In this document: positions 1 to 64,000 of the stretch, one piece after another
Position numbering within the stretch: the first letter of the stretch is position 1
How the letters are laid out: the number at the start of each line of letters is the position of its first letter
Source of the DNA: Elusimicrobia bacterium GWA2_69_24
Lineage (GTDB): Bacteria; Elusimicrobiota; Elusimicrobia; UBA1565
Length of the DNA stretch: 64,000 nucleotides
Assembly (NCBI GenBank): GCA_001799695.1
Contig: MGTY01000053.1
Coordinates: forward strand, 19,940-83,939
Direction of reading: 5' to 3'
Translations under genes and position numbers: made by a program
The notes under the pieces: generated by a model
The model's input: the letters and a program-made list of their open reading frames with translations, nothing else
The model's database searches: none
Told to the model about the DNA's origin: nothing

Positions 1-147
1 CGCGAAAGTGTGCGGGGTCTTCCGGATGTCGGTGGGGGGCGGCGGGGGCTTGACCAGCTCCGGGTTCTTCGGCCCCGGCAGCTCCGGCAAACAGCCCGCC
101 GCGATCACGCAGAAGGCCAGCGCCGCGACGAGCCGTGCCGGTCTCAC
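1..147 (-). CDS. Putative lipoprotein, N-terminal part (runs off left edge)
   Basis: The minus strand is open from a GTG at 147 to the window edge (49 codons). It starts with a short basic stretch, a hydrophobic segment and a lipobox-like AAGC, so residue C19 is the probable lipidated cysteine. A Pro-rich linker with five consecutive prolines follows. The gene begins 7 bases after the stop of the DUF4349-like gene and is probably the last visible member of the ATP synthase transcript. No function can be assigned because the mature domain lies outside the window. Confidence 0.6.
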   Translation of the reverse strand, partial: MRPARLVAALAFCVIAAGCLPELPGPKNPELVKPPPPPTDIRKTPHTFA

Positions 148-154
148 GACGGGC

Positions 155-729
155 CTACCGCTCCCCTTCGATGACGATGTTGAGCAGCACGCGATCACGG
201 GAGGCGTCATACGCGGCCTGCACCGCCGAGAGATGGGCGAGGATCTCTCCGACGGCCTCGGCGCTCGCCGGCGCGCCGGCGAGCCGCTCGCGCTCAGAAC
301 GGAGCTTGGCCAGTTTGGCGGGCACCTCGGCCTCCACTCCGGAGAGCCGGTTATCGTCCTGCGCGAGGCGGCCGACCCTTCCGGACTTGCGCAGCGCCTC
401 CAGAGCCTTGGCGGCCTGGACGCGGCCGAGCTCGACGGAGAACTGCTGGTAGTGCGTCTTGTCGTCGGAGATGGAGTTATCGACGGGGACCGTGTGGCGC
501 GCACCCGCCTTCTCCAAGGTCTTCAGAGCCTGCGCCCGGACCTTGGCATACCTCTTGGCGGGGACGGAGAGCTGGAGGTGCCAGTAGGCGCCGTATTGCC
601 GCATGGGATAGAGGCGCATCCAGTCCTTGGGCTGGGGAACCGCCGCGTAGGCCGGGGCCGAGGGCTGGGCCGCCGCCGGGCGCGACGCGCCGGCGAGGCT
701 CGCCAACAGCGCGAGGAGCGCCGGCCCCG

Positions 730-733
<4 letters not shown>
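155..733 (-). CDS. Exported DUF4349-like protein
   Basis: This 192-residue protein has a signal peptide (hydrophobic stretch ending near ASRPAAAQ). Its middle and C-terminal parts resemble DUF4349: a strand carrying a V-P-A-K/R-Y pattern, an EVPAKLAKLRSERERL helix, and a closing strand of the form D-R-V-L-L-N-I-V-I. In known DUF4349 proteins the domain is followed by a membrane helix; here the protein ends directly after the last strand. Its ATG overlaps the atpC stop by 4 bases, so it is translationally coupled to the ATP synthase operon. The family assignment is by pattern only and the function is unknown. Confidence 0.6.
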
Positions 734-2615
<1,882 letters not shown>

Positions 2616-2963
2616 CTATTTCTGAAACCTCGCCGCGATGAATCTCTCGGGGCGGCTGTCCTTCGTTTCCTCGGAACCGATGTGGTGGAAGCGCACTCCG
2701 TAGCGGTAGAGCCCCCCCGCGGCGCCGGACCGGATATGCCGGATCTCTCCGCGGATCTCCAGCGGGATGTTGAGCTTGAGGTAGAGGACGCTCCCCTCTT
2801 CGAGCTGGGAGTTCGTCTTCAAGGACATCCCGCTCACCGACAGGTCCATGATGGTCCCCCGACACTTGCCGACGGGATGTCCCTTCGCGTGGATGTCCAT
2901 CGTGATCCCGACCGGGAACCGGGGATGCTTCCTCTTCTCACTCACCGCCTTCTGGGTCTTCAT
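2616..2963 (-). CDS. PilZ-domain protein inside the atp operon
   Basis: This 115-residue single-domain PilZ protein has both c-di-GMP-binding signatures of the family: an RxxxR motif (R-K-H-P-R, about residues 11-15) and D-L-S-V-S-G (about 40-45). It also has the late strand G-V-R-F-H-H typical of PilZ. A strong Shine-Dalgarno sequence (GGAGGAGAAGG) sits directly before the ATG. It lies between atpG and atpD, 42 and 18 bases from them, so it should be co-transcribed with F1 genes. A link between c-di-GMP and ATP synthase expression or activity is a hypothesis; the gene may merely hitch-hike. Confidence 0.85.
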   Translation of the reverse strand: MKTQKAVSEKRKHPRFPVGITMDIHAKGHPVGKCRGTIMDLSVSGMSLKTNSQLEEGSVLYLKLNIPLEIRGEIRHIRSGAAGGLYRYGVRFHHIGSEETKDSRPERFIAARFQK

Positions 2964-3005
2964 CCCTTCTCCTCCTGATAGGGCTTGTGATTCAAGCCTT
3001 CACCG

Positions 3006-3929
3006 TCAGCCGGAGAGCGCTTCCGCGCCTCCGACGATCTCCATCAGCTCGCCCGTGATGATCGCCTGCCGGGTCCGATTGAGCGTCAAAGTGAGGTTCC
3101 CCAGCAGGTCCTCCGCGTTCTTCGTGGCGGCCTCCATGGCTTCCATCCGGGCCGCCAGCTCCGCGGCCTGCGATTCCAGCAGGATGCGATAGAGCTGCGC
3201 CTTCGCGTACCGCGGCAGGATGGCGGCCAGGAGCTGGTCCTGGGCCGGCTCGTACCGGAACCCGAAGTCCGGCAGGTCGGCCCGCGCCGCCCGCGGCGGG
3301 ACCGGGATGGGCAGGAACTGCCGCACGACGACCTGCCGGGAAGCCACCGAACGGAACTCGGTGAAGATGACCGTCAGGGAAGCCAGCTCGCCGGACTGGA
3401 AACGCTCCAGGAGGGGCTTGGCCACCAGCTCCGCGTGCGCGAAGGAGACCTTCGGGAATATCCCCGTCAGCTCCGTCAGGAACTCGATGTCGAGGTCCGA
3501 GATCCGGCGCAGGAACTCGCGTCCCTTGCGGCCCACCGCGGCCGCCGCGATCCGGCGCCCCTGCTGGTTCCGGATCCATCGCAGGGCGGCCCGCAGCAGG
3601 TTCGCGTTGAAGGCGCCGCAGAGTCCCTTGTCGGCCGTGACCAGCAGCAGCCCCGCGGCCCCGGCCTCGGGAGCGGCGCCCTCCGGAGCGGGGATGCCGA
3701 AGAAGCGGCGCGCGCAGACGCAGGTCGCCCCCAGGGTCCCCGCCTCCAGCTCGAGCGCCGCCAGCTCGCTGACCGTGCCCTCCATCTTGACGGCGAACGG
3801 CCGGGAATCGAGGATCCCGGACTGCGCCTTGCGCATGCGCGCCGCCGCCACCATCTTCATGGCGCGGGTGATCTGCTGGGTCGATTTGACCGATTGGATC
3901 TTGCGGCGGATCTCGCGCAGGGACGCCAT
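3006..3929 (-). CDS. atpG: ATP synthase gamma subunit
   Basis: This is the 307-residue F1 rotor shaft. The N-terminal helix contains R-R-K-I-Q-S-V-K-S-T-Q-Q-I-T-R-A-M-K-M-V-A, the classic gamma signature. The middle has V-T-A-D-K-G-L-C-G-A-F-N, and the C-terminal helix ends with the N-R-T-R-Q-A-I-I-T-x-E-L-x-E-I-V-G-G-A signature. A loop of about 15 Ala/Pro/Glu-rich residues lengthens the Rossmann region near residues 73-90. The ATG at 3929 is one base from the stop of the hldD-like gene, so atpG is coupled to that gene rather than to atpA as in most operons. Confidence 0.97.
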   Translation of the reverse strand: MASLREIRRKIQSVKSTQQITRAMKMVAAARMRKAQSGILDSRPFAVKMEGTVSELAALELEAGTLGATCVCARRFFGIPAPEGAAPEAGAAGLLLVTADKGLCGAFNANLLRAALRWIRNQQGRRIAAAAVGRKGREFLRRISDLDIEFLTELTGIFPKVSFAHAELVAKPLLERFQSGELASLTVIFTEFRSVASRQVVVRQFLPIPVPPRAARADLPDFGFRYEPAQDQLLAAILPRYAKAQLYRILLESQAAELAARMEAMEAATKNAEDLLGNLTLTLNRTRQAIITGELMEIVGGAEALSG

Positions 3930-3930
3930 G

Positions 3931-4851
3931 CTAGGAGAACGCCGCTTCCTTGCCGACGTAATCGGGGATGCCGTCGTCGACGGAGAACCGGGCCTTGAAT
4001 CCCAGCTCCCGCTCCGCCAGGGCCGGGTCGCCCTGGGTCTGGTTCTGATAGAACGAATAGGGATTCTCGAAATACTCGGGGGCGTACGCGGACCCCAGGG
4101 TCTTGTTGAGTACCGCGATGAGATGGTTGAAGGTCGCCGGGCGTCCGGTGCAGACGTTGTACACGCCGCTCCGGGACGCCTCGACGGCTTTGAGGTTGGC
4201 CGCCACCACATCCTTCACGTAGATGAAGTCGCGGAACTGCTCCCCGTCTTTGAAGATGCGGGGGCGCTGGCCCGCGCGCATCTGCTCGAAAAGCTGCAGG
4301 GTCATGCTCCGGGCGCTCCCCTTGTGGCCTTCCCGCGGGCCGTAGACGTTGAAGTACCGCAGCCCCACGAGGGTCAGCCCCGGGTCCTCGGCCAGGAACG
4401 CGCGGCCCACCGCCTCCATGACCTTCTTCGAGAAGCCGTACACGTTCATCGGCTCGCGGGGGTCGCCCTCGCGCATGGGGATGCGGCCCGCGCCGTAGAC
4501 CCCGGCGGAGGACGCGTAGACCACCCGGCGTACGCCGCTCTCCAGAGCGAAGGACAGGATGTTGCGGAAACCCTCGACGTTGACCTCCAGCATGCGCTTC
4601 TGGTCGGTGACCGTGGTGTCGGTGATGGCGGCTTGATGGAAGACGGCGTCCACGGCGCCCACCCGGCCCGCCCACTCTTCGGGACGAGAGACGTCTCCCG
4701 CGACGCAATCCCCCGTGAATCCCCGCAGGTTCTCGAAATGCCCGCTCGAAAAGTCATCCAGCACGACGACCTCGATCCCCCGCCGCTCCAGCTCCAAAGC
4801 CAGGTTCGATCCGATGAAGCCCGCACCGCCGGTCACCAGGGCGCGCTTCAT
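3931..4851 (-). CDS. HldD-like ADP-glyceromanno-heptose 6-epimerase / extended SDR
   Basis: This 306-residue NAD(P)-dependent sugar-nucleotide epimerase is an extended SDR. The nucleotide-binding GGAGFIGSN lies at residues 8-16, catalytic Y-x-x-x-K appears as Y-G-F-S-K, and Y-A-S-S-A-G-V-Y-G is present. The stretch R-Y-F-N-V-Y-G-P-R-E-G-H-K-G-S is very close to that of HldD, which makes the L-glycero-D-manno-heptose donor for lipopolysaccharide core. Other SDR sugar epimerases share parts of it, so the substrate is likely but not proven. The gene overlaps the upstream secreted-protein gene by 4 bases and ends one base before atpG, well inside the ATP synthase operon. Confidence 0.82.
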   Translation of the reverse strand: MKRALVTGGAGFIGSNLALELERRGIEVVVLDDFSSGHFENLRGFTGDCVAGDVSRPEEWAGRVGAVDAVFHQAAITDTTVTDQKRMLEVNVEGFRNILSFALESGVRRVVYASSAGVYGAGRIPMREGDPREPMNVYGFSKKVMEAVGRAFLAEDPGLTLVGLRYFNVYGPREGHKGSARSMTLQLFEQMRAGQRPRIFKDGEQFRDFIYVKDVVAANLKAVEASRSGVYNVCTGRPATFNHLIAVLNKTLGSAYAPEYFENPYSFYQNQTQGDPALAERELGFKARFSVDDGIPDYVGKEAAFS

Positions 4852-5303
4852 TTCCGCCCCGCCGCCCGCTGCTGCACGATGATGTTCAAGGGCAGGGCCT
4901 GGGCCAGGCTCAAGGCGTTGACCCGCGCCCGCCAGGCGGGGGAGACCCTTGCGATGCCCAGCGGGAGCAGCGGCTGGGAATTCATCCCGACCAGGAACAG
5001 GAGGACCTTCTTGTCCCATTCGTTGATGCCCTGGGAGAGCTTCAAGTCCCGCTCGCCCTTCCGGACGAACTTCTTGAGCGCCTTGTGGTCGTGCATCAGG
5101 TAGTCGGCCATGGCCATGGGCGTCTGCTCTTCCGGGATGAAGGAGAAGACCCCCGCCAGGTCCTGGGCGTCCACCGCGACCAGGGCGTCCACGAGGCTGA
5201 GGTTGATGACCCCGCCCTGGGCCGTCCCCGGCGTCTGCGGCTGGGCGGCCGCCCCCGCCGCCAGCGCCGCCAGGAGGCCCGCCGCCAGCCAAGCGCGTCT
5301 CAT
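4848..5303 (-). CDS. Secreted protein of unknown function between atpA and hldD-like gene
   Basis: This 151-residue protein starts with a signal peptide ([21 protein letters not shown], cleavage near A20). The mature part has no motif I recognise: an acidic stretch around PEEQTPM, a basic central helix ([16 protein letters not shown]), and a hydrophobic strand LLFLVG. The ATG overlaps the atpA stop by 4 bases and the stop overlaps the hldD-like ATG by 4 bases, so the three genes are translationally chained. It should be periplasmic. The coupling suggests a conserved local arrangement rather than a chance insertion, but nothing in the sequence gives its role. Confidence 0.75.
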
Positions 5304-6814
5304 CGTGTGAACCCTCCCTTGAACTCCGCCGCCGCCGCGGCCAGCCCCTGACGGAGGCCGTCATCCAGCTCGCGCTGCTCCTCGATGCCCCGCAGGAGCT
5401 CCCCGCGCTTCTCGCGGACGAAGGAGAGCAGGCCCTCTTCGAAGCGGCGCACCGACCCGACCGGGATGTCGTCCAGGAAGCCCTGGGTGCCCGCGAAGAG
5501 CACCACGATCTGCTCCGCCACCGGCAGCGGCCGGTATTGGTCCTGCTTGAGCAATTCGACCATGCGCTGGCCGCGCGCGATCTGATTCTGGGACGCTTTG
5601 TCCAGATCCGAGCCGAACTGGGCGAAGGCCGCCAATTCGTTGAACTGCGCCAGATCGATGCGCAGCTGTCCCGCGACCTGCTTCATGGCCTTCATCTGCG
5701 CCGACCCTCCGACGCGGGAGACCGACAGTCCGACGTTGACCGCCGGCCGGATGCCGGAGTAGAAGAGGCCCGACTCCAGGTAGATCTGTCCGTCCGTGAT
5801 CGAGATGACGTTGGTCGGGATGTAGGCCGAGACGTCTCCGGCCTGGGTCTCGATGATGGGCAGCGCCGTGAGCGAGCCTCCGCCGTTCTTGTCGGAGAGC
5901 TTGCAGGCGCGCTCCAGGAGGCGCGAGTGGAGATAGAACACGTCGCCCGGATACGCCTCCCGGCCGGGCGGGCGCCGCAGCAGCAGCGAGAGCTGGCGGT
6001 AGGCCTGGGCGTGCTTGGAAAGGTCGTCGTAGACGACCAGCACGTCCTGGCCCGCGACCATGAATTCCTCGCCCATCGTGCAGCCGGAGTAGGGCGCGAT
6101 GAAGAGCATGGGCGCCGGGTCCGAGGCGCTGGCGGACACCACGATCGAATACTCCATGGCGCCGTTTTCCTCGAGGGTCTTCACGACGTTGGCGACGGTC
6201 GACCGCTTCTGTCCCACCGCGACGTAGATGCAGATCGGACGGTTGGGCTGGTTCTTCTGATTCAGGATGGCGTCCAGCGCGATCGCGGTCTTGCCGGTCT
6301 GCCGGTCGCCGATGATCAGCTCACGCTGGCCCCGGCCGATCGGGATCATGGCGTCGACGGCCTTGAGCCCGGTCTGCAGGGGCACCTTGACGGGCTGGCG
6401 CGCCACCACGCCGGGGGCGATGACCTCGAGGTGGCGCCGCTTCTTGGCGAGGATCGGTCCCTTGCCGTCGATGGGAGCCCCCAGGGCATCGACCACGCGG
6501 CCGATGAGCTCGGGCCCGACCGGAAGGTCCATGATCCGCCCCGTGCGGCGGACCGGATCGCCCTCGCCGATGAGCCGGTCCTCGCCGAAAAGGACACAGC
6601 CCACGTTCTCCCGCTCAAGATTGAGCGCCATCCCGACGACTCCGTGGGGGAGCTCCAAGAGCTCCCCGGCCATGGCGTTCTGGAGCCCGTAGACGCGGGC
6701 GATGCCGTCCCCGACCTGCAGGACGAACCCCTCTTCGCCGACCTCGGTCCCGCCCGAGAACCCCTGCAGCTGCTTCTGGATCACGCCCGTGATCTCTTCC
6801 GGTTGGATCGCCAT
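5300..6814 (-). CDS. atpA: ATP synthase alpha subunit
   Basis: This 504-residue regulatory F1 subunit has normal length. Walker A is G-D-R-Q-T-G-K-T at about residues 169-176, as in all AtpA. The visco-elastic hinge region V-G[12 protein letters not shown] precedes the DELSEED-equivalent C-terminal domain. N-terminal I-Q-P-E-E-I-T is typical. It follows atpH by 15 bases. Downstream, instead of atpG, come a secreted protein and an SDR epimerase. Confidence 0.98.
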
Positions 6815-6829
6815 GAGTTCGGATCGCTC

Positions 6830-7363
6830 CTATCCCGCCAAAATCCCCTGCAATCGGCGCAGTCTCCCGCGGAGGCTCGCGTCGAACACCCAGTCGCCCA
6901 GACGTACGACGACGCCGCCCAGCAGCTCGGGGTCCGTCTGCACGTCCAGGACCATCGTCTTGCCCGCGAACGCCCCCAGCTTCCTGCCCAGCCGCCCGAC
7001 CTCCTCCTCCGACAAGGGGGCCGCCGCGCGCACCGCGGCATGCGCCACGCCGCGGCCTTCGTCGCAGAGGTCCTCCAGGCACGCGGCGGCCTGGGGCAGC
7101 AGTCCGAAGCGCTTCTTCTCCACCAGCAGGTCGAGGAAGCGCAAAGTCGGCGCGGAGACCGTCTTCCCCAGGACCTGGCGCAGCAGCTCCTTCTTGGCCG
7201 GCACTCCCACGCGGGGGTGGGAGAACTCCCCCTCCCGCCCGGCCAGGGCCTCGGCCGCGGCGCGCAGCTCCGCGCACGCCGCTTCCGCCGCTCCGGACGG
7301 AGCCGCGGACTGATAGAACGCCCGGGCGTAGCGCCGGGCCAGGAGGCGGTCGGACGTCTTCAT
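6830..7363 (-). CDS. atpH: ATP synthase delta subunit (OSCP)
   Basis: This 177-residue peripheral-stalk subunit links F1 alpha to the b dimer. The N-terminal domain begins with L-A-R-R-Y-A-R-A-F-Y, the usual delta opening. The C-terminal part has D-P-E-L-L-G-G-V-V-V-R-L-G-D-W-V-F-D-A-S-L-R-G-R-L, the most conserved segment of the family. It starts 2 bases after the atpF stop. Confidence 0.95.
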   Translation of the reverse strand: MKTSDRLLARRYARAFYQSAAPSGAAEAACAELRAAAEALAGREGEFSHPRVGVPAKKELLRQVLGKTVSAPTLRFLDLLVEKKRFGLLPQAAACLEDLCDEGRGVAHAAVRAAAPLSEEEVGRLGRKLGAFAGKTMVLDVQTDPELLGGVVVRLGDWVFDASLRGRLRRLQGILAG

Positions 7364-7365
7364 GC

Positions 7366-7872
7366 TCAGGCTTTCCGGACCCCCTGGTCGAGGTCCTTGA
7401 GGAACTCCTCCAACGCCTCTTTGCGGGCCTGGGGGTCCACGCTCCGCCGCAGGATGCGCTCCGCGGCCAGCACCGACAACCCTGCCAGGTCCCCGCGCAG
7501 CTGGGCGACGAGACGCCGGCGCTCCTCTTCGAGCTCCAGCCGGGTCTTCTCCAGGATGGTCTTGGCTTCCGCCTCGGCCTGGGCCTTGAGACGGGCCCTC
7601 TGGGCTTCCCCTTCCTGGCTGGCCCGGGCGAAGATGCCCTTGGCCTCTTCCCCCGCCGCGGCCAGACGCGCCTCCACTTCCCGGCGCAGCTTCTCGGCCT
7701 CGGCGCGGGCCCGCTCGGCGGCCTCACGCTCCTCGCGCAGGCAGGTCTCCCGGGCCTCCACCGCTCCCAGGAGCGGCTCCCAGGCGAACATCCGGAGCAG
7801 CCCCACCAGGATGAGGAAGGACAGGATGGTCCAGATGATCAGGCCCGTATCCGGATTCAGCAAACGTTCCAT
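7366..7872 (-). CDS. atpF: ATP synthase b subunit
   Basis: This 168-residue protein has one N-terminal membrane helix (about residues 10-28, L-I-I-W-T-I-L-S-F-L-I-L) followed by a long, highly charged helix (residues 35-150) that forms the dimeric peripheral stalk. Only one b-type gene is present, so a homodimer is expected. It lies between atpE (27 bases) and atpH (2 bases). Confidence 0.95.
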   Translation of the reverse strand: MERLLNPDTGLIIWTILSFLILVGLLRMFAWEPLLGAVEARETCLREEREAAERARAEAEKLRREVEARLAAAGEEAKGIFARASQEGEAQRARLKAQAEAEAKTILEKTRLELEEERRRLVAQLRGDLAGLSVLAAERILRRSVDPQARKEALEEFLKDLDQGVRKA

Positions 7873-7899
7873 TAGCGCGCTCCCGAGGTACTCCGGGCG

Positions 7900-8190
7900 T
7901 CAGTGTCCGACCGGAGCCTCGATGGCCGCCGGCGCGCCGCTTCCCGTGGCGACGGCCTTATTGAGGGTGTTCCCCGCGAGGAAGAAGATGACCAGCGCGA
8001 GCAGGACCGCGCCTTCGATCATCGCGGCGGGGATGATCATGAGCATCTGCAAAGACTGCGCGGCTTCCGGCTGCCGCGCCGCGCCTTCGAGCGCGGAGCT
8101 CGAGAGACGGCCGATGCCGAAGCCGGCGCCGATCATGCAGAGTCCCGCGCCGATCCCCAATCCGATGTAGCCCAATCCCAGGTGCAGCAT
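7900..8190 (-). CDS. atpE: ATP synthase c subunit (rotor ring)
   Basis: This 96-residue two-helix proteolipid has a Gly-rich first helix (G-L-G-Y-I-G-L-G-I-G-A-G), a loop R-Q-P-E, and a second helix carrying the ion-binding glutamate in A-A-M-I-E-G. The position equivalent to the helix-1 Gln of Na+ enzymes is Ile, and Glu is followed by Gly rather than Ser/Thr, so a proton-type ring is expected. An ATG 15 bases further upstream exists, but GGAGGA lies 7 bases before the ATG at 8190, so this start is preferred. Confidence 0.95.
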   Translation of the reverse strand: MLHLGLGYIGLGIGAGLCMIGAGFGIGRLSSSALEGAARQPEAAQSLQMLMIIPAAMIEGAVLLALVIFFLAGNTLNKAVATGSGAPAAIEAPVGH

Positions 8191-8254
8191 AGATGCGTCC
8201 TCCATGTCGTTGATCTCGGTCCCGGCGTCCGCCCGGCCGGACCGGGTGCGGCCT

Positions 8255-8276
8255 CGGACCCCGCCGACGGGGTCCG
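8255..8276 (-). other. Intercistronic hairpin between atpB and atpE
   Basis: The 99 bases between the atpB stop and the preferred atpE start contain a perfect 9-base-pair stem (arms CGGACCCCG and CGGGGTCCG) with a CCGA loop. There is no T-run, so it is not an intrinsic terminator. By analogy with the atpB-atpE gap of other bacteria it may protect the atpE message or boost its translation, since the c subunit is needed in about ten copies; that role is inferred. Confidence 0.6.
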
Positions 8277-8289
8277 GTATGCTCAGCCC

Positions 8290-9075
8290 TCAGTGCCCGT
8301 GCATCACCCCGCCGACGAAGACGGCCGTCAGCAGTGTGAAGATGAACGCCTGGAGGACCCCGATGAGGACCTCCATGCAGCTCACGAAGACCACCATGGC
8401 CAGCGCAAAGGGGGCGGCCACGAACAGGCCCATGGCCTGGCTCGCGGCGCCGATGATGAAGATCAAGGAGAAGAAGCCCAGGATGACGATGTGGCCCGCG
8501 ATCATGTTCGCGAAGAGACGGATCGTGAGGGCGATGCACTTGACCACCACGCCGAAGGATTCGATCACGAAGAGCAGGGCGCCCAGGGGCAGTCCGATGC
8601 AGGGGTTCATGCCCGGCGGGACCGGGGAGAAATGCTTCAGGAAGCCCCATAGTCCCTGGGCGCGGATGCCGCCCAGGACGATGAAGCAGAAGGTGCAGAT
8701 CGACAGGCCCGCGGTGACCGCGATGTTGCCGGTGGCGGTCCCGCTCCCGGGGATCAGCCCCGCGAGGTTGCAGCCCAGAATGAAGAAGAACAGGGTCAGG
8801 AAGTAGTGGGTGTGCTTGCGTCCCTCATGCCCCAGGAGAGGCTCCACGACCTGGTCGCGCAGATAGAGCGCGACCGCCTCGACCCCCACGCGCAGCAGCC
8901 CGGCCAGGCGCGAGCGCCCGCGCGCCGCCGCGGTCAGCACCGCGAGCAGGAACAGGGCCACGCACCACATGATGACCAGGTGGCGGGTGATGGCGAACTG
9001 CACGCCGCCGACTGAGAACAGCGGCGTCAGCACGCGGTCCAGTAGATGGTGTTCGAGTATCGCGTCGAGATTCAT
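8290..9075 (-). CDS. atpB: ATP synthase a subunit
   Basis: This 261-residue membrane subunit forms the proton half-channels against the c ring. Several membrane helices are evident. The essential stator arginine lies in I-A-L-T-I-R-L-F-A-N-M-I-A-G-H, and the following F-I-F-T-L-L-T-A-V-F-V helix ends the protein with G-H, as is common. The chosen ATG (MNLDAILEHHLLDRV) overlaps the AtpI-like gene by 4 bases; longer in-frame extensions run through that gene and are shadows. Confidence 0.96.
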   Translation of the reverse strand: MNLDAILEHHLLDRVLTPLFSVGGVQFAITRHLVIMWCVALFLLAVLTAAARGRSRLAGLLRVGVEAVALYLRDQVVEPLLGHEGRKHTHYFLTLFFFILGCNLAGLIPGSGTATGNIAVTAGLSICTFCFIVLGGIRAQGLWGFLKHFSPVPPGMNPCIGLPLGALLFVIESFGVVVKCIALTIRLFANMIAGHIVILGFFSLIFIIGAASQAMGLFVAAPFALAMVVFVSCMEVLIGVLQAFIFTLLTAVFVGGVMHGH

Positions 9076-9461
9076 GTTCTGCTGCGAACGACTTCCAGCA
9101 CGAGCAATACGACGACGGCTCCCGCATAGGAGACCAAAAGCGCCGCGGCCTCTTCCAGACTCCACTTCCAGGCCCAGACCATCAGACCCGCCAGCCCCGC
9201 GCCCCGGACCGCCAGCCCCGCCGCCGAGGCCCTCCAGAACGTCGGGAACGGCTTCGCCTGCGCCCACCACAGCAGGGCCGCGCTCAGACACGCCGCCGCC
9301 CACGCCGCCCCCAGGCCCATCCCCACGCACCGCGCCAGGCCGGGCCCGAGCGACGCCCAGGCGAGGGCGGCCGCGCCGCCGGCCGCCGCCGCGCCGACCG
9401 CCGCGCTAGCGATCAGTCTGGCGAGTCTTGGACGCGTCCCGGATGAGCTTGTACAGGCCAA
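9072..9461 (-). CDS. AtpI-like ATP synthase-associated membrane protein
   Basis: This protein of up to 129 residues has about four hydrophobic segments (near residues 17-37, 44-66, 80-97, 107-122) and almost no soluble domain. It matches the place and topology of ATP synthase subunit I, which helps c-ring assembly. The only ATG at the start overlaps atpZ by 56 bases, and no better start is visible, so the first about 15 residues are uncertain. Identity rests on position and topology more than on residue conservation. Confidence 0.65.
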   Translation of the reverse strand: MACTSSSGTRPRLARLIASAAVGAAAAGGAAALAWASLGPGLARCVGMGLGAAWAAACLSAALLWWAQAKPFPTFWRASAAGLAVRGAGLAGLMVWAWKWSLEEAAALLVSYAGAVVVLLVLEVVRSRT

Positions 9462-9648
9462 AGACGATGCCTAGAAAGGCTCCCGCGACCGAGAACCAGG
9501 GCTGGGTCCCCGATCTCTCGTCGATGAATTTGCCGCCGAGCAGGCCGACCAGCACCGACAGCGCCAACCCGCTGCCCGCCGTCCAGGCCAAGGCCCACGG
9601 ATTGGACTGCCGCTTCCGGCCTCCGGGCGCGGGCGGGTTCGGTTGCAT
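9406..9648 (-). CDS. AtpZ/AtpI family ATP synthase accessory protein
   Basis: This 80-residue protein has two membrane helices (about residues 18-38 and 50-68) separated by G-G-K-F-I-D-E-R-S-G-T-Q-P-W, the pattern of the small AtpZ-type subunits at the head of many atp operons, proposed to act in Mg2+/Ca2+ handling or assembly. The ATG at 9648 is chosen because it lies about 18 bases downstream of the -10 box of the operon promoter. An upstream alternative start would overlap that -10 box. Confidence 0.8.
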   Translation of the reverse strand: MQPNPPAPGGRKRQSNPWALAWTAGSGLALSVLVGLLGGKFIDERSGTQPWFSVAGAFLGIVFGLYKLIRDASKTRQTDR

Positions 9649-9665
9649 CCAAAGAGCGACGCGGG

Positions 9666-9694
9666 ATTCTACCAATATCATTGATAGGTGTCAA
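9666..9694 (-). promoter_or_regulatory. Promoter of the ATP synthase operon
   Basis: On the minus strand a perfect -35 box TTGACA (9694-9689) is followed by a 17-base spacer and the -10 box TAGAAT (9671-9666). Transcription should start near 9659, leaving about 10 bases before the atpZ ATG. It is the best sigma-70-type match in the window, in line with constitutive high expression of ATP synthase. Confidence 0.85.
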
Positions 9695-9744
9695 TTTTCG
9701 CAAGAAAACACGGCGCTTCTACCCATACGGCCCGACGACGGGCG

Positions 9745-9774
9745 TTGTCAACGACGGCGCGGATAAAGTATCGT
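9745..9774 (+). promoter_or_regulatory. Promoter of the response regulator-GGDEF gene
   Basis: TTGTCA (9745-9750) and TATCGT (9769-9774) are 18 bases apart. The -10 box ends 7 bases before the ATG at 9782, so the mRNA would begin at or next to the start codon. No Shine-Dalgarno sequence is seen. Confidence 0.5.
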
Positions 9775-9781
9775 TAGCGCC

Positions 9782-10708
9782 ATGGCGGAACGCGTCAGAC
9801 TCGTCGTCGCCGACGATTCCCCGGACCTCCTGAGCCTGATGCAGGAAGCCCTGCAGTTGGAGGACTACGAGGTCCGGACCGCTCTCAACGGCCAGGAGGC
9901 TTTGGATCTCATCCACGCCTCCCCCCCCGACATCGTCATCCTGGACCTCTGCATGCCGATCAAGGACGGCTTCGCGGTGTGCCGGGAGCTGAAGGCCGAC
10001 CCGGCCTACCACCACCTCCCCATCGTCATCGTTTCCGCCGCCGGCGCGATGGACCAGAAGATCCTGGGGATGGATTCCGGTGCGGACGACTTCATCACCA
10101 AGCCGATCCGGATCCCCGAGCTTCTGGCGCGGATCCGGATGATCCTGCGGCGCACGCGGCAGGGCCTGGACGCGAACCCCCTCACGCACCTGCCGGGGAA
10201 CCTGTCGATCCAGACCCGCATCACTGAGGCGATCGCGGCGGGCGGCCCCCTGGCCGTGCTCTACATCGACCTCAACGACTTCAAGGCCTACAACGACGCC
10301 TACGGCTATGACGCGGGGGACCGGGTGATCCACGCCACGGGCCGCCTGCTCATCGAAGCGGCCCGCCGGAGCGGCTGCTTCGTCGGCCACATCGGGGGCG
10401 ACGACTTCATCGCCGTCACGGTCCCGGACCGCATGGAGACCCTGAGTCGGGAGCTCATCGCGGAGTTCGCCGCCCTGGCCCCTTCCTTTTATAGAGAAGA
10501 GGACCGTCGCCGGGGGAAGATCCTCTCACAGGACCGCAAGGGGAACACCGTCGAATTCTCCCTGCTCTCCATCGCCATCGGGGTCTGCCACAACGCCCTC
10601 AAACCGCTGACCTCCTACGCCCAGGTCAGCGAGATCGGCGCGGAGCTCAAGAAGTTCGCCAAGCGCAGCCCCGGCTCGCACTACGAGCTGGACCGCCGCA
10701 AGCAGTAG
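9782..10708 (+). CDS. Response regulator with GGDEF-type output domain
   Basis: This 308-residue protein has a receiver domain (residues 5-120) with acidic pair D11-D12, phospho-acceptor D55 and K107. A GGDEF-type domain (about 130-300) follows. Substrate-region motifs (L-T-H-L-P-G-N and Y-I-D-L-N-D-F-K) are intact. The signature reads GGDDF (205-209), a variant also known in some diguanylate cyclase-like proteins, and no RxxD inhibitory site precedes it. It may make c-di-GMP on phosphorylation or act only as a sensor of nucleotide. It is transcribed divergently from the atp operon, which encodes a PilZ protein, a potential c-di-GMP receptor. Confidence 0.88.
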   Translation: MAERVRLVVADDSPDLLSLMQEALQLEDYEVRTALNGQEALDLIHASPPDIVILDLCMPIKDGFAVCRELKADPAYHHLPIVIVSAAGAMDQKILGMDSGADDFITKPIRIPELLARIRMILRRTRQGLDANPLTHLPGNLSIQTRITEAIAAGGPLAVLYIDLNDFKAYNDAYGYDAGDRVIHATGRLLIEAARRSGCFVGHIGGDDFIAVTVPDRMETLSRELIAEFAALAPSFYREEDRRRGKILSQDRKGNTVEFSLLSIAIGVCHNALKPLTSYAQVSEIGAELKKFAKRSPGSHYELDRRKQ

Positions 10709-10725
10709 GCGCGGGTCCCCGCCCC

Positions 10726-12036
10726 TCAGGCAGGGACGCCGATGAGGTCGTACTCCTCGGCGGCCGTGACCTTGATGTCGGCGAAGCCGCCGATGCGCAG
10801 GGAACTCCGGCGGGCGTCCACCAGCACTTCGTTGTCCACCTCGGGGGAGTCGTGCTCGGTCCGCCCGATGAAGGTCCCGCCCTCCTTCGCGTCGATGAGC
10901 ACCTTCAGGGTCTTGCCCACCTTGGCCTGGTTGAGGGAAAGGGAGATCCCCCGCTGCACGGCCATCACGGCCTCGCAGCGCCGCTTCTTCTCCCGCGCCG
11001 GGACGTCGTCGGGGAGGCGGTAGGCCCGGGTGTTCTCCTCGTGCGAATAGGAGAAGATGCCCAGACGTTCGAAACGCATCCGCGACACCCAGTCGACCAT
11101 CTCCTCGTGCTCGGCCCGGGTCTCGCCGGGGTAGCCCGCGATCAGGGTGGTGCGCAGAGCCACGCCCGGCACCCGGTCCCGGATGGCGGCGATCAGCGCC
11201 TCGGTCTTGGCCCGGGTCGTGCCGCGCCGCATCGACGCGAGGATGCGGTCGCTCACATGCTGGACGGGCAGGTCCAGGTATTTGCAGATGTTGGCGCGCG
11301 CGCGCATGACGTCGAGCACGTCCCTCGGGAACCCGGCCGGGAAGGCGTAGTGCACCCGGATCCAGTCGATCCCCGGCAGGTCGGAGAGGGCTTTGAGGAG
11401 GTCGGCCAAGCGACGCTTCCCGTACAGGTCCAGGCCGTAGTAGGTGGAGTCCTGGGCGATAAGGACGAGCTCGCGCACCCCCCCGGCGGCCAGGCGCGCG
11501 GCCTCCGCGGCCAGCTCCGGTATGGACCGCGACACGTGCCGGCCGCGGATGCGCGGGATGGCGCAGAAAGAGCAGGGCCGGTCGCAGCCCTCGGAGATCT
11601 TGAGATAGGCGTAGTGCCGCGGCGTGGCGAGGAGGCGCTCGCCCACCAGTTCGCGTCTAAAATCGGCCCCCAGCTCCTTAAGGAGGGCGGGCAGGTCCTT
11701 GGTGCCGAAGAAGGCGTCGACTTCCGGGATGTCCGCGGCCAGCTCGGCCTTGTAGCGCTCCGACAGACAGCCCGTGACGATGAGCTTGTCCACCAGCCCG
11801 CGCTTCTTGGCCTCGCCGAAGCGCAGGATGGCGTCGATCGACTCCTTCTTGGCCGCTTCGATGAAGCCGCAGGTATTGACGATCACCACGGACGCGTCCG
11901 TGCAGTCGGTCTCATGCTCGACCGTGAAGCGGTTCTCGCGCAGCTGCGCCATGAGGACCTCGGAGTCGACGAGGTTCTTCGAGCAGCCCAGCGTGACGAC
12001 GTGGACCTTGTTCTTCTTCAGGGTCTTGGTCTTCAG
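10726..12036 (-). CDS. rimO: Ribosomal protein S12 methylthiotransferase RimO
   Basis: This radical-SAM enzyme adds a methylthio group to an aspartate of ribosomal protein S12. It has an N-terminal UPF0004 domain (V-T-L-G-C-S-K-N-L-V-D-S-E, plus N-T-C-G-F-I and G-C-L-S), the radical-SAM cluster motif C-D-R-P-C-S-F-C (CxxxCxxC), and a C-terminal TRAM domain. L-G-C-S-K-N-L-V-D-S-E favours RimO over MiaB. No in-frame ATG, GTG or TTG exists near the start: the nearest candidates are CTG at 12036 (436 residues) or 12021 (431 residues), and none of the usual three occurs until deep inside the motB-like gene. It is the last gene of the motor operon, 4 bases after motB. Confidence 0.9.
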   Translation of the reverse strand: MKTKTLKKNKVHVVTLGCSKNLVDSEVLMAQLRENRFTVEHETDCTDASVVIVNTCGFIEAAKKESIDAILRFGEAKKRGLVDKLIVTGCLSERYKAELAADIPEVDAFFGTKDLPALLKELGADFRRELVGERLLATPRHYAYLKISEGCDRPCSFCAIPRIRGRHVSRSIPELAAEAARLAAGGVRELVLIAQDSTYYGLDLYGKRRLADLLKALSDLPGIDWIRVHYAFPAGFPRDVLDVMRARANICKYLDLPVQHVSDRILASMRRGTTRAKTEALIAAIRDRVPGVALRTTLIAGYPGETRAEHEEMVDWVSRMRFERLGIFSYSHEENTRAYRLPDDVPAREKKRRCEAVMAVQRGISLSLNQAKVGKTLKVLIDAKEGGTFIGRTEHDSPEVDNEVLVDARRSSLRIGGFADIKVTAAEEYDLIGVPA

Positions 12037-12040
12037 ATGC

Positions 12041-12742
12041 TCACTCGCCTTCTTCGCGCAAGAGGCTGATCTCGATGCGGCGGTTCTGGGCGCGGCCTTC
12101 GGGGGTCCGGTTGTCGGCGACCGGCCGGTACTCGCCGTAGCCGACGCCGGAGAGGCGCTGGGGCTCCACGCCGGCCGCCTGCAGCTGTCCCAGGACGGTG
12201 TAGGCGCGGGCCATGGAGAGCTCCCAGTTGGACTTGTAGCTCCCGCCGCGGATGGGGCGGTCGTCGGTGTGCCCCTCGACCCGGATCTGGTTCTTGCGGC
12301 TGACCACCCCCGAGACCAGCCGCTCCAGCATGGGGACCGCATCGGGCTTCAGCTCCGCCTTGCCCGAGTCGAAGAGCACTCCCTCGCCCAGGTTCAGCGT
12401 GATGCGCTTCTCGCCGACGATGACGCTGGCGTTGGAGCCGAACTCCCCCTTCTCCACGTCCTCCTGCAGCTTCTCGGAGAAGAGCTTATTCAGGTCCCGC
12501 TCCTTGGCCTTCTCGGCCATCTCCTTGGGGATCTCCCCCCCGAAGACCCGGATGACCTTGGCGTAGGCTTCCTCCACCTTCATCTTGTTGGGGTCCTTGA
12601 CCTGCTTGGACAGGGTCCAGCTCAGCATGAGGAGGAAGAGGATCATGAGGTAGCTCATCATGTCCCCGTAGACGATGGCCCAGAGGGCGTTGCGGTTCAG
12701 CTGCCCCTCGAGCTCCTCCTTGCGGAATCGGTAGATGGCCAT
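12041..12742 (-). CDS. MotB-like stator protein with OmpA domain
   Basis: This 233-residue protein has one membrane helix at about residues 18-40 (N-A-L-W-A-I-V-Y-G-D-M-M-S-Y-L-M). D27 stands where MotB has its proton-carrying aspartate. A linker of about 60 residues leads to a periplasmic OmpA-like peptidoglycan-binding domain (residues about 105-230) with V-E-G-H-T-D-D-R-P, N-W-E-L-S-M-A-R-A and N-R-R-I-E-I. Together with the adjacent MotA this should make a membrane-anchored ion-driven stator. It lies 5 bases after motA. No flagellar structural genes other than the FliF/FliG fusion occur nearby. Confidence 0.9.
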   Translation of the reverse strand: MAIYRFRKEELEGQLNRNALWAIVYGDMMSYLMILFLLMLSWTLSKQVKDPNKMKVEEAYAKVIRVFGGEIPKEMAEKAKERDLNKLFSEKLQEDVEKGEFGSNASVIVGEKRITLNLGEGVLFDSGKAELKPDAVPMLERLVSGVVSRKNQIRVEGHTDDRPIRGGSYKSNWELSMARAYTVLGQLQAAGVEPQRLSGVGYGEYRPVADNRTPEGRAQNRRIEISLLREEGE

Positions 12743-12747
12743 CGTCC

Positions 12748-13485
12748 CTATTTGAACGCCATGAGCTTGCGCTCCAGCACGAGCGGGACGGTCCCCTGCA
12801 TCATCCCTATGACGCCTTCGATCACCATGGCCTTCATCTTGATCTGCTCCCACAGGCGCATGCGCAGCTTGCCGGCCACCGGGATGCAGACCAGGTTCGC
12901 GAACATGATGCCGTAGAACGCCGAGGTGATGGCGATGGCCATGGAGCTCCCGACCATGTCCGGGTTGGCGATGTTTTTGAGCACCTGGATGATGCCGAGC
13001 AGGGTGCCGATCAGCCCGAACATCGGCGAGACGACGCCGGCCGTCCGGATGACGTTGATCACCTCGTTGGCGCGGTCCACCCCGTTATTGACCTCGGTCT
13101 CCAGGGTGTGCCGTACGAACTCGGGGTTGTTGTATTCGAGGGCCGTGGTGGCCGCGGCCGCCAGGAACCCTCCCGCGACGTTGGGGTCCGCGTTGCGCAG
13201 GGACCCCAGTCCGTTGCGCTGGACCATCTCCGCCAGGCGGGTGATGAGCGGGACCACCTCTTGCGCGTTGTCGTAGGGGTCGCGGCGGAAGAGGGAGGCC
13301 ATCGCGATCAAGGTCTCGCGCACGTACTGCATGGGAGTGTTGACGAGCATGGCCGCCGCCGTCCCGCCGAAGACGATGAGCAGGCCGTGCAGGTTCAGGA
13401 AGACGCGCGAAACCTCTCCCGAAGCCATGCCCACCACCATCAACGCGATGATGCCCGCCGTCCCGATCATCGTTGCCAGGTCCAT
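12748..13485 (-). CDS. MotA-like stator channel protein
   Basis: This 245-residue protein is of the MotA/TolQ/ExbB family and has four membrane helices: about 5-22, 28-48, 145-168 and 180-200. The two helices after the cytoplasmic domain carry S-P-M-F-G-L-I-G-T and C-I-P-V-A-G-K-L, with the two prolines conserved in MotA. The cytoplasmic loop includes Q-R-N-G-L-G-S-L; the Arg of the FliG-contact region is kept but the partner Glu is not obvious. Length and the long first loop fit MotA (PomA/LafT type) better than ExbB or TolQ. The start codon is directly adjacent to the stop of the coiled-coil gene. Confidence 0.88.
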   Translation of the reverse strand: MDLATMIGTAGIIALMVVGMASGEVSRVFLNLHGLLIVFGGTAAAMLVNTPMQYVRETLIAMASLFRRDPYDNAQEVVPLITRLAEMVQRNGLGSLRNADPNVAGGFLAAAATTALEYNNPEFVRHTLETEVNNGVDRANEVINVIRTAGVVSPMFGLIGTLLGIIQVLKNIANPDMVGSSMAIAITSAFYGIMFANLVCIPVAGKLRMRLWEQIKMKAMVIEGVIGMMQGTVPLVLERKLMAFK

Positions 13486-14595
13486 TTATCCCTTCCCTTT
13501 TCCCTTGTTGCGTTCCACCCAGGCTTGGACGACGGCCATCTGCTTGTCGATCTTCTCCTGCAGGGCTTCCATGCGCTGGCGGCACTCCGCCGCGCGCGCC
13601 CGCAGCAGGGGCGCGGTCCGGGAGTCGGGCGGCTCGTCGCGCACGGACGCCGCGGCCCGCCCCAGTTCCTCGGCCAGGGCGTCCCTCTGCTTGATGGAAT
13701 CTACCATAGTCTCCAGAGCCGCCTCCACCAGGAGCTCCGGCCCGCCCGCCTTCTGCCACTGCCGCCGCGTCTGCTGGAGCGTGGCGAGGAGGGTCTCCTC
13801 CCAGTGGCGCCGCGCCTCGCGCTCCCGGTCCCGCTCCCGATGGGCCTCTTCCAGGCGCCGCTCCAGGTCCGCGACGCGGCCCAGGACGATGGAAAGCTCG
13901 GGGAGCGAAGCCGGACCGGCGCCCTCCGGGGGAGGCGCGGGCGGGACCGGTCCGGACGGGTCCGCCGGCGCGGGCTCGGCGGGAGAGGCCTCCAGCCGGG
14001 CCGTCTGCTCCTGGATGCGCCGCTGGAGCTCCGCGCGGCCCTCGTCCGTCTCCAGGCAGCGCAGGATTTCCTCGGCCGGCACCATACGCAGCTCGGCGAG
14101 ACTAAGCCGGGACTCCAGTTCCCGGAGCCGGGCCTGCGAGGCGGAAAGCTGCTGGCGGAGCAGGCCGTCATATGAAGACGCCCGCTGCTGCTCCCGGATG
14201 TTCCGGAACAGGTCCTCCACCTCGGACTGGGCCTTGCGCTGGGCCTCCTCCCTTTCCTTAAGAAGGAGGTTCGCCCGCAGAGCCTCCTGCTGGGCGCTCT
14301 CCAGCCGCTTCTCCATCAGATCGATGCGCGTCTGCAGGAAGATCGCCAGCTCCGTGGGAGCCTGGGGCGGCTCCGGCGGCGGCGGCGCGGGGGGCGCGCC
14401 GTCGTTGGGAGCCATCTCCATCGGAGGCGGCGCCGCCATCTCGCCCAGCCTGCGCTCCAACTCCTCGAGGCGCTGGCGCAGCGGCGACAACGCCTCCTCG
14501 GATGCCGCGGCGGAGAGAGCCGCCTCGGACGGAGGGGCTTCCTCGGGCGGGGCTTCGCCGCGCAATGCCGCCAGGAGTCCGTCTACATTGGCCAT
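13486..14595 (-). CDS. Coiled-coil protein of the motor operon
   Basis: This 369-residue protein has no signal peptide or membrane helix, so it is probably cytoplasmic. It alternates Pro/Ala-rich linkers (about residues 55-82 and 195-225) with long charged heptad stretches (about 38-53, 84-190, 232-290, 305-365). The C-terminus is basic (N-K-G-K-G-K-G). I recognise no family. It sits 3 bases after the FliG-domain fusion and directly before motA with no gap, so it is surely co-expressed with them. A role as a linker, clutch or scaffold of the motor complex is a guess from its place and shape. Confidence 0.75.
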   Translation of the reverse strand: MANVDGLLAALRGEAPPEEAPPSEAALSAAASEEALSPLRQRLEELERRLGEMAAPPPMEMAPNDGAPPAPPPPEPPQAPTELAIFLQTRIDLMEKRLESAQQEALRANLLLKEREEAQRKAQSEVEDLFRNIREQQRASSYDGLLRQQLSASQARLRELESRLSLAELRMVPAEEILRCLETDEGRAELQRRIQEQTARLEASPAEPAPADPSGPVPPAPPPEGAGPASLPELSIVLGRVADLERRLEEAHRERDREREARRHWEETLLATLQQTRRQWQKAGGPELLVEAALETMVDSIKQRDALAEELGRAAASVRDEPPDSRTAPLLRARAAECRQRMEALQEKIDKQMAVVQAWVERNKGKGKG

Positions 14596-14598
14596 GGT

Positions 14599-17064
14599 CT
14601 AGGCCGGCTTGAGCGCCGTCTCCCCGGCCGCAGCCGACTCGGCCTCCATCTCCACCAGCGCCTGCCGGTGCATGGCGGGGTTCACGACGCGCCCTTCCTT
14701 GATGAGCTTCATGACGATCTGCACGACCCGCTCTTGCGCCTCCTCCCCGACCGCCTCCACCGCACGCACGCCGCGCATCATCTGCTCGATGATGGCCCAA
14801 GTCTTGGGCAGCATCTGGCTCTGCACGGCCTCGCGCATGGCGTCGTCGGAATGGAACAGCGCGGTCGCCCAGTCCTCCAGCGGCACGGAGCCGAGCGCCA
14901 CGGACCAGTCCCGCATATCCAGGTATTGGAGGTCCTCGAAGAGCAGGATGCGGCTGCGGGCCAGGCGCGCCAGGGCCGGGTCGCGCTGCTCCAGGATCTT
15001 GAGCAGCTCCCGCTTGTGCTTGACGTCGGTCTGGTCGATGAGCTCCAGGAGGCTGCGGTGGCCGCCGACCGCGCTCTCCAGGCGCCGCTCGAGCTCCTCC
15101 TTGATGGTGGAGACCACGTCGGCCTCCACGAAACGGATGTTCCCCAGATGGAACACCACCTCGCTGTGCAGGGAGGTGGGGAGCAAGGACAGGAAGCGCT
15201 GGCGGGTCTCCGGCTTGAGGTGCGCGACCACCAGCGCGAAATTGGCCGGCTCCTGGCCGCGCAGGATCTCCATGAGGGTCTCGCACTGCTCCGGCTTCAC
15301 CTCGAAATAGATCTTGTTGCCGGGCTCGGCCTCATCGGCGGCCTTCTTCTCCTCTTCCCCCTCCTCTCCCGCCTTCCCCTCCTCCCCCTTCGGCCCAAAA
15401 TCCATCTGGAGCTGGTGCGCCTGGGCCTGGGCCATGGAATCCATGGCCTCGGCCAGCTTGAGAAAGCACAGGGCCACCACCACCAAGGTGATCAGCGTCA
15501 TGAGGGCGATGAGCGTATACTTGAACAGCAGCCCGATCGCCTCCGGCTGATACCAGATCGTTTTCCACGCCGGAGCGAACGGTACGCGGACCTGGTCGAA
15601 GACATCCCCGCGCTCGCGATCCAGCTGCAGGATGTCTTGGACGATCTTGCCGATAGCGTTGGCCTCCTTCTCCGCGATCGAATCGTCGAGAAGCAGGGTC
15701 ACCGCGAGGCGCTTGACGAAAGCGGATGGGAAGGAGTTCTGCCGCTCGTAGGACTTGTCCCCCCCGAATCCCGCCAGGGGCTCGGGCGACGGTATCCCGG
15801 GCAGGAGTTCGCTGCGTCCCGCCCCCTCGGCGCCGACGTTCTGCCAGAGGAAGAGCGACGCGGGGTCTTCCCCCGCCTTCCCCATGCCGCCTTTCACCTC
15901 GAACTTCTCCACGCGCGTGAAATCGAGCGTCGCGTCCACCACCACGCGGTAGCGGCTCGGCCCCAGGAGCCGCAGGAGCACCGATTCGGCCCGGGTCTCC
16001 AGGGCCTTCTCGAAGGTCGCCTTTTCTTCGAGCGGCAGGCCCTCCGCCGCCCGCGCCGTAGTCGCCGCGCCGGCGAGGCCGAGGGCGAGCAGGGCCGCGG
16101 CCAGGGCCTTGCGCGCCGGCATCTTGGAGGGCTTGAGGGGGATGCGGCACCAGAAGGTGGAGCCCTTCCCCAGGCCCGCGGAATCGACCCCGATGGCGCC
16201 CTCGTGCCCGCGGACGATCTCCTGCGCGATGGAGAGCCCCAGGCCCCAGCCCTTCTTCTTGTTCTTCATGTCCTGGAAGCGGGACTGGTAGAATTTCTCG
16301 AAGATGAGCCCGCGCTCCGAGGGATGGATCCCGGGGCCGTCGTCCTTGACGCTGAAGGTGATGTAGCGCCCCAGGGGACGGACGATCAGCTCCACCGTCC
16401 CCCCCTTCGGAGTGAACTTGACCGCATTGTTGAGGAAATTCATGAGGACGCGCACCAGGCGGAACCGGTCTCCCACGATGGTCACGGCCGGCACGTTCTC
16501 CGGGTAGACGAAGTTGATGCCCGCAGTCTTGGCCACGACCCCGATCGACGGACCCACGTCCCGGATCATGGACCCCAGTTCGAAGGGGACCTTCTCCAGG
16601 CGCAGCTTGCCCGCCTCGATGACGGCCAGGTCGGTCAGGTCGCTCATGAGGTTGTTGATCTGGTCCGTCCCGCGCACGATGTAGTCCACGTACTTCTTCT
16701 GCGTCCCTTCCAGCTCCTGGCGGCTCAGCATCTCCCCGAAGCCCTTGATGGAGGCTAGGGGGGTGCGCATGTCGTGGACCGCCATGGAGAGGAATTTCGA
16801 CTTCATGCCGTTCAGCCGGTCCAGTTCCGCGTTCGACGACTGCAGCTTCTGCGTCATCTTCTCCAGGTCCTGACTGCGCCGGAACACCTGGCTCTGCGCC
16901 GTCGCGAGCTTGGCCATGAAGTCCTGGATCTCGCCCTGGTCCCGCCGGCGCCGCTGCGAATACTTGCCGAACTGGAAGAAGCTGGAGAACTGGCTGACCA
17001 CCAGCATGGACGCCGCCAGGAACAGGAACAGGACCGGGACCAGGACCACGATCACGACTTCCAT
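14599..17064 (-). CDS. Histidine kinase - FliF C-terminal region - FliG fusion
   Basis: This 821-residue protein has, in order: a membrane helix (3-25); a coiled linker (40-85); a HisKA domain with H97 in V-H-D-M-R-T-P-L; a HATPase domain with N-box L-N-N-A-V-K-F and G-boxes D-D-G-P-G-I (241-246) and G-W-G-L-G-L (272-277). A second hydrophobic segment (318-338) follows. A periplasmic region (345-500) has FliF C-terminal hallmarks: L-L-G-P-S-R-Y-R-V-V-V, L-P-G-I-P, a V-K-R-L-A-V-T-L-L-L-D strand and R-G-D-V-F-D-Q-V-R-V-P-F. Then come a helix (511-536), an acidic linker, and FliG middle and C-terminal domains (590-795). FliF domains RBM1 and RBM2 are absent. M315 begins a signal-like stretch, so the last 507 residues might also be made separately. 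Confidence 0.85.
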   Translation of the reverse strand: MEVVIVVLVPVLFLFLAASMLVVSQFSSFFQFGKYSQRRRRDQGEIQDFMAKLATAQSQVFRRSQDLEKMTQKLQSSNAELDRLNGMKSKFLSMAVHDMRTPLASIKGFGEMLSRQELEGTQKKYVDYIVRGTDQINNLMSDLTDLAVIEAGKLRLEKVPFELGSMIRDVGPSIGVVAKTAGINFVYPENVPAVTIVGDRFRLVRVLMNFLNNAVKFTPKGGTVELIVRPLGRYITFSVKDDGPGIHPSERGLIFEKFYQSRFQDMKNKKKGWGLGLSIAQEIVRGHEGAIGVDSAGLGKGSTFWCRIPLKPSKMPARKALAAALLALGLAGAATTARAAEGLPLEEKATFEKALETRAESVLLRLLGPSRYRVVVDATLDFTRVEKFEVKGGMGKAGEDPASLFLWQNVGAEGAGRSELLPGIPSPEPLAGFGGDKSYERQNSFPSAFVKRLAVTLLLDDSIAEKEANAIGKIVQDILQLDRERGDVFDQVRVPFAPAWKTIWYQPEAIGLLFKYTLIALMTLITLVVVALCFLKLAEAMDSMAQAQAHQLQMDFGPKGEEGKAGEEGEEEKKAADEAEPGNKIYFEVKPEQCETLMEILRGQEPANFALVVAHLKPETRQRFLSLLPTSLHSEVVFHLGNIRFVEADVVSTIKEELERRLESAVGGHRSLLELIDQTDVKHKRELLKILEQRDPALARLARSRILLFEDLQYLDMRDWSVALGSVPLEDWATALFHSDDAMREAVQSQMLPKTWAIIEQMMRGVRAVEAVGEEAQERVVQIVMKLIKEGRVVNPAMHRQALVEMEAESAAAGETALKPA

Positions 17065-17115
17065 GGCGTTCTCGGTTCCGTCTCGGGTGTAGTCTGGTTC
17101 TTTTTCATTTCTGAA

Positions 17116-18693
17116 TCATTGCGCTGCCAGCCCCTGGGCGTCCATGAAGCGGCGCAGCTTCTCGTCCGCGGGGTTGAGTTCCACCGCCTTGCGGTACGCC
17201 GTGCCGGCGCGGGCCCGGTCGCCCAGGGCGAAATAGGCCGACCCGAGCCGGGTCCAGGCCAGCGCGTTGTTGGGGTCCACCCACAGCGCCTCGCGCAGGG
17301 CCTCCGCCGCCTGGGCGAACTGCCTCCGGTACACCTCGTCGACCGCCGCCTTCATCTTGAAGGCCACCATGCGCTCGGGCGGCAGTATCTCGTCTCTCTT
17401 CTTCTCCCGTCCGGTCAGCTCGCTGACCGCGTCCAGGAGGCGCCGGTAGGCCTGGATGCGGGGCTCCGCGCCCAGCGCCACGTGGGACAGGAGCGCGGCC
17501 CGGTCGTCCTCGTTGCCGATGTAGGCCTCGACCGCCTGATAGGCGATGAAGGCGGCGGGGGTGTTCTGCTGGAAGGATTCCTGGTCCTCGGGGTGCGCGT
17601 CCAGGTCCATGGCCTTGGCGAGCCGGCGCAGGCGCTCCGCCCGCGGCTTCCACTGGCCTTCCCCGACCTTCGGGTCTATGCCCAGGGCGGTGTCGAGGTC
17701 CTTGGCCGCGGCCAGATAGTCCCGCTTCTTGAGTCCCGCCAGGGCGTTGTTGAGGTATTCTTGCGCGTAGAACTGCATCTTGGGGGGCTTCTTGCCTTCC
17801 GCGACCCGCTGGGACCCGAAGCGATAGCCCACCGAGTACCGCTGCGACATGCCGAGGGTCGGGTGGTTCAGCAGCGCCACGTCGAAGAAATACTTGTCGC
17901 GGAAGCGGAACCCGCCGCCGAAGCAGAGCGCCTGGTCGGTCATCCCGACGCGCAGTGCCGTGATGCCCCAGGCGTATTCGGTCCCGATGCGGAACTCGCC
18001 CCCGTTGGAGACGTCCATGGCCAAGGACAGGGGCCCCGCGACCCGGTACGAGGCGCCGGCGCGGACCAGGAGCTTGAGCTTGTCGTCGGTCCCGCCCTGC
18101 GCGATGCTGAACACGTTCTGGGCCACGAGCCCCAGGAGCAGCCGGTCCCCCACCCACGGCCCGGCCTGGAACCCGACGTCGGCGCCGTAGAGCTGGTCCT
18201 TGGCTCCGCCGAGGCTGCGCTGCAGCAGCTTGAATTTCACACCGGCCGACAGGCTGGGATGGAAGACGCCGCGCCAGCCATGCGCCACGCCCAGAGCCAT
18301 CTCCGAGTAGTCGAAGCCGCCGGTGGGCTGGTTGTACTCGTCGCGCCCCTCGCCGCCCCCCACGTTGAGCCGGATGAACTCCGCGCCCCACCCGCCGGCG
18401 CGCTTGCGCTTGTTCTGCGCGTAGCCGATGTAGTCGTAGGTGGCCCCCTCGAAGAGCTGCGCCCGCATGAGGGAGATCTCGCGGCCGGGCAGGAGACCCA
18501 GGCCCGCCGGGTTGTAGTAGACGGAACTCACGTCCTGGACCACCGCAGTCTGCGCGCTGCCCATACCCAGGCCCCGGGCTCCGGCTCCGAAGGTGAAGAG
18601 CTCCCCGGGCGTCCCGCCGACCCCGGCGGCGCGCGCCGCCGCGGCCAGAGGCCACAGCAGGATCACGCCCCAAAGGACGCGCGCGGTTCGCAC
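17116..18693 (-). CDS. PorV/PorQ-like outer-membrane barrel with C-terminal TPRs
   Basis: This 525-residue protein has a signal peptide (about residues 1-23). It opens with G-A-G-A-R-G-L-G-M-G-S-A-Q-T-A and S-S-V-Y-Y-N-P-A-G-L-G, the signature of the PorV/PorQ/UPF0164 barrels. PorV is the outer-membrane partner of type IX secretion in Bacteroidota. A beta-barrel of alternating strands runs to about residue 330. A helical region and at least two TPR units follow (A-L-W-V-D-P-N-N-A-L-A-W and A-V-E-L-N-P-A-D). The GTG start is preferred over a TTG 30 bases upstream because it gives a proper signal peptide and lies 5 bases after a -10 box. It is the first gene of the motor operon, 51 bases ahead of the kinase fusion. 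Confidence 0.82.
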   Translation of the reverse strand: MRTARVLWGVILLWPLAAAARAAGVGGTPGELFTFGAGARGLGMGSAQTAVVQDVSSVYYNPAGLGLLPGREISLMRAQLFEGATYDYIGYAQNKRKRAGGWGAEFIRLNVGGGEGRDEYNQPTGGFDYSEMALGVAHGWRGVFHPSLSAGVKFKLLQRSLGGAKDQLYGADVGFQAGPWVGDRLLLGLVAQNVFSIAQGGTDDKLKLLVRAGASYRVAGPLSLAMDVSNGGEFRIGTEYAWGITALRVGMTDQALCFGGGFRFRDKYFFDVALLNHPTLGMSQRYSVGYRFGSQRVAEGKKPPKMQFYAQEYLNNALAGLKKRDYLAAAKDLDTALGIDPKVGEGQWKPRAERLRRLAKAMDLDAHPEDQESFQQNTPAAFIAYQAVEAYIGNEDDRAALLSHVALGAEPRIQAYRRLLDAVSELTGREKKRDEILPPERMVAFKMKAAVDEVYRRQFAQAAEALREALWVDPNNALAWTRLGSAYFALGDRARAGTAYRKAVELNPADEKLRRFMDAQGLAAQ

Positions 18694-18698
18694 ACTAT

Positions 18699-18741
18699 AG
18701 TGTAAGGGGGGATCCGCTCCCAATCACGAAGGAATCCTGAA
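18699..18741 (-). promoter_or_regulatory. Motor-operon promoter with tandem activator box
   Basis: Reading the minus strand: TTCAGGATT, two bases, TTCGTGATT, then 17 bases to a -10 box TACACT (18704-18699), then 5 bases to the GTG of the PorV-like gene. The two 9-base half-sites agree at 7 of 9 positions and repeat every 11 bases, one helical turn, with the second overlapping the -35 site. This is the layout used by OmpR/PhoB-type activators. An almost identical box precedes the giant exported protein gene. Confidence 0.7.
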
Positions 18742-18742
18742 G

Positions 18743-18951
18743 GGATCATACGGATGGAGACGGGTCTCTAGTGTGGTGAGTCAACGGTCCAATTGCATCC
18801 GTCGCCCCGGCGAAAGCCGGGGTCCAGGCGCCACACCAGAACAGGATCTTTGAATCCGTTCCCCGCGCCTGCTACCGGCCTTCGCCGGCATGAAGGCTAG
18901 CCCGGACCTTCTGGGCGACTGTGCCCGGGCACAGTCCGGGGGGGCCCGCCG
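18743..18951. repeat. REP-like palindromes and hairpins between the giant gene and the motor operon
   Basis: The stretch holds no gene. At 18805-18822 a 7-base-pair stem CCCCGGC/GCCGGGG closes a GAAA loop and is followed by TCCAGG; this matches widespread REP-type elements of Proteobacteria in style. At 18875-18888 a shorter inverted partner (CCGGC/GCCGG) occurs. At 18917-18936 lies a perfect 20-base palindrome (GACTGTGCCC and its complement) just after the stop of the giant gene, with outer arms CCCGGAC and GTCCGGG. None is followed by a T-run. They may act in mRNA 3'-end stability or be remnants of a mobile repeat. Confidence 0.6.
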
Positions 18952-21900
18952 CTAGTGGATGACGCCGATCTTCAGGACCGATTTGGAGCCGTTGGCCTCG
19001 ATGACGGCGAGGTAGATGCCTTTGGAGACCTTCTGGCCGGAGGCGTCCGTCCCGTCCCACTGCACGGTGTTGGAGCCCGGCGACCCGCCGGCCCCGCCGG
19101 GCGGAAAGGACAGCTGTTTGATGGAGCGGCCGAACACGCTGAAGATCTTGATGGACACGTCGGCGCTGGCGTTGAGGACGTAGTGGATGTTGACGGACCT
19201 CTGCCGGGAATCGAACGGGTTCGGATAGGCGCTGGCGTCGCTGATGCCGCTCCCCGGCAGAGCCCCAAGCTGGATCCGGCTGACGACGCCCTCGGGACTC
19301 AGCACCCCCGCTCCGGAGACGGAACGGATGCGCAGGGTCAGCGTCCCCGCCGGCAGCCCGGTGGCCTGGTAGGAGTTGCCCTGGACCAGGTCGTCGGCGG
19401 TCAGCGCGGCGGCCCGCAGGAAGCTCTCCCCGCGCGCCCCGGCCGGCGCCGCCGCGAACGCCGCCGGGTCGCTGCGCACCTTGGTCCGCGCGTTGTACCA
19501 GAGGGGACTGGAACCCAGCTGGTATTCGATCAGGTAGCCCTTGATGCCCGAGACGCCGCCCGGCAGCGTGGTCCAGGTGAGCAGGACCGCGTTGTCCCCG
19601 CTGGTCACCGTCAGCGCCGGAGGCAGCGGCTTCTGGAAGTCCATGAGCACCCCGTGCGTGGACACTCCCAGTGGGCTCTCGAACACGGGGCTCGCGGGTC
19701 CGGTACTCGCCTGCACCCTCATCGTCACGAAATAGGTGGCCCCATTCAAAAGGGGAAAGCCCGAGGCCCGCACCGCGGTCTGATCCGCCGCGACCGCGGT
19801 CCAGCCCAGGATGTCCGTCGCGCCGGGCGCGGTCCCGACCGCGTAGAGCGCGCCGGTGATCGTCCCGGTCCCGACGCTCGACGCCCAGGAGAACGGCAGG
19901 TATTCGAAATTGCTGCTGAAGTAGCCCTCGGCCAGACTCACGACCGGCTGCGAGGGCGTGCGCGCGTCCAGGATCTTCGGCGCGGAGGTGTTGAAAGGCA
20001 GGTTCGCCTCCGGCGCGGCGTCCGGAGTCGCGATGGTGAAGTCGGTCTGCTGGAGGAGCAGGCGGACATCGGCGCCCACCGTGGCGTCCACCTTGGGCTC
20101 GACCGTGATGAAGTAGGTCTGCGTGGCGACCGCGACGGTCTGGGCCGAGGAGAAGGCGATGGACGCCTGGCTCCCGCTGAAAGCCGCGCTCCCCACCAGC
20201 AGGTCGGGGTCCGTGAAGGAGCCCGAGCCGTCCAGGTCGCGGTAGATCCCCACCGTCGTGATCTCGTTGGTACCCAGCGTCCCGGCCTGCTGGACGCGGA
20301 GCTGGGTCCAGAGCGTCTTGTTGCGCGAGGCGCGGGCCTCCAGCTTCACCAGGGCCGCCTGCGCGCCCTGGTTGATGCCGTTGACCGCCAGGTCCGTCGG
20401 CAGGACCAGCAGCCGCTCGGCGAGCTTCTTCATCGAGGTGTTCACGTCGGACAGGATGGGGTAGCCTTGATTGACCCCGAAGTTGGGGCTCACCAGGCTG
20501 AACGCGGCCGTGGATTCGAGCACCACGGCCAGGGTCCGGCCCGGCTCGGCGAAGGGCGCCACGTCGACGGTGAGCAGGAAGCGCTCCTGCTGGGTGCCGA
20601 TCTCCTGCACCGGATTGAGGCTCACCACCGCGACCCCGCCCAGGAAGGTGTTGAGGCCCGAGGTGATCTTCGTGTCGGTGCCCGCGTCGACGGTCCCGTT
20701 CTTGTTGACGTCCTCCCACACGTTGACGGCGGCGATGTCGGAATCCGTCGCTGTCCCGCTCGAGCGCACCGTGATGGCGTTCCAGGTCAGGGCGTACTGC
20801 GTGGTCTGCAGGCTCAGGCTCAGCATGACCTGGTCGGTGGCGGCCTGGGTCAGTTCCCCGGGCGCCTGGTTCGTGCCCACGACGAACAGCCCGGTGCGGG
20901 TCGCCTGGATCGCGCTGTTGAGCGACTGCAGGGGGAAGTTGAGCGTGGAGACGGTGTTGGGGGTCTCGATCTTGAAGTCTCCGGCCGCGGGGATGCGCGC
21001 GCCGACGGTGTCCCCCGTCCCCGCCGTGGTCTTGATATCGTAGGTCAGGAAGTAGGTCTGGGTCGAAGCCGTCACCGTCTGCGTGGAGAAGCGCAGCTGG
21101 GCCGCGCCCCCGACGAAGGTGGCGGTGCTCAGCCGGCGGTCGACGGCCACGGTGAGCAGCCCGTCCCCGTCCTCGTCCCGGTACAGCTTGACGAAGGGCA
21201 CGTCCGCGTCCGCGCCGGCCCCCGAGCGCGTCACCTTCAGCTCCGACCACGCCCCGCTATGCCCCGACATCCAGGCCCGCAGGGTCAGCATGGGGACGTT
21301 GGCGTCGCCCTGCGTGACCGTCGCGGGAGCCGAATCCCCCCAGACCACGTACATGGTCTCGGGCGGAGGGTTGATGGCCAGCGCCCCCGACACGAAGCTG
21401 GTGTTCGTGTTCAGCGTGTTGGGCGACTTGACCGTGAAGAAACCCGAGGTGTTGGCCCGCGCCACGATGGCCTTCCCGGGAGCCGCGCTCGTGCTCAGGT
21501 CCACCACGAGGAAGAAGCGCTTCTCGTTGGGGGCGGGGGACAGCACCGGATTGGTGCTGAAAGTCAGCAGCACGCTGCTGGCCCCGTTGTCCCCGAAGCG
21601 GTTGGTGGTCGAGGTGACCAGTTGGTACTGCGCCAGGTTGGACGAGTCCCAGCTCCCCGCCCCGTTGATGTCGTAATAGAGCTTCACGGACGCCACGTCC
21701 GCGTCCGCCGCGCTCCCGGTCTGATCCACGCGCAGGCTGAGCCACTCCGCGTCGGACACATCGGTCTGCAGCACCAGGCTCATCAGGCCGACGTATTGGG
21801 CGCCCGGTTCCGCGCCCAGGGCCGGCACGATGCTGGCCGTGGTCACGGTCACGGTGTTGGCGAACTGGGTGATGTCCACGGGTCCGCCCTTCAGGGGCCA

Positions 21901-24900
21901 GCTCACGGTCTCCGAGGAGACCACGTTCGGGGCGAAGAGGTTGAAGGCGCTCGTCGTCGTGACCAGCACCCCGACGGACCTGCCGGGGACCGCGCCGTCG
22001 GCGATGCTGGCGGTGATGAAATAGCAGCGCGCCATCGTGCTGATGGTCTGATTGAGGGCCATGCTGACCGTGCCGCTCACGAAGACGTCCACACCGCTCG
22101 TCACCCGGGAGTCGATGCCCACGTCGAACGCGCAGTCTCCATCGTAGTCCCGGAACACGTTCACCGCGGCGACGTCCGAGTCCGCGGCCGTCCCCGTGCT
22201 CTTCACGGTCAGCCCCAGCCAGTCGAACTCGTTCTTGCTGGAGACCACCTTCAGGCGCAGGAGGGCGGCATGGTCGCTGCCCTGGACCAGGGCCCCTCCG
22301 GCCTCGTCCCCCCACTCCGGGATGAGGAGCTTGTTCACGGTGGCGGTGATGGCCCGGGTCGAGGTCTGGATGGGGAAGGGGCCCGCCACGCCGGTGTTGG
22401 CGTCGGCGACAGTGAGGTCGTTGCCGCTGGTGACCTTGGCCCCGAGCTCGTTGCCGGGATTGGCGCCGGGGTGGATCTTGTAGGTGACGAAATAGACGTA
22501 GGTGGTCCCGACGATCAGGGTCTGCGTAGAGAAGCGCAGGGTCGCGGCGCCCCCCGAGAAGGCGGCCGAACCCAGGGAGACGTCCAGGGTCCGGTTGAAC
22601 GGCGCGCCGTCCGGGTTCTGGTCGCGCCAGAAGCCGACGAACTCGACGTCGGCGTCCGAACCCGCCCCGGTCCGGCTCACCTTCAGCTGGCGGAATTGCG
22701 CCGTCCCGGCGTCCACGGTCAGCGTCGTCTTGAGCACCGCGTACTCCTCCCCCTGCACGAAGGCGGCGGGGAGCTCGCTGAGCGGGGAGACGGTGATGGT
22801 GTTCTGCAGGATCACGTTCAGCGTGCTGCTCTGGATGGGCTTGAAGGGCATCACCACCGTGTCGGCCCAGTTCTCCAGGGTCACGTGACTCTCCGTCGCC
22901 ACCTGCAACTGGAAGCCCATGTTCTGTTCCGCGTCCGCCGCCAGGTCCACGGCCAGATACAGGCGCCGCTCCACTACCGTCCAGGTCCGCGAGGACGTCT
23001 GGGCCGTGAACACGACGGTGGAGACCCCGTTGGAGAACGGGCTGAAGCCCGAGCTCAGCCGCTCGTCCCCAGCCGGATCGAATACCCCGTCCATGGGATC
23101 CGCGTCGCGCCAGACGCTGAGGCCCGTGATCTTGTTGGGCGCCAGCGTCCCGGACATGGTGACCACCATGCTGCTGATGACGCTGGTCCCCGTATTGGTC
23201 TGCCCCCGCAGCTCGATCATGGGGATGTTGTTGGCTCCCGGCTGCGCCCCCCCCGCGGGCGCCAGGCTCGCGGGCGTCAGGAGCAGGTTGTTGGCGCCGT
23301 CCGTGATCGGGATGAGGCTGGTCGTCGTGGGGAACACCCCGAAGGCGTGCCCGGGATGGCGCAGGACGATATCCGTCGCGGAGCTGATCTCCAGGCCGAT
23401 CGACAGCCCCACGCTGGCGGCCGGATCCATCCGGTACACGACGAAAAAGGTGCTCACCACGACGTCCAGGAGCTGCGATTTGGCCACCGCGGCCAGATCC
23501 ACCCGGGCCTGCCCCGAGTCCAGGGAAGCCTCGGCCAGCAAGGTATCGCTGAGCGCGCTGAACGCCGCGTCCCCGTTGTCGCCGTAGACGCGCACCTTGT
23601 CCACGTCGCCGTCCGCGGCGGTGCCGGTGCGCTTGACCCAGACCCCGTCCAGGTAGGGGGCGGCATAGGCGTCCGCCGCGCTCCGCTTGAGCGTGAAGCC
23701 CAGCATGGGGACCAGCCCGTCCTGCAGGGCGCTGACCGGCAGCACCGCGAAGGTCGAGTAGTCGACCGTGGCGAAAGTGGCGGTCGCGGCGAAGACCGCC
23801 GGGGTGGATACGTTGAGGACGCTGTCGCGGGCGATGACCCGCACGTAGTAGGTCGAGGCGCTCAGGAGCCCCGTGAAGGTGTAGGTCGACTGCGGCACGA
23901 ACGGCGAGGCGGTGACCGGGGGATCGAAGAGGCTCGAGGTGGAGGCCTCGAAGAGATAGTCCTGGATGCCGGTCAGGGTGTCCGTGGCCCAGGCGGTCAC
24001 GTAGAGGGAGTCGGTGGTCAGCGGCGTCAGGGAGGTGACCTCCGGCAGGGGCACCGAGGTGTCCACCAGCACCGAGAAGAGCCCCGCCGAGCGGACGTTG
24101 CCCGCCCGGTCGGCCGCGATGAAGCGGAGCTGATTGGTCGCCCCGCAGGCGGCCGCCTGCGCGCAGACCGCGGAGTTCGTGGATTCCGTCAACGTCAGGT
24201 TGCGCGCCTGGATGACCGCGTCGTTCGGCGTCCCCGAGACCGACAGATAGGCCCCGCTCCCCGGCGCCGTCGAGCTCACGGCGTTCCACTGGCTCCCGGC
24301 CGTGGTCGAGTAGAAGAGGTAGTAGTGGGGCTCCCGGAGCTCGGCCTGGAGCTCGGCCGGGGTCAGCGCGGCCCCGAAGATCCGCGCCTCATCGATGCGG
24401 CCGTTGAGCGGCTGCGCGGTCCCGAGGGCGATATGCCCGTCGTTGCCGAAACGGTACGGCGTGTCCCCGGGGGTGCCCGCCCCCGCGCAGGACGCGGCGA
24501 GCCGGCCGTCCACGTACAGCCGGTTCTCCCCGGCGGCGAAGGCCATCTCGAACGCGAGATGCGTCCAGGTCTCGGCGTTGAACGTCTGGGCGGTGGCCAA
24601 AGCGCAGCCGCCGTTCTTGGCCGGATCCGTCTCGACCTGATAGAGCACCTTCCCCGCGTCGGCCTTATACCACAGCCGGGCCTGCTCGGAGGCCCACACC
24701 GTGGCCGAGCTCACGGTGAGCACTCCCGGCCGCACCCAGATGGCCGTCGTGAGGCCCGGGTAGCCGAGGGCCGCGATGGTGCCGACGTCCACGGAGTCCC
24801 CCGCCCCCGCCCCGACGCCGATCCCGGCGCCGGCCACCGCCGACGGACGCGTGGGACTCCCCCGCAGGGACCCATGCCGCCCGTTCCCGGAGGCGTCCAG

Positions 24901-27900
24901 AGCCAGGCCCCCGGAGCCTTCCTCGAAGTGCCAGGTCCCCAGCCGGTTGAGGAGGCTGGCCGGGACCAGGGAGAGCCCCGAGTTCAGGTCCTGGAATTCG
25001 AATTGCGCGGTCACCCCGGCGATCAGGTTGCCGAACATCGGCTCGCTGAGCGTCCCCCCCGTGGAGTTGAAGTGGGCGTACGCGGCCGTGCTGGGGGCCG
25101 TGATGTCCATGGCGAAGGAGACGGGCAGGGAGAACCCGGTCCACAGGCCCAGGGAGTTGCGCGCCTGGACGCGCCAATAATAGGTGGCGGCGTCGGGCAG
25201 GCTCGACGGGGAGGTGAGCGTGAAATTGCCCGTCTGCTGGTTCACGATGAGCGCCGAGAAATCGGCCTGATTGGAGACCTGGACCAGATGCGTCGGCTGG
25301 GTGCTCGCCTCCAGCCAGGAGAACGTCGGCTGCCCTTCCCGGACGAACTGGCCGAGGCCCGGGTATTGCACGGTGGGCTGGCTGAGCAGGGGGTCGACCA
25401 GGATCGCATAGGGGCCGGCGCTGAGGACCCCCCCCGCCCGGTCGCTGACCTGGAAGCGGACCTGGTTGGTCGCGCTGCAGGCGGAGCTCCCGCCGCAGAG
25501 GTTGCCGTTGATCGAGTTGCGCAGCTGCAAGCCCTGGACCTTGAGGGTCTGGGGTCCCAGGTCCCCGTCCGTCCCCGAGAGGACGGCGGCGATCGGCGTG
25601 GAGACGAGTACGACCGCCTGGTCGGGGTCCGCGTGCATCCCGAAGTAGAGCCGGCCGCCATAGGGCTGCAGGGCGCTGACCCGGTCGTTCGCGTTCCCCC
25701 AGCTGCGGCCTCGGAGCCAATCCCTGCCGTCGAACATGTAGAGCCGGGCGGTGTTGCTGGGACCCACGCCGGCGTAGAGCCGCCCCCCATGCACCCCGAA
25801 GCGGTAGATCTCGTCCTCCGGGGCGTCGAAGACGGCGCTCGTGTTCCAGGTCCGGTCGAAGCGGAACACCCGCCCCGACTCGTCGGTGCCCGCGTACAGG
25901 GCCCCGTTGAAGGACTTCAGGGCGAAGATCGTCGCGTTCTTGGACAGGGAGACCGCCCAGATGCTCCCGTCGAACATGTAGATGTCGGGATAGCCGCCCG
26001 CGAAGAGGCGGCCGTTGAACACCTCGAGGGAGTAGAGCTCGGTCGAGGGAGAGTCGAAGGCGACGTACCAGTTCCCGGAGACCGGGTCGTAAGCCCAGAC
26101 CCGCCCCGAGTCGCTGGTGGCGGCATAGAGCTGCCCGTTGTACTCCTTCAGGGCGTTGATCCGGATCGGGGCGCCGAAGTCGTGGGCGGGGGTCCAGCTC
26201 GTCCCGTTGTAGCGATAGAGGATGTCGGAGTCCCAAAGGCCCGCATAGAGCTGTCCCTGGAACTCCGCGAGCGCCGAAACGGTCGTCCCGGTGAGCAGAG
26301 CGCTCTGGGTCCAGGCGGAGCCGTCGTATTGGAAGACCTTGGCCAGCGGAGAGGTCCCGGCGTACAGCTTCCCTTGATATACCGCCAAGGACGCCACCGC
26401 GGCGGCGGGGTCGGGGACCGGGTCGACGAAGGCCTGTCCCCACGACCCCTCGAACCACTCCGCGTTGTAGGTCGGGGGCATGCTGACCCCCGCGGTCGTA
26501 TAGACCACCCCGTAGGGCGGCGCCTCCGCGACCGCGGAGACCGCCAGCCCGGCGGGTCCCGCGTCCGCCGCCAGCGCCTGCGCGGTCACCGGTGCGGCGA
26601 GGTCGATGTTCAGGCTCTCCGGCATCGCCCCGTCGGTCGAGTTGAAGACCACATAGCCCGAGGCCGTGGGGCTGCCGAAATCGGTCACGAAGGAGGCGAC
26701 GGTCAGGTCCGGGGAGTAGTTCCCCAGCGCGCTCCGGGCCCGCACGCGCCAGAAGTAGGTGGTGGCGTCCGCCAGTTCGATGACCGGGACGTACCCGCCC
26801 TGGGTATAGAAGGCGTCCGCCGCCGCGGCCGCCGCCGGGGTGGATACCGATATCACGGGGCCCGCGAACGCCCGGTTGGCGGCGACCTCGAGCAGGAACA
26901 CGGGATTGGCGCCCATCCCGACCAAGGAAGCCGTGCTGGGCCCCCGCCAGGCGAAGTTGGGGGTCGTGCTGACGTAGACCCCGTCCATCGGCAGGGTGGG
27001 GGTCGAGACGGAGGCGGCGGCCACCGTGTCCACGATGACGGCGTAGGGGCCGCTCAAAGTGTAGTTGCCCTTGCGGTCCACGCTCATGACGCGGAGCTGG
27101 TTGGTGCCCCGGTTCCCCGTCAAGGTGGAGGTCGAGTGGGCGAGGGACAGGTTCCGGATCGAGAGGACGTTCGCGGTCGTGTCCCCGGGCGCTCCGCTCA
27201 GCTCCAGGTACGGAGCGCCGCCCACGGCGGCGGTGGCGCTCACCACCTGCCAGGAATAACCGGCCGAGGTCGACACCTCCACTCCGAAGCGCCCTGGGGC
27301 GGTCTGCTGATAGGAATCGGCGACCTGCCCCGCGTCCAGCGCCGTGCTGGACACGCGCACCTCGTCCATGAGCCCGACATAGGAGCCGGACCAGACCCCG
27401 AGGTTGTTGATGGCGGTGCCCAGGGAGAAGTCCATGCTCGCCCCGCCCGAGTTCCCGGGCCAGGCTCCGTTCGCCTTGAGCACGCCGTTGACGTAGAAGG
27501 AGACGTTCGTCCCTCGGATGACGGCCGCCAGATGCTGCCAGACACCGGCCGACACCAGGGCCGTGGGCGTGAGGAAGCCTCCCAGGGAGGCGTTGGTCAT
27601 GTAGAGCTTGCCGTCCTTGATGCGGAACGCGTAATTCGTGCCGGCGCCCACGAAGATGTCTCCCAGCGCGGCGATGACCCGCTCGTTGTCCACCCGGTCC
27701 GGATTGAGCCAGGCCTCGATCGTGAAGTCGCTCCCCGCGGGGAAGTCGAACTGCGCTTTGGCCGCGGTGAGGCCCTGGCCGCCGTTGCAGCGCAGGCCGG
27801 CCCCGAACGCGGTGAGGCCGTAGCGCGCGGGCTCGCAGCCGCCCCCGGTGCAGGTCAGCGTCCCGGTGTTGCCGTTGCCGCTGGCGTCCAGCGACGAGAG

Positions 27901-30900
27901 GCCCTCGGTCTCGTTGAAGGTCCAGTACGCCACCGGCCGCGGGCCCAGCGGGGCCGCCGCGGGGCGGGACAACCCGGCCGTGACGTCCTGCAGGGTGACC
28001 TGGGCCGTCACCCCGGTCCGCAGGTCCACGTAGTTCGGCTCCAGCGCGACCCCGCCGGTCGAATTGAAGACCTGGAACCCGGAGGCCGCGGGAGAGGTGA
28101 TGTCCGTCACGAAGGTCCCGGTCGGCCCCCACGGCCCGAACAGCCCCAGCGCGCTCTGCGACCGGACGCGCCAATAGTAGGTCGTGCTCTCGGCCAGGGT
28201 GAAGCTGGAGAGGTAGACCCCGGTCACCCAGGGCACGGCGATGTCCGCCACCGTCGCCGGAGTGGATATGCTGATGCGGACGTTCGCGGCTCCGAACGCC
28301 GGGTCCCCGCTGGATACCTGGACGAAGAACCTGCCGCCCATTCCCTGCACCATCGGCGTCGACGGCCCCATCCAGTAGAGATCCGGCCGGTTACCGGCGA
28401 AGCTCCCGTTCCCGGGGAGCATGGGGGTGGAGAGGGAAACGGGGGTGTTGGTGTCCACCAGGACCCCGAAAGGTCCGGCGGTCAGCACGTTCCCCGCCAG
28501 GTCCGCGGCGTGGAAGCGCAGCTGGTTGGTGGCCCGGTTCCCGGTCAAGGTGCTCGTCGAGGTCACCAGGTCGAGCGCCTCCACCCGCAAGGTATGGTCG
28601 GAGGCGGCCGCGCCATGCGCCCCCGTCCTGGACACGTAGCGGACGTCCGCGCTGCGCGTGGAGGCCACGACCCGCCACGTCCGCCCCGCGTCCGTGGAAT
28701 AGGAGACGAAATAGGGGTCCCCGCGCCCGCGGTCGGCCGCGACCTCGTCGGCCGAGAGCTCGCGGTCGAGGATGCGGGCCTCGTCTATGACGCCCTTGAA
28801 GAGCTGCCCGTTGTCGTTGCGCCCCACATAGAGGATCCCGGCATCCGTCGCCTGGACCCCGAACGCGGCGGACCCCAGGTCGCTCCCGTCCAGGAAGAAG
28901 CGGCCGGCCGAACCGTCGTAGGTGAAGGCCACGTGCTGCCAGGCGCCGGTGCTCAGCACCGGGCCCAAGCTCTGGGTCGCCCCGCCCATGGTCACCGTAA
29001 GGCGGCCGTCGCTCAGGAAGAAACGCATCGGCTCCGAGTTTCCCCAGCCCAGGATCCCCAGCGCCCCGGCCGTAGACGCCGGCCGGATCCAGGCTTCCAC
29101 GGTGCGGGCGGAAGCGCCCAGAGGCAGGCGCTCCGGAGAGGTCTTGCGCAGGTCCTCGCTGCCGGTGAACTGCAGTCCCGTCCCGAACCGCCCGGCGGCG
29201 CGCGTGGGCGTCGCCGACACGGGGGTCAGGACGTTCAGGCCGGAGGCCGCGTCCCCCCAGGAGGCTCCCGAGGCTTCGTCGAACCGGTACAGGCTCACCG
29301 TCCCGCTCACCGGAGCCGCGGGCGCCGGACCGTCCAGGCTCAACCCCGAGGTCGCGTCCCGGACCGTCACCTGCGCCGTCACGCCCGAGGCGAGGTCGTT
29401 GAACTGGCTCTCGCCCAGCGCTCCCCCCGTCGAATCATAGGAGACGAAGCCCGAGCCCTGGGGCGGCGTGCGGTCCACCCAGAAAGGGCCGAAATCCTGC
29501 TGGGTCCCGGCGCCGCCCGGCTGTGGGTCGAAGGCCCGCGCATGGAAATACCAGTCGCTCCCATCCGCGGTGGCCGTGTACGTCGCCTTCTTGTTGGCCG
29601 AGGTCCAGGAGGGGGCCGCCTCCGTCATATCGGTGGCCGGGGCATTGTCCCAGGCGGCATGGAAGTGGTCGACGTTCTGGGCTCCGAAGTTCCCCACGAA
29701 GACGATTGACGAGATGTTCACCCAGGCCCCGGCGACGGTCTCGGCCGTCACCCGCGCCTCCGCGCCCACCACCGTGCGCGTGGCCGATTTTAGCGGAAAG
29801 GTCCCGGTGTCCATGCTGTCGGTAGACCCGGCCAGCAGGAAATCCTGGGTCGCCGCCAGCTGGAGGCCGAGGTCCGCCGTGAGCTGGGCGGAATCGCCCA
29901 CGTCCCAGGAGAAGAAGAAGGTCTTGGTGGACGCGCTGACCGTCTGCGCCTTGCCTTGCGCCGCCAGGGTGAAGGTAGCCTTCCCCACCGCGAAATTCGC
30001 CACGGTCTGGAGCAGGGAGTCGACGGCGGCATCGAAGACTCCGTCCCCATCGTCCGCGTACATCTTCAGGTCGGCGACGCCGCTCTCGGCGCCCGTCCCG
30101 GCGTGCGCGACCGAGACCTGGTTCACGGTCGCGAAGTCGCGGGTGGTCCAGAGCTGCAGCTTGAGCAGCGGGACCAGCGTCTGATTGCGGAACATGAACG
30201 AGGGGGTGATGTCCGTCCCGCTCGCGTACAGGACGTCGGCGACGTCGTTGACCACGGTGTTGGTCGAGCGGCCGTAGCCCTGGGGCTCGCCCTGCATGCT
30301 GCCATGATTCGCGGTGACCCCCCCGGCGTCCGGGACGATGGCGCTCTCCCCGCTGAGGTCGAAGTGGTAGTGGGCCACCGTGCTGCCGTCGGAGGAGTTG
30401 CGCCGGGCCGGCACGAAAGCGGTGGAGGTCGAGTAGCGCACGAAATTGGAGACCCGGACCTCGTCGAGCTCGCCGTCGAGGTACTGGCCGGAGGCGTCCG
30501 CCGTGTTGGGCCCCCCCACGGCCAGGTCGCTCACCGCGTCGCCGATCCCGCCGCTGAAGCCCGCCCCGGTCAGGGGCGCGCCGTCCACGAACAGCATGCG
30601 GCCGACCGTGGCATCCTGCACGGCCGCGACATGGTGCCAGCGGCCGTCATTGACCGTCACGGGACTGCCGTCTCGGGACGCGCAAAGGGCGACGTTGCCG
30701 ATGAAGAAGGTGGGGACTCCGGCCGCGCAGCCCCCCGCGCCCAGCCAGAGACGGTAGCCGGTGCCCCCCGTGGAGTTGCCGCGGGTGATGACGGCGCGGT
30801 CGGCTCCCGCGTCCGTCGTCCGCAGCCAGGCCTCCAGGGTCAGGGCCGTGACGTTCATGTTGGGGTCCACGGCGGCGGTCAGCCGGTCGTTCAAGCCGTC

Positions 30901-33519
30901 GAAGTGCAGGCCGGGGAAATCGATCGCACGGACGCCGCCGCCCAGGACCGTGAAGGCCTCGCCGTCGAGCCGCAAGGAGACCGTGGCCGCCTCCACCGGG
31001 AGGTAGGCCGGGGCCAGCTCGACGCCGATGAAGAAGGCGCGGGTGGTGTTCTGCGTCAGGGTCTGCGGGTTGATGGTCAGAGCCGCGGCGCTGGACGAGA
31101 AAACCGCCAGCTGGGACCGGGTGGCCAGCTTCTCGGCGCCGCTCAGTTCCCCGTCGAGATTGAGGTCCTCGTAGACCGCGACGCGCGAGACGCCCTCGTC
31201 CGGCAGGGTCCCTTCCTTGCGCACGCGCAGTCCGGTCCACACAAGGTTGGCGCTCTCGGCCCAGAGCCGGACATGGGCCAGGGGGACGATGTCCCCCTGC
31301 AGGGCCGAGACATGCGCGGTCTGCGTGGTGACCTCGAGCAGGGCCGGCGCCCAGAGGCCGGTGGTCGCGTTGGAAAGGGCGGAGCGGACCCCGAAGGCGT
31401 CCTTCGTCGTGAGCGCGAAATAGTACGGCCTCCCCGCCTCCACCGCCACGGTCCTCGCGGCGGCGGCCCCGGCGGCGTCCCCCGCGGCGGAGAGCAGCGC
31501 ACTCCCCGAAGCCGCCAGGTACTTGGCCTGGGAATTCAGGGCCCCGGCGGTGGACCAGCGGATGTCATAGACCGCTCCCGACTGCAGGTTCCCGGCCGGA
31601 CCGTTCTCCCCGGGCGCCGTGAAATGCAGCTTGACCCACGCCCAGGACGAGCTGGCGACTTCGTAGGAGGGCGCGGAGACGAGGTTGGCCACGGCCGCGG
31701 GGGCCGCCAGCCAGGCCGTCCCCTCCGATGACTCGGAGGAACGCAGCTGATCGCCGTCCTCCGTGGTCACCGCCCAATAGGCCGTCGTCTCCTTCTGCAT
31801 GGCGAGCTTGAGTCCCCGCTGTCCGGCTCCCAGCCGTGTGCTGTAGAGGTCCGAGCCGCCTCCCGAATAGCCGTCGAGCGAGAAGCGCGGCGGGACCGTC
31901 CACGTCGTGCTGCTGCCCGGCGTCGTCGTGCCGACCCGGACGAGGTACTCCAGCGCGGCGGCCGGCGTCGTGGCGTCGGACCCTCCCGTCCACGAGAGCG
32001 TCAGGGTCCCGGAAGAGGCGAAGGGGAAGTATTCCGCGAAAGCAGCGGAGAGCGTGGAGGGCGCTCCGGGGACGGCATGCGCCGCCGGAGAATCGTTGCG
32101 TACGACGTAGGCATCCATGCCCGAGTCGTTGGCCACCGCGAGGTCCAGGTCCCCGTCCCCGTCAAGGTCTCCCCACGAGACTCCCTGCGAGGTCCCGGCG
32201 GAACCGGGCACGACGATCTTCGTGAAGGATGGAAATCCGTCGTTGCGCAGGAGTACCGTGCCTTCCCCCCCATGGTTGGAGACGGCCAGGTCGAAATCGC
32301 CGTCCGAGTCGTAATCCGCCCAGGCGATGCCCTCCGAATCGCCGCCGGAGCCCGCCAAGGCGACCAGCGCGAAGCTCCCGCCGTCATTGCGCAGCAGGTA
32401 CTCATCGCCCGCGGTGGCCACGGCCAGATCCAGGTCCCCGTCGCCGTCATAGTCCGCCCAGGCCGCCGTACGCACGGCGCTCCCCGAGCCCGCCAGGGCG
32501 CCGGCCGTGAAGGTCGAGTTCCCGACGTTGGTCAGGAGCGCCGCGTTCGTCCCGAGTCCGAAGACCAGATCGAGATCGCCGTCGTTGTCGTAATCGCCCG
32601 CCGCCACCCCCTGCGAATTGCGCAGGTTCGAGATCGGGCCCGCCGTGAAGACCCCGCCGGCGTTCCAGAGGATGGCCGCGTCGAGGTTCCCGGTGACGTT
32701 CGCCGCGGCCAGGTCCAGGTCGCCGTCATTGTCGAAGTCCCCCCAGGCGACCCCGCTCCCCCCGCCGTCGCCGGGAAGGTCCACCTGGGTGAAGGCGCCG
32801 CCGCCGTCGTTGCGCAGGAGATGGGCGTCGCGGGCGCCGCCGCCCCGCTCCCCCACCGCCAGGTCGAGGTCCCCGTCGCGGTCGTAGTCGGCCCAGGCCG
32901 CCCCGTAGGTCTGGGCGCCCGCGCCGCGGATCACCTGGGTGAAGCCCCCGCCGCCCTCGTTGTGCAGGAGATAGGCCTGCCCCCCGGCGTACTCCACCAC
33001 GGCCAGGTCCTGCCGCCCGTCGCCGTCATAGTCGCCCCAGGCGATGCCGACGGAATCGCCCCCCATCGCGGCCGGGACGAGGATCGCGCTCTGGGCCGTG
33101 GCGCAGACCGACAGGCCGGAGGTCTCGCCGACCGAGTTGGTGGATTTTACGGCGAAATAGTGCGTGGCCGCGGTGTCGAGGAAATCGAGGGTATAGGTCT
33201 GTCGCGCGCTCCGCGCGGCGTTGGTGGGGATGTCCAGCGAGTAGTTCGCGGAGAGATACGCCGCGTCGTCCGGGATGGGCGCGAAGGACGAGTAGCGCAC
33301 GGAGAAGAATCCCCCGGTCAGGTCCTGGTCCTCCGGGGCGGTCCAAGTCAGGGTCACGCTCATGGAGCTGGCCCCCAGACCCGTGGAGACGACGGCCGCG
33401 ACCCCGAGGGTCGTGATGGGGGAAGGGGCCGCGGCGTGGGCGGCCGCCCCCGTGATCAACATACCCGCGACCGCTGAGAGGATGCCGATGCGCCTCAGGG
33501 AAAGTGTGGAAGGGGCCAC
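18952..33519 (-). CDS. Giant exported multi-domain repeat protein (4855 residues)
   Basis: A signal peptide ends near A-A-A-H-A (about residue 30). Residues about 155-480 hold seven FG-GAP/VCBS-type repeats (W-x-D-Y-D-x-D-G-D-L-D-L-A). Fibronectin-III/Ig-like segments alternate with four LamG-like domains (about 875-1020, 1445-1590, 1905-2065, 2895-3050; each with E-A-W or A-I-W and D-E-A/V-R signatures). A kelch-like propeller lies at about 2355-2630. Roughly ten 150-residue units with D-x-D-V-x-x-V and Y-F-x-T-x-x-I/V patterns occur, eight of them in tandem between about 3250 and 4560. The last 90 residues ([17 protein letters not shown]) form a FlgD/T9SS-type C-terminal domain. GTG 33519 is preferred to GTG 33555 because a -10 box ends 7 bases before it. 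A surface or secreted adhesin-like role is inferred. Confidence 0.85.
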
Positions 33520-33526
33520 TACTGGA

Positions 33527-33569
33527 AGGTTAGCCGGGAAAGGTCCGGCAATCACGAAATAATCCTGAA
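33527..33569 (-). promoter_or_regulatory. Promoter of the giant gene with tandem activator box
   Basis: The same architecture as at 18699-18741: TTCAGGATT, two bases, TTCGTGATT, 17 bases, -10 box TAACCT (33532-33527), 7 bases, GTG 33519. Twenty of 22 bases match the other box. The identical 17-base spacing from the half-site to the -10 box in both copies argues for function. Confidence 0.7.
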
Positions 33570-33600
33570 GAACTCCCCGTCTTCTCCGCGGGGGGTCTTT

Positions 33601-33975
33601 TCACTTCAGGATGCGGCGCTCCAGGACCTTGACCCGCGCGAGGAGCATCTTGCTGTCGAAGGGCTTGGTCAGGTAGTCGTCCGCCCCCCGCTCGTACCCC
33701 GAGACCTGGTCTTCCACGAGCGCCCGCACGGTCAGCATCAGGATGGGCATGCTCTGGCAGCGCGGGGTCTCCCGGACCTTGCGAGTCAGCTCCATCCCGT
33801 CCATGTTGGGCATGTTGAGGTCCAGCACGGCCATGTCGACCTTCTTCTTCTGGATGAACTCCCAGGCCTCAACCCCGTCCTTGGCGCGCACGACGGAATA
33901 GCCGCCCTGCGTCAGGATCTCGGTCACCAGCTCCCGGAACATGTCGTCGTCGTCCGCCACCAGGATAGTCCTCAT
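33601..33975 (-). CDS. Single-domain response regulator
   Basis: This 124-residue CheY-like receiver has an intact acidic cluster (D8-D10), phospho-acceptor D52, T82 in the L-T-V-R segment, and K104 in Y-L-T-K-P-F. There is no output domain. It is the third gene of an operon of three regulators, 17 bases after the winged-helix regulator. It lies directly upstream of the giant exported protein gene. It may relay phosphate to the other proteins. Confidence 0.93.
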   Translation of the reverse strand: MRTILVADDDDMFRELVTEILTQGGYSVVRAKDGVEAWEFIQKKKVDMAVLDLNMPNMDGMELTRKVRETPRCQSMPILMLTVRALVEDQVSGYERGADDYLTKPFDSKMLLARVKVLERRILK

Positions 33976-33992
33976 GCCTAACCCCCGCTCCC

Positions 33993-34709
33993 TTACTTGT
34001 CCTGAAAAACGTAGCCGACCCCGTAGATGGTCCGGATCATGCCGTTATAACGGCCCAGCTTCCGGCGCAGCGATTCGATGTGCTTGTCCACGGTCCCCGA
34101 CTGCACGTCGCCGCAGGTGGCCTTCCAAACGGTTTCCAGGATGAAATGCCGCTCCAGGACCTTCCCCGGCTGCTCCAGGAACAGGGTCAGGAACTGGAAC
34201 TCCGTCCGGGTGAGGCCGGGCAGGGCGACCCATTGCCCGCGCGTGCCCTTCACCCAGACCTGCTGCCGGGAGCGGTCCAGCTTGACCTCGCCCCCCGGGG
34301 ATTTCAAGACGTCGAGCGCCGCCGCCAGGCTGGGCAGGATCCGCCGCAGATGGGTCTTGAGCTTGGCGATCAGCAGGCGGTCGTCCGTCGTGTTGACGAA
34401 ATAGTCGTCGGCTCCCGCCTCCAGGCCCTCGATCACCCGGTCCGGAGCGAGCCCCGGATCGGAGGTCATCACCACGGAGACCCCGGGGGCCTGGGCCCGT
34501 ATCCTGCGGATGGCTTCGGAGGTCCGCCCCCGCAGCAGTTCCCAGTCCACGAGCGCGATGCCGAGCCGGGCCTGGGAGGAGTCCACGAGCAGGGCCTCCG
34601 CGCTGGTGACGCCCGAGACCTGCCAGCCCTCCCGCAACAGAAGGGTCTCCCAACGCTTGATGCGCTGGATATCGGCGGTTGCGATCCAGAAAGTGAGCTG
34701 TCCCATCAC
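33993..34709 (-). CDS. OmpR-type winged-helix regulator with degenerate receiver
   Basis: This 238-residue protein has a receiver-like domain (1-115) in which D55 is present. The acidic pair near residue 11 is replaced (A-T-A-D) and the usual lysine near 106 is missing (F-V-N-T-T), so phosphorylation is doubtful. The C-terminal domain (about 140-236) is a typical Trans_reg_C winged helix: L-T-R-T-E-F-Q-F-L, W-K-A-T, V-D-K-H-I-E-S-L-R-R-K-L and I-R-T-I-Y-G-V-G-Y-V-F. Such proteins bind tandem direct repeats next to -35 boxes, as found before the giant gene and the motor operon. The ATG overlaps the preceding gene by 4 bases. Confidence 0.9.
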   Translation of the reverse strand: MMGQLTFWIATADIQRIKRWETLLLREGWQVSGVTSAEALLVDSSQARLGIALVDWELLRGRTSEAIRRIRAQAPGVSVVMTSDPGLAPDRVIEGLEAGADDYFVNTTDDRLLIAKLKTHLRRILPSLAAALDVLKSPGGEVKLDRSRQQVWVKGTRGQWVALPGLTRTEFQFLTLFLEQPGKVLERHFILETVWKATCGDVQSGTVDKHIESLRRKLGRYNGMIRTIYGVGYVFQDK

Positions 34710-35602
34710 ATTAGAGACTTATCCATCCCGGTCAGTTCGCGGATGTATTGCTGCAGGAGCCGCCAGTCCACGGGCTTGTGCAGGAGGCGCACGAACGGAT
34801 CCGTCTTGGGGACGATCTTTCGGGCCTCCTGCGGAGGCATGCCGGTCACGAAGATCACCGGGAGGTTCTTGCGGACCTGGTTGGAGGCGCGCAGCTTCTT
34901 GAGGGCATCCACCCCCGTTCCGAAGCCGGGCATCTCGATATCCGAGATGATCAAGGACAGGCGCATCCCTTCCGCCTGGATCACGGACTGGGCCGCGTCC
35001 TCGGCGCAGGTGACGCGATAGCCGGCGCTCTCCAGCTTGGCCACCAGCATGTCCCGGATGAGCGGGTCGTCGTCGACGATCAGGATGTACGTCCTCCCCG
35101 CGGGGGGCTTGGACACCGGACCCTCCATCTGGGAGAGGAGCGACGGCGCGACGACGGAGCCCGCGGGAGGCGGGGGCCCCCCCGCAGAGGGCGGCGGCGC
35201 TCCGGGCGCCGGGCGCGGCGGCTGGGTCGCCGGGCCGGGCGGGACGGAGCCCGGCAGCAGGGTCCGCGGTCCCTGCCCGGGCGGCGGCGCCCCGGGCGCC
35301 GGGCGCGGCGGCTGGGTCGCCGGGCCGGGCGGGACGGAGCCCGGCAGCAGGGTCCGCGGTCCCTGCCCGGGCGGCGGCGCTCCGGGCGCCGGGCGCGGCG
35401 GCTGGGTCGCCGGCTGGGCAGCGGGTCCCGTACCGGGGAGGGGCTGGCCCGGCACCGTACCGGGGCTCTTCACGATCTGGATCGCCTGGTCCACGACCGC
35501 CGCCGGAACCCCCTGCTTGACCAGCTGCTCGCGCAGGGCCGCGACCGGGAACTTGGCCTGGTATTGGCGGATATAGGCGACGACCTGCTGCAAGTTAGGC
35601 AT
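34706..35602 (-). CDS. Response regulator with Pro-rich repeat linker
   Basis: This 298-residue protein has three parts. An N-terminal helical domain (1-50) contains V-A-Y-I-R-Q-Y, V-A-A-L-R-E-Q-L-V-K-Q-G and A-V-V-D-Q-A-I-Q, a motif seen at the N-terminus of other bacterial proteins that sense or recruit. A Pro/Gly-rich linker (about 55-160) follows, made of a 30-residue unit repeated almost perfectly. A C-terminal receiver (about 168-295) has V-D-D-D-P, phospho-Asp in I-I-S-D-I-E-M-P-G and the lysine in L-H-K-P-V. It heads the three-regulator operon. The receiver at the C-terminus suggests that phosphorylation controls the N-terminal helices. Confidence 0.85.
   Translation of the reverse strand: MPNLQQVVAYIRQYQAKFPVAALREQLVKQGVPAAVVDQAIQIVKSPGTVPGQPLPGTGPAAQPATQPPRPAPGAPPPGQGPRTLLPGSVPPGPATQPPRPAPGAPPPGQGPRTLLPGSVPPGPATQPPRPAPGAPPPSAGGPPPPAGSVVAPSLLSQMEGPVSKPPAGRTYILIVDDDPLIRDMLVAKLESAGYRVTCAEDAAQSVIQAEGMRLSLIISDIEMPGFGTGVDALKKLRASNQVRKNLPVIFVTGMPPQEARKIVPKTDPFVRLLHKPVDWRLLQQYIRELTGMDKSLM
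35191..35413. repeat. 90-bp tandem repeat inside the response regulator gene
   Basis: Two full 90-bp units (35191-35280 and 35281-35370) differ at only one base (35201 T, 35291 C). A third copy breaks off at about 35413. Each unit encodes 30 residues rich in Pro, Gly and Ala. Near identity at DNA level shows recent duplication and predicts length variation between strains. Confidence 0.9.
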
Positions 35603-35674
35603 CGTTATGACGGCAAAGCGGGGACCATCCCCGGAATCGCTCCAGAGGCTCGGCGGACTTCCTGGTGCGGATTG

Positions 35675-35703
35675 AGTTTAATCGCCAAGCCCGGGAATTG
35701 CAA
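35675..35703 (-). promoter_or_regulatory. Promoter of the three-regulator operon
   Basis: On the minus strand TTGCAA (35703-35698) and TAAACT (35680-35675) are 17 bases apart. Transcription would start near 35668, giving a leader of about 65 bases that contains a small hairpin (35619-35633, arms CGGGGA/TCCCCG). Unlike many genes of the window it is not leaderless. Confidence 0.6.
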
Positions 35704-35714
35704 TATCAGAATCG

Positions 35715-36923
35715 TTACAAGCCTTCGAACGCCGTGCTGAGGCCCTGCCCCACTCCCACGCACAGACTGGTCAGGCCCCAGCGCGCCCCCCGCCGCCGCA
35801 TCTCATGCAGGAGCGTGACCGCGATGCGCGCGCCGCTGCACCCCAGCGGGTGCCCCAGCGCGATCGCCCCGCCCCGGACGTTGAGACGGGCCGGATCCAC
35901 CCCCAGCTCCCGCCCGCACGCCAGCACCTGCGCCGCGAAGGCCTCGTTGATCTCCAGCAGGTCGAAACGGTCCAGCGCGAAGCCCAGCCGGACCAGCAGC
36001 TTGCGCGTCGCAACCACGGGTCCGAGCCCCATCGCCCGGGGATCGACGCCCGCCGCAGCCGCGCCCCTCCAAACGGCCAGCGGCTTAAGGCCGAGCTTGG
36101 CGGCGCCGGACCGCTCCATCAGGAGCAGCGCGGCGGCGCCGTCGTTGAGAGAGGAGCTGTTGCCGGCGGTCACCGTCCCGCCCTTCCGGAAGGCCGGCCG
36201 CAGGGCGGCGAGGGACTGCGCGGTACAGTCGGGACGGGGCGTCTCATCCCGGTCCACGACCTGGTCCGGCCCCTTCCGCTGCGGGACGAGGACCGGGACG
36301 ATCTCCGCCGCGAAGACCTCCGCGCTCCCGGCGGTTGCCCGCCGGTGGCTTTCCGCCGCGAAGGCGTCCTGCTCCTCGCGCGCGATCCGAAAGCGCTCGG
36401 CGAGGTTCTCCGCGGTCTCCCCCATGCCTTCGAGCGGGAAGAGCTTCTCGAGCGCGGGGTTGGGGAAGCGCCAGCCCAGCGCCGTGTCGAAAGCGGTGAC
36501 GTTGCCGAACGGGAAAGCCTGGTCCGCCTTGGGAAACACCCAGGGCGCGCGGCTCATGCTCTCCACGCCGCCCGCCACGTAGGCGTCCCCTTCCCCGGCC
36601 AGGATGCAGCGCGCCGCGGCGTTCACCGCTTCCAGGCCGGAGGAGCAGAGCCGGTTGACGGTGCAGCCCGGGACCTCCTGCGGGAGCCCGGCGAGGAGCG
36701 CGGCCATGCGGGCCACGTTGCGGTTGTCCTCCCCCGCCTGGTTCGCGCAGCCGAGATAGACGTCGCAGATCGACCCGGGCTCCAGCTCGGGCACGCGGTC
36801 CAGGAGCCCCCGGATCGCGCGCGCGGCGAGATCGTCGGGACGCAGGGCGCTCAGCGCCCCCCCATGCCGGCCCATCGGCGTTCGCACGGCGGCCACGACC
36901 ACGGCTTCCCTCAAGGTCGTCAT
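35715..36923 (-). CDS. Acetyl-CoA acyltransferase (thiolase)
   Basis: This 402-residue thiolase cleaves 3-ketoacyl-CoA with CoA, or condenses acyl-CoAs. The nucleophile C93 lies in [12 protein letters not shown]358 lies in [11 protein letters not shown], and the second catalytic C388 in [15 protein letters not shown] is present. Overall it looks like PaaJ/PcaF/FadA-type degradative thiolases. The ATG at 36923 overlaps the dehydrogenase stop by 4 bases; a more upstream ATG inside that gene is not used. With its neighbour it makes the last two steps of a beta-oxidation-like pathway. Confidence 0.93.
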
Positions 36924-37972
36924 ACCCGTTCCTCCCAGGCGAAGGGCCCCTTCGGCCACTGCATCCCCAGCCGCATCGCCAGTTCCACGTCCGCCTCCGA
37001 AGCGATGCCCGCTCCCGTCAGGGTCCGGGCCTCCTCGGTCACGGCCTCCCGGACCGCCTGGACGATCTCTTCGGGCTTCGCCGGGTCCGACCCATAACCT
37101 TCCACCAGGTCCGCGAGCGCGGGGTTGGGGGACGCCGAGCCCCGCTCCCGGTACGCGTAGAAGCCCGCGTCGTCCCGGCGTCCGCGGCAGCCCCGGAGGA
37201 TGAGCTTGCGCTCGATCTCCGCCGGCCGCAGGCGCTCCGGGCGCCCCAAGAGCTCATAGAGGATCTCCGACACGGCGAGGTCCTCGTCGAGCCCGGCGAA
37301 ATCCGCCAGCTGGAACGGCCCGGCCGGGAACCCGCCGGCGGTGCGCAGGGCCGAGTCGATGCTCACCGGGTCGCCGCGCCCCCGCTCCAGCAGCCGCATG
37401 GCGCACAGGGACATGGGCCGGGAGACGCGGTTGACGATGAACCCGGCGGTGTCCTTGCAGCGCACCGCGGTCTTCCCCAGGCGCGACACGAAATCGAGGA
37501 CGGTCCCCATGGCCTCCTCGGATGCGTGCTCGTACCGGATGACCTCGACGAGCTTGGATATCGTCGGAGGCGTGAAGAAATGCACGCCGACCACGCGCTC
37601 CGGGTTCTCCACCGCCCGGGCGGCGATGGCGACGGGCAGGGCCGAGGTCTGCACCGCCAGCACGCAGGAACGGGAGACCCGCGAGTCCATGCGCCGCAGC
37701 AGGTCCTGCTTGGCCTGCGGCGCCTCCAGGCCGCACTCGATGGCGAGGTCGCAGGATTCGAGCTTGTCCAGGCGCGTCGCCTTGCGCATCAGGCTGAAGG
37801 CCCCGGGCTGTTCCGCCCGCTGCAGGCCGCGCAGGATACGGTCCTCGGCCGCCCCCAGGATCTCCTCGGTGTCGTCGACCAGGATGACCTCGAGTCCGGC
37901 CTGGACGCAGATCTGCGCGATCCCCGCGCCGATGCCCTCGGCTCCCACGATCCCGACCGTCCGCAGTTCCAT
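36920..37972 (-). CDS. 3-hydroxyacyl-CoA dehydrogenase
   Basis: This 350-residue protein has an N-terminal NAD-binding domain with [10 protein letters not shown] (family form GxGxMGxGIA, with a Glu in place of the usual second Gly). The segment G-V-H-F-F-T-P-P carries the catalytic His, and E-V-I-R and G-F-I-V-N-R-V follow, as in PaaH/FadB. A 3HCDH C-terminal domain (about 180-275) and a second, shorter copy (about 285-345) follow. It oxidises 3-hydroxyacyl-CoA to 3-ketoacyl-CoA, feeding the overlapping thiolase gene. No enoyl-CoA hydratase is seen here. Confidence 0.92.
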
Positions 37973-37984
37973 TCGCCCCGGGGC

Positions 37985-38365
37985 TCAGTCCGAGCCCAGC
38001 TCCTCCTGGACGGCGACGGCGAACTCCTTGAGGTCGAGCGGCTTGCAGAGTATCCGCTTCCCCTCACGGAACTCCACCAGACGGGCCTGCCGGTCGGGGG
38101 ATTTTCCGGTGATGAAGATGATGGGGATGTCCCGGGTCTGCGCCGAGGCGCGCAGGAGCATCTCCACGGTGCCGCCGCTGAGGCCCGGCATCTCCAGGTC
38201 CGAGATGATGAGGTCGGGCCGGACCTCGGGAGCCCGGCGGTAGAGCGAGGCCCCGTCGAAGACCACCACGACCTCATAGCCGAGCTCGGTGAGGTAATCG
38301 GTCAGGAGCGCGCAGCACTCCTTGTCGTCGTCGGCGACGAGGATCTTCTTCCTCACGGTTTCCAT
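37985..38365 (-). CDS. Single-domain response regulator
   Basis: This 126-residue CheY-like receiver has D12-D14 acidic residues, phospho-acceptor D56 in I-I-S-D-L-E-M-P-G, T87 in F-I-T-G and K108 in C-K-P-L. It resembles the receiver of the 34.7-35.6 kb protein (I-I-S-D-x-E-M-P-G, V-T-G/I-T-G), suggesting duplication. It overlaps the GNAT gene by 13 bases. Its place among metabolic genes gives no clue to its kinase. Confidence 0.92.
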   Translation of the reverse strand: METVRKKILVADDDKECCALLTDYLTELGYEVVVVFDGASLYRRAPEVRPDLIISDLEMPGLSGGTVEMLLRASAQTRDIPIIFITGKSPDRQARLVEFREGKRILCKPLDLKEFAVAVQEELGSD

Positions 38366-38892
38366 TCGCTCCGCAGCAGGCCCCAGCATTCCTGGTCGAC
38401 CCAGCGCCCGTTGAGCCGCCGGTCCGAGCGGAGGCACCCCTCGTAGCGCAGGCCGAGTTTCTTGAGCACCTTGCGGAAGGGCCGGTTGGCGGGGTCCAGG
38501 CGCGCGTGCACCCGGTGCAGTCCGGCGCGCCGGAAGGCGAACTCGATGGCCAGTCTCCCGGCCTCCACCGCGAAGCCGCGGTCCTGGCGGTCCGTCCGGA
38601 CCCAAGCCCCGAAGCGGCCCTGCGCGCGCTCGGCGTCCTCCATCCCCACCAGGGAGATCACCCCGGCCAGGCGCCCCGTCCGGTTCTCGAAGATCCCCCA
38701 CACCACGGCTGTCCGCGCCGCGGCACGCGCGGCCGCGTCCGCGATGAAGCGGCGCTCGTCCTCCGCGCCGCCCACGGCGGGGACCCAGCGCAGCCGCCGC
38801 TTCAACCCCTCGCGGGAGGAGCTGACCGCGTCGAACAGCGCCTCCGCGTCGGAGTCCGCCAGCGGGCGCAGGCCGACGCGGCGGCCTTCCAT
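38353..38892 (-). CDS. GNAT acetyltransferase (RimJ/RimL type)
   Basis: This 179-residue acetyltransferase starts with V-G-L-R-P-L-A-D-S-D-A-E and has the acetyl-CoA-binding strand-helix Q-D-R-G-F-A-V-E-A-G (family R/QxxGxA). It continues with R-V-H-A-R-L-D-P-A-N-R-P-F and L-G-L-R-Y-E-G, all hallmarks of RimJ/RimL-like N-terminal or small-molecule acetyltransferases. The gene directly follows the glycosyltransferase (stop and ATG adjacent). Substrate unknown. Confidence 0.9.
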   Translation of the reverse strand: MEGRRVGLRPLADSDAEALFDAVSSSREGLKRRLRWVPAVGGAEDERRFIADAAARAAARTAVVWGIFENRTGRLAGVISLVGMEDAERAQGRFGAWVRTDRQDRGFAVEAGRLAIEFAFRRAGLHRVHARLDPANRPFRKVLKKLGLRYEGCLRSDRRLNGRWVDQECWGLLRSEWKP

Positions 38893-40248
38893 CTACTTCG
38901 CCACCCCTTCCGGAATGAGGCCGAGGGCCTCGGACAGCAGCTTGGCGGCGGTGTCGGCGAAATCCATATGCCGGGCCGCCTCGCGGGCCGCCGTTCCCAT
39001 GCGCTTGAGCGCCGCCGGGTCCGCCAGCATCTCCTCCAGGGCACTCGCCAGGTTCCGGCTGCGGCGCGCCGAGGGCCAATAGGCGACCTTGCGGCCGTAG
39101 CCGGGGCGGAGGATCTCGTCGACGCCGTAATGGTCGCTGGCCAGCACCGGCAGCCCCGCCTGCATGGCCTCCACCAACGTGAGCCCGTAGCTCTCGTGTA
39201 TCGACGGGGAGACGAAAAGGTCCGCGAGACGGAAATAGGCCTGCTTCTCGAACGCCGAGAGGTAGCCGGGGAAGAAGACCCGGAACCGCCGCAGGCGCTC
39301 GGCGTCGGCCCGCACGCGCCGGCCGTAGGATTCTCCCCGCATGAAAGCCGTCTCCCCGCACACGAAGAGGCAGACGTCCGTGGCCCGGAACCGCGGGGAC
39401 GACTCCAGGCGGCGCAGGGCCTCGAGGAGCAGGTGTATGCCCTTCTCGGGGGAGATGCGGCTCATGGTCAGCACCACCCGGGAATCCGGCCGCAGCTGAT
39501 AGTGCTCCCGGAGCCGGGAGACCTCCAGCGCGACCTTCCCCTCGTCCACTTCCTCGCGCCAGCCGCCCCAGGGCAGGACCCGGGTGCGGAGGTGCAAAGG
39601 AGGCTTGGACCCGTTCTGGAGTATGCCGCGATAGCAGCGCAGGATGGTCTCCGCCATCTGCCGGGATGGGAGCACCATGAGGTCCGAGCTCTCCACGGCA
39701 TGGCGCTGCTTCACGAAGACGAGCCGCAGGATCTCCGGCAGGAGCCGGGCCAGACCCCAGCGCTCGAACTGCGAGAAGGCCCAGGTCCAGCGGTGGGGCG
39801 GCACGAGGTCGTTGAGATAGATCCGGCTGAAATACTCGACCACATCCACGTGCCAGATGGAGACGACCTTGTAGCCGGCCTCCGCCAGCCGGTTGAAGTC
39901 CGGGCCTTCGGAGATGTCGTTGACCACCACGACCGTCCGGGCGGGGTCGAACACGTCGCGCCGGTCCAGGACGAAGCGGGTGGTCGCGGCTTCGAACTCC
40001 TGGCAGAAAGCCGCGTACCCGAACTCGGACAGCTTGGCCAGGTCGGGATCGCGCCCTTCCTGGGGGAGCCGCACATAATCCACTCCCGGGGCCGGATGGT
40101 GGGACCCGGCGCCGACCACGGTGAGGCGGCATTCCGGGGACTTGGCCCACTCCCGGACCAGTTGGAGTCCGACCATGGCGCCCCCCCCCAATGGAGTGCG
40201 GTCCATGGGGTAGCCGAGATGGCAGCCGATGAATACGAGGTGCCTCAT
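38893..40248 (-). CDS. GT4-type glycosyltransferase
   Basis: This 451-residue protein has an N-terminal acceptor-binding half with G-G-G-A-M-V-G-L near residue 22. The C-terminal Rossmann half has V-L-T-M-S-R-I-S-P-E-K-G and the donor-binding S-P-S-I-H-E-S-Y-G-L-T-L-V-E-A-M-Q-A-G-L-P-V, the EX7E motif of GT4 enzymes. It probably builds a cell-surface glycan. It is first in a minus-strand operon (GT4, GNAT, receiver, dehydrogenase, thiolase). A -10-like TAGAAT lies about 23 bases before the ATG on the minus strand. Confidence 0.9.
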   Translation of the reverse strand: MRHLVFIGCHLGYPMDRTPLGGGAMVGLQLVREWAKSPECRLTVVGAGSHHPAPGVDYVRLPQEGRDPDLAKLSEFGYAAFCQEFEAATTRFVLDRRDVFDPARTVVVVNDISEGPDFNRLAEAGYKVVSIWHVDVVEYFSRIYLNDLVPPHRWTWAFSQFERWGLARLLPEILRLVFVKQRHAVESSDLMVLPSRQMAETILRCYRGILQNGSKPPLHLRTRVLPWGGWREEVDEGKVALEVSRLREHYQLRPDSRVVLTMSRISPEKGIHLLLEALRRLESSPRFRATDVCLFVCGETAFMRGESYGRRVRADAERLRRFRVFFPGYLSAFEKQAYFRLADLFVSPSIHESYGLTLVEAMQAGLPVLASDHYGVDEILRPGYGRKVAYWPSARRSRNLASALEEMLADPAALKRMGTAAREAARHMDFADTAAKLLSEALGLIPEGVAK

Positions 40249-40367
40249 AGTGACGCCCTGGGGACGATTCTACGAATTTTACGGGCTCTTGGTCCCATGC
40301 GGGAGAGGGGTCCAAAATCCGCGCCCCCGGCTCCCCTTAGGCCCAAGTCGTGGGCGGCGCCGCCTGC

Positions 40368-40373
40368 TATGCT
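40368..40373 (+). promoter_or_regulatory. -10 box of the CPBP-HtrA gene
   Basis: TATGCT ends 7 bases before the GTG at 40381 and no Shine-Dalgarno sequence precedes it. The ATG that lies within this box (40369) is in frame but would be upstream of the transcript start, so GTG is the likelier start. No convincing -35 box is visible. Confidence 0.45.
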
Positions 40374-40380
40374 AGATGTC

Positions 40381-42912
40381 GTGAAACGGTCCCTAGCGCT
40401 CCTGCTGGCCCTGGCCCTGAACGCCGACCCCGTCCTGCGCGCCGCGGCGGCCGCGGGGCAGATCGCCCAGGTGAAGGTCCAGTCCGGGCAGGTCAATCTC
40501 CCGGCGTACGGCGTCTCCCTCCTGGCCCCGGCCGGGCTGGACTCCGGCAGCCTCGGCTCATCGGTCTCCCTGACCCCGGCTCTGCCCGGTGTCGACAGCG
40601 TCCGGGTCCAAACCGGGGCCGGCGCGTCCCCGGTCCTGCCGGGACCCGCGGCCCCGGCCGCTTTCGCCGTCGCCCCGCGGCTATCGGCCGCGGCCCCGGA
40701 CCTCCCGGCCGCGGCGCCGGGCATCTCGGCCGTATCCGGGAAGTCTCCATCCGGGGAGACCCCGGCGGTCACTGCTCTGCGGGACACGGTCCAGGCGGGC
40801 ATCGTCCCGCAGGGGCAGTCTCAGGCCCTGGACACCCGGACCTTCACGGCCGGCATGTCCAGCCTCTTCGACGGGACGCGCACGCGGGCCGGCGCCGACC
40901 CGGTCCAGGAGCCCGCCCCCGTCCCGGCCGCTTCCGGCACCCGCCTCTCGAAATGGGCGCTCCTGCGCGCCCGGTTCGGCCGCGCGGAGTTCTCCCCCGA
41001 CGACTACGGCGGCCCTCCCGCCTTGAAAGCCGCGCAGTCCGGCCCCGGGACCCGCTGGGGCCGCATCCTCGCGGGGCTCAAGACGAACGGCGGCTACGGC
41101 CTCAAGTGGGGCCTCAACATGATCGGCATCGCGGCCCTCCTCGACACCGTGGTCCGTCCCGTCCTGCAGGCCCTCCCCTGGCAGACCTTCATCCCTGGAG
41201 GACTGCTCGCGGGTTTCGGGCGGATCGAACTCCTCACCAGCCTCGGGGCCGCGGGCATCGTGGGTGCGCTCGCCGCGTCGCCTGTGCACTTCCTCTTGCT
41301 GACCCTGCCGCGGCTGGTGCTCTTCGAGGAGCTGCACTACCGCCTGCTCGCCTTCGGCCTCGCTTTCGTGGGCCTCGCGGCCCTGCGGCCCGTCGCCCGC
41401 CGCGCCGCCGCGGTCCTCGACGAGGTCCCGGACCTCTTCGGCCTGCGCTCGGCGGGCCAGAAGGTCTTGCGGGGGATCGGCGCCGTCTCCGGGAAAGCCT
41501 ACTCCATCGCGGCCTCCATGGCCTCGTTCGCCTTCGCGACCGCCCACTTCGCGGCCTGGGGCATCCACCCCTACGTCTTCGTGTTCAACGCGGTCATGGG
41601 CCTGGCCCTCGCGCACGCGGCCTACCGGAGCCGCTCCCTCACCGCCCCCTTCGTCGCCCACCTCGTCTTCAACATCATCGCGATCTCGGCCGGCTATATG
41701 GCGCCCATGCACCTGCTCCCGCTCGCCGCTGCCGCAGTCTCCGCCGCCGTGACCCTGGCCGGCGCGGGCTTCCTCGTGACGAACTACCTCTCTTACCGCC
41801 GCCAGGCGGCCCAGGGCGGCGGCTGGCGGCGCTGGGTGACCATCGGGCTCATACTCTCCACTTTGGCCGGGGCCATGACCGCGTCCCTCCCCGGCGGCGC
41901 GCTCGATCCGGACCCTCAGCAGCCCCGGATCGTCCTCGTCGAGAAGCCGGGGACCCTGACCAACCCCGCGGTGCCGGTCCTCCTGGTTCCCGCGGGCTCT
42001 CCCGCCGCCCCGGCCGCGGCCAAGCCGGCGCTCTCCGCCGAACAGGTCGTCCGCGCTGTGAAGCCCGCCGTGGTCCAGATCCTCACCGCCCGCGGCTCCA
42101 TGGGCTCCGGCTTCATCGTACGCGCCGACGGACTCCTGGTCACCAACGCCCACGTGGTGGACGGCCCGGGTCCGGCCGTGGGCCGGACCGTGATGGTCCG
42201 CTTCGCCAACGGCGTGCAGGGGCCCGCGATCGTCGTCGCCTGCAACGCCGCCAAGGACATCGCCCTGCTCCAGCTGCCGCCCAACCCCGCGGGCTGGCCG
42301 ACCGTGGCCATCGGCGACAGCCGGGCCCTCTCCGAGGGCGAGCCGATCCTGGCCATCGGCTATCCCCTGGGCATGCCCTTCTCGGTCAGCCGCGGCATCG
42401 TGAGCGGCCTCGGCCTGCGCGGCAACGGCTACGTGACCTACATCCAGCACGACGCCGCGGTCAACCCAGGGAACTCCGGCGGGCCGCTCTTCAACCAGCG
42501 CGGCGAGGTCGTGGGGATCAACGCCATGATCAAGTCGCAGGGCGGCGGCTTCGACGGCATCTCCCTCGCCATCGCCTCGGCCGACCTCCAGAAGGCCGTC
42601 GCCCGGTACGTCTCCCTCGGGACCATCTCGAATCCGTGGCTGGGCGCGGTGTTCTACCCCGCGGACCCGGGCCTCGGGTCCGGGCCGCGAGTGGAGGCCG
42701 TGCGCCCGGGCTCGCCGGCCGCCCTGGCGGGCCTGCGGGCCGGCGACACGGTCGTCGCCGTGGACGGGCTGCCTCTGCCCGGCGAGCCGGCCCAGGACCT
42801 CGTCATCCTGGGGGCGCTCCTCCGCGAGAAAGCCCCCCAGGACACGGTCGTGCTCCAGGTCCAGCGGGGCCGCGGCACCCTCACGCTCACCATCACCCTC
42901 GGCGCGCGCTAG
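40381..42912 (+). CDS. CPBP intramembrane protease fused to HtrA-type serine protease and PDZ
   Basis: This 843-residue protein has a signal peptide or first membrane helix, then an Ala/Pro-rich region of about 190 residues. A CPBP (Abi/CAAX-type) membrane protease domain has E316-E317-x-x-x-R321, F-A-T-A-H389 and H427-x-x-x-N431. A helix at about 490 leads to a trypsin-like HtrA domain with H591 (T-N-A-H-V-V), D626 (K-D-I-A-L-L) and S699 (G-N-S-G-G-P-L). A PDZ domain (about 755-843) has V-R-P-G-S-P-A-A-L-A-G-L-R-A-G-D. Both active sites look complete. A two-step membrane-plus-periplasm proteolytic role is inferred. Confidence 0.9.
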   Translation: MKRSLALLLALALNADPVLRAAAAAGQIAQVKVQSGQVNLPAYGVSLLAPAGLDSGSLGSSVSLTPALPGVDSVRVQTGAGASPVLPGPAAPAAFAVAPRLSAAAPDLPAAAPGISAVSGKSPSGETPAVTALRDTVQAGIVPQGQSQALDTRTFTAGMSSLFDGTRTRAGADPVQEPAPVPAASGTRLSKWALLRARFGRAEFSPDDYGGPPALKAAQSGPGTRWGRILAGLKTNGGYGLKWGLNMIGIAALLDTVVRPVLQALPWQTFIPGGLLAGFGRIELLTSLGAAGIVGALAASPVHFLLLTLPRLVLFEELHYRLLAFGLAFVGLAALRPVARRAAAVLDEVPDLFGLRSAGQKVLRGIGAVSGKAYSIAASMASFAFATAHFAAWGIHPYVFVFNAVMGLALAHAAYRSRSLTAPFVAHLVFNIIAISAGYMAPMHLLPLAAAAVSAAVTLAGAGFLVTNYLSYRRQAAQGGGWRRWVTIGLILSTLAGAMTASLPGGALDPDPQQPRIVLVEKPGTLTNPAVPVLLVPAGSPAAPAAAKPALSAEQVVRAVKPAVVQILTARGSMGSGFIVRADGLLVTNAHVVDGPGPAVGRTVMVRFANGVQGPAIVVACNAAKDIALLQLPPNPAGWPTVAIGDSRALSEGEPILAIGYPLGMPFSVSRGIVSGLGLRGNGYVTYIQHDAAVNPGNSGGPLFNQRGEVVGINAMIKSQGGGFDGISLAIASADLQKAVARYVSLGTISNPWLGAVFYPADPGLGSGPRVEAVRPGSPAALAGLRAGDTVVAVDGLPLPGEPAQDLVILGALLREKAPQDTVVLQVQRGRGTLTLTITLGAR

Positions 42913-42938
42913 ACGGCCCCCTCTATTTGGGGTAGAAT
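42910..42938 (+). promoter_or_regulatory. Promoter of the second thiolase
   Basis: TAGACG (42910-42915, overlapping the stop codon of the protease gene) and TAGAAT (42933-42938) are 17 bases apart. The -10 box ends 7 bases before the ATG, giving a leaderless message. Confidence 0.55.
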
Positions 42939-42945
42939 CGCGCCC

Positions 42946-44295
42946 ATGAAGGCACACTCAAAGACCATCGTCATCTGCGGCGGGGCGCGGACCCCCGTCG
43001 GGCACATCTCCCGCTCCCTGGCCGACATCGACGCCCCGAACCTCATGCAGCTCGCCGTCGAGGCGGCCATCGAGAAGACGCGTCTCCCGAAAGACGCCGT
43101 AGACGGCCTCTTCGCCGGCTGGGTCGCCCAGGACATCGTGGCGCCCAACCTCGCGCGCGTCGCGTCGCTGCGCTGCGGTTTTCCGGAGAAAGCGCACGCC
43201 ATGACGATGCAGTGCAACTGCATCTCCTCCGTCGAGGCGGTGGCCATGGCCGGCCGGGCCATCCTATGCGGCGAGGGAGACGTCTACGTCGCCGGGGGCG
43301 TCGAATCGATGTCCCGGATGCCGTATGAGATCGTGGGTTCCCGCGCCGAGAAGGAACTCCGCTCCATGGCGACCCTCAAGGCGAACTGGGCGACCCTCCT
43401 CGACCGGGAGACCATCACCGTCCACGATTCCATCGAGCAGGGCCTGACCGACCCCACCCGCGGCATCAACATGGCCGCGACGGCGGAGATCTGCGCGCAG
43501 ATGCACGGCATCTCCCGCCCGGCCCAGGACGAATACGCGCACCAGAGCTTCAAGCGCACCCTGGATGCCTGGGCGCGCGGCTTCTACGCCTCCCACGTGG
43601 CCGCGGTCCAGTGGAAGGGACAGACCCTGCTCGACAAGGACGAGTACCCGTTCCTGCGCGAGGACCTGGTGGCCAAGCCCCAGAAATTCGCCAAGGCCCC
43701 CACCCTGTTCGACGGCTCCTCCTACACCATCCGGGATTTCTACCGGGATTTCGGATCGCGCATGGACGGGAAGGCGTACGCGGAAGGAGTCCGCGGCACC
43801 GTATCCTTGTTCAACTCCTGCGGCCGTTCCGACGGCGCGGCGGCCGTGGTCGTGGCCTCCGAGGACCGCGCCAAGTCGCTGGGACTGCCCATCCTGGCCG
43901 AGATCCGGGGCTGGGGCTTCTACGGCAACGATCCGGCGTACATGGGCGTCTCCCCGGCCCTGGCCGCCCCCCTGGCGCTCGAGCGCTCCGGGATCGCGTT
44001 CTCGGACCTGGACCAGATCGAGCTCCACGAGCCCTTCGCGGCCACGGTGCTCGGCGTCTTCAAGCTGGGGAAGGAGCGCTTCGGCCACGACTGGGAGGGC
44101 AAGTACCGCGACGGCGCGCTCAACCCCAACGGAGGCTCCATCGCGCTCGGACATCCGCTCGGCGCCACCGGAGCGCGCCTGCTCCTCAACCTCCTCCACG
44201 CCCTGCGGGAGAACCCCAAAGGACGTTTCGGGATGCTCGCGGCCTGCGCCGGCGGCGGCATCGGCGGGGCCCTGGCGATCGAACGCCGGGACTGA
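42946..44295 (+). CDS. Thiolase / acetyl-CoA acetyltransferase
   Basis: This 449-residue thiolase has nucleophile C92 in C-N-C-I-S-S-V-E-A-V, H403 in S-I-A-L-G-H-P-L-G and C434 in A-A-C-A-G-G-G-I-G-G. It is longer than the thiolase at 35.7-36.9 kb, with an extended segment near residues 130-250, and resembles FadI-like or long acetyl-CoA acetyltransferases. H-E-P-F replaces the more usual N-E-A-F. It stands alone under its own promoter, facing a secreted-protein gene whose stop is 3 bases away. Confidence 0.9.
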   Translation: MKAHSKTIVICGGARTPVGHISRSLADIDAPNLMQLAVEAAIEKTRLPKDAVDGLFAGWVAQDIVAPNLARVASLRCGFPEKAHAMTMQCNCISSVEAVAMAGRAILCGEGDVYVAGGVESMSRMPYEIVGSRAEKELRSMATLKANWATLLDRETITVHDSIEQGLTDPTRGINMAATAEICAQMHGISRPAQDEYAHQSFKRTLDAWARGFYASHVAAVQWKGQTLLDKDEYPFLREDLVAKPQKFAKAPTLFDGSSYTIRDFYRDFGSRMDGKAYAEGVRGTVSLFNSCGRSDGAAAVVVASEDRAKSLGLPILAEIRGWGFYGNDPAYMGVSPALAAPLALERSGIAFSDLDQIELHEPFAATVLGVFKLGKERFGHDWEGKYRDGALNPNGGSIALGHPLGATGARLLLNLLHALRENPKGRFGMLAACAGGGIGGALAIERRD

Positions 44296-44298
44296 GGC

Positions 44299-44946
44299 CT
44301 AACGGCAGGCGGGCTGCATGCCGATGCCGAAGAAGGAAGTCCCCGTGGTCTTCTCGCGCCCCTGCCGGTAGAGGCCGACCAGCGCCCATAAGGGGTCGTT
44401 GCCGTTGAGCAGAAGGTGCCGCTCGGCGAGCTGTCCCTTCTTCACGGGCGGGACCTCGACGATCTGGAGCGAGAACTCCGCCTGGAGTTCGCACTCCGAG
44501 CACTTCGTCTTGTCCATGAGGAAGCCTTCCTCGTCGTGGGTGATCTCCGCGAACCCCATCTGACCCATGAGCTTGAGGAACTGCGCGGACTCGCGCTTCA
44601 CCTCGCAGGTCGCCGTCTCCTCCACCCCCAGGCGGCGCAGGGGCGGCTTCTGCCTGCCTTCATTGATCTTCTTGAGCGTCAGGAGCTCGGTGCGCTTGAC
44701 GCGGTATTTCTCGCGCAGGCGGACGGGCAGGGTGGCGGGGTCTACGGCCATGAAGGGCGGGACCGCTTCGGGAGGCAGCTCCGATGTGGGCCGCGCCAGG
44801 AAGGTCTCCACCAGATTTATCGTATCCGCGTCCGCGGTACCCAGGTCCGCGGGCGCCGCGGCCTTGGCCTTCTTGGCCCAGGCCGGCCCGGCTCCCGACA
44901 AGCCCAGCAGGAGGGCGGCCAGCAGTACGCAAGAACCCCGGTTCAC
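44299..44946 (-). CDS. Secreted protein of unknown function
   Basis: This 215-residue protein has a signal peptide (about residues 1-24, ending G-P-A-W-A). The mature part has a basic helix region (R-E-K-Y-R-V-K-R-T-E-L-L-T-L-K-K) and a C-x-x-C-like pair (K-C-S-E-C-E). The C-terminus includes L-L-N-G-N-D-P-L-W-A-L-V-G-L-Y-R-Q-G. I do not recognise the family. The GTG start is chosen because a perfect TATAAT -10 box ends 6 bases before it and because it gives a good signal peptide; a longer frame extends over the divergent gene and is not real. Confidence 0.75.
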   Translation of the reverse strand: MNRGSCVLLAALLLGLSGAGPAWAKKAKAAAPADLGTADADTINLVETFLARPTSELPPEAVPPFMAVDPATLPVRLREKYRVKRTELLTLKKINEGRQKPPLRRLGVEETATCEVKRESAQFLKLMGQMGFAEITHDEEGFLMDKTKCSECELQAEFSLQIVEVPPVKKGQLAERHLLLNGNDPLWALVGLYRQGREKTTGTSFFGIGMQPACR

Positions 44947-44952
44947 GATTTC

Positions 44953-44976
44953 ATTATAGGAGAGTTTTGCTATAAA
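44953..44976. promoter_or_regulatory. Divergent promoter pair
   Basis: Two -10 boxes stand back to back. TATAAT on the minus strand (44958-44953) serves the secreted protein (6 bases to GTG 44946). TATAAA on the plus strand (44971-44976) serves the chorismate mutase (10 bases to ATG 44987). The -35 regions must overlap, so the two genes may compete for polymerase. Neither has a Shine-Dalgarno sequence. Confidence 0.55.
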
Positions 44977-44986
44977 TATATGTCCC

Positions 44987-45289
44987 ATGAAGCCCCCTCG
45001 CCCGCTGAAGCCGTCGCTCATCGAGGACCGCCGGCGCATCGACGCGCTCGACCGGGCCCTCGTCCGCCTCCTGGCCCGGCGCACACGGATCTCCTGCCGC
45101 TTGGCCCGGCTCAAAGCCTCGCACGGCAAGGTCGCGCGGGACCCGGCCCGGGAGCGGGTCATCCTCGCCGGCAGGGCGGCGTGGGCCGAAGCCCGGGGAC
45201 TGGACCCGCGGCGCGCGGCCGCGGTCTTCCGGGCCGTCCTCGCGCTCGCCCGGGCCGCCCAGGCCCGCAGCCTCCGCCGGCAGGGCTGA
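44987..45289 (+). CDS. Chorismate mutase-like protein (AroQ class)
   Basis: This 100-residue all-helical protein fits a monofunctional AroQ-type chorismate mutase (chorismate to prephenate, phenylalanine/tyrosine pathway). It shows R-R-R-I-D-A-L-D-R-A-L-V-R-L-L-A-R-R, L-A-R-L-K, the D-P-A-R-E-R-V-I-L segment and a last helix with F-R-A-V-L. The Arg, Lys and Asp-x-x-Arg-Glu positions of the family appear to be present. No other aromatic amino-acid gene is nearby. Confidence 0.8.
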   Translation: MKPPRPLKPSLIEDRRRIDALDRALVRLLARRTRISCRLARLKASHGKVARDPARERVILAGRAAWAEARGLDPRRAAAVFRAVLALARAAQARSLRRQG

Positions 45290-45730
45290 CTACTTCCGGC
45301 CTTGGCTGGCAGTCCAATAATCGACGAAATACTGCGCGTACCGGTCCTCTTCGAAGACCTCCTTGAGGATGCCGGAGAAATCGGACAGGCTGACCATGCC
45401 CACCGGCCGCCCGTCCCGGGTGATGGGCACGTGCCGGAAGCGGCGCCGCGAGAGGATGTCGAACACCCTGGCCAAGGGCTCCGACGCCTCCACGGTCACC
45501 GGATCGGGGGTCATGAAACGGGAGACGGGAGCGGTGCGGACGTCCTCCTGCGGGCAGACCACCCGGTTGAGGAGGTCGCGCTCCGAGAAGATGCCCACGG
45601 CCCTCCCGGCTTCCGTCACCAGCACGCAGCCGATGTGCTTCTCCTTCATGAGCCGGGCCACGACCGCGACCGTCTCGGAGGGCCCCACGGACACGACCTC
45701 GCGCGCGAGGAGTTCGGCCAGATGTTCCAT
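45290..45730 (-). CDS. Tandem CBS-domain protein
   Basis: This 146-residue protein consists of two CBS motifs (about 8-63 and 72-127): V-A-R-L-M-K-E-K-H-I-G-C-V-L-V-T-E-A-G-R then G-I-F-S-E-R-D-L-L, and F-R-H-V-P-I-T-R-D-G-R-P-V-G-M-V-S-L-S-D. Such stand-alone CBS pairs bind adenosine nucleotides and regulate partners. The C-terminus has an aromatic, charged tail (Y-A-Q-Y-F-V-D-Y-W). ATG 45730 is preceded by AAGGGGA and by TATAAG 9 bases upstream. Confidence 0.9.
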   Translation of the reverse strand: MEHLAELLAREVVSVGPSETVAVVARLMKEKHIGCVLVTEAGRAVGIFSERDLLNRVVCPQEDVRTAPVSRFMTPDPVTVEASEPLARVFDILSRRRFRHVPITRDGRPVGMVSLSDFSGILKEVFEEDRYAQYFVDYWTASQGRK

Positions 45731-45750
45731 AGCGTTCCCCTTATAGCATT

Positions 45751-48696
45751 TCAATCCGGCGGCCGTCGCACCGCATCCGTCAGCCCCGCCAGCAGCCGCT
45801 CGGCCTGAGCCGCCTCATCGGCGCTCAGGGGCCGCCCCGCGAAGCGCTCGCGGTAATGCAGCCGGACCAGGTCCACCAGGGGCTCCAGCTCGGGGCGGCG
45901 CCGCGCCGCGCCCCGGGCGAACTCCAGGGGAGTCTCGTGCGCGAGGCGGCGCAGACCGGCCCGGCGCAGGAGCGCGAGCGCGCGGTCGAAGCGGCCGGGG
46001 AGCGGCCGGCGCAGGCGCCGCCAGAGCGCCCGCGCCCCCCAGCCGGCGGCCGCCAGGACGAGCAGGGCCGCCGCCGCAAGCGCCGCCTGCCGCAGGCGGA
46101 GCCGCGCCTGCGGGCCGACCAGCGCCGCGTTGAACCGGTAGAAGGTGTTCCTTTGGACGAAGCCGTCGTAGCCGATGACGTCGCGATACCAGCGGAACTG
46201 CAAGGCCTCGAAATAGCGCTCCAGCCTGGCCCGCAGCGCCCGGGAGACGACGGAGTCCCCCCCCGACGGCGTGCCGTCCACGACGAGCCAGCGCCCGTCC
46301 ACGAGCGCCTCCCCCCAGGCGTGCGCGTGCGCCTGCCGCACGTCGTAGAACCGGCCGTACTCGTTCCAATCCTCCGTGAGGAAGCCCGTCGCCAGCCGGG
46401 CGGGTATGCCCGCATGCCGCAGGAGGATCACCGCGGCCGTGGCGAAATACTCGCAGTTCCCGGTGCGGTCCCCGAACAGGAACCCGGCCAGGTCCTTGCT
46501 CGCGTCCCGGGAATAGGTGCTGTAGGCGTAGTCCCGCCGCAGATGCTCTTCGACGGCGCGGACCGCCTCGCGCGGCGAGCGCGCGTCCCGGATCAGCCGC
46601 TGGGAGAGCGCCCGCACCCGCGGGTCCTCACCGGGCGGGAGCTGCAGGAAGCGCTCGCGCACCAGGCGGTCGTAGCCCTCGATGAACGGACCGAAGCCCC
46701 GCGCGGTCCCCGGATAGACCTGATACTGGACGCCCCCCAGGTAGCTCGACCCGAAATACGCGGTGTCGGTGTGGTCGAACCAGGCCCCGGCCCGGGGTTC
46801 GCCCACGGCGCTGAGGCTGCCCAGGGAGAACAGGACGGCGGAGGCGAGGGGATAGACGGTGATCTCCGCCTCCGGCGCGGCAGGCACGCGCTCCGCCGGG
46901 AAGAGCAGCCGCCCCCCGCGCCGCGGCGTCCAGGCCTTGCCCTGAGCCGTCTGATAGCTCCCCTGGCCTACCTGGTACCGGAAGCGGGAGTTGGTCTTGC
47001 TCCAGCGCCGGCCGTAGAGCGTGTCGAACGATCCGCCGCGCACGCGCAGGGCCGGCCAGGGCGCCGCGGCCCCGTCCTCCCGGTTCCCGAGCGGCCGCAC
47101 GCGCAGGACCCGGGCCCCCGACTGCTTCAGGCTCCCGAAGAAGCCCAGGGAGACGTTCTCCGTGAACTGCGCGACGAACTCGGCCCGCGGACGCCGCTTG
47201 TCCAGGCCCATGGCCGCGAAGGCCTGCATCCGCCGCAGGGGTTCGATGCGGGGCGTGGCCGCGAACACGAGGCCGTCGACGGCCAGGCCGGCGGCCAGGA
47301 GCCCCGCCAGCAGGCCCGCCGGAAACGGCCGCCCCGGGCCGGCCTCCCGCCACCGGGAGTGGAACAGCCAGGCGCCCGAGAACGCCGCGAAGAGGAGGAA
47401 GAAGGCGAAGTACCATAGGGAGATGGTCTGCCCCGAGACCAGGAAGAACCCGAGCACCAGGATGAAGAAGGCCTGCCCCGTCTCGCCGGGACTCAGCGCG
47501 CTGAGCAGGCGGTTGAACATCAGATAGAGGATGAGGTGCGTGTTCGCCACCGTCACCCCGCTCCAGCGCCAATCGACGGCGAGCACGAACGCGAGCACCG
47601 CGACGGAAAGCACGTCCCACAGGAGCTTGGGCAGGCGCGGGAGCGTCCCCCGGTCCATCGCCCACGCCAGGAGGAACAGGGGGGTCAGGGCGGCGAGCCA
47701 TGCGGGCGGGATCTCCTCCACCAGGATCAGCGCCCCGAATACCAGGGCCGTGCCGGCAGAGAAGAGCGCCCGGGGCCCCGCGGCGCCGGGCCCCGCGGCC
47801 GCGGCCGGAGACGGCGCGGGGCGGGGGACGCGGCCGCGCCCCAGGAGCGCCAGCGCCTCGAGCAGCCGGTCGAGATGCGCCAGACCCTTCCCGGGCCCGA
47901 CCTCCCCCTCCCGGGTGACCAGCCGCACCGTGCCGCCCCGGTCGATGAAGTGCCGGCAGGCCGAGGCCGCCTCCACGACCGCGTCCTCGGAGGAGTCGTC
48001 CGTCCCGTCGGCCGAGACACGCACGGTCACCTTCGACCCGCCCAGGCCCTCGTACTCGTTGACCAGCACCTTGCCCGTACGCGCGGTCAGCTTCCAGTTG
48101 ATGAGCCGGGCGTCATCGGAAGGATCGTAGCCGCGGATCCCGTAGAGCTCGTCGCCGGCGCCCTTGCGCGGCTTGCGCTCGCCGCTCTCCGTCACGTCCG
48201 CCGAGAGTTCGACCGGGGAACGGACCTCGCGCGGCCGGGGCAAAGCCGTGCCCACGGCCCCGGCCAGCGTCCGGCTCAGTTCGATCAGCCCGAAGGGGAA
48301 AGAGGTCGCGAGGCGCAGTCCATCCAAGGAGTTGCGGCCGCGGTGCGGCAGGACGACATCCAGCGCGGCGCCGCCTTCGGCGCCGGGATCGAGCCGGTCC
48401 AGGCAGCACGCCTGGCCGCGCCCCCAGCGGATCGCCGGCAGCCAGCAGGAGAACCTCCCCTCGTTGCGCAGGCGCACGCGCAGGACGAAGGGACCGCCGC
48501 GGAACACGCGCTCCGGGAACTCGGCGTCCGCGCGCACGGAGCGCAGATCCAGCCAGGCCGCCGCGGCGGAGAGGAGCAGGGCCGCGGCGATGAGCCCATA
48601 GAGGAGGTAGAGCAGGTTGTTGCCGCTCACCAGGGCGGCGGCCAAGGTCAGCATCGTCAAGGAGAGGGCGGCCCGCCCTTCTCGGGTGAGCCGCAC
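45751..48696 (-). CDS. DUF58 - TgpA-type transglutaminase fusion
   Basis: This 981-residue protein begins with two membrane helices (about 10-50) and a DUF58/von Willebrand-like domain (L-Y-G-I-R-G-Y-D-P-S-D-D-A-R-L-I-N-W at about 185-202). A multi-helix membrane block (about 315-480, DUF3488-like) follows. A periplasmic transglutaminase-like domain has Cys in G-N-C-E-Y-F-A-T, His in A-H-A-H-A-W-G-E and Asp in V-V-D-G-T-P. It ends with a membrane helix and a cytoplasmic DUF4129-like tail. In most bacteria DUF58 and TgpA are separate genes beside a MoxR ATPase; here they are one chain, with moxR directly upstream (1-base gap, GTG start). Confidence 0.9.
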   Translation of the reverse strand: MRLTREGRAALSLTMLTLAAALVSGNNLLYLLYGLIAAALLLSAAAAWLDLRSVRADAEFPERVFRGGPFVLRVRLRNEGRFSCWLPAIRWGRGQACCLDRLDPGAEGGAALDVVLPHRGRNSLDGLRLATSFPFGLIELSRTLAGAVGTALPRPREVRSPVELSADVTESGERKPRKGAGDELYGIRGYDPSDDARLINWKLTARTGKVLVNEYEGLGGSKVTVRVSADGTDDSSEDAVVEAASACRHFIDRGGTVRLVTREGEVGPGKGLAHLDRLLEALALLGRGRVPRPAPSPAAAAGPGAAGPRALFSAGTALVFGALILVEEIPPAWLAALTPLFLLAWAMDRGTLPRLPKLLWDVLSVAVLAFVLAVDWRWSGVTVANTHLILYLMFNRLLSALSPGETGQAFFILVLGFFLVSGQTISLWYFAFFLLFAAFSGAWLFHSRWREAGPGRPFPAGLLAGLLAAGLAVDGLVFAATPRIEPLRRMQAFAAMGLDKRRPRAEFVAQFTENVSLGFFGSLKQSGARVLRVRPLGNREDGAAAPWPALRVRGGSFDTLYGRRWSKTNSRFRYQVGQGSYQTAQGKAWTPRRGGRLLFPAERVPAAPEAEITVYPLASAVLFSLGSLSAVGEPRAGAWFDHTDTAYFGSSYLGGVQYQVYPGTARGFGPFIEGYDRLVRERFLQLPPGEDPRVRALSQRLIRDARSPREAVRAVEEHLRRDYAYSTYSRDASKDLAGFLFGDRTGNCEYFATAAVILLRHAGIPARLATGFLTEDWNEYGRFYDVRQAHAHAWGEALVDGRWLVVDGTPSGGDSVVSRALRARLERYFEALQFRWYRDVIGYDGFVQRNTFYRFNAALVGPQARLRLRQAALAAAALLVLAAAGWGARALWRRLRRPLPGRFDRALALLRRAGLRRLAHETPLEFARGAARRRPELEPLVDLVRLHYRERFAGRPLSADEAAQAERLLAGLTDAVRRPPD

Positions 48697-48697
48697 T

Positions 48698-49639
48698 TCA
48701 GCCCGGCGCCGGCAGGCGCTCCAGGAGGCCCGCCACCAGCCCCTCGGCCTCGGCGATGCGCTCCATGCCGTACTGGCCGCTGGCCAGGACCAGACGGTGG
48801 GCGATGACGGGTACCGCCACGCGCTTGATGTCGTCGGGGACGCAGAAGTCGCGCCCCTCGACGGCGGCGCAGGCCCGGGCCGCGTGGCACAGGGCCTGGG
48901 ATCCCCGCGGGCTCAGCCCCAGACGCACGCGGGGATCCTCGCGCGTGGCCTGGGCCAGGGCGACCACGTAGTCGAGCAGGGACTCCGCCACCCGGACCGC
49001 CCCCACGGCGTCCTGGATGCGCACCACCTCTTCCGGCGTCAGCGCGGGTTTCACGCGCTCGAGCCGCTCGGCCAGGGTCCCGCCCCGGAGCAGGAGCTTC
49101 TCGTCCGCCGACGACGGGTAGCCCACCTGCACGCGCATGAGGAAACGGTCGAGCTGGGCCTCGGGGAGCGGGAAGGTCCCGTGATACTCCACCGGGTTCT
49201 CGGTCGCGATGACCATGTGCGGCCGCTCCAGCCGGAAGGTCTCGCCCTCGATGGTGACCTGCCCCTCGTTCATGGCCTCCAGCAGGGCCGACTGGGTCTT
49301 GGGCGTGGAACGGTTGATCTCGTCGGCGAGTATGATCTGGGCGAAGATGGGCCCCCGGCGCAGCTCGAAGCGCTGCTCGCGCTGGTCGTAGAGGTTGAGC
49401 CCCAGGATGTCGGAGGGGAGCAGGTCGTTGGTGAACTGGATGCGGCGGAAGCTCGCAGCCACCGAGCGCGCCAGCGCCAGCCCCAGCAGGGTCTTCCCGA
49501 TGCCGGGCACATCCTCGATGAGGAGATGCCCGCGCGCCACCAAAGCCACCACGGTGCGGAACACGACCTCCGGCTTGCCGATGAGCACGCCGTTGACCCC
49601 CGCGATCAGCCCGGCCAGCTTCGCGAACGATTCATCCAT
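48698..49639 (-). CDS. MoxR-family AAA+ ATPase
   Basis: This 313-residue MoxR ATPase has Walker A E-D-V-P-G-I-G-K-T, Walker B I-I-L-A-D-E-I-N-R-S, sensor region A-T-E-N-P-V-E-Y-H-G-T and the F-P-L-P-E-A-Q-L-D-R-F segment of the family. MoxR proteins act as chaperones for VWA/DUF58 proteins, matching the fused partner downstream. The ATG at 49639 is chosen since TATCAT ends 6 bases before it; an in-frame start 18 bases upstream would overlap the -10 box. Confidence 0.94.
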   Translation of the reverse strand: MDESFAKLAGLIAGVNGVLIGKPEVVFRTVVALVARGHLLIEDVPGIGKTLLGLALARSVAASFRRIQFTNDLLPSDILGLNLYDQREQRFELRRGPIFAQIILADEINRSTPKTQSALLEAMNEGQVTIEGETFRLERPHMVIATENPVEYHGTFPLPEAQLDRFLMRVQVGYPSSADEKLLLRGGTLAERLERVKPALTPEEVVRIQDAVGAVRVAESLLDYVVALAQATREDPRVRLGLSPRGSQALCHAARACAAVEGRDFCVPDDIKRVAVPVIAHRLVLASGQYGMERIAEAEGLVAGLLERLPAPG

Positions 49640-49645
49640 ATCTAC

Positions 49646-49750
49646 ATGATAGCGCAATTGGTGTCAGACGTGAACTTATGGAACTTAGTAAGAAGCTATC
49701 CCTCCAGATATGTTCCATAAGTTCACGTCTGACACCGAACTTGTTATAGT
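49646..49750. promoter_or_regulatory. Symmetric divergent promoter with 25-bp perfect inverted repeat
   Basis: Arms at 49660-49684 and 49712-49736 are exact complements (25 bases) around a 27-base loop. Each arm carries TTCACG, and in both directions exactly 17 bases separate it from a -10 box: TATCAT (minus, 49651-49646, for moxR) and TATAGT (plus, 49745-49750, for the HEAT-repeat gene). Each -10 box ends 6 bases before its start codon. The arm sequence begins GGTGTCAGACGTGAAC. It is either a double operator or a captured REP/MITE-like palindrome that supplies both -35 elements. Confidence 0.75.
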
Positions 49751-49756
49751 CTGACC

Positions 49757-51538
49757 GTGTCCGATATCATGGGGGGCCTGGCCGAGCCGAAACGGAACAC
49801 CGCCGCCATCGAATCCTTCCTGGGCGCCCTGGTCAAGGGCGCCAAGACCGTCTCCCTCTACAGATCCGGCCACACGGTCATCGAGCAGGTGGTCGCGCGC
49901 GTCAACCAGCTGCTCCGGGCCGCGGTGGGCGAGGAGCCCAATCTGGTCCTCGCGGTAAAGGCCCGGTCCGTGCTCTGCGACGAGGAGCCCCTGCCGGGGA
50001 CCGAGGAGGTCGTCGCCTTCGCCTCCTCGCTCCACATGATGGGCATCGGCCAGGTCCTGTTCACGACCCGGGTCACCGACGCGAGTCTCCTTGAGTTCAT
50101 GAGCCTCCTGGTCCGCAAACCCGACGAGCAGCACACGTTGACGGACCTCCAGCGGGAGGTCCAGTCCGCGCGCATCGAGGGCATGCAGCTCGAGAGCATC
50201 CTGAGCTTCGTGGTGACCGGCGAGACGGACGAGGCTTCCCAGAAGCCGGGCCAGCTGAGCGAGGAACAGGTCCTGGCCTTCACCGCCGCCGCCACCCTGC
50301 CGGATTTCCTGGGCCTGCTCCTGAAACAGAACGAGCTCCTGACCAGCAAGGAGGCCGAGGCCATATCCGAACTCCTGGACGGCGTCCTTAACCGCGACGT
50401 CGCGGTCGAGGAATTCGAGGGCAGGCTGCCCTGGCCCGCCTACGATCCCCGCATCCGCGCCCGCTGGGATGGCTTGCGCCCTGCCGCGCAGGCGCCGGAG
50501 CGCTGGACCCGCGACCTCCTCGTCTCGCAGCTCTCCGGCATCCGCACCGACGAGCGGACCCGGATGCACGACCATCACACGCACGAGACCTGGGACTCAT
50601 TCCAGTACGCCCTCGACCAGGTCCACGGCATCCTGGCCAAGCCCGTCGGGGCCAAGCAGCCGCAGTACGCCCTGGCCGCCTACGCGCGGCTGCTGGGCGA
50701 CCTGGGCCGCACCGGGAGCCTGCCGAAGCTCTTCGCGGAATGCGCGATCTGGCGCGGCATGGCCGCCGACCCGCGCTGGGCGTCCTACCTGGCCGTACTG
50801 CGCAAAGAGGTCCAGTCCCGGATCCCCACCCCGCTGCTGGCCGCGAGCATCGTCGCCCACCTCGAGACGATGGAACCGGACAGCACGGGGTTCGAGGAGC
50901 TCCGCGACTTCATCTTGACCGTGGGAAGGGGGCTGGTCCCCCTCCTTATCGAAGAGCTGCGCAAGGTCACCGACCGGACGCAGCGGCAGAAGGTCTGCGC
51001 CCTGCTGGCCGCGGTCTGCCGCCATTTCGGCGGCGAACAGCTGGTGGCGGCGCTCAAGGACCCTGACTACTTCCTGGTCCTCCAGATGGCGGGCATCCTC
51101 GCGGAGCTGGCCCTCCCGGACGCGGTCCGCCAATTGGCCCCCCTCCTCAAGCACGAGCATCCCAAGGTCCGCGCCGCCGTGGTGCGGGCCCTGGCCCGTC
51201 TGGGCGGCGCCGCGGCGGCCGAGGCGGTGTTCCTTTTCATCGCGACGCACCCCGACCCCGAAGAGTCCAAGCCCGCGGTGACCGCCCTGTCCCTCATGAC
51301 GGAACCCGAGATCCCCGGGAAGCTGATGGAGGCCTACCGCCGCAACGAGGACTACGAGCTCCGCGTCGCCGTCGTCACCGCCCTGGGCCGCTTCCCGGGC
51401 AGAGAGACGGCGGCCTTCCTCAAACCCCTCACCGCGGCCACCTTCTGGGAGTGGGTCACCCGGCGCAACAAGGAGCTGCGCGAGACGGCCAAGCGCTCGC
51501 TCAAGCAGCTGGCCGAAGGGAAGAAAGATGGCGCGTAG
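49757..51538 (+). CDS. HEAT-repeat protein with N-terminal domain shared with its neighbour
   Basis: This 593-residue soluble protein has an N-terminal domain (about 15-130) with L-G-A-L-V-K-G-A-K-T-V-S-L-Y-R-S-G-H and V-L-C-D-E-E-P-L. A middle helical part follows. The C-terminal part (about 400-580) contains HEAT/PBS-lyase-like helical repeats (H-P-K-V-R-A-A-V-V-R-A-L-A-R-L-G-G and Y-E-L-R-V-A-V-V-T-A-L-G-R-F). No signal peptide or enzyme motif is visible. GTG start, leaderless promoter. It overlaps the HD-domain gene by 11 bases, so the two are coupled; a scaffold role is inferred. Confidence 0.8.
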   Translation: MSDIMGGLAEPKRNTAAIESFLGALVKGAKTVSLYRSGHTVIEQVVARVNQLLRAAVGEEPNLVLAVKARSVLCDEEPLPGTEEVVAFASSLHMMGIGQVLFTTRVTDASLLEFMSLLVRKPDEQHTLTDLQREVQSARIEGMQLESILSFVVTGETDEASQKPGQLSEEQVLAFTAAATLPDFLGLLLKQNELLTSKEAEAISELLDGVLNRDVAVEEFEGRLPWPAYDPRIRARWDGLRPAAQAPERWTRDLLVSQLSGIRTDERTRMHDHHTHETWDSFQYALDQVHGILAKPVGAKQPQYALAAYARLLGDLGRTGSLPKLFAECAIWRGMAADPRWASYLAVLRKEVQSRIPTPLLAASIVAHLETMEPDSTGFEELRDFILTVGRGLVPLLIEELRKVTDRTQRQKVCALLAAVCRHFGGEQLVAALKDPDYFLVLQMAGILAELALPDAVRQLAPLLKHEHPKVRAAVVRALARLGGAAAAEAVFLFIATHPDPEESKPAVTALSLMTEPEIPGKLMEAYRRNEDYELRVAVVTALGRFPGRETAAFLKPLTAATFWEWVTRRNKELRETAKRSLKQLAEGKKDGA

Positions 51539-52991
51539 AGCCCGCAAGTCGCGAGCCGGCCTCGAGCGCTGGAACCAGCTCATCGGGGCCCTGCGCCTGA
51601 TGAACTTCGCCTTCAACAACGTGCGCCTCTATCCCCCCACGCACGCCGAGGTGTCGGGCGTCATCGCCAAGCTCCACGAGACCCTCGCCCCGGTGTTCAC
51701 GGAGCAGGACGACGTGGGCTTCGGCTTCATGGACGAGATGCTTTACGTGGAAGGCGCCATGTCGATCGAGGAGACCTCCAACAACCAGATGCTGGTCGAC
51801 CGCTTCACCCGCTGCCGCGTGAAGTACCTCACCATCACCAAGACCGCGAGCCAGGACGACCTGCTCCTCTTCTTCCGCCTCATGAACGAGGAGGCCAAGA
51901 AGCCGGCCGCCGACCCGCCCAGCGAAGTCCTGGCCAAGAACAACGTCCAGAACATCCACGTGGTCGAGGCCGAGGTGGACGACGTCTCCAGCCGGTCCAA
52001 GCTGGCGCGGCGCAAGACCCTGCTCGACTGGTACGTGAAATCCATCGCGACCCTGAAAACGACCCAGGACGGGCTGCTGCGCGACCCCAAGACCGACCTG
52101 CGCCCGCTCTTCCGCATGGCCGATGACCTCATGGCCACCATCCGCACCAAGGGCTACGAGCCGTTCCTGCTCCTGCCCATCCTGGGACGGGGGATGGACC
52201 CCCACACCGCGCATGGCATCAACGCGGCCATCCTGAGCTGCTCCCTGGCCGAACTCTACGGCCTCAATTCCGGGCAGATCCAGACCCTGTGCGTGGCCGC
52301 TCTGCTCCATGACGTAGGGCGGGCCATCATCCCCCCGGAGTGGGCCTCCGACCCGAGTCCGCTGGGACTGTTCGAGCGTGCCGCCGTGCACCAGCACACC
52401 ACCTGGAGCTTCCTGTTCCTCGCCCGGCACGAGGAGATCCCGTCGTCGGTCAGCATGCTCGCGGCCCGACATCACGAGAACCCGCTCGACGCCGGGAGCA
52501 AGCCCGGCGCGACCGGCTACGCCCCCGACCTCTTCCACCGCATTTTGAACTTGGCCGACGCCTACGACCTGGCCTCGGCCAGCGAGCGCTTCTACTGGAA
52601 GAAGCAGCGCCCGGACCGCATCCTCAGGAGCATCCTGCGCAAGCGCGGCCTGTGGTACGACCCCTTGATGGCCAAGCTCCTTACCCAACTCGTGGGGTAC
52701 TATCCAGTGGGCTCCTTGGTGCGCCTGGACGACGGACAGAAGGCCCTGGTGGTGCGCAACAACCCCGCGAACATCGCCCGGCCCACGGTCTACCTCTATG
52801 AGGCGCCGTCCCCGGGCCCCATCGTGGAGGGGGAGGAGCCCCCGCCCGCCATCCTCGACCTCGCCGCGGTGCAGGAGGACGGCCTGGGCTACGCCCATCA
52901 CGTGGCGGGCATACTCGGCCCCGAAGCCACGGTCGACACCCGGGCCCTGCTGGACCAGAAGAAAGAATACCTGCTGAACTTCAGCTTGTAA
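51528..52991 (+). CDS. HD-domain phosphohydrolase with N-terminal partner domain
   Basis: This 487-residue protein has an N-terminal domain (10-130) like that of the upstream protein (L-I-G-A-L-R-L-M-N-F-A-F-N-N-V-R-L-Y-P-P-T-H, then M-L-Y-V-E-G, then L-L-L-F-F-R-L-M). An HD domain (about 225-380) follows with T-A-H-G-I-N, L-L-H-D-V-G-R-A and A-A-R-H-H-E-N. The arrangement resembles HD-GYP proteins, but the GYP motif is not clearly present (G-Y-A), so c-di-GMP hydrolysis is uncertain. Shine-Dalgarno GGGAAG lies just ahead of the ATG. Confidence 0.85.
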   Translation: MARRARKSRAGLERWNQLIGALRLMNFAFNNVRLYPPTHAEVSGVIAKLHETLAPVFTEQDDVGFGFMDEMLYVEGAMSIEETSNNQMLVDRFTRCRVKYLTITKTASQDDLLLFFRLMNEEAKKPAADPPSEVLAKNNVQNIHVVEAEVDDVSSRSKLARRKTLLDWYVKSIATLKTTQDGLLRDPKTDLRPLFRMADDLMATIRTKGYEPFLLLPILGRGMDPHTAHGINAAILSCSLAELYGLNSGQIQTLCVAALLHDVGRAIIPPEWASDPSPLGLFERAAVHQHTTWSFLFLARHEEIPSSVSMLAARHHENPLDAGSKPGATGYAPDLFHRILNLADAYDLASASERFYWKKQRPDRILRSILRKRGLWYDPLMAKLLTQLVGYYPVGSLVRLDDGQKALVVRNNPANIARPTVYLYEAPSPGPIVEGEEPPPAILDLAAVQEDGLGYAHHVAGILGPEATVDTRALLDQKKEYLLNFSL

Positions 52992-53035
52992 TAATACGGC
53001 TTTTATACTGTTGGGCTGGCGATTGTTTTACCAAT

Positions 53036-53078
53036 AATGTCAAGTCTGCTTGACATTTATCAAATTTTCATATATTAT
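53036..53078 (+). promoter_or_regulatory. Promoter and operator of the XRE-nucleotidyltransferase pair
   Basis: A consensus TTGACA (53050-53055) and TATTAT (53073-53078) are 17 bases apart. The -35 box lies in the right arm of a perfect palindrome, AATGTCAAG-tctg-CTTGACATT (53036-53057), a likely operator for autoregulation by the XRE protein. The region is clearly AT-rich compared with its surroundings. Confidence 0.75.
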
Positions 53079-53104
53079 TTATATTGTAGATTCAGGCCTT
53101 GATT

Positions 53105-53584
53105 ATGAACATCCCAACACTGCAGCTTATTTCAAAAACAAAGGGATTATCTCAAAGCGATCTGGCACGCATGTCTGGAGTCAGCCGGCAAGCCGTCTCT
53201 CTTTGGTTCAAGCATCCCGATGGGAGCGGCGCAAACCTGCGCAACGGTACATTCTGGAATCTGTGCCGAGGCCTGCAGGTGCGCATGGAAGAGCTGATGG
53301 AGCCCTTGCCCTGCACGGAACCCGCGACACGGGAGCCGCTCATGGCAAGCCTGTTATGGGACCGTCTGTATCCGGACCTGGAGGACTTCGCCATCGCTCT
53401 CGCCAGACTAGAAGCGAAAGCCTTGGCCAGACTCGTGCAGTCCTACGGCCTCTTCGCCTCGGAAAAGATAGCGGGCCCTGCCGTATGGGACCGTTTTCCG
53501 GAATACCGGAACCTCATACTCCCTGTCAGGAGGGAAGAGCTGGAGCGCGTATGGGCAAGCTGCCGCAACCAGACGTCGAATTAG
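53105..53584 (+). CDS. XRE-family helix-turn-helix regulator (antitoxin-like)
   Basis: This 159-residue protein has an N-terminal HTH_XRE domain: L-S-Q-S-D-L-A-R-M-S-G-V-S-R-Q-A-V-S-L-W-F (about residues 15-35). The remaining about 90 residues are helical and match no family known to me. The ATG at 53105 replaces an upstream TTG. It overlaps the nucleotidyltransferase gene by 34 bases, and the pair shares one promoter with a palindromic operator, as in toxin-antitoxin modules where the antitoxin is the regulator. Confidence 0.85.
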   Translation: MNIPTLQLISKTKGLSQSDLARMSGVSRQAVSLWFKHPDGSGANLRNGTFWNLCRGLQVRMEELMEPLPCTEPATREPLMASLLWDRLYPDLEDFAIALARLEAKALARLVQSYGLFASEKIAGPAVWDRFPEYRNLILPVRREELERVWASCRNQTSN

Positions 53585-54306
53585 CCCGGAAGGTCCTGCC
53601 TGCGACCCTCCTCGAAGCCATCCGGCATGTTTTCCGGCAGGGAGTCTCCGGCTGCATGCTGGTCGGCGGCACGGCCCTGGCCGGTTACTATGCCGGACAC
53701 CGCCGATCGGACGACATGGACCTCTGCACGCGGGACCCCGACAGCCAGAAGGCCGCCGCGTTGGCCGTGGAGTCCTTGGCCCCGGCCGGTTACGCCGTCA
53801 CGGTGGTGCAGCGTACGCCGCAGTACTTCAAGACCGTCTGCCGGAGCGGGGAGGGCCCTTTCACCATCGACGTTTCATTGCATCAGCATCTTTTCTCCGT
53901 TGCGAAGGCCGTCAGCGCGGAAGACGGCGTCGCGGTCGCGGATATCGAGACCCTGCTCCGGCTCAAAGCCGCGGCCTTGGTGAGCCGCTGCAGCGAGAAG
54001 GACCTATACGATCTATTATGGCTGCTGCCTCGTTTCGAAGAGATGGACCTGCCCAAGCTCGTCGGACTGGCCCGGAGTCTCGATGCCGGCGCATCGCCGG
54101 AGGGACTGCTCATCAGCGTCCTGGGCGCGCGGCTGGATGAGGAGAGCTGCGCCTTCGCGACGGACCCCGCCAAGGACAAGAAGGCCGTGTACCGGGAAAT
54201 ACTCCTCCTGCGCGACTGGCTGAAAAAGGGGCTCCAACGCCTGGCTGGTGATCAGCCGGTGCCGCCTTTGGGAGAGCTGGTCAGGAAGATCCGCCGGTTC
54301 TTGTAG
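53551..54306 (+). CDS. AbiEii/AbiGii-like nucleotidyltransferase (toxin-like)
   Basis: This 251-residue protein has the nucleotidyltransferase signature of the AbiEii family: M-L-V-G-G-T-A-L-A (G39-G40) followed by H-R-R-S-D-D-M-D-L (D55 and D57 as likely metal ligands). Further on come K-A-A-A-L and D-L-Y-D-L-L-W-L. AbiEii-type proteins transfer nucleotides and act as type IV toxins or phage-abortive factors, normally paired with AbiEi; here the partner is a shorter XRE protein. The frame continues upstream, but the ATG at 53551 agrees with the start of homology. Confidence 0.85.
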   Translation: MGKLPQPDVELARKVLPATLLEAIRHVFRQGVSGCMLVGGTALAGYYAGHRRSDDMDLCTRDPDSQKAAALAVESLAPAGYAVTVVQRTPQYFKTVCRSGEGPFTIDVSLHQHLFSVAKAVSAEDGVAVADIETLLRLKAAALVSRCSEKDLYDLLWLLPRFEEMDLPKLVGLARSLDAGASPEGLLISVLGARLDEESCAFATDPAKDKKAVYREILLLRDWLKKGLQRLAGDQPVPPLGELVRKIRRFL

Positions 54307-54321
54307 CCGCCGCCGTCCGGC

Positions 54322-55083
54322 TCAGTTGACGGGCGGGCCGGGCGGGCGCCCGGGCGGGTCGGTTTGGGGATTGAGGAGGTCCTTTTCGACGTCGGGCTTG
54401 ATGCCGAGCTCCAGGCCTTCGCCCTTGACGTCCCGGGAAGCCTTCTTGAGCATCCCCATGGTCTCATCCGTGAGCTTGGGCCCGTCCCTGCCCACGGCCT
54501 TGAGGAGCTCGGACATCTCGACCGACACGCCCCCCTGGCTCTTCTGGAGGTAGCCCAGCACGTCCTGGACCATGCCCTGGGTGACCCCGAGCTGTCCGTT
54601 GTCGGACTTCTTCCAGAGCAGGTCGTGGAGCTCCCGGTACCCGCCCCGCAGTTCCTCGGGGAGCTTCTGCTCGTTCTCCAGCAGGGCCGCGCGGGACAGT
54701 TCCGTGCCGGATTTTCCGGGCCCGGTCTTGCCGCTGCCGGGAGCGGCGCCGGCGCCCACGCCTGCGACCCGCCCGGCCGCGGCTTCCGTCGCCGCGCCCC
54801 CGTCGTCCTCACCCGCGTCCGCGCGTCTCGGGTGCCGGGATAGATAATCCCGCACTTCCGCGCGTTGGAACTCGCCGAACCCCTCCACCGCCTGGGGGCT
54901 AGGGGGATTCCTGGCGGAACCGGTGAACCGCGTCCGCTGCTTCTCCTGGCAGGCCAGAAGGGCCTGGAGCGTCGCGGGCTCCGAAAAGCCCGCCTTGGTC
55001 TTCTTGACGCAGGGAGGGTACGGAGCGGCCGCATGGGCCGCCGGCGCGAGGAATAGCGCTGCGGCCGCGAGGAGCGCGATCAC
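54322..55083 (-). CDS. Secreted Gly/Ala-rich protein of unknown function
   Basis: This 253-residue protein has a signal peptide (about 1-19, ending A-A-H-A-A). The mature part starts with a possible small disulfide domain (P-P-C-V-K-K, L-L-A-C-Q-E-K), then a Gly/Ala linker (about 95-125) and a helical acidic C-terminal half ending in P-P-G-R-P-P-G-P-P. I do not recognise it. A GTG start overlaps the stop of the DUF4143-type ATPase gene, so both are on one transcript. Confidence 0.7.
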   Translation of the reverse strand: MIALLAAAALFLAPAAHAAAPYPPCVKKTKAGFSEPATLQALLACQEKQRTRFTGSARNPPSPQAVEGFGEFQRAEVRDYLSRHPRRADAGEDDGGAATEAAAGRVAGVGAGAAPGSGKTGPGKSGTELSRAALLENEQKLPEELRGGYRELHDLLWKKSDNGQLGVTQGMVQDVLGYLQKSQGGVSVEMSELLKAVGRDGPKLTDETMGMLKKASRDVKGEGLELGIKPDVEKDLLNPQTDPPGRPPGPPVN

Positions 55084-56267
55084 CCGAGGAACCCCAGCAA
55101 AGGAAGCGGCCGCCGGTCTCCATCAAGAGAATCGGACGGGGTCAGCAGGAGCCGCTTCTGCGCGCTGTAGCCTTTGAATTGGCGCCGCCCCTTGCCCTTG
55201 CCTCCGACCTCTACTACCACGTCCCCGCCCTCCGCGCGCACCAGGAAATCCGGGGTCTTCCCTCCCTGGGGGTCCTTGAGATAGTGGAATTCCAGACCGG
55301 CCGACTTGAACGCTTGGGCCGCGAAATCCTCGCGCAGACCCCCGATCGCGTCGTCCAGGTCGCGGTACAGCAGACGGAGCGGCGGGGACATCAGCACCTT
55401 GGGCTCCCGGAGGACGTTGGTCCCGATCGGAAGCACGGGATTGAGCACGAAGGCCTTCTCCAGCAGGCCGATGTATTGTTCGGCCTTGTATTTCGTGATC
55501 CCCAGATTGCGGGCGACCGAGCTGTAGCTGATCCCGTCGGAGGCCGACCGCCCGATGAACCGGAGGAGTTTCTCTATGACGCCCAGTTCATCCATGCGCA
55601 GGCCCGCGACCGAGGGGATGTCCTGCCGGATGACCTTCTCGAGTATCCCCCCCAGGATGGGCTTGACGTCCGGCTGCTCCAAAGAGAAGGGGAACAATCC
55701 GCCCTTGAGGTAGTCATCGAAAAGATGCCCTTGGCGCAGATGCTCGGGCTCCCAGCGCCTCTCGAGGATATCGGCCAGGCTCAAGACCGGCAGCTCCCTG
55801 CCGTGCGCGAAGCTCAGGAACTCGCGGAAGGTGAACGGCCAGAGACGATGGAGCAAGGCCCGGCGGGAGAGATCGTGCGCGGCCGCGGTGAGCGAGAGCG
55901 CCACGGAGCTCGTGAATACGACATGGAGGTCGAGGAAATCGTACAGCTTCTTCAGCGCGGCGGCGTAGCCTTTCGCGGTATGGACCTCGTCGAGCAGGAG
56001 CCAGCGGACGCCGTACCTTTGCGCCAGGACCTTCGCCGTCTCAAAAAGATCCGCTTCCCCCAAGGTGTCGGCGGAGATGTAGAACGAATCGCCCCTATCG
56101 CGCGCGATCTGCCGCAACAAGACCGTCTTGCCGACTCCGCGCGGCCCGATCAGCCCGGAGAATGCCCGTCCCTCGCCTGCGACCAGTCGTTGATAAATCG
56201 AACGTTTCTTGGAGTATTTTTCGGCCTCCTTTTTGGCGAGTCCGTTCAATTCGAGCAGTCTTTCCAC
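55080..56267 (-). CDS. AAA ATPase with DUF4143 domain
   Basis: This 395-residue ATPase has Walker A G-P-R-G-V-G-K-T (41-48) and Walker B W-L-L-L-D-E-V-H (D93, E94), then the AAA_14 sensor segment V-V-F-T-S-S. The C-terminal DUF4143 domain includes a PD-(D/E)xK-like core (T-P-D-F-L-V then V-V-V-E-V-G-G-K). Such ATPases are common, spread horizontally, and of unsettled function. The GTG at 56267 is chosen because TACACT ends 6 bases before it; the frame upstream runs through the promoter. Base composition upstream is AT-rich. Confidence 0.88.
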   Translation of the reverse strand: MERLLELNGLAKKEAEKYSKKRSIYQRLVAGEGRAFSGLIGPRGVGKTVLLRQIARDRGDSFYISADTLGEADLFETAKVLAQRYGVRWLLLDEVHTAKGYAAALKKLYDFLDLHVVFTSSVALSLTAAAHDLSRRALLHRLWPFTFREFLSFAHGRELPVLSLADILERRWEPEHLRQGHLFDDYLKGGLFPFSLEQPDVKPILGGILEKVIRQDIPSVAGLRMDELGVIEKLLRFIGRSASDGISYSSVARNLGITKYKAEQYIGLLEKAFVLNPVLPIGTNVLREPKVLMSPPLRLLYRDLDDAIGGLREDFAAQAFKSAGLEFHYLKDPQGGKTPDFLVRAEGGDVVVEVGGKGKGRRQFKGYSAQKRLLLTPSDSLDGDRRPLPLLGFLG

Positions 56268-56273
56268 ATTGAT

Positions 56274-56313
56274 AGTGTAACACGCATATCTTATTACGTC
56301 AAGTTGGTTGACG
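56274..56313 (-). promoter_or_regulatory. Promoter and operator of the DUF4143 ATPase gene
   Basis: On the minus strand TTGACG (56302-56297) and TACACT (56279-56274) are 17 bases apart, with 6 bases to GTG 56267. The -35 box is one arm of CGTCAA-gttgg-TTGACG (56297-56313). The core GTCAA/TTGAC is the same as in the operator of the XRE gene 3.2 kb away, with a slightly different spacing, so one regulator may control both. The rest of the gap to 56377 is AT-rich with no further feature seen. Confidence 0.7.
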
Positions 56314-56377
56314 AAAAGATGTATATCCTGACGAATGATTGGACAGAATACATGTTTAATAGCGTTAAATTTAGCTT

Positions 56378-57256
56378 TTACCCTCTTGGGTGATGCTTCT
56401 TGTGCGTCTGCTTGAGGCCCGTCGCGTCGAGGTGCGTGTAGATCTGCGTGGTGATCAGGCTCGCGTGGCCGAGCATCTCCTGGAGGGCGCGCAGGTCGGC
56501 CCCGCCCCGGAGGAGATGGGTCGCGAAGGTGTGGCGCAGCAGATGCGGGTGGAGTTCGCGCTGCAGCCGCGCCCGGCGCGACAGGAGCTTCAGGTCGCGC
56601 CACAGCTGGATCCGCGAGAGCGTGCGGCCCGAGCGGTTGAGGAACACCACGGCGTCCATGTGCTTGCCGTCGAAGCGCCTCTGGCGGACTTCCAGGTAGC
56701 GCCGGAGCGCCCGGACCGCGTGCTCGTGGATGGGGATCATCCGTTCCTTGGAACCCTTCCCGAACACGCGCACCCAGCCGTCCTGCAGGTTCACGTACTC
56801 GGGCTTGAGCGACAGGAGCTCGCTGGCGCGCATCCCGGTGGCGTAGAGGAGCTCGAGCATGGTCTTGGCGCGCAGGGCCGCGAAGTCCGTCCCCGCCGGG
56901 ACGTTGAGCAGGGCTTCGATCTCATCGAGGGTGAGGAAATCCGGCAGGCGCCGGGGCAGGTGCGGGGAATGGAAGTTGCGGGTCGGGTCCTGCGGGATGC
57001 GCTCCTCGGCGGCCTGGAAGCGGTAGAAAGCGCGCAGGGCCTCCATCTTGCGGAAGATGGACACTTCACGCAGGCTGCGGTCCTGCTTGAGATGCCAGAG
57101 GTAGTCGTCAAGGAGCGCGGGGTCGACCCCGAGCGGATCCCGGGCCTTGAGCCAGGCCGTGAAATGGGCCAGGTCCGACCCGTAGGCCAGACAGGTATTG
57201 GGAGACAGGCCCCGCTCGAGCGAAAGGTGCTTTACGAACTCCTCGACGAGGCCCAT
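56378..57256 (-). CDS. XerC/XerD-type tyrosine recombinase
   Basis: This 292-residue site-specific recombinase has an N-terminal SAM-like core-binding domain (1-90) and a catalytic domain with R143 (G-M-R-A-S-E-L), the G-K-G-S-K-E-R lysine loop, H238-x-x-R241 (H-P-H-L-L-R-H-T-F-A-T), H264 (L-G-H-A-S) and nucleophile Y273 (I-Y-T-H). Length and motifs fit XerC/XerD, which resolve chromosome dimers at dif; C or D cannot be told by eye. It lies 13 bases after recA, a functional link in recombination. Confidence 0.93.
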   Translation of the reverse strand: MGLVEEFVKHLSLERGLSPNTCLAYGSDLAHFTAWLKARDPLGVDPALLDDYLWHLKQDRSLREVSIFRKMEALRAFYRFQAAEERIPQDPTRNFHSPHLPRRLPDFLTLDEIEALLNVPAGTDFAALRAKTMLELLYATGMRASELLSLKPEYVNLQDGWVRVFGKGSKERMIPIHEHAVRALRRYLEVRQRRFDGKHMDAVVFLNRSGRTLSRIQLWRDLKLLSRRARLQRELHPHLLRHTFATHLLRGGADLRALQEMLGHASLITTQIYTHLDATGLKQTHKKHHPRG

Positions 57257-57269
57257 GCCCGGCCGCGGC

Positions 57270-58349
57270 TCAGGCCGCGGCTTCTTTCTTCCTCGCGTGC
57301 TTCTCGGCCGGCTTCTCGTCATCGGCCGCGACGGCCGCTGGCGGGAGCGGGTTGAGGAACTTCTTGCGCAGGGCATCCTCGATGGAGTCGGCGATCGCCG
57401 GGGAGTCCTTGAGGTGCGTCATGGCCTGGTCGCGGCCCTGGCCCAGGCGCTCGCCGTTGTAGAGGTACCAGCTCCCCGACTTCTCCACCACGGCGTTCTC
57501 GGAGCCCAGGTCCAGCAGGCAGCCCTCGCGGGAGATGCCCGTGCCGTGGATCATGTCGAACATCGCCTGCCGGTAGGGCGGGGCCACCTTGTTCTTCACG
57601 ATCTTCACCCGGCAGCGCATCCCGTACACCACGTCGCCCTTCTTGAGGCTCTCGGTGCGCCGGATGTCGAGGCGGATGGAGGCGTAGAACTTGAGGGCCA
57701 GGCCGCCGGTCGTGGTCTCGGGGTTGCCGAACATCACGCCGATCTTGTGGCGGATCTGGTTGATGAAGATGAGGCAGGTGCGCGAGCGCGCCAGGCTGCT
57801 GGTGAGCTTGCGCAGGGCCTGGCTCATGAGCCGGGCCTGCAGGCCCATGTGGCTGTCGCCCATCTCGCCCTCGATCTCCGCCTGGGGCACCAGGGCGGCC
57901 ACGGAGTCTACGACGATGACGTCGAGCGCTCCGGAGCGCACGAGCTTCTCGGTGATCTCGAGCGCCTGCTCCCCGGAGTCGGGCTGGGAGATGAGGAGGT
58001 TGTCCACGTCCACGCCCAGGGACTTGGCGTAGGCCGGGTCCATGGCGTGCTCCGCGTCCACGAAGGCCGCGGCGCCGCCGGTCTTCTGCGCCTGCGCCAC
58101 GGCGTGCAGGGCCAGGGTGGTCTTGCCCGAGGACTCGGGGCCGTAGATCTCGATGACGCGGCCGCGCGGCAGGCCGCCCACGCCGAGGGCGAGGTCGAGG
58201 GAGAGGGCTCCGGTGGGGATGGTCTCCACCTTGATCTTGGCGGCCTTGTCGCCGAGCCGCATGATGGCCTCGCGGCCGTAGGCCTTCTCGATCTGGGCCA
58301 TGGCCAGCTCCAGGGCCTTGGTCTTGCCTTCCGTCAGATGGGTCGTCAT
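57270..58349 (-). CDS. recA: RecA recombinase
   Basis: This 359-residue protein is the strand-exchange ATPase. Walker A G-P-E-S-S-G-K-T lies at residues 70-77. Segments [28 protein letters not shown] and I-N-Q-I-R are all canonical. The C-terminal tail is unusually Ala/Lys-rich and ends K-K-E-A-A-A rather than in acidic residues. ATG 58349 is preceded by GGAGGAG. No LexA-type box is recognised in its promoter. Confidence 0.98.
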
Positions 58350-58362
58350 GTGCAAGTCTCCT

Positions 58363-58404
58363 CCCCGGGTCTCGGGCCCCGGGGCGCCTCGTCCGTCGAT
58401 TCTA
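58363..58404 (-). promoter_or_regulatory. recA promoter and leader hairpin
   Basis: An extended -10 box, TGC-TAGAAT (TAGAAT at 58404-58399), stands about 50 bases before the recA ATG. The leader holds a 7-base-pair GC-only stem (CCCCGGG at 58384-58378 with CCCGGGG at 58369-58363, minus strand) that runs into the Shine-Dalgarno region. Formation of the stem could limit ribosome access. Confidence 0.5.
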
Positions 58405-58409
58405 GCAAA

Positions 58410-58910
58410 TCAGTAGTACAGCGCCTTGAGCAGCGGCTTCTCCATCATTTCGAAGGAGGTGCGCAGGTCCCCCTCCTCCCCCGGCGCCGGGACGTTGGAG
58501 GCCACGACCGCGGTGCTGCCGTCCCACCACGCGTAGACCTCGCCCACCCGGCGCGGCTCCCCGTACATCAAGGACAGGTCCACCACCAGCTTCTCGAGGG
58601 GCTTGCGGCGGGAGTATTCCTCCGTGAAGATGACCTGGACGTGCACGAGCTTGCCGAACCGCATCCCCAGGATCATTTCCTCCGCCTCGGCCGGATAGTC
58701 CTTGGCCGATTCCCTCTCCATGTGTATACGATCGAACTTGCTTTTTGGTTCCCTCGTTTTCGGCCATTTCTTCAGGGGCGGGTAGACCTGCAGGATCTGC
58801 TCCATCGTGTCGCCCAGGAGCAGGCTCTGCGTGTAGCGCTGCAGCGTCCCCTGGTCGGCGGCCGAGGCGCCCAGAGCCAGCAGGATCGGCAGCAGGAGGG
58901 CGTATTTCAT
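58410..58910 (-). CDS. Secreted protein of unknown function
   Basis: This 166-residue protein has a short signal peptide (MKYALLLPILLALGASA). The mature part contains L-L-L-G-D-T-M-E-Q-I-L-Q-V-Y-P-P near its start and ends with V-Y-A-W-W-D-G-S-T-A-V-V and L-K-A-L-Y-Y, a fold-like pattern of small periplasmic SmpA/BamE-type or similar proteins, but no family is certain. The ATG overlaps the serine hydrolase stop by 4 bases, so it is coupled to that gene; recA downstream has its own promoter. Confidence 0.7.
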   Translation of the reverse strand: MKYALLLPILLALGASAADQGTLQRYTQSLLLGDTMEQILQVYPPLKKWPKTREPKSKFDRIHMERESAKDYPAEAEEMILGMRFGKLVHVQVIFTEEYSRRKPLEKLVVDLSLMYGEPRRVGEVYAWWDGSTAVVASNVPAPGEEGDLRTSFEMMEKPLLKALYY

Positions 58911-60017
58911 TCGACCGGCGCGGCGGAGCGGGCCTTCACGAAGAGTCCGGAGTCCTGGCGGTAGTACTTGTAGGTCGTCTTGCCCAGGTTGATGATGAGA
59001 TCCTTGGCCGCGGTGTAGCTTTGGTTGCGCCCGGTCAGCACCGCGATCACATAATCCCCTTGCGGGGAGAAAACGATGCCCACGTCGTGGCAGGCCCGGC
59101 GCAGGAGCCCGGTCTTATGGGCCAGCTCCCAGCCCACGGGCAGTTCCTTGGCCAGGCGGGAGCGGGAGGGGTTGGACTTTAGGATGTCGAGCATGAGCTC
59201 GCTGGCGAACTGGTCCACCATCTGGTGCCGGTACATCTTCTCGAACATCCCGCCCATCTCCCGGGGGGTCGTGTAGTTCTCGTAGCGGACGCTCCCGCTG
59301 GTGAGGCGCAGGCCGTCGGGATAGATCTCGGTGTAGACCAGGCCCATGGAGGGGAAGAAGCGCTGCAGGTACCCCATGCCCACCTCGTCGATGAGGAGCA
59401 TCATGGCCGAGTTGTCCGACTCGTGGATGAGCTTCTCCAGAAGGCGCCGCACGGTGTAGGAGCTCCCCTCCCGCGCCCACTTGAGGCTCCCCGAGCCCCC
59501 CATGCGGGTGCGGCGGCGCAGGGTCAGCTGGCTGTTCAAGGACAGCTCGCCGCGGTGGATCTTCTCGAAGACGCCGCACATCACCGGGACCTTGATGAGG
59601 CTGGCCGCGGGGAACAGGTCGTCGGCGTGGTAGGACCACTCCAGGTTGTGGTGGAGGTCCTTGATGTAGATGCCCACCCGGTGCGGGTAGCGCCGGGCCG
59701 AGGCCTCCACGTCCGCGGTCATGGCGTCGAAGACGCGGCGGAAGGGGTCCTCGCCCCCGCCGGCCCGGACCTGCGCAGCCACACCGGGCGCCACCGTCTG
59801 GGGGGCGTCGATGGCGGGCTCGCGGACGGCGGCAGGGAACTCCACGGCGCGCCGCCCGGGGAACCAGCCGCCGGGGATGATCATGGCGTACACCACCGGG
59901 GCCAGCACCAAAAACAGCGCCAACGGGAACGGGACCCGCTCCGACGGGGTCCAGCTCAAGAACGAGATGACCGCGTCGCCGATCCTCCACGCGAAGGCGC
60001 GGAGGCCGGCGAGCGGC

Positions 60018-62489
<2,472 letters not shown>

Positions 62490-62561
62490 CGGGGCCTCGC
62501 CAGTTGCGAAAAATGAACAAAGTTTGACGCCGGGGCCCAAGATAGAGGTCCCGACGACAGT

Positions 62562-62567
62562 ATTATA
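62562..62567 (-). promoter_or_regulatory. -10 box of the clpC gene
   Basis: A perfect TATAAT (minus strand) inside an AT-rich run lies about 75 bases before the clpC ATG; the -35 box is poor. No CtsR or HrcA operator is recognised. The gap 62568-62689 to the divergent gene contains three GGGCCC palindromes and nothing else I can identify. Confidence 0.5.
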
Positions 62568-62689
62568 TATATTTGTTACCGATAAAAGGACCCAGGTCCC
62601 CCTGGGCCCATTTCCCCCGGGCCCGACGCCTTTGGGCCCATCCCCTGCGACCGGCTTCCCTGTATCCTATGGGCAAGCGGAGAAACCCT

Positions 62690-64000
62690 ATGAAAAAGAC
62701 CCTGAACCTCGCTCTCGTCACCGCGCTCCTAGTGAGCGCTCCCGGGCCGCTGGCCACCCGGGCGGTCGCGGCCGTGGTCACGGGCATCCAAGTCAGCGGA
62801 AGCGCCCAGGTCCAGCCGGCCGCAACACCCCTGCGCGCCGCCGCCGGAATCCAGGCCGTCCCAACCGTGCAGGCCCTGAAAGCCGCGACCCGAGTCTCCG
62901 CCCTTTCCGCGAAAGGAGAACAGCTGCGCTCCAAGGACGGCCGCCCCATGGCGGCCGCTATCGCCTCCCTGCAGACCGGCGCGGAGAAGCTCGGGAAGGA
63001 CGAATCCGCCAGCGGCCGCTCCGCGGTCCTCAGCACCCTCTTCCACGGCTCCCGCCGCTCCGGCATCGCCGAGACCCCCGCGGTCGTTGGCTCCGTCCCC
63101 TCCGCGGATGGAAAACAGCTCCGCTCCGGGGACGGCGCCCCCTTGGGCGCCGAGACCTCGGGCCGCGCGAGCGCCCTCTCCTCCGGCGCCGACCTCGGCG
63201 GACTCGAGACCGTCGCCAAGGACTCCTCCAAACCCCAGCAGGCCCGGGTGGATGCGGTCGCGGCCATCGCCAAGCAGGGCGGCGCGGCCGCCCAGGACGC
63301 CCTCCTCCGGGTCTCCGAGGCGAACCCGCAGGGCGGCGCCGCGGACTACGAAGTGCACCGCGCCGCGCTCAAGGCGGTGGCCGAGACCTTCGACGATATC
63401 CGCTCCCTGCGCCCCGTCACCCAGGCCCACGCGGACCAGATCCTCGCCAAGCTCGCCTCGGACAAGCCGGAACTCGCCATCTTCGACTACGACGACACGC
63501 TCGAGGCGCTCAACACCCCCCTCTCGCGCGAGACGGCCGAGGCGCTCAAGGCCGCGGCCGACGCCGGGGTCGAGACCGCCATCCTCACCGACCGGCCCGA
63601 CGTCAAGCGCAGCGAGAAGGACATCACGGTCGTCGACTCCCTGCTGACCATGACCCCCGCGGAGCGCGCCGCCATCGCCTTGGTCTCCAGCCGCGGCACG
63701 CGCACCCTGCTCTACAAGGGCGAGCAGCCGGTCCTGGTCAAGGAAGAGGACATCTTCTGGACCCCCCGGCAGAAAGAGGTCATCCTGGCCGCCGGCAAGC
63801 TCGTGGAGAAGCGCTACGGCCGCCAGGAGTACAACGGCAAGACCGAAGAACTCAGCACCTACTCCTACTCGAAGATCATGCCCATCGGCATGACCGGAGC
63901 CCAGATCAAGGAAGCCGCCGCCTTCATGCAGGCGGAGCTCCTCAAGGGCGGCGTGGACGTCCAGGTGGTCGGCCGCCTGGCCCGCCGCGAGACGGACCCG
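62690..64000 (+). CDS. Exported protein with HAD-like phosphatase domain (runs off right edge)
   Basis: The frame is open for 437 codons to the window end. A signal peptide (about 1-28, ending R-A-V-A-A) is followed by an Ala-rich region of about 200 residues holding two similar short stretches (Q-L-R-S-K-D-G-R-P and Q-L-R-S-G-D-G-A-P). At about residue 263 a HAD motif I appears, F-D-Y-D-D-T-L-E, and motif II as I-L-T-D-R-P about 40 residues later. HAD phosphatases are usually cytoplasmic. GGAG lies 8 bases before the ATG; TATCCT lies upstream. The build (signal, long Ala-rich spacer, enzyme) is like the CPBP-HtrA protein. Confidence 0.8.
   Translation, partial: MKKTLNLALVTALLVSAPGPLATRAVAAVVTGIQVSGSAQVQPAATPLRAAAGIQAVPTVQALKAATRVSALSAKGEQLRSKDGRPMAAAIASLQTGAEKLGKDESASGRSAVLSTLFHGSRRSGIAETPAVVGSVPSADGKQLRSGDGAPLGAETSGRASALSSGADLGGLETVAKDSSKPQQARVDAVAAIAKQGGAAAQDALLRVSEANPQGGAADYEVHRAALKAVAETFDDIRSLRPVTQAHADQILAKLASDKPELAIFDYDDTLEALNTPLSRETAEALKAAADAGVETAILTDRPDVKRSEKDITVVDSLLTMTPAERAAIALVSSRGTRTLLYKGEQPVLVKEEDIFWTPRQKEVILAAGKLVEKRYGRQEYNGKTEELSTYSYSKIMPIGMTGAQIKEAAAFMQAELLKGGVDVQVVGRLARRETDP

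Follow-up and report, generated by a model that had tools for sequence, protein, structure and literature searches.

The 64,000-nt window, by which we mean the whole stretch of DNA analysed, is part of an Elusimicrobia MAG (Elusimicrobia bacterium GWA2_69_24; phylum Elusimicrobiota) that is 85% complete. The hosts of the system described here are uncultured Elusimicrobiota of soil and groundwater. An earlier note had described a six-gene operon in this window. Five of these genes, for a PorV-like barrel, a kinase–FliF–FliG fusion, a coiled-coil protein, MotA and MotB, were confirmed (Table 1), as was the intergenic spacing of 0–51 nt, while the sixth is the housekeeping gene for RimO, which never adjoins motor genes in any relative and is therefore out of the system. 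The conserved operon runs on away from RimO, into a gene for a giant surface protein whose C-terminal domain is T9SS-like, and then into response-regulator genes, partners that had been overlooked. The last of the regulator genes, which encodes a protein with a C-terminal receiver domain, is possibly in the same transcription unit. A promoter and terminator scan of the operon gave nothing beyond chance.

Table 1. Genes of the motor locus and its neighbours in the window.
Feature	Coordinates	Strand	Evidence and remarks
RimO (ribosomal protein S12 methylthiotransferase), outside the system	10726..12045	-	TIGR01125, 467 bits
MotB-type stator subunit	12041..12742	-	plug/TM with Asp32 equivalent and OmpA peptidoglycan-binding domain
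MotA-type stator subunit, flagellar subtype	12748..13485	-	PF01618 1.8e-21; PDB MotA 5e-34 along full length
Cytoplasmic coiled-coil protein, no family; gene between rotor and MotA genes	13486..14595	-	
Rotor fusion kinase–FliF–FliG	14599..17064	-	profile matches to five domain families
PorV/PorQ-like outer-membrane barrel with C-terminal TPR domain	17116..18693	-	PorV_fam E=1.7e-18
Giant secreted surface protein, 4867 aa	18952..33555	-	FG-GAP, Laminin_G_3, fn3/Ig domains; C-terminal T9SS-type/FlgD-Ig-like domain
Stand-alone CheY-like receiver	33601..33975	-	Response_reg 1.3e-31; 45 nt upstream of giant gene
OmpR-type regulator: degenerate receiver and winged helix	33993..34709	-	Trans_reg_C 2.9e-18; Response_reg 2.1e-6, below cut-off
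Protein with C-terminal receiver domain	34706..35602	-	Response_reg 7e-17; 4-nt overlap with next gene

The MotA and MotB genes of the window were correctly recognised earlier. MotA has the full flagellar-type length, and the equivalents of its Pro173 and Pro222 are invariant in the alignment; MotB combines Asp32 with an OmpA domain, and the Asp32 equivalent is found in every aligned MotB row except one, which has a gap there. Window-type MotAs mostly lack the torque charges R90 and E98 of E. coli MotA. In addition, Thr occupies the A180 position and Ala the T209 equivalent, which gives no clear H+/Na+ assignment, and because of the latter residue the ion path differs from that of E. coli as well.

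The kinase–FliF–FliG fusion is likewise borne out by profile matches. It starts with a TM helix (aa 3–21) and a histidine kinase (87–311; HisKA 9e-18, HATPase_c 4e-25) with intact H, N and G boxes, continues through a TM/signal segment (about 317–335), a periplasmic FliF RBM3-type domain (about 345–500) and another TM helix (517–535), and ends in the cytoplasm with FliG_M (595–665; 5.5e-10) and FliG_C (691–793; 7.8e-15), in the correct order and above the Pfam cut-off. The comparison with PDB FliG gave 8.8e-18, and YscJ_FliF_C was matched at 4.6e-5, with 24.4 bits barely above the cut-off of 23.8. The structure model of the rotor, which like each of our models was built from four sequences, has a pLDDT of 57 and was used for ranked fold matches and nothing else; with this low-confidence model, Foldseek placed FliG at the top (2.8e-10), followed by FliF S-ring/RBM3 structures (8.9e-7). 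The model and the YscJ_FliF_C profile point to an RBM3-type fold followed by a TM helix. The torque charges of E. coli FliG (R281, D288, D289, R297) are largely lost in window-type rows, where R281 is mostly K, D288/D289 mostly Q/M and R297 mostly T/S, leaving K at 281 as the one that persists. The coiled-coil gene also held up, its product having no Pfam or NCBIfam match.

The PorV-like barrel of the earlier note stands as a family match with a TPR domain, although its PorV_fam score lies under the curated cut-off; a PorV paralogue (L006:11491-13128) passes that cut-off (102 vs. 90 bits). Moreover, surface proteins are tied in more strongly than first seen, because the operon is headed by the giant T9SS-like-tailed protein. 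The tail is a seven-stranded domain whose predicted fold (pLDDT mostly 84–92) matches PorU, PorZ, FlgD and the T9SS substrate NucA, and it also resembles FlgD-Ig. A C-terminal sorting domain of the T9SS cargo type is present, as indicated by this predicted fold, by a weak Por_Secre_tail match in the window protein and by TIGR04183 above cut-off in an orthologue of the giant protein (L065). As for the regulators, CheY-like orthologues adjoin motor genes in L045 and L046 (173–196 bits), and the OmpR-type regulator is conserved as a companion of the window-type motor: its homologues immediately follow MotB in L029, L030, L031, L034, L035 and L048, and one adjoins the CheY-like gene in L046.

The comparison set consisted of 97 genomes of the same class. 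A check of synteny, which the earlier note had proposed, found the order giant protein, PorV–TPR, kinase–FliFG, coiled coil, MotA, MotB in 15 genomes of four families; a giant-protein homologue lies directly upstream of PorV–TPR in 12 loci, the window included, and the coiled-coil gene is in the homology cluster at 14 of the 15 window-type loci, while in one genome (G094) two neighbouring genes encode the kinase and FliFG. The genome itself has five FliG_C loci and five MotA-family loci. FliG_C was found at 161 places in 73 of the 97 relatives, with as many as 8 matches per genome. In a phylum-wide sample of 295 genomes, motor parts of this kind are present in 120. Several motor paralogues with differing partners occur per genome, and dN/dS values of 0.05–0.21 indicate purifying selection on the window-type operon. 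In the FliG tree, which has no independent root for deciding between a flagellar and a non-flagellar origin, the flagellar FliGs form a branch apart from all 53 non-flagellar FliGs sampled (support 99/98). In the MotA tree the flagellar MotAs do not group together and E. coli MotA sits on a very long branch, and we draw no conclusion from it on an origin of the non-flagellar stators from flagellar ones.

No flagellar gene set was found in genome-wide searches of the source genome, where FlhA (type III export gate), FliM (C-ring) and the FliF N-terminal region (RBM1/2, PF01514) each gave no match, the control genomes being matched in the FlhA search. The lack of an export gene and of FliM, remarked on before for the window, therefore holds for the whole 85% complete genome, and on these searches a full flagellum elsewhere in it is rejected. 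Hook, rod and filament genes were not seen within the motor loci. Among the 97 class relatives, FlhA occurs in three, FliM in one and the FliF N-terminus (PF01514) in two; FlhA is absent from 71, FliM from 73 and the FliF N-terminus from 72 of the 73 FliG-positive relatives. One relative rated 100% complete (G001) has six FliG loci and none of the three. The FlhA contig of another genome (G005) may be contamination. Since no flagellar set was found elsewhere and synteny is conserved, the ion-driven, non-flagellar reading survives both refutation tests that the earlier note had named.

A non-flagellar rotary motor is very probable at this locus. We lean towards a fuller reading, in which this ion-driven motor, made from flagellar stator and rotor parts, is tied to the PorV/giant-adhesin module and to two-component signalling. 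Coupling to the PorV/giant module is by itself somewhat probable, gene order alone pointing to a contact between the ring and the PorV/TPR protein; the kinase has about an even chance of being coupled to the motor state, and gliding specifically is conceivable though rather unlikely. The missing E. coli-type torque charges, the altered ion path, the FlgD-Ig likeness of the tail and the existence of a family with SprA but no FliG speak against this reading. The reduced, non-flagellar, ion-driven envelope machine of the earlier note is supported, and its function is predicted to lie among export, gliding and envelope mechanics.

Judging from the encoded domains, MotA5MotB2 stators would sit in the inner membrane, with MotB anchored to peptidoglycan, and conduct H+ or Na+, while the rotor would be a ring of the fused protein, in which all that is left of FliF is the S-ring/RBM3-type domain and the final membrane helix, with FliG-M and FliG-C after them in the cytoplasm. 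Ion flow may turn MotA against FliG_C and so turn the RBM3 ring in the periplasm, and the ring may in turn act on the outer-membrane components of the operon, driving the TPR-armed PorV-like barrel and the T9SS-tailed giant adhesin. The adhesin could thereby be freed from its carrier/translocon or moved along the surface (gliding), the role of GldLM in Bacteroidota, where this motor extracts PorV–substrate complexes and moves adhesins (PMC10994853). The rotor-fused kinase and the CheY-like/OmpR-like regulators may relay the state or load of the motor to gene expression; alternatively, the kinase–regulator set might control the motor, comparable to PorY/PorX on the T9SS motor, in which CheY-like PorX binds GldL (PMC10951265). 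More tentatively, Elusimicrobiota might possess a separate class of rotary machine that spans the envelope, in which a MotAB-driven RBM3–FliG ring, with several subtypes per cell, moves or exports giant T9SS-tailed adhesins, the kinase on each rotor subunit of the window type feeding two-component signalling.

Alternatively, the complex might replace GldLM in an Elusimicrobial type IX-like system and export the giant protein with no cell movement, which we consider unlikely. SprA-like proteins, significant but below the curated cut-off and with complete ORFs mostly about 1750–2050 aa, occur in 89 of the 97 genomes, PorV-like carriers are present as well, the motor operon carries both PorV and cargo, and Bacteroidota require energy to pull PorV–cargo from SprA (PMC10994853), all in keeping with such a secretion motor. 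The GldM profile, which found nothing in the 97 genomes, would also agree, but no control genome gave a match either and this negative is uninformative. However, family f12, which has small genomes and is probably a gut lineage, keeps SprA although it lacks FliG and has one MotA/ExbB at most, so SprA can function without this motor, and the several paralogues per genome each have different partners. In favour of a tie between the motor and the surface module, as in the fuller reading above, the median number of T9SS-type tails per genome, with no phylogenetic correction, is 12 in FliG-positive genomes vs. 6 in the others, or 12 vs. 8 when the gut family is left out.

The stator–rotor might also be mainly a mechanosensor of load or surface, in which ring resistance alters the kinase and the regulators then change transcription of the adhesin operon. 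The active-looking kinase, which is fused to each rotor subunit and lacks a sensor domain of its own, the conserved OmpR-like and CheY-like neighbours and the kinase adjoining FliFG in the E-type loci L063, L064 and L068 all fit this idea, but paralogue types A, B and D have no fused kinase, so sensing is not the general function, and we hold the sensor role to be quite improbable. Loss of the E. coli-type torque charges would suit a kinase with borrowed domains, whose FliF/FliG parts form a static membrane scaffold with no rotation while MotAB works elsewhere. This is very unlikely, as the stator ion-conduction residues are kept, the A, B and C rotors have MotA/MotB genes of their own subtype next to them (MotA subtypes A, B and C each form one side of a branch, 98–100, matching the FliG subtypes), and MotA and FliG copy numbers correlate across genomes (rho 0.67). 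Remnants of a lost flagellum, as might be suspected from FlbD beside MotA in the A-type paralogue and from true flagellar clusters kept in two relatives, can be dismissed as extremely improbable, being contradicted by the strong purifying selection, the multiplication, the new conserved fusions and partners and the phylum-wide spread.

Compared with known systems, the proposed rotary motor shares with the bacterial flagellar motor (MotAB, FliF MS-ring, FliG) a homologous stator with its Asp and Pro residues, the S-ring/RBM3 domain and FliG-M/C, whereas it lacks FliF RBM1/2, FliM and FlhA, has a rotor of one kinase-fused protein and different torque charges, and is encoded with PorV and a giant adhesin. 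With the Bacteroidota T9SS/gliding motor (GldLM, PorXY, PorV, SprA) it has in common an ion-driven inner-membrane rotary motor, a PorV-type carrier, T9SS-tailed adhesins and two-component control, but the motor is MotAB–FliG instead of GldLM; the genome-wide GldM search, which had no positive control, came up empty. Myxococcus AglRQS and other 5:2 motors (TolQR, ExbBD, ZorAB) also use a MotA/MotB-superfamily motor for a non-flagellar task; unlike the window system, they are not known to have a FliG/FliF rotor ring. The experimental FliF–FliG fusions (PDB 8z4d/8z4g) are reportedly one engineered polypeptide in a real flagellum, whereas the window fusion is natural, retains RBM3 only and is fused to a kinase.

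FliG is treated as a flagellum-specific rotor protein. We found no earlier description of a non-flagellar MotAB–FliG motor in the open-access literature, where FliG and Elusimicrobiota co-occur only in an unrelated gut study with one mention each. According to a 2025 survey, 11% of non-motile species have rotor proteins but no filaments, and another function was put forward as a possibility (PMC12199754); in another paper, flagellar genes were stated to be clearly absent from Elusimicrobia (PMC7031533). The several copies, the absence of a flagellum, the kinase fused to the rotor and the adjoining giant surface protein suggest "half a flagellar motor" with its own job at the cell surface. The phylum offers a concrete, testable case of conserved, duplicated and selected stator–rotor operons without FlhA, FliM and full-length FliF, which pair the stator–rotor with outer-membrane carriers, giant adhesins and two-component regulators. 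If true, the half motor would be functional and would add a second way of driving type IX-like secretion or gliding by a rotary motor. The case bears on the evolution or dismantling of flagella, on the power source of type IX-like secretion outside Bacteroidota and, because rotor and kinase are one physical unit, on mechanosensing.

Profile searches of the window proteins found all the domains that the earlier note had named, every one significantly. Against solved structures, the FliFG part matched FliG (8.8e-18) and FliF ring proteins (4e-4), and MotA aligned over its full length with flagellar MotA/PomA; on sequence grounds, the motor genes are assigned to a rotor and a stator. For the periplasmic part of the rotor protein, the predicted order of elements is helix-strand-insert-strand-helix-strand, which fits an RBM with an insertion, and a low-confidence model of the protein gave FliG-M/C as top fold matches, followed by FliF S-ring/RBM3 structures. 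Every window-type row tested retains intact H, N and G boxes in its kinase. In the relative G094, two adjoining genes encode the kinase (314 aa) and FliFG (500 aa) separately.

Features of the rotor protein and of regulators in the window
Feature	Location	Remark
TM helix	rotor protein aa 3-21	
HisKA/HATPase	rotor protein aa 87-311	
TM/signal-like helix	rotor protein ~aa 317-335	below threshold in window copy; detected in most orthologues
Periplasmic region, ~150 residues	rotor protein, before TM 517-535	matches C-terminal FliF domain
TM helix	rotor protein aa 517-535	followed by FliG_M, FliG_C
Third receiver gene	34706-35602	overlaps OmpR-type gene
Response regulator with GGDEF domain	9782-10708(+)	convergent with RimO, beside motor operon; 336-bit homologue near motor in locus L029

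In the genome carrying the window at C53:19940-83939 (4.2 Mb, 132 contigs, 85%-complete), no flagellar gene set was found elsewhere, in line with the absence of a flagellum that the earlier note had claimed: genome-wide searches gave no FlhA, FliM or FliF N-terminal family, which occur in three, one and two of the 97 class relatives, respectively. FliG_C is present at five places in this genome, at 161 places in 73 of the 97 relatives and in 120 of 295 genomes sampled across the phylum. Ordinary flagellar clusters were detected in G061 and G081 and, therefore, flagellar-gene searches work within this class. These true clusters, at L069 and L092 (G061) and L089 (G081), belong to family f9; the G081 FliG frame has only 248 aa and no FliG_C match. 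Contig L071 (G005:C59) carries FlhA, while G005 has no FliM or FliF N-terminus matches, and contamination is possible. Family f12, whose genomes measure 1.4-1.7 Mb, has no FliG_C in any of its members among the 97 genomes and at most one MotA/ExbB protein.

The sixth gene, previously counted in the operon, is RimO, a housekeeping enzyme adjoining motor genes in no relative, and was rejected as part of the motor system. The conserved neighbour sits on the opposite side of the operon and is a 4867-aa surface protein (FG-GAP, Laminin_G_3, fn3/Ig). The gene order is kept in relatives, with a homologue of this giant protein as the immediate upstream neighbour of PorV-TPR in 12 loci, window counted, and a 70-residue end of one visible there in a thirteenth. 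Ahead of the giant gene in the window lie genes for a CheY-like receiver and for an OmpR-type regulator whose receiver is degenerate; in relatives, the same OmpR-type gene directly follows MotB in L029, L030, L031, L034, L035 and L048, and in L046 it adjoins a CheY-like gene, itself next to MotB.

At its C-terminus, the giant protein has a domain predicted to be a seven-stranded sandwich, the fold that PMC10994853 describes for T9SS C-terminal domains. Fold matches of this tail include PorU, PorZ and the substrate NucA in complex with the T9SS translocon, but FlgD is among them too. The G094 orthologue scores above the T9SS sorting-domain cut-off. Of the 97 genomes, 89 have SprA-like proteins, with scores under the curated cut-off, and FliG-positive genomes are richer in T9SS-like tails, with a median of 12 versus 6 (12 versus 8 excluding f12), uncorrected for phylogeny. 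At the SprA loci L080, L081, L082 and L088, from a phylum outside Bacteroidota, the SprA-like proteins have 1750-1930 aa where complete, no gld operon is recognisable around them, and three have an adjoining short gene identified as comF-like by visual inspection. In G043:C198, G032:C88 and G048:C10, open frames reach 11,000-12,500 aa and have FlgD_ig/T9SS-like tails at their ends.

At least four FliG subtypes (A, B, C and others) have their own stators. The A type (PorV-TPR, FliG-TPR, long coiled coil, FlbD, MotA, MotB) is commonest among the FliG-positive loci sampled, the B type comprises FliFG, MotA, two MotB and TPR, and the C type is that of the window. In the FliG tree, flagellar FliGs (E. 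coli, T. maritima, A. aeolicus, G061) split from all 53 others with support 99/98; A is supported at 100/97, B at 96/81 and C more weakly (81/35). The MotA groups A, B and C each form one side of a branch (bootstrap 98-100), and close window-type orthologues have dN/dS of 0.05-0.21. The window's own genome also carries an A-type paralogue (G000:C42, L006:4442-13128), with FlbD adjoining MotA/MotB and FliG fused to TPRs, in a gene order common to most A-type loci examined across the class, and a B-type paralogue (G000:C104, L009:14822-19291), with MotA then two tandem MotB genes, a pair also present in L047, L059, L062 and L070.

All parts of the window system belong to known families. Open-access full text yielded no description of an Elusimicrobiota motor based on FliG, and a 2025 survey raises possible non-flagellar rotor functions and names none (PMC12199754); the open-access literature appears to hold no description of the combination of parts, of a fused rotor with RBM3 only or of a kinase carried on the rotor.

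The T9SS motor system of Bacteroidota and the window operon have analogous parts, namely an ion-driven motor, a PorV-like carrier, a tailed adhesin, a kinase and a CheY-like regulator, whereas the window motor is built of flagellar proteins and the Bacteroidota motor of Gld proteins. A GldM search gave no match in relatives, but lacked a positive control. In the window type, other residues mostly stand in place of the charged ones that E. coli MotA and FliG use, which counts against the proposed motor; in all window-type rows, the MotA ion path carries Thr at the A180 position and Ala at T209. Family f12 has SprA in genomes devoid of FliG_C; SprA can therefore exist without this motor, a further point against the proposed mechanism. 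From the analogous parts, we infer rotation, outer-membrane coupling and a direction of signalling in the window motor: a rotary motor would drive the PorV/adhesin module, and the kinase attached to the rotor may read or control the motor state.

Follow-up and report, generated by a model that had tools for sequence, protein, structure and literature searches.

The window, a 64,000-nucleotide stretch of the genome of Elusimicrobia bacterium GWA2_69_24, contains an operon on the minus strand with a reading frame (14599-17064) that encodes a histidine kinase and parts of a flagellar-type rotor in one chain. The frame starts with the ATG at 17064, runs to 14602 through 821 codons without internal stops, ends with the stop codon at 14599-14601, and has orthologues in other genomes. 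An earlier note on this DNA, which did not give the strand, had described a kinase, a FliF-like region and FliG in one continuous frame of 821 residues. This description was confirmed for the frame by the absence of stops and for the domains by Pfam, PDB profile and AlphaFold/Foldseek matches. Pfam models match in the order HisKA (residues 87-152, E 9e-18), HATPase_c (198-311, E 4e-25), part of the FliF C-terminal model (446-496, E 5e-5, barely over the cut-off), FliG_M (595-665, E 6e-10) and FliG_C (691-793, E 8e-15).

The kinase part (residues 1-314; 16123-17064, minus) was assigned by Pfam, alignment, and Foldseek matches to GacS, HK853 and others. It has an N-terminal membrane helix (residues 3-25) followed by a coiled coil, a HisKA domain with the motif HDMRTPL (His97), and a HATPase domain in which the N, G1 and G2 boxes are intact. 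The motifs of an active kinase, that is, the phospho-acceptor histidine and the ATP-binding N and G boxes, are kept across the alignment of orthologues. No sensor domain was recognised in the kinase part, which has only the one N-terminal helix, and therefore its input probably comes from the membrane or the rotor by contact.

The kinase is followed by a candidate internal signal peptide (residues 315-339; 16048-16122) with a predicted signal peptidase I site ARA/AE after Ala339; the sequence across this site is ..TTARAAEGLPLEEK. Next come a FliF-like periplasmic RBM3/collar domain (residues 340-510; 15535-16047), a membrane helix (511-536; 15457-15534) belonging to one long predicted helix, the FliG middle domain (595-665; 15070-15282) and the FliG C-terminal torque domain (691-793; 14686-14994), all on the minus strand. 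The profile of the rotor half matches FliG (1lkv, E 2e-27) and FliF chains (9yh6, E 3e-6) in PDB. The AlphaFold model of the FliF-FliG half (pLDDT 78) matches in Foldseek the FliF RBM3/S-ring structure 8z5v (3e-6), also 8z4g, 7cg7 and 6sd1, and the FliG middle and C-terminal domains of 1lkv (1e-10). Global confidence of the full-length model is low (pTM 0.31), and the domain arrangement was not read from it.

The rotor half is a minimal one. RBM3, the ring-building domain of FliF, is present, and RBM1 and RBM2 are absent from the fused protein, as the periplasmic region of about 171 residues models as RBM3 alone. The two membrane helices of FliF are not both retained, the first helix of the rotor half being signal-like. 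The middle and C-terminal domains of FliG are present, and no Pfam match to the N-terminal, FliF-binding domain of FliG was found in the fused protein; the covalent link between FliF and FliG replaces this domain. In the torque segment some charged positions of Thermotoga FliG are gone, with LDDRS..R replaced by LDxRDW..G. Since these positions are partly lost, generation of torque by FliG_C is not certain.

In the window's order of Elusimicrobiota the operon consists of a giant surface protein, a PorV-like barrel with TPR, the kinase::FliF-FliG fusion, a coiled-coil protein, MotA and MotB. In family f8 the gene order is PorV, kinase, MotA, FliF-FliG, coiled coil, MotB. All genes of the window's operon are on the minus strand. 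The giant protein (18952-33555, 4867 aa) has LamG and Ig/fn3 repeats and a C-terminal domain resembling FlgD_ig and T9SS type A tails; three LamG domains were seen in it. Homologues of its tail are encoded upstream of PorV at 14 of the loci read in this order. The outer-membrane barrel of the PorV/PorQ family with a C-terminal TPR (17116-18723, start codon uncertain) matches PorV_fam with E 2e-18 and 67 bits, under the NCBI cut-off of 90 bits. Downstream of the fusion are a proline/alanine-rich coiled-coil protein of no known family (13486-14595, 369 aa), conserved in position, and a MotA-like stator subunit (12748-13485, 245 aa). They are followed by a MotB-like subunit (12041-12742, ATG at 12742) with the membrane aspartate (VYGDMMSYL) and an OmpA peptidoglycan-binding domain. 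This pair has the features of a stator: the MotA fold, the MotB plug and transmembrane aspartate, and the OmpA domain. The MotB membrane aspartate and the proline-containing helix of MotA are kept in nearly all loci.

A scan of genomes found the same full-length protein in four other Elusimicrobia-type assemblies. Gene neighbourhoods were read at 16 loci of the window's order and 16 loci of other orders. The frame is fused at 15 of the 16 orthologous loci of the order, in three families, and at six of the seven loci of the window's own family. The exception in both counts is G005, the sister of the window's genome. Thus orthologues are not always separate genes, the contrary case that the earlier note had considered. 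In other orders kinase and rotor are encoded separately, the kinase gene immediately preceding a FliF-FliG gene whose product starts with an ordinary signal peptide.

The earlier note had suggested two genes that lost the stop between them. Indeed, in the split relatives the kinase ends and the rotor starts at the point matching residue 314 or so. In G005 (L050:7149) the TGA of the kinase overlaps the ATG of the rotor (ATGA) at the same point. On sequence similarity, the kinase of the split operons is the same dedicated kinase as the fused one, because full-length kinases from split operons match the fused kinase with E 1e-116 to 1e-133 (the G005 kinase with 4e-170), whereas the remaining kinases of these loci score no better than about 1e-40.

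One might suspect an assembly or sequencing error that took out a stop codon, as the window comes from a draft assembly in 132 contigs and its relative G005 is split. The probability of that is close to zero: independent assemblies of other species, with full-length fused proteins 36-66% identical to the window protein, share the open junction, and this recurrence excludes both chance and sequencing error. A missed stop or frameshift was also ruled out, the junction being equally open in 15 loci. The frame is a true gene fusion of two neighbouring genes, widespread in one Elusimicrobiota order. On the tree of rotor halves the fused and split states require two changes, which fits a single fusion in the order followed by a split in G005; the tree is unrooted, and the direction of change rests on the grouping of orders. 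The split in G005 is apparently a re-split of the fusion.

Split rotors of other orders have signal peptides mostly ending in ..A-Q or ..G-Q in the same alignment column, and the G005 rotor begins with the signal peptide MRLAGLFFAFALPAAA/QT. All fused proteins have kept a weakly hydrophobic, signal-like segment where the signal peptide of a split rotor is expected to be cut, and it ends in alanine before Q (or A). Alanine occupies position -1 in all 15 fused proteins, of which 11 have A, V, G or T at position -3 and four have L or I. When the segments were shuffled, the mean number of alanines at -1 was 4.4, and none of 20000 shuffles reached 15, relatedness being ignored in this count over rows that span 36-66% identity to the window protein. 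The junction segment is otherwise the least conserved region, with modal identity 0.43 versus 0.56-0.77 in the folded domains.

The earlier note had placed three membrane segments in the protein, with the kinase inside, the FliF-like region outside and FliG inside. The three segments are as described and the topology is supported; the middle segment, however, is far less hydrophobic than the others and looks like a signal peptide. Its Kyte-Doolittle maximum over 19 residues is 1.5 in the window protein, versus 3.0 and 2.8 for the two other segments. Over the fused proteins the maximum is 1.1-2.15 for the junction segment and about 2.2-3.0 for the two membrane helices. In the full-length AlphaFold model residues 315-343 have pLDDT below 50 and are not like a transmembrane helix. 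All eight genomes of the window's family have a gene for signal peptidase I. From an internal signal-like segment ending in alanine before Q or A, cleavage by signal peptidase I is predicted, and the enzyme probably cuts the precursor after Ala339 into kinase and rotor. A point against cleavage is the leucine or isoleucine at -3 in four fused proteins, which is tolerated, not ideal.

Separate products could also arise by initiation at Met315, the second product being a rotor precursor of 507 residues with its own signal peptide, a product considered by the earlier note. In the window it is possible, and an ATG lies at the junction or close to it there and at loci L009, L052 and L092-L094. However, the Met315 position is GTC in L010 and CAG in L011, the junction of L012, L088 and L089 has no Met, and the DNA upstream of Met315 shows no obvious strong ribosome-binding site. 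Several fused relatives have no start codon there, which rules out an internal start as the general route, and internal initiation is a rather improbable explanation. As the start codon is not conserved, translation must read through the junction in several relatives.

Finally, the protein may stay whole. Each rotor subunit would then carry its own kinase, there would be about as many kinases as ring subunits, and the state of the motor could be read directly, similar to the suggestion in the earlier note of one working polypeptide feeding torque into signalling. The fused frame is retained at 15 of 16 loci in three families, the active-site motifs of the kinase are kept, and the topology fits. 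On the other hand, an alanine at -1 before a conserved Q is not needed by a purely structural helix, the segment is weakly hydrophobic and signal-like, and the same operon encodes separate proteins in other orders and in the sister genome. A permanent kinase-rotor polypeptide is thus possible, less likely than cleavage; we consider it unlikely, and the suggestion of direct feeding is not supported, as the signal-like segment with alanine at -1 predicts cleavage.

Elusimicrobiota have been reported to have no flagellar machinery or genes (PMC11257099, PMC7031533). In a search of 341 genomes of the phylum, mostly metagenome-assembled drafts, the export gate protein FlhA was found in five and was not detected in the window's genome (85% complete, 132 contigs). 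The five FlhA-type export gates (G004:C59, G117:C78, G124:C22, G174:C2, G176:C208) may stem from true flagella, from a different type III system or from contamination. FliM/FliN C-terminal domains were found in none of the eight genomes of the window's family, with working positive controls. An ordinary flagellar operon is ruled out for the window by the lack of detected FlhA and FliM/FliN in its genome, an absence that the earlier note had not seen. As the genome has neither a detectable export gate nor FliM/FliN, the rotor probably belongs to something other than a flagellum.

Proteins of the FliF-FliG kind are encoded in 153 of the 341 genomes, often several per genome. In the window's genome there are four further FliF-FliG-type genes without a kinase (G000:C42:32361, C104:17999, C130:67369, C119:1561; loci L046-L049). 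Three of these adjoin MotA/MotB in the stretch read, and the one in C42 also adjoins PorV and a giant protein. The C42 operon additionally encodes, between FliF-FliG and MotA, a 767-aa protein without a Pfam match (L047:6650-8950, minus). The absence of FlhA and FliM/FliN and the loss of some torque-segment charges might indicate a decayed flagellar remnant with no motor function. However, the spread of these proteins over the phylum, the conserved key residues of MotA/MotB and the conserved gene order in the loci read make such decay very improbable.

The overall reading that we consider likely is a fusion of a dedicated kinase with a FliF(RBM3)-FliG rotor, from a non-flagellar rotary-motor operon, into a precursor that is then cut. 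The ribosome would make one kinase-rotor precursor. What was once the rotor's signal peptide is now internal and would deliver RBM3 to the periplasm, with the preceding kinase and the FliG domains behind the final membrane helix remaining cytoplasmic. Once cut after Ala339, the kinase would end in a newly acquired membrane tail, and the FliF-FliG rotor would be a protein of its own. A single precursor would set a 1:1 ratio of kinase to rotor and the place of insertion. MotA and MotB, encoded in this operon too, would drive the ring, and the kinase would probably read ring assembly or motor state by contact. An internal signal peptide in one precursor has a precedent in Bradyrhizobium FbcH, where a cytochrome b/c1 precursor is cut at such a peptide into two membrane proteins. 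However, FbcH is respiratory, whereas here a kinase and a rotor are joined and cleavage is only predicted.

No description of the operon or of a kinase-FliF-FliG protein was found in the open-access literature. With the flagellar MS-ring and C-ring driven by MotA/MotB the system shares RBM3, the FliG middle and C-terminal domains, and stator proteins with the membrane aspartate and OmpA domain. It differs in that a single protein combines FliF, represented by RBM3 alone and preceded by a signal peptide of the cleavable type, with FliG; the FliG N-terminal domain, FliM/FliN and the export gate were not found; and the rotor is fused to a kinase and linked to PorV-like and giant surface proteins. 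A single FliF-FliG chain can form a ring, as artificial or mutant fusions do, including the engineered Vibrio FliFG S-ring (PMC11481574). However, Vibrio FliFG is an engineered fusion with full-length FliF from a normal flagellum, whereas the window protein is natural, minimal and non-flagellar.

The other related system is the type IX secretion (T9SS) and gliding machinery of Bacteroidota, which in Flavobacterium is powered by GldLM (PMC8986121). Features that the two may share are a proton-driven inner-membrane motor, a PorV-family barrel, an SprA/Sov-like protein, and large surface proteins with sorting-like C-terminal tails. The SprA_N Pfam model missed the window's family; a relative's protein as the query identified an SprA/Sov-like homologue of 1860 aa in seven of the eight family genomes, with 174 bits to the SprA model (cut-off 200). 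In the window's genome this gene is broken over contigs G000:C44 and C109 (query residues 17-682 and 665-1860). The motor of Bacteroidota is GldLM, whereas here it would be FliF-FliG/MotAB; in the 341 genomes no GldM was matched and no GldL exceeded the cut-off, in searches without a working positive control, the GldM search giving no signal in its controls either. Another difference is that the PorV and tail matches are here under curated cut-offs, the sorting-domain match of the giant protein being 20.8 bits (NCBI cut-off 23).

The rotor would probably work at the outer membrane via the PorV-like barrel and the giant protein, perhaps as the power source of secretion or gliding by a T9SS-like system. 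Tentatively, and with somewhat less than even confidence, we propose that Elusimicrobiota lacking flagella have several rotary motors of the FliF-FliG/MotAB type, that these are linked to giant surface proteins and PorV-like barrels and take the role of GldLM in powering T9SS-like secretion or gliding, and that in one order the rotor precursor carries its own kinase reporting rotor assembly or load. This would be a second way of supplying the outer membrane with power. The predicted internal cutting site and the fused rotor point to a hitherto undescribed motor, one that may power secretion or movement at the cell surface. A flagellar rotor core is found in 153 genomes of a phylum reported to have no flagellar machinery, with the stator adjoining the rotor in the loci read. 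A FliF-FliG ring without the export gate, and without FliM/FliN in the window's family, would show which parts make up a flagellum-free rotary motor and bears on the origin of flagella.

The kinase is encoded in the operon of the rotor, in one order as part of a single frame with it, which makes sensing of the motor state directly testable. The regulators near the operon vary, with no constant partner: response regulator-GGDEF proteins in the window and G005, OmpR-type winged-helix proteins in L009 and L051. The latter are encoded directly 3' of MotB (L009:10986-11645, L051:5789-6511), and a receiver domain was not recognised in them. The response regulator-GGDEF gene of the window (9782-10708, plus) is a possible output partner of the kinase, as a lead only. 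Genes of this type lie close to both the fused operon and the split operon of G005 (L050:13145-14137, minus), and an output via c-di-GMP is possible.
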